A stretch of 27,853 nt of DNA from a virus: positions 1-27,853 of IMG/VR virus record IMGVR_UViG_3300010354_000484; one strand, given 5' to 3'. Made by a program: the position numbers and the translations under genes. Numbering within the stretch: position 1 is the first letter of the stretch; each line of letters starts with the position of its first letter. Of the stretch, positions 1-27,853 are shown in pieces. A model generated the notes under the pieces. The model was not told where the DNA came from and did no database searches. It saw only the letters and a list, made by a program, of their open reading frames with translations.

Positions 1-120
1 ATCTTTCTTTATATCATTTTTTTCCTCAACCTTTGTAAGTTGAGGTTTTTCTCTATCTACACTTACAATCTCAGTCTCAACATTTAGAGATTGACTAATT
101 TTTTCAAAGGAGTCTTCCAT
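1..120 (-). CDS. gp16: Probable small terminase subunit gp16, N-terminal 40 codons (runs off the left edge)
   Basis: An open frame begins with ATG at 120-118, two bases after the gp15 stop codon, and stays open to position 1 (40 codons, no stop). It reads MEDSFEKISQSLNVETEIVS and then a charged Lys/Glu-rich stretch. In T4 and its marine relatives gene 16 follows gene 15. It encodes the small terminase, which recognises concatemeric DNA and regulates the large subunit gp17 during head filling. The call rests mainly on this position; the short acidic N-terminus fits but is not diagnostic. No strong ribosome-binding site is visible, so translation is probably coupled to gp15. The central oligomerisation region lies outside the window. 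An unrelated small gene inserted before gp16 is the main alternative. Confidence 0.72.
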   Translation of the reverse strand, partial: MEDSFEKISQSLNVETEIVSVDREKPQLTKVEEKNDIKKD

Positions 121-122
121 AA

Positions 123-965
123 TTAAATATCTTCAGATCTTGTTGGACTATAATTTTTAGAGTCTGTGTAGTCAATTAATGTCTCATTAAATCCAAAATC
201 ATCATCTGGATCTACAAATGGATCATCTGCAGCATCTATAACATTATCGCTATTGTAGTCAACAGTTGCTTTTGGTGTAGCGGTATATCTCATTTCTCTA
301 GTTGAGGTCTGTCTATTTGTATTAGTATAGTAATCGACCTGAACCTTTCTAATGAGACCATCTGTTGTATCTGCGATTGGTCCAAACAGATAAGTCTTGG
401 CAGTAAATTGCAAAGTGTAAATTAGTGCTCTTCTTGTTGTGAAATCTCCTTCGTAATCATCTTGAAATGAAATCGAGTCTAAAGTAATTGGAACATCTCT
501 TTTTTCCCCAATACTATCGACTAAATCGATTGTTATCGTAAATGAAGGTTGAAAGAATGGCAAAATTTGCTCAATAATCTGAAGTGCATCATCATTTAGT
601 TTGCAGAGAATATTTAGTTCAAATCCAATATTATATGGAACTGGCATAAAAACTTTTTTCAAATTAGTTCCATCAGATGCTTTAAATGTCTGAGTTATTC
701 CCGCTTTCCTTGTTGCATCATATGAGATTGAGTTCATCTCAAATGACATTCTTGGCAGAGTGATTTGAACTTTTTTATTGAGATCTGGTTGTTGTTCCAA
801 TCTTGCTAGAAACTTTTGTACAGGTCCATATGCCAGTGCTACCTTCAAGTCACTGAACTCTCCACCATCATTAGTTTGGTGTTTAATATGGATATCATTA
901 AACAATGTACCAAAACCAATAATAGTTTTCCTTAAAATATTATGATAAAAATAAGTTCCTAACAT
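123..965 (-). CDS. gp15: Tail completion / sheath stabiliser protein gp15
   Basis: This 280-aa protein, close to T4 gp15 in length (about 270 aa), aligns by eye with it at three places. The N-terminal YFYHNILRKTIIGFGTLFND matches the T4 FYNSSFRR...GDLFSNIQIKRQ region. The central IIEQILPFFQPSF matches IVEQILPYFQPHF. The later DGLIRKVQVDYYTN matches EGLIRTTYTDFHAN. In T4, gp15 forms a hexameric ring capping the contracted or extended sheath and tail tube, and it joins the tail to the head neck (gp13/gp14). The ATG overlaps the gp14 stop by one base (TAATG), indicating translational coupling. Residues about 238-249 carry a D-x-N-x-D-x-x-I-D-x-x-D pattern resembling a dockerin or EF-hand calcium loop, followed by more acidic residues. 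The family assignment is firm; calcium binding is only an inference. Confidence 0.95.
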   Translation of the reverse strand: MLGTYFYHNILRKTIIGFGTLFNDIHIKHQTNDGGEFSDLKVALAYGPVQKFLARLEQQPDLNKKVQITLPRMSFEMNSISYDATRKAGITQTFKASDGTNLKKVFMPVPYNIGFELNILCKLNDDALQIIEQILPFFQPSFTITIDLVDSIGEKRDVPITLDSISFQDDYEGDFTTRRALIYTLQFTAKTYLFGPIADTTDGLIRKVQVDYYTNTNRQTSTREMRYTATPKATVDYNSDNVIDAADDPFVDPDDDFGFNETLIDYTDSKNYSPTRSEDI

Positions 966-2437
966 TAGTATACGCCAAATGGATTTGAATCTGTGAAATC
1001 TAGAATAAGATCTGCCTCTTCTTCTATTTCATTGTTTTGAGCATAAGAATCTAAAGTATATCTGTCAGAATCTTGCTTTTGCTCAGGACCAGTTATGTAT
1101 CCCTGTACACTATATATTCCATATCCATCAGTATTTGGTCCGGCAGGAGTTAATCCGGATCCAACAATTATTTCTTCAGGTTGGAATCCCAAAATTGTTG
1201 TACCAGTTCCAACATTTGATATTTTTAAAATTTTTCTTTCAGAATCCCACGATCTAACAAGACCAACTGAACCTGATGTTCGTCCAGTTATTCTTTCACC
1301 AACAGAAAAATCTCCATAACCACACACAACACTATTTGCTGGGTTTGATACGGATACTGCAGTACCTACAGTATATCCTATTCCAGGTCTTCTTATTAAT
1401 GCCGATGAAACTCCTCTATTACTTATTTTGGAAACCAAATCCGCACTTTCGGTAATATAAAGTGATGGTGCTACTGCATAACCAAATCCTGGGTCCAATA
1501 TTCTTAAATTCTGTATTCCTTGGGTTGTTGAAGATATAGAACAAGTTGCAATAGCACCAGATCCACCTCCACCAGTTATAGTAATTGTTGGGGTAAAAGT
1601 GTATCCAGATCCTGTATTAGTAAATAGCAATTCTTTAATAGAACATACTCCACCAACACAAGTTGTAATAGCTACTGCATTTGCACTGGAATTATTTCCA
1701 ATTCCATGTAATGGATTTGGGGTTATATTAACTGTTGGTGTTGAAGTATAACCAAATCCATCATTGTTTAAGAAAATACTACTTATATATCCTCCACTAG
1801 TCGGTGTTGCAACAATATTTGCCGCTCTATTATCAGAACCACCAAGATATAGAGTAGTGATAAATCCTTCATCATCAAGTAAAGTATCAATCTCATCAAT
1901 ACTTGTATCAAGAATCTCATCTTCATATTCAAAGAGTTCACATCTAAGTTCATAAACATAAGTGTTACCCAACTGATAGAATGGCATTTCATGCTCTACA
2001 AATTTAATTTCAAAAAGTCTTCTACCAAATGGGAAGAATATTAAGTCACCCTCTCTTGGTCTTTCTAGATATCCAAATCTATCATCAGGATACTCAACAG
2101 ATCCCTGAGTTCCAATATTTACAAATGGTGCAATAAATTCTTCATATTTTTCTTTTGATATTACTAGTGTCAATTCATCCCTTAAACTAACACCAAATTT
2201 TGTCATTATATCGCCAGCACCAGAATATCCTTCGTAGTTTTTGACGTATGCTTCTAATGGAAAAGCCTCATCAAATTCTGATGCTACTATTTCTTCAATA
2301 ATAGTTTTTCTTCCAATTACTCTTCTTGGTAAATAATAAACTTCTACACCATATATTCCAATTTGCTCATTTACCAAATCTTGAAGAAGTTTTTGCTCCC
2401 TATCACTTCCTTGAAGAAAAAACGGATTTAATGCCAT
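965..2437 (-). CDS. gp14: Neck protein gp14, enlarged by a Gly-Tyr repeat insert
   Basis: The N-terminus (GVEVYYLPRR near residues 30-39, then a region with GAGDIMTKFGVSLRDELTLV) is typical of gp14 from T4-like marine phages. In T4 gp14 works with gp13 at the head-tail junction, preparing the filled head for tail attachment. This copy is 490 aa, against about 256 aa in T4. The excess lies between roughly residues 205 and 435 and is built of beta-repeats such as GFGYTSTPTVNI, GSGYTFTPTITI and GFGYAVAPSLYI. A further stretch (GRTSGSVGLVRSWDSERKILKI) resembles a module in gp8. The conserved gp14-like end then resumes (ADLILDFTDSNPFGVY). AGGA lies about 9 bases upstream of the ATG, at the end of gp13, six bases after whose stop gp14 starts. 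The insert is probably a surface decoration; repeats of this kind are, from memory, seen in other cyanophage gp14 proteins. Confidence 0.92.
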   Translation of the reverse strand: MALNPFFLQGSDREQKLLQDLVNEQIGIYGVEVYYLPRRVIGRKTIIEEIVASEFDEAFPLEAYVKNYEGYSGAGDIMTKFGVSLRDELTLVISKEKYEEFIAPFVNIGTQGSVEYPDDRFGYLERPREGDLIFFPFGRRLFEIKFVEHEMPFYQLGNTYVYELRCELFEYEDEILDTSIDEIDTLLDDEGFITTLYLGGSDNRAANIVATPTSGGYISSIFLNNDGFGYTSTPTVNITPNPLHGIGNNSSANAVAITTCVGGVCSIKELLFTNTGSGYTFTPTITITGGGGSGAIATCSISSTTQGIQNLRILDPGFGYAVAPSLYITESADLVSKISNRGVSSALIRRPGIGYTVGTAVSVSNPANSVVCGYGDFSVGERITGRTSGSVGLVRSWDSERKILKISNVGTGTTILGFQPEEIIVGSGLTPAGPNTDGYGIYSVQGYITGPEQKQDSDRYTLDSYAQNNEIEEEADLILDFTDSNPFGVY

Positions 2438-2443
2438 GGTAAA

Positions 2444-3271
2444 TCATCCTATCATATCTAAAGGTGGTAATTCATATTCCAATGTCATTCTCTGTTTAAT
2501 ATCCTCTAACTCCCTTTCTGCATCATCATATATCTGCCTCCCATTTAATTCTATTCCTCCTGGAAGTTTAACTCCTTGGAACTTGATCAAATTTTGTCCC
2601 CATTGTTTTTTAATTAAAGCAGTTAAGTATTTTTTGACAAAACTATCATTATATACTTTGGAAAAATCTGCAGGATCCAGAGCTCTATAGCATTCTAAAA
2701 CTAACCAATTATCTGCAGATTCTGACCCCCAATCAATATCCAAATATAGTCTATTTTGCCTCTTATTAAATCTTAGTTGCTTGTCTGTGGTTAAGAGATA
2801 ATCAATATCTTCTAAGTATGTTTTTACCATAGCATACTGAAGAAGTTCGACTGAATTAAAATAATATAGATCATTTAAAAATAATTGATACTTAATACTA
2901 AACATTCCACCAGAAATTGAACTGGTGTCAAATTTAAATACTTTTTCTACACCAATTACAGAATCTGGTACTTGAATATAATTTGATGTTTCATAAAAAT
3001 TGAATGTCGATCCGGCAGAAGAACCCGTGGTTGTTACAATACCAACTCCATCAGTATTCCTTGCTTTACCCCTATCAATATCATCCTGAGTTATTTTGTA
3101 TTTGAGATACATTTTTTCAACACCATCATAGTGACGTTCATTAAAATATTGAATTGCGTCATCAACTAAATCATCTATTTGCTCGTCGGCAACGTTAATT
3201 TCCAATACCGGTGCTCCAAGTTGCCTTAAACAATAGTCAATAAGCCCCTGTCTTGTGGATGGTTGTGCCAT
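2444..3271 (-). CDS. gp13: Neck protein gp13
   Basis: This 275-aa protein (T4 gp13 is about 309 aa) opens with STRQGLIDYCLRQLGAPVLE, followed by INVADEQIDDLVDDAIQYF and a HYDGVEKMYLKYKIT stretch, the recognisable N-terminal signature of T4-like gp13. A later segment (SVELLQYAMVKTYLEDIDYL) also fits the family. gp13 and gp14 complete the neck after DNA packaging and form the docking surface for the tail. The start is well defined: a strong GGAGGAG ribosome-binding site sits 7 bases before the ATG, and the ATG overlaps the preceding stop by one base. gp14 follows after six bases, so 13-14-15 form one coupled translation unit. No truncation or insertion is evident. Confidence 0.93.
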   Translation of the reverse strand: MAQPSTRQGLIDYCLRQLGAPVLEINVADEQIDDLVDDAIQYFNERHYDGVEKMYLKYKITQDDIDRGKARNTDGVGIVTTTGSSAGSTFNFYETSNYIQVPDSVIGVEKVFKFDTSSISGGMFSIKYQLFLNDLYYFNSVELLQYAMVKTYLEDIDYLLTTDKQLRFNKRQNRLYLDIDWGSESADNWLVLECYRALDPADFSKVYNDSFVKKYLTALIKKQWGQNLIKFQGVKLPGGIELNGRQIYDDAERELEDIKQRMTLEYELPPLDMIG

Positions 3272-3753
3272 TAGTATTCTCCTCCATCAAGAACACCTGA
3301 CCAAACTGGTGTTCCTGCTTCATCGATAGTTAATAAAAAGTTTGACGTATCTGTATAAGTTGATGCAGTATTAATTCCAGAAACCAATTGTCCAAAACCA
3401 TTAAAATATGCTATTCCATTTGGACCAGAAAAGTTTGGTGATTGGTAATAAATTGGATTTGAAAATGTTCCTACACCAGTTACTATTAAGTCGGTATAAC
3501 TAGCAGTTTGTACCGTCAGTTGATTTGAAACAACGGCATCGTAGGTAAAAAGTGTTTGTCCAGTACCAACATACACACTCTGTATTGTTGTAACAATTCC
3601 AGTAAATGTGGAAAATCCTGAAACATTTAATGAAGATGCTGAGGCAACTCCACCTACTAAGTTATATGCATTTGTAATTAAATCTCCATAAGAGAGATTT
3701 GTAAGTACTCTAGTAACTCCAGTAGCACCTAATCTGACTGGTGAATATGTCAT
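3271..3753 (-). CDS. Small virion structural protein of unknown role (160 aa)
   Basis: This 160-aa protein begins MTYSPVRLGATGVTRVLTNL and is rich in Ser, Thr, Gly, Val and Asn with very little charge. Phrases such as SSLNVSGFSTFTGIVTT and VTGVGTFSN resemble the trimeric beta-structured shafts of phage fibres, and the end (GTPVWSGVLDGGEY) looks like a short attachment tail. A GAGGGAG ribosome-binding site lies 10 bases before the ATG, which overlaps the stop of the 114-aa gene by one base; gp13 overlaps its own stop in the same way. The position just before gp13/gp14 is where T4 carries wac (fibritin, the neck whiskers). It could therefore be a short neck or baseplate fibre, but no sequence similarity to fibritin is visible. 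Function unknown. Confidence 0.8.
   Translation of the reverse strand: MTYSPVRLGATGVTRVLTNLSYGDLITNAYNLVGGVASASSLNVSGFSTFTGIVTTIQSVYVGTGQTLFTYDAVVSNQLTVQTASYTDLIVTGVGTFSNPIYYQSPNFSGPNGIAYFNGFGQLVSGINTASTYTDTSNFLLTIDEAGTPVWSGVLDGGEY
3279..3285 (-). promoter_or_regulatory. Strong ribosome-binding site of gp13
   Basis: GGAGGAG on the minus strand sits 7 bases before the gp13 ATG (3271-3269), inside the last codons of the 160-aa gene (DGGEY). It is the strongest such site in the window. It suggests that gp13 is translated independently at a higher level than genes starting only by TAATG overlap. Confidence 0.7.
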
Positions 3754-4097
3754 TACCTAGTGACTCCCTCTCTTACGATAATTGATCCTTCTACCAATCT
3801 TTGTTTTATTCCAAGATAATCAGTTAATAAAATATCGTAAACATATCTTCCAGGTTTTAATTCTGCAGTTTGTGTATCTGTTAATGATATTCTAAGTTTT
3901 CCAACAAAGTATGGTTCTATAAATTCAGTTGTAAAATTAGTCGCAGTAGAACTTCCAGCCCATTTTCTCATTTGAGCCGAAGCACTATAACCATTTGAAT
4001 CGACTACGGAATTTACTGCAGAATCTTGTAGGAAAAAAACATGTTCAAAATCGGCTCCCGCATTAATGATCAGATTAGTAACATATACTACTGCCAT
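3753..4097 (-). CDS. Conserved small phage structural protein (114 aa), first gene of the neck operon
   Basis: This 114-aa protein has the arrangement INAGADFEHVFFL, then GYSASAQMRKWAGSS, then LRISLTDTQTAELKPGRYVY and a C-terminal VEGSIIVREGVTR. From memory this pattern recurs as a small, unnamed protein in tail or baseplate regions of marine phages. The alternating hydrophobic strands suggest a single beta-sandwich (Ig-like) domain, perhaps a head-decoration or baseplate accessory domain. It is the first gene after a TATAAATA late promoter and is coupled by TAATG overlap to the 160-aa gene. It has no recognisable ribosome-binding site; instead a two-codon reading frame (ATG CAA TAG) abuts its ATG. 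The gene is well supported; its function is not known. Confidence 0.83.
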   Translation of the reverse strand: MAVVYVTNLIINAGADFEHVFFLQDSAVNSVVDSNGYSASAQMRKWAGSSTATNFTTEFIEPYFVGKLRISLTDTQTAELKPGRYVYDILLTDYLGIKQRLVEGSIIVREGVTR

Positions 4098-4130
4098 CTA
4101 TTGCATAGCTATATCTAAAGACTATTTATA
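4098..4130 (-). promoter_or_regulatory. T4-type late promoter (TATAAATA) and leader of the neck operon
   Basis: The exact T4 late-promoter core TATAAATA reads on the minus strand at 4130-4123, immediately after the stop of the 55-aa gene. It lies 25 bases before the ATG of the 114-aa gene. T4 late promoters consist of this single box, recognised by the late sigma factor gp55 with the sliding-clamp coactivator, with transcription starting about a dozen bases downstream. The short leader would then contain ATG CAA TAG directly followed by the true ATG. It should drive the 114-aa, 160-aa, gp13, gp14, gp15 and gp16 genes. Confidence 0.75.
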
Positions 4131-4298
4131 CTACAATAAATCCTTCACAACTTCTTGTTGTTTCATATACAATTTTATGTATGATTTTGCGAGATTTTTT
4201 AGTTCTTCAACATCATTGCATAAATCTATTTCTCTACTTAATTTTTCATACTCAAAAAGTTTATTCATACTATCAAGTTTTATTTTATTTGGATCCAT
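4131..4298 (-). CDS. Small conserved charged protein (55 aa)
   Basis: A 55-codon frame from ATG at 4298-4296 to TAG at 4133-4131 encodes MDPNKIKLDSMNKLFEYEKL, then SREIDLCNDVEELKNLAKSY and IKLYMKQQEVVKDLL. It is supported by a strong AAGGAG ribosome-binding site 7 bases before the ATG, inside the end of the preceding gene, which it overlaps by 14 bases. The composition is that of an all-helical, amphipathic, charged protein; I recall similar short proteins with a LFEYEKLSREID motif in T4-like marine phages, though I cannot name the function. A role as a small assembly factor or regulator fits as well as a structural one. Its stop codon directly abuts a late promoter, so it ends the upstream transcription unit. 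Confidence 0.8.
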   Translation of the reverse strand: MDPNKIKLDSMNKLFEYEKLSREIDLCNDVEELKNLAKSYIKLYMKQQEVVKDLL

Positions 4299-4485
4299 TA
4301 ATTAACTCCTTCAAAAGATTTTTAATTTCAGAAACATCAGATTTCAATTGCTCTATTTCTTCCTTTTGTTTTTGCTTTTCATTTTTCATTTTAATGTATT
4401 GAGAGTAACCGGAGGTATCTGTATTTACAATAGCTCCGGTTTTCTCATCCCGATACAAATGTTGATGTCCTTCTATTCTTATCAT
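4285..4485 (-). CDS. Small conserved protein with a C-terminal coiled coil (66 aa)
   Basis: This 66-aa protein begins MIRIEGHQHLYRDEKTGAIV and continues NTDTSGYSQYI. A strongly charged helix follows (residues about 33-62, with EIEQLKSDVSEIKNLLKELI), whose leucine and isoleucine spacing fits a coiled coil. From memory, similar short proteins with the EGHxxLxRDxxTxAIxNTD pattern occur in T4-like phages. Function unknown; the coiled coil suggests oligomerisation or a scaffold-like or chaperone role. The gene starts nine bases after the stop of the 2364-aa protein and overlaps the next gene by 14 bases. No clear ribosome-binding site is visible before its ATG. Confidence 0.78.
   Translation of the reverse strand: MIRIEGHQHLYRDEKTGAIVNTDTSGYSQYIKMKNEKQKQKEEIEQLKSDVSEIKNLLKELINGSK
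4306..4311 (-). promoter_or_regulatory. Ribosome-binding site defining the start of the 55-aa gene
   Basis: AAGGAG on the minus strand lies 7 bases upstream of the ATG at 4298. It sits within the last codons (LLKELINGSK) of the preceding 66-aa gene. It is the main reason for calling the short overlapping gene real and for choosing its start over the internal ATG ten codons downstream. Confidence 0.75.
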
Positions 4486-4494
4486 AATGAATTT

Positions 4495-7400
4495 TTATGC
4501 TAATGCAATGGCTCTTAAATCTCTAAATCTTGGTGGATTTGCTTCATCTGTACTGCTCATCACAATTTTAATTGAGAATGCAGTAAATTGTTCAACATTA
4601 TCAATAGTAAATTGATATTCTGAGAACTCATTTGCCTTATTTGGGGGAACAAAAGCATCAGATCTTCCACTATTTAAAGTTGGATCAATAATCTTATCCC
4701 CAAATCCATCACCATCAGTATCAATTAAATTATCATATCCTGGGAATAATTGATATGCTTGAGTTATTTCGCTAGAATCTGCTCTAAACAATCTGTACAA
4801 TACCCTAAAATCTGCTGTTGAAGGTCTATATGCACCAACAAATACTCTCAATGAAGATGCTGGTTGTTTTAGAGAAATTTTCTTACAAATATATGCCGAA
4901 TTGTGTGGATCATTCTTCAGTTGATTTACTCTAGAATCTTTTGCATAATCTGAGATTGGGTTATTAACTCTATTTCTTTGTAGAATTAAAGTCGTATTTT
5001 GTGTATCTATGACTGGAGACAGATTTGGATCTTGCGATGATAACGTAACTGCCATAGTAAATGATTTACTTCTTGGAAGTGATGATAAATTTTCTGCCTC
5101 GTTAATTGATGAACAAATAATTCTTGGTGAGGACAAGAAGTTTGGTTGATTAATTTCCACACTTTCATAACCCTCATCCGTGAATGGAATTTCGGATCCT
5201 CCAGCACTAGTACCAGATACTGTTCTTATTTCGGAAGTAACATTTGTCGTTTGTCCAGGTGTGATCACATTAATCTGTGGAATTATAGTATTAAATTGTA
5301 AGTTTTGTGATGCCCTTACAGAATCTCCTCCAAGTGATTTTTGGTCAATAAAACTCAATTGAGTATCACCAGTTGCTCTATCACCACGAGAGAATTGTAC
5401 AGCGTACTTATCGGAATCTTTTTCAGTCTTTAATGAGTAGTCAGAAGACATATTATAAGATGTATTTAATCTTACTAATGATACTCCATTTAACTCATAC
5501 TTATATGCAATATCACCAACATTATGATTTCTTATTAGTGATCCATTAGTTCCTCTTGTACCAATTCCTAAAGTATTGTCGCCATTGACACTATTATAGA
5601 AAATAATTTCATTATTGACTTTAACATATCCAGTAGATGATGTTTGTCCCTCAAAAGTTGCAAATCCTGCAGTGCTAGCAATAGAAATTGATGTTGAATT
5701 AATATCTATTGAAGAAGTTAATAAAACGGGAGGAGTATTTGGAAGAATATTTGCGATCGATACTTTATTCGTGTCAGAAGTCATTCCATGATTATTATGA
5801 GATACTACCAACGAAGATCCATCATAGAGATTTGATACGAGCGTAGAACTAGTAATATCTGTATTTGCAAGTGCAACTCTTGATCCAGAATCATTATAGT
5901 AAACTAGGTCTTCTCCAGTGGAGAATTCTTCTCCCTGAACATTTGTTAGGTAAAGTGTGTCAACGGAATTAATAGCAGAGACTGTTATTGATGCCTTTCC
6001 ACCTTTTCCTATGGCACTGGTAGTAATTCCAAGAACATCTCCAACAACGTATCCGTTTCCAGATGTTGCACCAACACCTATTGATACTGCAGAAACTAAT
6101 CCATTAGCGATAGTAACAACGCCAACGGCACCTGATCCACTTCCAGTAATATTGTAGAAAGATACCCCAGAATAAGTCCCGTTCGCATAACCAGTACCAA
6201 CTCCACTCAAACTTAGATTGCCAATGTTTCCTCCAGCCTGTTCAATATACCCTGTTGGTCCAGGTGCAGATCCTTCACTAACCTTTCTTCCGGGAGAAAG
6301 GATTGAAATCATATCAGAACTAGTTGCTGAAGTAACTCCAACTTTGAGTTTTCTTGGAAGTGTCTTAATTGGATTTAATGGTAAAGTTGGGGTGACATAG
6401 GTATTTTCACTAATAGTTGGATTATTGAAATATACAATTCCAGTTTGATTTACAAAGTTTGCTTTATACAATTTGAACTTAAGATCTTCAAATTGATTTG
6501 CAGTCCATATTGTTCCATTTTGAGACTTGAATAAACTTCCACCAATGTATTGTTTTGTCACCAATACGCTCTCCGCATTTGGTAGAGATTGTGTATTGAC
6601 GGTTCTTTCACCCATTCTTGCAATCCAATGTTCATAATTATTTGATGATGGTGCAATAATTACAATTGCGTATTCTACATTTGGCTCAAGATATATTGGT
6701 GATGGGAATGTTACTCTTGTTGCAACTTCTGCGTTATCGGAAACATTTACTTGGGAAGGTTCTAGAGTTACCCTAGCAAAATCTTGGACAAGAGTATTTG
6801 TTGGTGTTCCAAGTTCTACCGTTCTTAGTTCAACAAATACTTTCTCATTTTCATCTTTGCTTGCAAAGAACAAGTCAATAGAAGTTAGGAATGCTCCAGT
6901 TTCATCAACTGTAAATGTTTGTGCTAGAGGATCCTTTCCACCTCTTGGTTGTGCTGGTGGTGGTGGTGGAGGTGGTGGAGGTGGTCTTCTTACAACAACT
7001 CTAGTTTGTGTATAAACATCCACTATTCCACTAGCACTATAAGTAGTTTCTGCACTACTAATAAGTAGACTTCCGGGAACAGATTGCGAATTTGAAGAAC
7101 TAGAAGTTAACTTATACGTCCTAGTTCCAACTTGGAATCTTACTGCTGGTGGTGGATTTGTTAACGGATCTCTAAAGAATAGTGCTCCACCAACATCTCC
7201 AAATGTATCAGTTATAAGTCTTATATCAGATACATTTGCTTGGGCACCACTAGTTGATCCAATCAATGTACAATTGCGTGCTATACGACCAGAGAATCTA
7301 CCTTGTGCTTCTGCTGCAAGAGATTGTATGTCTACGTTTAATATTGTTGCAGATGCTGTATATGCTGATGGTAATGTTAATGATCTATTGTATGGGTTTA

Positions 7401-10400
7401 GACTAAATCTACTTGTTGGATTATTAATATCTCCTAATTTATGGTTTGGAACGCAAATTCTAAAGGTTGCAATTTTTTCACCTCCAACATATGCTTCTAA
7501 TGTTTCTCCAGCAGAGAATACACCAGAAACCATAGAGATTTCAATAAGTTTTGGAACAATATCTACTCCACTAGATCCATCGAAGAATGGATAGTATCTT
7601 GTTAATGGTTTTAATCCGCCTGCAGCAAAAGCAACGTTTCTTGATCTAAAGTGTGTATCTGGATAGCTACTAGTTTTAATAGTCTCAATATATGATCCAT
7701 CAAAACTTCCTGTAATTGTTCTACTACCACCATCAACAAAAATATCTCTAACCCAGTTATCTGATGCAGGTGTTAATGAAATAGCACCATTAAATTCAAT
7801 CATATTGAATGGATTGACATTTTCTACTCTAGATGCGAGTGGTTGTTCTATCCAAGCACTTTCAGTGTAATTCAATGTAATTAAATCACCTGTTTTTCTA
7901 ACGCTAGAATCAAATAAATCAAGATCTGCAGAATAATCTACTGAAGAATAATCTGTTCCCGAAGAAAGAACTAATTCTGGTGTAATCGAATAGTTTTGTA
8001 GAGGGCATACAAGTTCTTTATTGACACTATCTATTGCACATTCTGCATCTGGATCGTTAATGTCTATAAAAGAGCTATCCTTAAAGTCATCAACAAAGAA
8101 TCCAGTTTTAAATCTTGAAAGTCCATCAGCATCTTGTATTTGTAATGATTTTGTATTTAATTCGAGTAAACTTAATGAAGTCGTAACCTCAAGATTTTCT
8201 ATTCTATCTTCAAGCTTTCCAATATCTCTCATTGTATATCGTCTATTGTCAACCAGACGAATTACTGCATCATTTGGATTATACAAATATGGTGGAAGGT
8301 CAATAGTTCCAATATCCATTGCCCCTTCAACATTTGTTGGGTATTTTGGATCTAATGAGGATACACCTTTGATGACTGAGAAATTTCCTAATGCGTCAAG
8401 AACAATGAGATCTTTTCTTGGAAGATAGTAGTCATAAGAAACTAAGGAACTTTCATTTGGAGTAATAATCAAAGATGAATTAGTTCCAGACGAAGCAAAA
8501 TTTCTACTCGAATATGCAAAAGGAGATGCTGATGTGCTTGTAAATACGCTAACAGATGGTCTAAAGTCAAGTGTATCTGAAGATCTTAATCCACTTGGAT
8601 ATAGTGGCATATCTTTAGAAAATCTTTCTGCTGGATAAGATGCAACAGTATATGCATCACCAACATCTGAGGATGGAACTTCATAATAATCATAAATTAC
8701 TAGAAGTTTTCTTGAAGGTATTGAATCTGTTTGGCGTACCAATCTCGAATAGTCATAGTATTGATCTTTATGTCCTTTATTTAATCTGAAATTATTAGTT
8801 ACATCAAGATATGAACCATTGGTAATATTTTGGAGATTTGTTATAATACCAGATTCATCAAAAGTTACAGATTCTCCAACTATAAACTTTTCTTGAGATA
8901 GATAAACGATATTAATTTCTGAAGGAGATGTCGCCTCTACAACTTGTGCAACAGACCCACTTTCTGCACCAATGACTAATTCTCCAACAATTGCATTGAC
9001 ATTTAACCCCAATCCAGAAATAAATGTCAACTTATCAAGAACTGGATCTGAACTATTCAGAGACTCTAATACTTTAGTTATTTTTACAACATCTGGTCTA
9101 TTCAAAGAAATTTCTTTATCTTCTACTCTTAAACCATAATATTCATTTTTTACCAAACCGTTTGAATCGGTTCCAACACCAGATTGAGTTTTATTGATTG
9201 TTAATTTTGAAGATCTAATATAATTTTTTTGTTTTGATATTATAGAATCCTTTACAAGAGAAACATTAACTGTGACATTTGAAGAACTTGTTGATAAACC
9301 AGTAAATGCTACTTCTGCTCCGTCAGAGACTATGGAAACTTGATCACCGGTCAAGTCTTCGATTGTTCCATCAGAATAATGTACAGAATATCTTTCAGCA
9401 TCAAAAGTCTCAAAAAATGCACTTGTTATTCCAATAGATGCGGTAGTAATATTTAATGTTCCGGTTCCGCTGGTTGATAAAGAATTTACTTGTTTTCTAA
9501 TAGATAGATTGGATCCTGAGAGATTTACATTTCCAACATTTGTATGACTTAAAGGTGCATATAATCCCTGATTTTCTTTATTAAATAACTTTGTTGTACC
9601 AATAAAGGCAGGAACTGTTTGATTTGCTGCTGGAAGTGCTCCAGAACAAACATCATTTACGTTTGTTACGGCAACAACTGTAAATGAACGTGCATCTGCT
9701 GCAACTGCACTAACTCTGTTAAAAGTTTCATATGCCAAACCAGATATTTGGTATCTAATAATAGATCCTACCTTCACCTTAGCAAAGGTTTTACCAGGAC
9801 AAGTTACATTTCCTCCAGTTGTGATTGTTAATCTGTCACTAAATCCCAATCCTGGAACTGTGGAACTTTGAGACAAAACAGAATCTGCCATGAAATCCTG
9901 TTGCATACCAGAGAATGATGCATTATCTTGGTATACTGCCTTGATATCATCTACAGAATATTGTGCTACTGCTGTAGTACTTCTTGAGATAGTAATATCT
10001 TCATTAAGAATAATTGATTCTCCAACTAAAAATGTCCCAGAAGTTTGTGTAAGTGATATAGAAGTTCCTGCAGCAGCTGTTACAACATATCCAGTAGCAC
10101 CACTACTTAGACCTCTAACATAAGTAGTTGCGGGGCACTGAGTTGAGTTTAATGACCGATTTACTGTGATAATTGTATAAGTTTGGACATCAAATAAATA
10201 TAAATCCCACTGAGATGCCTTATTTTTGTAAGTATCGTCTGTTAGACTAAATGAGTATACTCTAGCATCACCAATTTTTGTTCCCCATCCTGATGGGGAT
10301 GTTGTACTGGAATCCCTTCTTTGATTGTAAAGACTTACAATATTATTAACATTATTTAATCCAAAATATGGTGTTCCTTGAACATTATTAACTCTTAAAA

Positions 10401-11589
10401 GAGTGCCAAACTCAAATGGAACTAAAGATCTTGGGACATTAATTCTATCTCTCGGTTTTTCTATATCAATAATGGTTTCTTCCGATTTTTCAATATCAAA
10501 TCCTCTTACATATGCTCTTCCCGGAGATATCTTCACAGACATTAAATCATCTGAAGGAACTAATCCGTTTTGAGTAGTTTCTCCTTGGAAATATGTTCCT
10601 TCATTTGAAATTCTATCATTTAATGATTCTGTAATCCTAACACCAAATTTATCTACAGCGTAGTTTCCAGATTCTTCAAAGGTTCTTTTTGCAAAATAGT
10701 CTTTAATTATTGAATACTGAGACTTATTTTGTAATTTTTTAACATCTCCACCATTTAACTTGAGAAGTTCGATAAAATTCTTATCGTCAATATCTGTTAG
10801 TGGTTTTTTTGTTAAAGTTGTTGTTATTTTTAACCTATCAGATCCAGGTGCTGCGTAGTTTGAAAATCCTCTTGCATTATCATAAAGCCCAGAATCTTCT
10901 TTTACCGTTATAACTTCTTCAGAGACATTTAAACCAACTCTATATGATGGGCGATTGGTATACGCATCTAATACAATTTTGTCAGAGGAAACGTTTACGA
11001 ATGATCCTCTAATAAAATAAACTCCAGAAGAAACTGCTGCTGCACATCCAATGGCACATGCTTCTGTAGTTACTAGAGATGCTATCGTATCTCCTTGTGT
11101 GATAGAAGTATTCCCATAAATGAAGGACTCTTCTATAATAAGGTCCTCACCATCAGTTAAAAATTCTATTTCGTTATTTAATCCGGAATTTAGATATTGT
11201 ACAAAAAGAGTAATATCAGTTACATCTGTTGAAATTGCTGGTGTCAAATATGAATCTACAACCAGTGATATACCACTTGTAGCGCCTGTTAATTTCTTAC
11301 CTATTAACTTATCAAGATACAATGTAACGGGAATTCCTAAGTGATCCTCGTTTATCTTTACAGAATAATATTCGGAAATGTAAGTAATTCCACCAGGGAT
11401 GACCATTGAGCCATCCTTAAACATGTGACTTCCAAAAGACTCAATCTGATCTTGAAGAATTGATTGAAGTGTAGTTAATTCCCTAGCCTGAATAGGGTAT
11501 CCTGGTTTAAACAGAACCCTATAATAGTTATCTTCCTTATCAAAATCATCATAATATGGATTTATATTTAGATTAGTCTTTTGTGGCAT
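4495..11589 (-). CDS. Very large DUF4815-type virion structural protein (2364 aa), likely peripheral baseplate or fibre
   Basis: The N-terminus carries NPYYDDFDKEDNYYRVLFKP, GYPIQARELTTLQSILQDQI and a MVIPGG end (residues about 10-67), the signature of the DUF4815 family of phage structural proteins. Around residues 1535-1544 there are ten consecutive prolines. They lead into DPLAQTFTVDETGAFLTSID and a FASKDENEKVFVELRTVELG domain (about 1550-1665, ending near MGERTV), a block I recall from cyanophage tail proteins. Residues about 1790-1900 hold a Gly-Tyr repeat region, and about 2288-2298 a calcium-loop-like DTDGDGFGD. The gene starts three bases after gp8, so it occupies the place of T4 genes 9-12. 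It is probably a distal baseplate or host-contact component; the exact role is inferred from position. The reading frame shows no sign of disruption. Confidence 0.85.
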   Translation of the reverse strand: MPQKTNLNINPYYDDFDKEDNYYRVLFKPGYPIQARELTTLQSILQDQIESFGSHMFKDGSMVIPGGITYISEYYSVKINEDHLGIPVTLYLDKLIGKKLTGATSGISLVVDSYLTPAISTDVTDITLFVQYLNSGLNNEIEFLTDGEDLIIEESFIYGNTSITQGDTIASLVTTEACAIGCAAAVSSGVYFIRGSFVNVSSDKIVLDAYTNRPSYRVGLNVSEEVITVKEDSGLYDNARGFSNYAAPGSDRLKITTTLTKKPLTDIDDKNFIELLKLNGGDVKKLQNKSQYSIIKDYFAKRTFEESGNYAVDKFGVRITESLNDRISNEGTYFQGETTQNGLVPSDDLMSVKISPGRAYVRGFDIEKSEETIIDIEKPRDRINVPRSLVPFEFGTLLRVNNVQGTPYFGLNNVNNIVSLYNQRRDSSTTSPSGWGTKIGDARVYSFSLTDDTYKNKASQWDLYLFDVQTYTIITVNRSLNSTQCPATTYVRGLSSGATGYVVTAAAGTSISLTQTSGTFLVGESIILNEDITISRSTTAVAQYSVDDIKAVYQDNASFSGMQQDFMADSVLSQSSTVPGLGFSDRLTITTGGNVTCPGKTFAKVKVGSIIRYQISGLAYETFNRVSAVAADARSFTVVAVTNVNDVCSGALPAANQTVPAFIGTTKLFNKENQGLYAPLSHTNVGNVNLSGSNLSIRKQVNSLSTSGTGTLNITTASIGITSAFFETFDAERYSVHYSDGTIEDLTGDQVSIVSDGAEVAFTGLSTSSSNVTVNVSLVKDSIISKQKNYIRSSKLTINKTQSGVGTDSNGLVKNEYYGLRVEDKEISLNRPDVVKITKVLESLNSSDPVLDKLTFISGLGLNVNAIVGELVIGAESGSVAQVVEATSPSEINIVYLSQEKFIVGESVTFDESGIITNLQNITNGSYLDVTNNFRLNKGHKDQYYDYSRLVRQTDSIPSRKLLVIYDYYEVPSSDVGDAYTVASYPAERFSKDMPLYPSGLRSSDTLDFRPSVSVFTSTSASPFAYSSRNFASSGTNSSLIITPNESSLVSYDYYLPRKDLIVLDALGNFSVIKGVSSLDPKYPTNVEGAMDIGTIDLPPYLYNPNDAVIRLVDNRRYTMRDIGKLEDRIENLEVTTSLSLLELNTKSLQIQDADGLSRFKTGFFVDDFKDSSFIDINDPDAECAIDSVNKELVCPLQNYSITPELVLSSGTDYSSVDYSADLDLFDSSVRKTGDLITLNYTESAWIEQPLASRVENVNPFNMIEFNGAISLTPASDNWVRDIFVDGGSRTITGSFDGSYIETIKTSSYPDTHFRSRNVAFAAGGLKPLTRYYPFFDGSSGVDIVPKLIEISMVSGVFSAGETLEAYVGGEKIATFRICVPNHKLGDINNPTSRFSLNPYNRSLTLPSAYTASATILNVDIQSLAAEAQGRFSGRIARNCTLIGSTSGAQANVSDIRLITDTFGDVGGALFFRDPLTNPPPAVRFQVGTRTYKLTSSSSNSQSVPGSLLISSAETTYSASGIVDVYTQTRVVVRRPPPPPPPPPPAQPRGGKDPLAQTFTVDETGAFLTSIDLFFASKDENEKVFVELRTVELGTPTNTLVQDFARVTLEPSQVNVSDNAEVATRVTFPSPIYLEPNVEYAIVIIAPSSNNYEHWIARMGERTVNTQSLPNAESVLVTKQYIGGSLFKSQNGTIWTANQFEDLKFKLYKANFVNQTGIVYFNNPTISENTYVTPTLPLNPIKTLPRKLKVGVTSATSSDMISILSPGRKVSEGSAPGPTGYIEQAGGNIGNLSLSGVGTGYANGTYSGVSFYNITGSGSGAVGVVTIANGLVSAVSIGVGATSGNGYVVGDVLGITTSAIGKGGKASITVSAINSVDTLYLTNVQGEEFSTGEDLVYYNDSGSRVALANTDITSSTLVSNLYDGSSLVVSHNNHGMTSDTNKVSIANILPNTPPVLLTSSIDINSTSISIASTAGFATFEGQTSSTGYVKVNNEIIFYNSVNGDNTLGIGTRGTNGSLIRNHNVGDIAYKYELNGVSLVRLNTSYNMSSDYSLKTEKDSDKYAVQFSRGDRATGDTQLSFIDQKSLGGDSVRASQNLQFNTIIPQINVITPGQTTNVTSEIRTVSGTSAGGSEIPFTDEGYESVEINQPNFLSSPRIICSSINEAENLSSLPRSKSFTMAVTLSSQDPNLSPVIDTQNTTLILQRNRVNNPISDYAKDSRVNQLKNDPHNSAYICKKISLKQPASSLRVFVGAYRPSTADFRVLYRLFRADSSEITQAYQLFPGYDNLIDTDGDGFGDKIIDPTLNSGRSDAFVPPNKANEFSEYQFTIDNVEQFTAFSIKIVMSSTDEANPPRFRDLRAIALA
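6955..6984 (-). repeat. Ten-codon polyproline tract made of CCA/CCT triplets
   Basis: On the plus strand this is an uninterrupted run of TGG and AGG triplets, that is, ten consecutive proline codons on the coding strand, just upstream of the conserved DPLAQTF domain of the 2364-aa protein. It looks like a rigid hinge between two halves of the protein. Triplet runs of this kind can change length by slippage. Confidence 0.9.
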
Positions 11590-11592
11590 TTT

Positions 11593-13143
11593 TTAGAATT
11601 CCAGAATGATTTTAACGTCTTCTTTTTGGCGAGAATTTCTGTTAATAAGGGGTCGATTGTCAATATAAATTACATCCCCAGATCCTTTATTTATCTCGGG
11701 AGAAGCAAGTCCATTAGTGAATCTTGACCCAAGACTAATAATTTTTGTTCCAGTTGGATTTGTTGTTATTCCTGTAAAATTCAAATCAATTGATCCAACA
11801 AATCCAGATGCAGTTGTCACTGGAGTTGCTGAAGATGAAAAATCTAAAACTTTTGATGCTGTTGTAACTCCAATATAATCAGTTTGATCTAGAGTTGATT
11901 GATTAAAATATAATGATCTGTCTCTAAAGTACTTAAGTACTTTTGTTTCTTCGTCGTATGATGCAACAAATCCAAGTGCTGTCCCACCAGTAACACTTTG
12001 TCTTATCTTGTCTCCAACACTAATTGTTCCCGTTGTTGATGTAAATTTGAGTGCATATAAAGAAGAAAACTCATTCTCAGTAAATGTTGATGTTGATCCA
12101 ATTGATGTTGGATTTTTTAAAATTCCAATCTGAGAAAATTTTGTATCAATTGGGAAATCTTTTGTGGAATCGTCAAATCTTGCATAAACTAAAACTTTAT
12201 CTGCACCTAACTCCTTATAAAGATCATACCCATGACCTTTAGATGGTGGAATAATTGGAATTAATTTTGCAAAATCTGCAGAAGCATTTGTATTGATCAA
12301 ACCAAGATCCACCATTCCATAAGTATATCCTTTTCCTCCAGAAGAAATTACTGCATTTGTAATTTCACCACCAACAACATCGATGATAACTCTTCCGCCG
12401 CTACCATCTCCGAGAATATCTACTTCTTGACCCAATCCCCCAGAATAACCGGACCCACCATTTTCAATATAAACTTTTTTAATCTGATTATTATTTACCG
12501 ACGAATCTCCATTTGACCTGACTGCTTCAATTTGATTATCAGTAGATGTCTGCCAGTTATTCGGTAATGAAATATATTCAGTTGAGTCAAATTTGATAAT
12601 ATCACTTGGAGAAACTGTAAATAGATATTTCCAAAGATAACCATCTCCACTCTCACCAGCTCTTGATGGTTCTAACGTTGTAAATAATGGCTCATCTTGA
12701 GATGCATTACCTGTGGTGTTTATACCAGAAGATCCATTATCAATACAAATATAAACACCATAATTTTCATTCATCACATAATAATTTGCATCATAAAGTC
12801 TCGATGCTTGAGTTATTGGTGATGGTGAGTCAATACTATAATCATGTCTGTACATTTCATATCGAGTACCTTTAGTCCAATTAACTCTTCTAATTAATCT
12901 TCGTACATTTAAACTGGTGACTTTTTTTCCAAAAAGCATGATATCACCAGAATGGTTGAGATTATTTGTATTGTCAATTGGATTTGGGGTGTTGGTATCC
13001 CAATCAACTGCACCGCCAAATCCAACACGTGTTGGATTTGGAAGACCTAAGAAAACATAATAAGAATTGTTTGCATTATCAACTGTTTCTATAAAATTAT
13101 TCGCATTTAAAATTCTAAATTGATCCGTTACAATGGCTGCCAT
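11593..13143 (-). CDS. gp8: Baseplate wedge subunit gp8
   Basis: The match to T4 gp8 is visible at conserved points. The N-terminal AAIVTDQFRI corresponds to T4 RAIVTSKFRT, and SGDGYLWKYLFTVSPSDIIK corresponds to PGDGYVWEYLFEIPPDVSIN. The end, GDVIYIDNRPLINRNSRQKE and then VKIILEF, corresponds to GEMIYMENRPPI...INILFTF. In T4, gp8 is a dimer within each of the six baseplate wedges, bridging gp7, gp6 and gp10. This copy has 516 aa against 334 in T4. The extra material includes a Gly-Tyr module (residues about 225-275, GGSGYSGG and GGKGYTYG) and a segment around 375-410 (GDKIRQSVTGGTALGFVASY) resembling one in gp14. A TATAAATA promoter lies 20 bases before the ATG; the ribosome-binding site is weak (GTGGATA). 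The next gene starts three bases after the stop. Confidence 0.93.
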   Translation of the reverse strand: MAAIVTDQFRILNANNFIETVDNANNSYYVFLGLPNPTRVGFGGAVDWDTNTPNPIDNTNNLNHSGDIMLFGKKVTSLNVRRLIRRVNWTKGTRYEMYRHDYSIDSPSPITQASRLYDANYYVMNENYGVYICIDNGSSGINTTGNASQDEPLFTTLEPSRAGESGDGYLWKYLFTVSPSDIIKFDSTEYISLPNNWQTSTDNQIEAVRSNGDSSVNNNQIKKVYIENGGSGYSGGLGQEVDILGDGSGGRVIIDVVGGEITNAVISSGGKGYTYGMVDLGLINTNASADFAKLIPIIPPSKGHGYDLYKELGADKVLVYARFDDSTKDFPIDTKFSQIGILKNPTSIGSTSTFTENEFSSLYALKFTSTTGTISVGDKIRQSVTGGTALGFVASYDEETKVLKYFRDRSLYFNQSTLDQTDYIGVTTASKVLDFSSSATPVTTASGFVGSIDLNFTGITTNPTGTKIISLGSRFTNGLASPEINKGSGDVIYIDNRPLINRNSRQKEDVKIILEF

Positions 13144-13178
13144 TATCCACTAGCTTTTTTCTATATTTATACTAGGTT
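13144..13178 (-). promoter_or_regulatory. T4-type late promoter (TATAAATA) upstream of gp8
   Basis: TATAAATA reads on the minus strand at 13171-13164, in the only sizeable gap (35 bases) between the 4566-aa gene and gp8, 20 bases before the gp8 ATG. It matches the T4 late consensus exactly. It would give a separate late transcript for gp8, the 2364-aa protein and the two small genes after it. Just upstream, a 5-bp inverted repeat (CTAGG/CCTAG) brackets the stop codon of the giant gene. Confidence 0.75.
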
Positions 13179-16100
13179 TTACCCTAGGTCTTTTCTCAGA
13201 GATCCATTGTTTCTCAGACCAAAGTCTCTTCTCTGTATTGTTGGGAAGGTTGATAGTCCAACATTCATGGTATATCCAGTAACACCAATAGAAATTGGAG
13301 ATAATCCTCTATTAAATCCACTCAATCTTCCCCAAGAGAATCTACCAAGAAGATCTCCAGTGGAAGCAATGCCAACAATAACTGATCCAGAATCAATATT
13401 TGTAATTATTTCAGCATTTTCAGTTGATTTTGTAATTGAGTGGATATAATAGATATTATCTAAGAAAGTTGTACCGATACCAACAACCGCACTATCATCA
13501 GAATCTACAGAGGTTACCCCATTGCCAACATGTGTATTATGAATATAAATTGGATATCCAACCTCCAATCCAGTAAAGTTTGAACCTGGATTTTTGAGAT
13601 TCAATTTAAGTGCCAATGGATGACTACCAGTTCCAGTAGTTGTACCGATTCCAGTGATTATTCCTGCAAACCCTTCAACTGTGGTAATATTAGTTATATT
13701 TTCTTTGTTGAATTGTGGAGTTGATACGAGAACAATAGGTGCTTGAGTATAACCATAACCTGGATTTGTAATGGTTATTGGTGCTGTCAATGATCCATTG
13801 GTAATTGCAATTGTTGCAGATGCTGTGGTTCCAATTCCAACTCCAACATTTTCTGGTGTTGCAAAAGAAATTTCTGTAGAAACACCAATATATCCAGAAC
13901 CACCAGATACAATACTAAGTGATGAGATTGTTCCACCAGCACCAATAGATGCAGTTACTTTTGCAGTTTCTAATTCTGTTTGTGGAATTATGATTCCACC
14001 AACAGATTCTATAGTTATCGAGGACTCATTTTCTTCATAATTAAAGAATTGTGCATCATCAACAAACAATTCAGTATCAGCATTTGTAACATTTTTAATG
14101 ATTCTGCATGTTGGATAAACAAGAGCCTCTATAGAGTCTCTAGACTTATAAACTTTTTCACCATTGATAATCCTATCAATTTTTTGCTTTGTCCAACTTA
14201 ATGGGCGATAATTTGCATCATCAATACCTAAACCATTATATGAGTTGGTTTCTAAAATATCTGATGCTGGAATACTAAAAATAGTCCTATTTTCTTGTGA
14301 TACTGAACCAGAAATAGATGGGGAGCTATCAAGTTTTACAATATCACCAACTTTTACTGTTTCTGCTACGTTTACAGAAACACTATCAACATTTTTTGTT
14401 CCATTGTAGAAGAATATAACAACACTATCTTCTGGATCTGGTGCAGTGGAGAATATAAAAGAAGTACCCCCTGTAAATTCATATCCTTCTCCAGGAACTT
14501 GGAGAACATTATTTACATAAATCAATAATAAATTACCCAAATCGATGAGGGATGAATCTCTATCATTTTTATTGGTCTCAAAGCTAAGTAGTTGTCCAGA
14601 GAAATAAAGTGGGAATCTTCTTCTTATACCATCTTGTAGATCTTTAATAGAATCAATATAATCAAATTCCCCAACTTCCCATGAAGCTATTTTGTCAGTA
14701 AATGTTTGAAGAACTGTTATTTCAAAATCACTAATAGGATTAGCCAATCTTCCATCTGTTACAAGTCCAACTGGTTTGAAGACATCTCCAACTTCGAATC
14801 CATATCCAGGTCTTGAGATCTTAAAGTCAGTAACCTGGAATAAAGATCCTGGGGCAACTGTTTTACTTGTTGGAATTGTTCCAGTATCAATAGTTGTTGT
14901 TATAATTCCAATATAACTATTGATTGCTGAGGCAACATTAGCACAATCTGTTGAAGTATAAATTCCAGCAACGCCAGAAGTATCGCCAATTACTGTAAGG
15001 TCAAATACTTGCTCTAAGTTTGAATATCCACCAATTGTTATTGGTGTATTTGTCATTGCCTCGATAGCAAGATCCTTTACCTGTTCAAATGCATAAATTG
15101 ACTCTTCTTCTTCACCTTCTAGATAATTTCCGGTTGCATAGACATTTGCAGCATCATATACTTTATCGTTACCACCAAATCTCAATCCATAAGTTATACC
15201 AGAAAGAACGGTCTTAATGTCATCGGAACATTCCGAATTGCCACCAGGTACAGAGAATCCTGGGAATGCTGCAAGCATTCTTCCAACGGCAACATCAGCA
15301 ATCAATTGTGCGTTGCTATCAATCAAGTTTGCTCCATCATAAAAAGTTCCATCGTAGTTAATATTATCATTTGCTCCAACTTTAAGTGAAATTAAAGCAT
15401 TTGAACCAGTGGCAGTAGTAGAACCGATTCCTAATCTAGAAACACCAACTACAGATAGATTTTCATATGATGGTTCAGAAATATCAATCCTAGTGTTAGT
15501 TGATGCATATCCAGAACCAGCATTATCAATAGTAAATATCAAAGTTCCACCAACACCAACAACGGCACTGATCTGAGCAGCATTACCAGTTGGGGATGTT
15601 ATTGCAATAGAAACGTTATTGTTATAATATCCAGATCCATAGTTGTAATCGTGCCACTCTAGACCAACTGTACAGATGCCGCTACCAACATAAGTATGGG
15701 CGATAGTAGAAATACCACCATTGACTGTTACAGATGTTCCAGAGGTTCCTGTAAGTGCCTTATAAATTCCTCCAGTTGGACCAGCACCAGGGTATGGGAA
15801 AATAGTTGTTGTTACACCAACAATAGCAACACCACCACCAACATAAGTGTGTGCAATAGTAGAAACTCCAACATTAAGAACAAGTGATGTTCCAATGCTT
15901 CCCGTTCTTAGTGGGAATACGTCATAGGTATCTCCAAGGGTATTTGCACTTGCACCGGGATATGGGAAGAATGAAGTTGTAATACCAATAGTCGCTGTTC
16001 CACCAGAGACATAAGTGTGGGCAATAGTAGAAATTCCACCATTAACTACAATTGTTGTTCCAGAAGTACCTGTAAGAACTCTATAAACATCATATGTGTT

Positions 16101-19100
16101 ACCAAGTGTTCCATGACTTCCGCCTGGATATGGGAATATTGAAGATGTGATACCAATAGTCGCTGTTCCACCAGAAGCATAGGTGTGTGAAATAGTTGAA
16201 ACGCCGACATTAAAGACTAATGATGTGCCAGAAGTGCCTACAATAGTTCTATAAACATCCCAAGTACCACCTAAAGTATTTGAACTACTTTGTGGATATG
16301 GATCACCATAATCATCAAGTCCTGCTGGATAAGGGAACTTAGTGGAAGAGAATCCAATGTGTTCGGAAGTGCAGGATAATTCAATATCAGCAAGTCTTAC
16401 ATAATCACCAACATCTAGACCATGTTCTGCATCAAGAAAGACAGTTGCGATACCAGAAACCTCATTGTACTCAAGATTTGTTACATTATAAGTGGCAATT
16501 CCTGTCCAAGAGTTGCATGAGAATTCTAAATTGGCAAGTTTTACATAATCACCAACCTCTAATCCATGATTTGCATTAGTAATAATTGTTGTAATTCCTG
16601 TAGATTCTGTATAATCTGCTGCAGTTACATTATAAGTCGTAATACCAGTCCAAGAATCACATGAGAATTCTAGACCAGATAGTTTAATGTAATCTCTGTT
16701 TTGAATTAGACCATGTGGTGATGCAAGAGTAATAGTTGCAATTCCAGTTGACTCAGTATATACGGCACTAACAACATTAATGCTTTGAACTGCTTCTTGA
16801 GAATTGCACTCAAACTCAAGTCCATATAAACTTAAACTATCACCAACCTTAAGGTTGTGCTCTTCGGATAGTGTGAATGTGCATACTCCAGTTGTATTAT
16901 CATAATTAAATGTTACGATATCAAGAGGGTCTCTATCGGTTGGAAATACTGTTTGTGCGATGGAAACAATAGAACCAATACCACCAGATGCATTAGTAAT
17001 AATTCCAATTTGTGCTGGATATAGTGGTGCAAATCCAAGACCTTGTGTTGCACCAATAGAAACAATAACACCACCTCTTGGCAACTGGTTTTGGTTTACA
17101 TCATACTCAGAAATAACTAGATTTCCATTAGACGAAGTTATTCCTGTAAATACAATACTAGAAATTCCAGAATTTGAAACATAATCATAGTTATTCAATG
17201 GATTATTTTGTGTTGTTGGTGTTTGGAATATTCCATTCAAGAAAACTAAAGAACTGCCAGTTTGAATACCTGTTGTATTCAAACCACCAACATAAGTTGT
17301 ATAAGTTTGACCTAATCCAGTAAAGTTTGACGAAATATCATCAAATATTCTATTATTCGTATAGTCATTTCTTAAATAAACCCTTCCACCAAATACTGCT
17401 CTTTCAAAGTTAAGATTTGACGAATTTCTAATATTGCTAATTTTACCTGTTGGAGCTGCTGTGAAGTGAATGTCTGAAGATACAATGTTATAATTTCCAC
17501 TATAAACTCTTACGGCAGTTCCATCAGTATGTGCAATTGCAACCGTTCCAAGTTGTGCCCTTCTAACTTCAAGATTATAATATGTTCCAACACCAGTTAT
17601 CGCAGCAGTGCTTGATGTTGATAGTCCAACATTTGTAACTCTCATCAATTCATCATCAATCTTTACAATATCTTCTGGTAGAATGTTTTGTATTGATTGT
17701 AATGAGAATATTGTATCATTATCACTTATAGATCCAGAATTTTCATATAATATAGTATTGATAGGTGTATATGCCAATGGATATTGTGCAATTCCATCTA
17801 TTGTAATGAGAGACTTCTCAAGTTTCTTATACATCTCCAATTCGTGAGAATTGCCAGATCCAGCATCCGTAAATGTTACTGCAATACCTGCTTCAGCATA
17901 ATCTTTTCTAGTTGCTAATTTTAACTGGTCATTATCAATTTTTATTGCATATACTTCTGAAGGTAGAATTGTTGTTACTACACCAGATTGTGTTAGTGTT
18001 GCACCAATACTTACGCTAACTGAATTAATTCCAATAAAAGTTGATCTTGGAGTATATGTAAGTCTTTCTCCTGTGCTAAAGAAGTGATTTTTAATTTTAA
18101 TTAATCCAGTATCTGGAACCAAGTAATCTGTGCTAGCAGGATTGAATCTCTTAGAGAATACTGGATATCCATCACTTTTCAATGTAAATCTTGTCTTATT
18201 AGCTCTATTACCATTTACAGCATTATAGAATAATAATTCTAATTGATCTCTTACCTTTCCATATTCTAGCGATGGATAGACATTTTCCAAATCACTAAGG
18301 GTGTAAATTGACTCATTAAATGAACTTATGTTAACCACATCTGTTATCGATGCATCTGGATAGAATAATAACTGTCCATTACTTCCAGAAAATTCTGGTC
18401 CAAAAGTACCAATACCAGAAGTAGATCCAATTGATACAAATGGATATTGTACAACACCACATGTACCATTATTGTTGATTAATAAAACCTGATGTAAAGC
18501 ACTAGTGTCTCCATAAGAAACTCTTACCAGAGATTTAATTGTCGATACTTCCTCCTTGACAAAATTTGCAATTGAAGTTGATGCTGAAGAAACCGAAGTA
18601 TATCTAGATTCATATTTAAATGATCTTTCTGACCCTTCAATTTGACCTTCTAAAATAGATCTATAAGTTCCAAATCCAACAGCAGTTGATCCAAATCCAA
18701 CAACTTTGGATCTAATTAGAACATCTCCATCAAAACCAACGTTTTCATAGTCAATAAAGATATTATCCCCATCAATACGTGATGTGAATGTTCCAATAAA
18801 AGAGTTTGAGTTTGAATCGGTAGATAATGTATCAAGGAAATATTCTGACTGATATGTATTTGTCCCATCATGAGTAATGTAGAGTTCAACAATATTTCTA
18901 AAAACATCTCTATTTTTATCATAGACTTCTGCTGTAACATAATAAGATTCTACATTATCAGTATTTGCACTTATAATTTCAGTGGTTATTCCAACAGCAG
19001 CGTAATTTACCGCTCCAACTAAATTGACAAATCCAACACTAAGTGTAGAAATGCCAACAGTATCACTATTAAATGATGACTTAATAATTTTAATGTCATA

Positions 19101-22100
19101 ATCCGTATCATTTGGATCTAATGGATAGAATCTGAGAGAAGTATTATCAAATTCATCCTTATTTGCTTCAACATCTACAAGTTGTTCGTCAGTATTAAAT
19201 ATAGATGATTTTTCAAAAGTAATAACGTCATTTGGACTTTTAACTACCAGTGCTTCCGTTACTTGAACGTTAGACGAATTTGGATCAATAATTTGGATTA
19301 AATATCTTCCAAAAGAATCATCAAATGGTAGTTCAACATATGGATTTAATGATGATCTTGTATTTGAAAACTGCTGACTAATATCATCAATTTTTAAAAC
19401 TCTATTTGTTCTACACTCAATATAACCAGATAATTTCTTATTTTTTACTTTTATGCGATTTGATCTCGATTCTAGAGTATCAGTATCTACACCAAAATCA
19501 AAATTATTAATGGTATCAACACGTCTTTGATCAATAAAATCAAAAACTGCTAAGGCATCTATAGTAGTTGAACCGATAGAAGCGGCCGCTTCCGATTTAA
19601 CTTCTGTGTCTGAGAAGTTTTTAAGACCAGTTGTGTGTAATAAAGAATTTACTGAACTTGTCGATTCTTCAAATGTTATTGGACTCTTAACTGTATATGA
19701 GAGTGTTTGATAATAATCATTATCTGGAATAACCTGATAATCTTCATTTAATTTTCCAGTATTATCCAACCACCCAAGATCTTTTCTTATAGAATAATTA
19801 ATTTCAAATCTAGCATCATTACTTATAACGCTATCGATTTTTGCTCTTGTTCCACTATAAGTTCCAAGAATATTATCTCCAATATTTAAATTATATCTGC
19901 CAACAGCCTTAATAAAATTGAGTTTTGCATCTGTTACAACCCAATCAGTCTCAAAATAATTATTATTTGATAATTTTAGTAATAGACTATCACCAATTCT
20001 AAATGATGAAGATCCTTTTATGACAGAAAATCTTGGATAATCTTCATATCTAACAATTGTAGCAAAATTTGGAGAAGTTACTGCTATTCCTGCATTTGAA
20101 GTATAATTTGATAAATCAAACTCAACTTCTGCTGGATTTAAATTTCTGTAATCAGATACTGTAAAAAATTCATATTGATGATCTTCAGAGTTGAATCCAT
20201 CTCCAGTAGATCCATATTTTTCAAAACCCTCTACAAATATTTTGTCTCCAACATTAACAACATTAGTAGAAAATCCGACAATTGGTGTCAATAACTTACA
20301 AGTTACAATTCCAGCTCCTTGTGAATATAGTACATTAGTAACTGAGAAACCATTACTATTATTAATTGCTTTTAGAGTGTGTGTCGAAGCATTCAACCCA
20401 TTTGGTGACTCTACAATTTTTATTGATCCTATACTTGATCCATTAATTATTGGTTCAATAATTCCATTATTAATCTTTATACCATCAGAATTTATAAGAA
20501 CTAATTCTGGTGGACTTGTGTAATTTTTTCCTCCAAATTGAAGATCAATACTCGATACAAAATCAGAATCTGTAATAAAGAATGTAGATGGAACTAAAGC
20601 TTGTGGTCTAAGAGTTACATCAGATGGATATTCAAATCCTGGATCTATAATTTGAACATTGTCAATTTTTCCAATATTATATGAACCAGAAAAAACTTTT
20701 GCCCCATCACCAAAAGTTGTGTTAAATGATGAAATGACTGGTAATTTTTTATATCCTGTTCCACCTCCAGTCAACGATAATCTTGCAATTCCCCCAAGAG
20801 CAGTTGTAGAATTTGTTGTGTATGATATATTATCGCATTGTGATTTGTTATAAGTTAAAGATTCTGGTATTTTAGTTAAAGATATTTTAAATTGTGTTGA
20901 ATTTAAATTTGCATCAAATACTTTATATCTTCCAGTATATGTACTTTGATTATAAGAAATTTTAGAAGAATTTTTAACATCTATATCCGATGTTGATATA
21001 AATCCAGATTTTTCTAGGGTATAAAAAAGACTCTGTGGATTATTGGAATTATATTTTAAAGTTACACTTGCTTCAGAACTAATTCCAATTGTACCTACGC
21101 CAATAACTGCAAAATTATTTGTATTTCCTACAGAAACAAATTCATTCTTAAAATCTTTATCATAGAAGAATTTTAAAGAGTATCCAATCAGAGATGAATC
21201 TGATAAGTCAAAGACTAAATCATTGTTGTTTATTATCCTCAATTCTGGATTAACGAGAGATAATTCATGCGACAATCCACCAGTTGAAGCAATACTTACA
21301 ATATTTTGTGGGAATGCAGAGACATCATATAAAGTTTCACATAGAGTAAAATTATTTTCATCCAATACTTTAATATAATAATATCCAGTATCAACACCAG
21401 ACATAACAAGATCGGATGTATAATAAACTTTATCTCCATTAAAGAATCCGTGAGAAACTAAGTTGATAATATCCTTTTCAAGATTTACATTTTCTGATGC
21501 GAAACCAATGGGATTTACAAGTATTTTTGAGTTATTCTCATCAAATTTAATTTTTACGGAAGTTGAGGTTCCTATTCCAATTACTTGATTTGAATTTAAG
21601 GATAGATTAATAGTATCTCCATTTTCAAGTCCATGACTTGTAGAAAGAGAGACAAGAGTTGTTACACGATTTACATCTGCAGTTATTTGGTCATAATCAG
21701 TCCGTATATAATACTCAAAATTGTCTGAACCATTGGATGCAAAGAATAGTCCATTAGTTGTAGTAGTTAATCCAACACTAGTTACTATACCAATCAGATC
21801 ATCAGATTTTTTAATAACATAGAATACTTCTTCCGAAGTTCCTGTTAAAATTGAATTTATTGGTCCTGTCGGAGTATCTTGAACAGATAATGCGGCAGTA
21901 CCAGAGGGTTTCTTTATTAGAACCCTTTCATTAGTTTTAAATGGGTGATTTGGAACTCTAATAGATTGAGTTGGTATAGAAACATTCTCGATAAGATTTT
22001 CACCAATAGCTATAGTTGATTCCACAGATGTGCTGAATCCCACAGAGTTGCCAACACCAATAGATTCGTTAGGATTAAAATATATAAATTTGTTTAAGGT

Positions 22101-25100
22101 TGATTGGAATCTCGGCGTCTTTACTGGAAGAGAAATGTAACTTGGTAAAAGATCTACAGAGGTTGATGCAGTATGTGCTAATCCAGAAGAACCCCTTCTT
22201 ACTCTCAAAATTTTTCTAGTATCAAAACGATTCAAAACTGACAAAATTTCGGATCCAATACGAATTGTGCTTCCAATAGAAATATTTGGTGTAAGTTCTG
22301 AAAGGAAGATGTCGGTAACTACTCCTGCTATTGGAGATGATGGAAGATTTTTGTATAAGAACGTTCTTTCGGAAGAAACGCCAACAATGTAATTTTTACC
22401 GAGAACACCCTTTAAATCAGTACTTATCCCTGTCAAATAAACATTATCATTCTGATTAAATGTATGTGTTGTCGATATATATCCAGAAACCTCATTTTCA
22501 TTATTCCAAACTAGAACAACATCTTCATATTTTATGATCTCCGTATCTAATTGGTTGACGGTCTTTCCTCTTATTAGAGAAACTTCTGCTGAGGCTCCAC
22601 CACCACCAGTTCCAGTATTATCAAATACTGCAAAATCTCCAAGTTTATAATTTGATCCTGGTTCTGATAGAGTTAGATAATCTACAGATCCACTTAATAC
22701 TGATATTACTTTAGATGTTTGATTTGTGATTTCATTAGATTCCACCAAGAAATCACTACCAGAATAAGGATCGGAAACGTTATATGGAAGTGTATTTCTT
22801 ATAATGTTTCCTGAGTTGAAGTCAAAATATTGATTTACAATATAACTATCATCTAATAAATTTGATCTAAACTGATCACCAACAAAATATGGGAATTTTG
22901 GTATAATCTTATTTACTGCTAAACTTGACTCTACGGATACAAAATATGCATATGTTCCCTTTGGAAAATCTGGAGTTTTACAATATCTACCATTACATAC
23001 ATCTAAATCCCCAGAATTATCAAATGTATAATCGTCTATGAAAAATCCTCGACCAAAAGAAGTTGGTCTATTTTCAACATTTGTTATATTTAACGTATAT
23101 CCAGATTGTAAAATTTTAATATCAGAATCGGAATCTTCTGGATCTGAATATCCATATGGACCATAAATTGGATTTCCATCTAAAGCCCATCCAATAATTG
23201 GTGAGTGACCAGAACCACTATCTCCATAATAATTTTTTCCAATATCCGTCGAATATCCGACTACAGAATACTTTAAGTTAGTTATTGACTTTCTTAAATC
23301 AATATCACCAAATCTAGCAAATCTATTAACTGTTAATCCTCTAACAATAGGATCAAGTGCAACATCGGATCCTGGATTTATAATTGTAACACTAGTAGTA
23401 TCATCAACATAGTTAACGCCACCATTTAATATTATTACTTCAGTAATAACATTATTTTGAACAACAGCTCTTAATTTTGCACCAATTCCCTCACCATTTA
23501 CTTTTAGTTCTGGAGTGGAGTAATAATCACGTCCTCCACTTAAAACCTGTACAGATACAATTTTACCTCCTCTTACAAAGGTTTTGATTTGTGCATCTTT
23601 ACCAGTTTTAACTTCATATAATGGTTTCTTATGAAGATTTAAAATGGTTGATCCATATTCAGTACCATTTTCATACAAATAAGTATCGATTATTGATCCA
23701 CGAACTACAGGATATGCACTTACAATTCCGGATATTCCATCTCTAAATCTAACATTCACTTGAACTGAAATATTTGGATATTTGAATACCTGATATCCGG
23801 ACCCAACTGAAGAAAACTTCGCATAATTTTTTCTATCATAATTTGAAGTTATTGTTGCACCTATTCCAGCATCTGCCAATCTAAATTTGTCATTGTCAAT
23901 TTTTATAACATAATACTGAGTGGTGGAGGATAATCCAGAGATACTCCCCCCTTCAGAATAATATTCTACGATATCTTTGTTATTAAACCCATGATTTTTA
24001 AAGTTTACCGAATCATCTAAGGTTGATATTCCTACAGGTTTTACCTTCAACTTTCTATTCGTATATCCATCTCCAGGATTTACTACTTCTATTCCTGTTA
24101 CTGTTTTTTTACTTTCAGAAATTCTAAATTTTTGAATTCCTGAATTACTTTCTGTGGTAAATCCGACAGTATTGATACCTGCTACATAATCAGTTTTTGT
24201 CTTATAGATTCGTATCGTTTTTGGACCGGTCACTTGAGCATAATATACACCATTATGCTCAAGATATTCCCCAACAGCATCATTACTTCCTCTAAATGTT
24301 CCTATACTTATTGGATTATTATCATTAGTCAAATAGACTAGTGCTTGACCACTGACTATGTTGTGATTATTGATAAAGGATAGATCATCATTATCAACGT
24401 CTAAACCACCGCCTTGTGAAGTTGATGCAGCATTAAATTCTATTTCTCGATATCTTCTAGATGTAATTGGTTTCAATATGCATCCAGATCCATTTCCACC
24501 GGTCAACGTTGCCGATATAGCATCGTCAATATCAAAGTCTTGGGGATCAACTAGAACTTCTTTAACAGATCCTTGAACAACTACATTTACTAAAGCAGTA
24601 GTTCCTATTCCTGCAGAAATTTGGATAAAAGGAGGATTAATTACATCATAATTTTGACCAGAGTTTAAGATTTTAACTTCTTCTAATGGACCATAAAAAA
24701 TTCTATCATTAGTTTTATATGATGAAATTTCTACACCATCAATCAAAATACCAATTGTATCCGCTGTTGTTTTTGTTGCAGATCCATATTGAATATCTGG
24801 ATTCAATTTGAATTTCTTAAGAGACTTTTGTGGTCCTATTTGTAGGTTGTTTTGTCTTGATAAAGTAAATGTATGTGATCCAGATCCAGATGGTAGATCT
24901 CCAAATTCGATAAAATCATCTGTCGGAATAAATGATCTTGATGTATAAAGTTTTATTTTATTTGCATCAGATAATACTCTGACATAGTACAACCCTTCCG
25001 CCAATCCTGGTATTTCTTGAGACTCTGGAGAATAGTAGACTTCATCTCCGGTTATAAATGGAACATCAGTGTCAAATGATATTACAGAATATTTTAAAGT

Positions 25101-26879
25101 TGCTTGATTATATTCTTGAATTCTATCTCCATTTGCTTCTAAAATAGTTCTCGATAGTATTTCGGTTTCAATATTATATGATGGTAATGAATTTGATGCA
25201 ACATACATGTATTCATCATTCTCATTATATACATTTTGAATATCGCATGTTATAATATCATTTCCATATTGTAATTCGGCACCAATACTAGACGCTTTCT
25301 TTAAATTTCTTCTAATATCATAAAGTAATGATGAATTATACGTAAATCCACTTAAGTTATCTAAAAGAATTTCTTTTGTTGCTTTGTTAATACTCGAAAC
25401 AATAGCATCGGAATACTCAACTATTTGAGTGTTCCTTCTGAGAATTTCTACCTCATCTCCAACTTTTAGAGAAGATTTGTCAATATCAGAATATAGTGAG
25501 AATGTTGATCCTGAAATATTTTTTACTTGGTATCTTACCGATGTGTTATAAATCCAGGAATTTGAAAAAATTTCTTTTTTAGTTTTATCTTCATCTGGAT
25601 TTTTAATTATTTCACCAAGATTTTTAACATAAATTACTTCTCCCTCATCTGTAAAGTTAATATCGGATACTGGGACAAATTTAGATAAAACTCCTGTTAT
25701 TCTTAATTCAACTGGTCTGGTTAAATCAGCTTCTTCATAACCGACCATTACTTCATCAAAACGTATATCAGATGTTGATGGAATTTCAGTTTCAATTCCA
25801 CTACATCCTAAGAACTGATTAATAGTTCTATCTGTATATGTTATTGTATTTCCTGCAGAAAATACAGTTCCAGAATTTGGAAATTCTACAGTAGAATCTA
25901 CAGTAATTACTTGAGATCCAGCAGGAACATCTCCAATTACTCTTGTTCTACCAGGAACATTGAAAGTTCCCTCAATTAAAGCATTCTCACTAAATCCAAC
26001 AAATAATGATAGTTTGTAATATGTAAGTCCACTATTTGATAAAATTTCTACCTCAGAAACCGATGCTTTAGTGTCTGGGTCTGTAGATTTTCTAATTGTT
26101 TGACCAATTAGTTTGAGTGGATCTCCAGAAATTCTTTCTGCAATAACAATTTCTCTTCTAATAAATTCAGAAGCAGATGGTTTAATTAGATATTCTTCTA
26201 AATCAATAACTCTTGGAGTTACTCCATATAGAACATTAAATAGTATTCTAAAAGACTCTTCAGTACCTTTAGATGCATAAAAAGCATGTGCCTCTTTGAT
26301 AAAGTTGCTTACATCCAGTTCTGGTACAAAATCTAGATCTTCTAGTCCAGGAGTAAGACTATATTTAACTTTTTTATAAAATTCTTTTAAAAATAAAGAA
26401 CTTAAGTTTATAACTCTTGACCCGGCAGAGTGAGAGTCTGCCTCAGAAGTGCTGAATACTATTTCACCCTTTTCAATTTCAGAATGGTATGTTGTTATTC
26501 CACTAAATCCACGAACACAACCGATAAAGGTGTTACCTTGTATTTCGGAATATGTAATAATTTCATCATCTATTTTTAATAAACCATAATTTCTTGGAAA
26601 TCCTTTTGTATCGCCAATTTCAATAGTATCAGATGTGTCAGTAATATCATATTCTAGTGTTGACTCTCCAGTAATGACTTCTGGTGTCAAATTATCTAAC
26701 TTTAAATATTGATCTAAATTCTCTACAATATCAATTGATCCGCCAGGAGCTTCTTGAGAAATGTAATATTGTTTTAAAAACTCTGCTGCTTTTGGAGATT
26801 CTGAAAGAATAAATTCTGGAAGCTGATTTTCTAGAATTTGATGAATTTTTACTCTAGTTTCAAAACCCGTTTTTATCAT
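13179..26879 (-). CDS. Giant 4566-aa mosaic virion structural protein in the gene 7 position
   Basis: One uninterrupted frame encodes roughly half a megadalton. It sits between gp6 and gp8, where T4 has gp7 (1032 aa, wedge initiator), so a baseplate role is inferred; I see no direct similarity to T4 gp7. Order: N-terminal head (about 1-280, HQILENQLPEFILSESPKAA); repeated HGF-GD-YYVIKID and Gly-Tyr modules; YHYH-like domain (about 1215-1310); block with DNDYYQTLSYTVKS (about 2320-2350); FLNGIFQTP module (about 3200); 48-aa tandem repeats (about 3330-3505); 56-aa tandem repeats (about 3510-3735); Asn/Ala-rich domain (about 3846-4000); YVNNVLQVPGEGY motif (about 4120); and a conserved-looking end (RFSWGRLSGF, ISIGVTG). 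Start: AGGA 4 bases before ATG, one base after the gp6 stop. Similar N- and C-termini are, from memory, found in cyanophage structural proteins. Confidence 0.88.
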   Translation of the reverse strand: MIKTGFETRVKIHQILENQLPEFILSESPKAAEFLKQYYISQEAPGGSIDIVENLDQYLKLDNLTPEVITGESTLEYDITDTSDTIEIGDTKGFPRNYGLLKIDDEIITYSEIQGNTFIGCVRGFSGITTYHSEIEKGEIVFSTSEADSHSAGSRVINLSSLFLKEFYKKVKYSLTPGLEDLDFVPELDVSNFIKEAHAFYASKGTEESFRILFNVLYGVTPRVIDLEEYLIKPSASEFIRREIVIAERISGDPLKLIGQTIRKSTDPDTKASVSEVEILSNSGLTYYKLSLFVGFSENALIEGTFNVPGRTRVIGDVPAGSQVITVDSTVEFPNSGTVFSAGNTITYTDRTINQFLGCSGIETEIPSTSDIRFDEVMVGYEEADLTRPVELRITGVLSKFVPVSDINFTDEGEVIYVKNLGEIIKNPDEDKTKKEIFSNSWIYNTSVRYQVKNISGSTFSLYSDIDKSSLKVGDEVEILRRNTQIVEYSDAIVSSINKATKEILLDNLSGFTYNSSLLYDIRRNLKKASSIGAELQYGNDIITCDIQNVYNENDEYMYVASNSLPSYNIETEILSRTILEANGDRIQEYNQATLKYSVISFDTDVPFITGDEVYYSPESQEIPGLAEGLYYVRVLSDANKIKLYTSRSFIPTDDFIEFGDLPSGSGSHTFTLSRQNNLQIGPQKSLKKFKLNPDIQYGSATKTTADTIGILIDGVEISSYKTNDRIFYGPLEEVKILNSGQNYDVINPPFIQISAGIGTTALVNVVVQGSVKEVLVDPQDFDIDDAISATLTGGNGSGCILKPITSRRYREIEFNAASTSQGGGLDVDNDDLSFINNHNIVSGQALVYLTNDNNPISIGTFRGSNDAVGEYLEHNGVYYAQVTGPKTIRIYKTKTDYVAGINTVGFTTESNSGIQKFRISESKKTVTGIEVVNPGDGYTNRKLKVKPVGISTLDDSVNFKNHGFNNKDIVEYYSEGGSISGLSSTTQYYVIKIDNDKFRLADAGIGATITSNYDRKNYAKFSSVGSGYQVFKYPNISVQVNVRFRDGISGIVSAYPVVRGSIIDTYLYENGTEYGSTILNLHKKPLYEVKTGKDAQIKTFVRGGKIVSVQVLSGGRDYYSTPELKVNGEGIGAKLRAVVQNNVITEVIILNGGVNYVDDTTSVTIINPGSDVALDPIVRGLTVNRFARFGDIDLRKSITNLKYSVVGYSTDIGKNYYGDSGSGHSPIIGWALDGNPIYGPYGYSDPEDSDSDIKILQSGYTLNITNVENRPTSFGRGFFIDDYTFDNSGDLDVCNGRYCKTPDFPKGTYAYFVSVESSLAVNKIIPKFPYFVGDQFRSNLLDDSYIVNQYFDFNSGNIIRNTLPYNVSDPYSGSDFLVESNEITNQTSKVISVLSGSVDYLTLSEPGSNYKLGDFAVFDNTGTGGGGASAEVSLIRGKTVNQLDTEIIKYEDVVLVWNNENEVSGYISTTHTFNQNDNVYLTGISTDLKGVLGKNYIVGVSSERTFLYKNLPSSPIAGVVTDIFLSELTPNISIGSTIRIGSEILSVLNRFDTRKILRVRRGSSGLAHTASTSVDLLPSYISLPVKTPRFQSTLNKFIYFNPNESIGVGNSVGFSTSVESTIAIGENLIENVSIPTQSIRVPNHPFKTNERVLIKKPSGTAALSVQDTPTGPINSILTGTSEEVFYVIKKSDDLIGIVTSVGLTTTTNGLFFASNGSDNFEYYIRTDYDQITADVNRVTTLVSLSTSHGLENGDTINLSLNSNQVIGIGTSTSVKIKFDENNSKILVNPIGFASENVNLEKDIINLVSHGFFNGDKVYYTSDLVMSGVDTGYYYIKVLDENNFTLCETLYDVSAFPQNIVSIASTGGLSHELSLVNPELRIINNNDLVFDLSDSSLIGYSLKFFYDKDFKNEFVSVGNTNNFAVIGVGTIGISSEASVTLKYNSNNPQSLFYTLEKSGFISTSDIDVKNSSKISYNQSTYTGRYKVFDANLNSTQFKISLTKIPESLTYNKSQCDNISYTTNSTTALGGIARLSLTGGGTGYKKLPVISSFNTTFGDGAKVFSGSYNIGKIDNVQIIDPGFEYPSDVTLRPQALVPSTFFITDSDFVSSIDLQFGGKNYTSPPELVLINSDGIKINNGIIEPIINGSSIGSIKIVESPNGLNASTHTLKAINNSNGFSVTNVLYSQGAGIVTCKLLTPIVGFSTNVVNVGDKIFVEGFEKYGSTGDGFNSEDHQYEFFTVSDYRNLNPAEVEFDLSNYTSNAGIAVTSPNFATIVRYEDYPRFSVIKGSSSFRIGDSLLLKLSNNNYFETDWVVTDAKLNFIKAVGRYNLNIGDNILGTYSGTRAKIDSVISNDARFEINYSIRKDLGWLDNTGKLNEDYQVIPDNDYYQTLSYTVKSPITFEESTSSVNSLLHTTGLKNFSDTEVKSEAAASIGSTTIDALAVFDFIDQRRVDTINNFDFGVDTDTLESRSNRIKVKNKKLSGYIECRTNRVLKIDDISQQFSNTRSSLNPYVELPFDDSFGRYLIQIIDPNSSNVQVTEALVVKSPNDVITFEKSSIFNTDEQLVDVEANKDEFDNTSLRFYPLDPNDTDYDIKIIKSSFNSDTVGISTLSVGFVNLVGAVNYAAVGITTEIISANTDNVESYYVTAEVYDKNRDVFRNIVELYITHDGTNTYQSEYFLDTLSTDSNSNSFIGTFTSRIDGDNIFIDYENVGFDGDVLIRSKVVGFGSTAVGFGTYRSILEGQIEGSERSFKYESRYTSVSSASTSIANFVKEEVSTIKSLVRVSYGDTSALHQVLLINNNGTCGVVQYPFVSIGSTSGIGTFGPEFSGSNGQLLFYPDASITDVVNISSFNESIYTLSDLENVYPSLEYGKVRDQLELLFYNAVNGNRANKTRFTLKSDGYPVFSKRFNPASTDYLVPDTGLIKIKNHFFSTGERLTYTPRSTFIGINSVSVSIGATLTQSGVVTTILPSEVYAIKIDNDQLKLATRKDYAEAGIAVTFTDAGSGNSHELEMYKKLEKSLITIDGIAQYPLAYTPINTILYENSGSISDNDTIFSLQSIQNILPEDIVKIDDELMRVTNVGLSTSSTAAITGVGTYYNLEVRRAQLGTVAIAHTDGTAVRVYSGNYNIVSSDIHFTAAPTGKISNIRNSSNLNFERAVFGGRVYLRNDYTNNRIFDDISSNFTGLGQTYTTYVGGLNTTGIQTGSSLVFLNGIFQTPTTQNNPLNNYDYVSNSGISSIVFTGITSSNGNLVISEYDVNQNQLPRGGVIVSIGATQGLGFAPLYPAQIGIITNASGGIGSIVSIAQTVFPTDRDPLDIVTFNYDNTTGVCTFTLSEEHNLKVGDSLSLYGLEFECNSQEAVQSINVVSAVYTESTGIATITLASPHGLIQNRDYIKLSGLEFSCDSWTGITTYNVTAADYTESTGITTIITNANHGLEVGDYVKLANLEFSCNSWTGIATYNVTNLEYNEVSGIATVFLDAEHGLDVGDYVRLADIELSCTSEHIGFSSTKFPYPAGLDDYGDPYPQSSSNTLGGTWDVYRTIVGTSGTSLVFNVGVSTISHTYASGGTATIGITSSIFPYPGGSHGTLGNTYDVYRVLTGTSGTTIVVNGGISTIAHTYVSGGTATIGITTSFFPYPGASANTLGDTYDVFPLRTGSIGTSLVLNVGVSTIAHTYVGGGVAIVGVTTTIFPYPGAGPTGGIYKALTGTSGTSVTVNGGISTIAHTYVGSGICTVGLEWHDYNYGSGYYNNNVSIAITSPTGNAAQISAVVGVGGTLIFTIDNAGSGYASTNTRIDISEPSYENLSVVGVSRLGIGSTTATGSNALISLKVGANDNINYDGTFYDGANLIDSNAQLIADVAVGRMLAAFPGFSVPGGNSECSDDIKTVLSGITYGLRFGGNDKVYDAANVYATGNYLEGEEEESIYAFEQVKDLAIEAMTNTPITIGGYSNLEQVFDLTVIGDTSGVAGIYTSTDCANVASAINSYIGIITTTIDTGTIPTSKTVAPGSLFQVTDFKISRPGYGFEVGDVFKPVGLVTDGRLANPISDFEITVLQTFTDKIASWEVGEFDYIDSIKDLQDGIRRRFPLYFSGQLLSFETNKNDRDSSLIDLGNLLLIYVNNVLQVPGEGYEFTGGTSFIFSTAPDPEDSVVIFFYNGTKNVDSVSVNVAETVKVGDIVKLDSSPSISGSVSQENRTIFSIPASDILETNSYNGLGIDDANYRPLSWTKQKIDRIINGEKVYKSRDSIEALVYPTCRIIKNVTNADTELFVDDAQFFNYEENESSITIESVGGIIIPQTELETAKVTASIGAGGTISSLSIVSGGSGYIGVSTEISFATPENVGVGIGTTASATIAITNGSLTAPITITNPGYGYTQAPIVLVSTPQFNKENITNITTVEGFAGIITGIGTTTGTGSHPLALKLNLKNPGSNFTGLEVGYPIYIHNTHVGNGVTSVDSDDSAVVGIGTTFLDNIYYIHSITKSTENAEIITNIDSGSVIVGIASTGDLLGRFSWGRLSGFNRGLSPISIGVTGYTMNVGLSTFPTIQRRDFGLRNNGSLRKDLG
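15670..16350 (-). repeat. In-frame tandem array A: about four 168-bp (56-aa) units
   Basis: Within the giant gene, units carrying FPYPG, a Y-D-V-Y/F strand, GTSGT, VSTIAHTYV and GGTATIGIT follow each other. The marker TATGGGA on the plus strand recurs at 15793, 15961 and 16129, exactly 168 bases apart. A related TAAGGGA at 16330 shows that the first-translated unit carries an extra 11 codons. The two central units share an identical 26-base stretch (15982-16007 and 16150-16175). Confidence 0.88.
16355..16880 (-). repeat. In-frame tandem array B: four 144-147-bp (48-49-aa) units
   Basis: Each unit reads roughly Y-x-E-x-(S/T)-GIAT, then HGL-x-x-GDYVKL, then LEFSCNSWTGIATYNVT. Equivalent points on the plus strand fall at 16401, 16545 and 16689 (144 bases apart) and at 16836 (147). 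The unit translated first is the most divergent, with FECNSQEAVQ in place of FSCDSWTGIT. The array directly precedes array A in the protein. Confidence 0.87.
22940..23240 (-). other. YHYH-like domain inside the giant protein
   Basis: Residues about 1215-1310 of the 4566-aa protein contain GHSPIIGWALDGNPIYGPYG, then LDVCNGRYCKTPDFPKGTYA and YFVS. DG-x-PIYGPYGY, LD-x-CNGR and a G-T-Y ending are the hallmarks of the YHYH family (proteins of unknown function in bacteria and eukaryotes). The eponymous histidines are replaced: GTYAYF stands where GTYHYH is expected. Two cysteines flank NGRY. Confidence 0.75.
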
Positions 26880-26880
26880 T

Positions 26881-27853
26881 TTATCCTCTCTTTAATGCCC
26901 CGTTTGAATAACTTGAAGTGACTTTAAATCCAACGCCGGATATCTGTTCTCCAGATGTAATAGTATCTTTAACCATATTTATCTTACTATTTTCAACATT
27001 AAAGTTTAAGTATAAATCCTTTAATCCAATAACATCATTTGATTCTGGATATGCCTGAACCTCAACTATATTATTTGTTTTTGTTGTTCCTGATATATTG
27101 AGAGTTGTCAGATTGATCTCACCCTTAATGTAATCAACAGTTCCAGCAGACTTTACAACAACAACTGGTTCACCCAAATTCCCAGACTCTTTAACTATTG
27201 AAATAATTCCTTTACCACTACCATCAAGATCTCCATTAGAATTTTTATTTGGAACATCAGTAAGAAAAACTTCACTGGAATCTCCAATTAGAGTAAATCC
27301 AGTACTCTTAATATTATATCCTTTTGGATTTACATGGAATTGGTTACCAAAGCAAAGCTCATATTGAGCATACTGGTTGATAGATGCTTTCAAATTTCTT
27401 CTGATTATAACCCTCGTAATATTTGATGTGACCGATTCCTCAACACTATCGACAAGTTTTACAATTTTACTATATCTAAATCTCCCACCAAATTTATTTA
27501 CATCTGTAGATTGTGAATATGTGTTTATAGTATTTGTTATTTTAGTTTTTAAATCCTGTATATTTGTTACCTTTGATGGGTTATAGTATACATAACTATC
27601 AATTTCGACAAACAAAACTTGAAGGTCTATAATTTTTTGATTTATTCCAGAAAGACTATATCCCTTTAATTTTGAAAGGATTTGTCTTTTATCGAAGTCT
27701 GAAATATAATCACCATTTTTTGGTTTAATACTAATAATAACATTACCATACTCCGGTGGATCAAGTTCTTCTCCACCAACTATAGAAACAGATTCTGTAT
27801 TTGGATAAATTTCTCTTATAAGTGCCTCATAATCACGTGAAGTTACCGCACGA
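26881..27853 (-). CDS. gp6: Baseplate wedge subunit gp6, C-terminal 323 aa (runs off the right edge)
   Basis: The frame is open from the right edge to the TAA at 26883-26881. The first visible residues are RAVTSRDYEALIREIYPNTE, then SVSIVGGEELDPPEYGNVII and SIKPKNGDYISDF. This RAVT-DY-YPN-SV-GGE-PP-YG-V-I-IKP pattern is characteristic of gp6 of T4-like phages, which belongs to the baseplate J-like group. In T4 gp6 (660 aa) forms the inner ring joining the six wedges and couples baseplate opening to sheath contraction; about half of that length is visible. The rest (residues such as YVYYNPSKVTNIQDLKTKI, and a C-terminal GFKVTSSYSNGALKRG) shows no break. A TTG at 27615 is an internal leucine, not a start. 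Its last codons contain the AGGA ribosome-binding site of the giant gene, which starts one base after the stop. Confidence 0.93.
   Translation of the reverse strand, partial: RAVTSRDYEALIREIYPNTESVSIVGGEELDPPEYGNVIISIKPKNGDYISDFDKRQILSKLKGYSLSGINQKIIDLQVLFVEIDSYVYYNPSKVTNIQDLKTKITNTINTYSQSTDVNKFGGRFRYSKIVKLVDSVEESVTSNITRVIIRRNLKASINQYAQYELCFGNQFHVNPKGYNIKSTGFTLIGDSSEVFLTDVPNKNSNGDLDGSGKGIISIVKESGNLGEPVVVVKSAGTVDYIKGEINLTTLNISGTTKTNNIVEVQAYPESNDVIGLKDLYLNFNVENSKINMVKDTITSGEQISGVGFKVTSSYSNGALKRG

Follow-up and report, generated by a model that had tools for sequence, protein, structure and literature searches.

gp7 in T4-like phages

In the T4 baseplate, the core of gp7 pairs with gp6. T4 gp7 (1032 aa; structures 5iv5 and 5hx2) carries about 700 residues ahead of this core and about 100 between its two halves, while compact gp7s occur in Xanthomonas phage X1 (498 aa), in ACP17 (482 aa), in pf16 (523 aa) and in the Pelagibacter phage Mosig (874 aa). 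One published account states that cyano- and pelagimyophages lack T4 gp7 and that VrlC takes its place (PMC7029224). Large structural proteins, gp7 among them, have diverged to the point of falling into several clusters (PMC3037559), and this divergence may explain why gp7 in cyanophages was overlooked earlier.

Giant gp7s are already known, and in cyanophages they are the rule. At least 13 phages have one in the slot between gp6 and gp8, and several of these proteins carry the annotation gp7 or baseplate wedge initiator. Slot lengths in named cyanophages range from 3274 to 7312 aa: P-SSM4 7312, P-SSM2 5195, Sf-CH8 4878, S-T4 4749, P-HM1 4446, S-CAM7 4314, P-TIM68 4307, ACG-2014f 4225, DSL-LC03 4107, Bellamy 4067, SynMITS9220M01 4067, S-SRM01 3895, S-RSM4 3515 and Syn1 3274. 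The product of this slot has been detected by mass spectrometry in virions of cyanophage S-CREM2, with 91 unique peptides (PMC10665884); the slot coordinates in that phage equal about 1937 aa.

A giant gp7 in the window

The window, meaning the whole stretch of DNA analyzed here, is a 27,853-base IMG/VR record, a metagenomic fragment that can be read upstream as far as gp6 only. It contains the following genes.

26881..27852, minus strand: gp6, C-terminal part, cut by the window edge (phrog_219, E 1.8e-78)
13179..26879, minus strand: giant gp7 (baseplate wedge initiator), 4566 aa (ATG start, stop-free frame, phrog_2885 match)
11593..13143, minus strand: gp8 (Pfam Phage-Gp8, E 1.4e-10; phrog_438, E 5e-161)
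4495..11589, minus strand: VrlC-like/DUF4815 baseplate protein, 2364 aa (PF16075, E 7e-61)

The initial annotation had described a single stop-free frame of 4566 aa, more than four times the length of T4 gp7 and directly flanked by gp6 and gp8. All of this is borne out: the frame lies on the minus strand with an ATG start one base after the gp6 stop, it is 4.4 times as long as the T4-type gp7, and both neighbors are confirmed by their profile matches. In reading direction the order is the gp6 C-terminus, giant gp7, gp8, the VrlC-like gene, small tail proteins and neck proteins (phrog_211, 460, 227), with the VrlC-like gene in the position of the VrlC/VriC-annotated gene in relatives. The predicted product is 495 kDa with a pI of 4.6. 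It matches phrog_2885 ("baseplate wedge subunit", profile length 4179) with 3680 bits, residues 2-3837 aligning to profile positions 2-3610, and a search with its first 600 residues finds 462 phage records, every one from a cyanophage or a marine virus. At the nucleotide level, megablast of the gene returned a 56-59-bp match to S-CAM1 and nothing more.

The window protein is thus another member of the cyanophage giant gp7 kind. It shares the slot, head, scaffold (residues 1-3300), YHYH domain and C-terminal cap with the members in P-SSM2, S-SRM01, S-T4 and Sf-CH8 (phrog_2885), whereas its variable bay has its own mix of HGL repeats, FPYPG repeats and one phycobiliprotein-like module. New here are the way the core is split, the single bay that varies and the phycobiliprotein-like module it holds.

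One observation concerns a neighboring gene. The gp14-like neck protein (Hc2, 490 aa; window 965-2437, minus strand) contains an insert that matches profiles of giant baseplate proteins (phrog_701, 2885, 708), and the same small beta modules seem to be spreading through several virion proteins. BLASTP of giant gp7 against the other window proteins gave no match at 1e-3.

The head matches T4 gp7

Four segments of the protein bear on its identity.

26682..26855, minus strand: N-terminal helical segment of the gp7 core, residues 9-66, with an NQLPEF motif (compact-gp7 profile, hmm 5-46)
26394..26675, minus strand: small beta domain, residues 69-162 (VIA to a JBD30 baseplate chain)
25686..26339, minus strand: gp7 core 1, residues 181-398, corresponding to about T4 gp7 728-843 (PDB profile, hhalign, VIA, compact profile)
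19407..19877, minus strand: gp7 core 2, residues 2335-2491, corresponding to about T4 gp7 860-910 (NDYYQxLSYxxKS...LxHxxGxKNFxD; compact profile, iE 1.1e-7)

The head was searched as a profile of 73 rows spanning residues 1-640. Against the whole PDB, only two distinct sequences appeared at E < 5, both of them T4-type gp7, with residues 193-223 aligning to T4 gp7 728-758 (E 2e-4). This match depended on the profile, since phmmer with the head as a single sequence found nothing in the PDB. Aligned by hhalign to five Straboviridae gp7s, residues 191-308 fall on 729-826 over 98 columns with a probability of 97. The AF2 model of the head is of moderate confidence (pLDDT 72.8, pTM 0.32), and its top Foldseek match is the T4 baseplate chain 5iv5_BJ (E 3e-3). 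VIA places residues 238-398 of the model on 763-843 of this chain (Z 9.4, rmsd 2.2 over 80 residues) and finds the same place in 5hx2_A, which is named gp7 (Z 8.1). The sequence and fold matches therefore both indicate adjoining stretches of the same T4 protein. Core motif 1 (DFYxSKGxxxSxKxLFxxLYxExV) matches T4 gp7 in sequence and in fold, so the homology that the initial annotation had read from gene position, and had staked on the fold of the head, is upheld.

Just ahead of core 1, the small beta domain superimposes on a JBD30 baseplate chain (VIA Z 10.6, rmsd 1.9 over 76 residues). Residues 445-527 gave many matches to EF-Tu-type barrels, which we took as a common small barrel.

The gp7 core is split

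A profile built from the compact gp7s of X1, ACP17 and pf16 matches every giant and every T4-type gp7, always in the same order: the N-terminal segment (in giants), core 1 and core 2. In the window these matches fall on residues 9-66 (iE 0.005), 181-387 (3e-9) and 2335-2491 (1.1e-7). The first of them is weak in the window but reaches 1e-6 to 5e-8 in several relatives, again in the same order. The gene directly between gp6 and gp8 in the window thus carries what marks a T4-type gp7, namely core motif 1 with the beta segment that follows it, together with a core 2 downstream that is recognized through the compact-gp7 profile, its direct match to T4 being weak.

We ran the core 1 and core 2 models separately on 2719 ORFs and 661 reversed decoys. 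Core 1 picked out one ORF each at 267 of 269 loci, with reversed decoys at 0.09 or worse. Core 2 picked out one ORF each at 142 loci, a count that reflects the many loci ending ahead of core 2; the ORF was gp7 every time, and the best decoy stood at 0.017. Taken on its own, the link of core 2 to T4 gp7 is weak. E values against T4-type gp7s range from 5e-4 to 0.08, direct hhalign gives a probability of 4.8, and the core 2 profile has no match in the PDB. The AF2 model of core 2 is of low confidence (pLDDT 61.7), and its VIA matches (best Z 6.2), mostly PilZ and protease beta barrels, were set aside.

Mosig provides a natural intermediate, since residues 171-397 of its gp7 align to core 1 and 521-694 to core 2 of several giants. 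X1, ACP17, pf16 and Mosig all have the three core segments in the same order as the window protein but lack the scaffold and the bay. T4 gp7 shares with the window protein the slot, core motif 1 with the next beta segment, a weak core motif 2 and the order of these motifs. Unlike in T4 gp7, the core of the window protein begins at the N-terminus and its halves stand about 1,980 residues apart, and the ancestral core appears from these alignments to have been pulled apart. Given the order of the core segments in compact, giant and T4-type gp7s, the roughly 700 extra residues of T4 precede the core, while the cyanophage extras lie between and after its halves. Of the other queries used, X1 gp7 against viral contigs returned one locus, and a short T4-like peptide served only to locate a T4-type gp7/gp8 region.

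Proposed role and other readings

We conclude that the window protein is very probably the gp7 orthologue, or wedge initiator, of a cyanophage-type T4-like myovirus, built from a split core, a scaffold and a bay. Residues 9-66, 181-398 and 2335-2491 are the ancestral core, which by analogy with T4 would pair with two gp6 chains and nucleate each of the six wedges. The about 1,940 residues between the core halves and the about 2,075 after them would make up an extensive scaffold at the periphery, built mostly from small beta domains, with a single exchangeable bay and a conserved cap at its C-terminal end. Assuming T4 stoichiometry, six copies of gp7 would make the baseplate about 2.3 MDa heavier.

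A different reading makes the frame a polyprotein, in which cleavage separates the gp7 head from a long fiber-like remainder and the wedge is of ordinary size. The size of the product and its modular bay would fit this, as would the separate fiber genes found at the same place in relatives. However, core 2 lies at residues 2335-2491, so that any earlier cut would divide the gp7 core, and no protease site was identified; we regard cleavage as quite unlikely. That cyanophages have no gp7, with VrlC in its stead and the giant ORF an unrelated fiber-like structural protein, is the view that follows PMC7029224, and it could draw on the lack of a T4 counterpart for most of the giant and on the empty single-sequence phmmer search. 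It is now largely refuted and very improbable: profile search, profile-profile alignment and fold comparison all tie the head to T4 gp7, the compact gp7s bridge the giant and T4-type groups, and the window has a separate VrlC-like gene as well, after gp8. Mosig likewise has gp7 and VrlC as separate genes. An assembly artefact fusing several genes, which the metagenomic source and the broken frame of the same gene in the S-SKS1 record might suggest, has a negligible chance of being the explanation given the intact collinear frames in many independent isolates and contigs and dN < dS along the whole compared frame.

The 4566-codon frame is real and under purifying selection wherever it was compared. 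Against contigs L005, L006, L007, L009 and L011 (58-87% amino acid identity, four of them covering about 3300-3630 residues), dN is below dS in each 200-codon block compared. BLASTP aligns residues 1-3304 as one collinear HSP to S-SRM01 gp7 1-3316 (48%) and residues 5-3408 as one HSP to P-SSM2 gp7 (41%). Because residues 1-3300 are collinear with gp7 from ten named cyanophages at about 29-49% identity, the frame is not an assembly join, the artefact that the initial annotation had named as fatal to its reading. The reading of the window protein as a gp7 with a split core corrects the published statement that VrlC replaces gp7: these phages have gp7, its core split by a scaffold of roughly 2,000 residues.

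In the deposited S-SKS1 record (HQ633071; locus L003, 20001-33000), the gp7 frame is interrupted, with 707 aa followed by further open pieces and an unannotated start. Either sequencing errors or real breaks could account for this.

A conserved scaffold and one variable bay

Outside the core, the protein divides as follows.

19878..25685, minus strand: conserved scaffold inserted between the core halves, residues 399-2334 (collinear in 10 relatives, few indels)
22923..23219, minus strand: YHYH domain, residues 1221-1319 (PF14240, 87.9 bits against a cut-off of 25)
16980..19406, minus strand: conserved extension past the core, residues 2492-3300 (alignment of relatives and spacing)
14871..16979, minus strand: variable module bay, residues 3301-4003 (alignment and spacing)
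16341..16916, minus strand: four tandem repeats of about 48 aa, HGLxxGDxVxL type, residues 3322-3513 (self-comparison)
15651..16340, minus strand: four tandem repeats of 51-67 aa, FPYPG...STIAHTYxxG, residues 3514-3743 (self-comparison)
14871..15344, minus strand: helical phycobiliprotein-like module, residues 3846-4003 (PF00502; hhalign with shuffle controls)
13179..14870, minus strand: conserved C-terminal region, residues 4004-4566, ending FSWGRLSGF...GLRNNGSL (alignment of relatives)

When 11 giant gp7s were aligned and scored in 100-residue blocks, there were few gaps over residues 1-3300, mostly gap over 3301-4000, and conservation again over 4004-4566. The spacing from core 1 to core 2 in relatives is 1979-2072 aa (CV 0.02). 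That from core 2 to the bay is 703-1076 aa, the bay itself spans 101-1187 aa (CV 0.82) and the C-terminal part 469-843 aa. The bay is nearly absent from S-SRM01 and from contig L006, and copies of the 48-aa repeat, in varying number, occur in the bays of S-T4, Sf-CH8, P-SSM2 and others.

Self-BLAST of giant gp7 gave no off-diagonal matches, and repeats were sought instead with a Smith-Waterman window scan. In 80-aa windows, self-scores reach 249 inside the two arrays, against at most 88 outside them and at most 60 in shuffled sequence. Clear internal repeats are therefore confined to residues 3322-3743, with weak self-similarity elsewhere.

The initial annotation had pictured many repeated modules accreted between a conserved head and C-terminus. 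Clear repeats are limited to the two four-copy arrays. The C-terminus is conserved as proposed, but so is most of the middle: within the giant-gp7 subfamily residues 1-3300 are a rigidly conserved scaffold, with strong variation in 3301-4003 only. Accretion holds only on a deeper time scale, by comparison with the compact gp7s of about 500 aa. These boundaries, a scaffold at 1-3300 and one exchangeable bay at 3301-4003, can be used for testing a giant baseplate periphery.

The bay would act at the cell surface in the manner of a tail-fiber tip, and it is probably the part of giant gp7 likeliest to meet the host. This is suggested by its variability, its tandem repeats, its modules common to tail-fiber proteins, and the separate fiber genes in relatives with compact gp7. 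In the Pelagibacter and Methylophilales relatives, which belong to the same family (Mosig, L265; Melnitz-3, L266), a compact gp7 of 874-896 aa is followed by separate tail-fiber or fiber-connector genes and then by gp8, and Mosig encodes its fiber functions apart from gp7 in these intervening genes.

The scaffold also contains a YHYH domain, kept by every giant gp7 examined, whose namesake histidines are proposed metal ligands in a family with a predicted hydrolase role (PMC7824862). In the window the position reads YAYF, its equivalence being judged from context, and none of 15 giant gp7s retains YHYH, a single His being kept in one. The metal site has probably been lost in giant gp7s, and with the histidines gone from all those examined, a hydrolase role is doubtful there.

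A phycobiliprotein-like module in the bay

Scanned alone, residues 3846-4003 match PF00502 (Phycobilisome) with 25.3 bits against a cut-off of 22.2 (E 1.7e-5); within the whole protein the score is 18.1 bits. The window's module was the only 1 of 25 aligned modules with a Pfam Phycobilisome match at 0.01, and an NCBIfam scan of the module gave no match. Profiles of 25 and 19 modules searched against the PDB had phycobiliproteins as their top matches (best E 0.012 and 0.0085), and all 47 PDB matches of the 19-module profile were phycobiliproteins, which count as one family.

In an hhalign comparison of 70 modules with 52 host phycobiliproteins the score is 55.9 (probability 95.9, 64 columns), while 120 column shuffles score at most 22 and four unrelated alignments at most 16. 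The score is 42.4 for the subset of modules lacking C-x-R-D and 35.3 with K-C-x-R-D masked. The aligned segment corresponds to about residues 39-104 of C-phycocyanin alpha and includes C-x-R-D in half of the modules. The module differs from phycobiliproteins in its C-terminal half, which has no detectable likeness (score 16, null level), in a second conserved Cys, and, in the window copy, in an Asp in place of Arg86.

In the reverse direction, a phycobiliprotein profile was run on 1761 phage ORFs and 1761 reversed ones. It found 126 ORFs at E < 1, all module-bearing, with no other ORF and no decoy, and its domain matches fell on the module in 50 of 50 cases. The highest scores, up to 51 bits, come from adding up several weak S-RSM4 copies, each of at most 15 bits, and some of the loci had been chosen by Phycobilisome matches, so this search is support and no independent proof. 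Taken together, the profile comparisons indicate that the bay module is probably homologous to phycobiliproteins.

Across 50,697 phage records, the module was located at 845 places in 349, and every one of these is a cyanophage. It is present in 10 of 15 cyanophage genomes and in none of 8 other phages. The frames carrying it are never shorter than 836 aa, and matches number up to 13 in S-RSM4. It is also found in tail-fiber proteins, including the giant tail fibers of several phages. A search of open-licence papers found no description of this module, which would link the adhesion proteins of cyanophages to the phycobiliproteins of their hosts.

Does the module carry a bilin?

The bilin-ligand motif C-x-R-D (Cys84, Arg86, Asp87) is present in 36 of 70 modules, the window copy reading C-S-D-D. 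Among 23 phages searched, cpeT (T-type, bilin-lyase-like) was found in 5, all module-bearing; within cyanophages this association (5 of 10 against 0 of 5) falls short of significance. In S-RSM4 (L493), S-PM2 (L494), Sf-CH11 (L495) and Syn1 (NC_015288 19941-26291), cpeT precedes a giant module-rich tail-fiber gene by about 1-1.5 kb on the same strand; in P-HM1 and P-SSM4 it is not upstream of such a gene. Genes for bilin reductases (PF05996) do not follow the distribution of the module: P-SSM2 and Mosig each carry one and lack the module.

Two cysteines of the module, Cys39 and Cys133, tend to occur together: 37 modules have both, 24 have neither, and 6 and 3 have one alone (Fisher 3e-10, a value inflated by shared descent). 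This is the co-occurrence that a disulfide pair would give, and it counts against a bilin.

Loading with bilin is thus favored by C-x-R-D in half of the modules, by cpeT adjoining the fiber gene and by the presence of the module in all five cpeT carriers, and opposed by the paired cysteines, by reductases that do not track the module and by a window copy without Arg86. On balance, it is rather unlikely that phage CpeT-type lyases attach a bilin to some of the phycobiliprotein-like domains that cyanophages would display on baseplates and tail fibers. The module offers a testable answer to an old puzzle, namely why bilin genes are kept by cyanophages, even by those of hosts without phycobilisomes.

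In the S-PM2 record (NC_006820; L494, 10654-15481), the 11.3-kb short tail fiber CDS has many tRNAs annotated within it, on the same strand. This annotation is probably misplaced.
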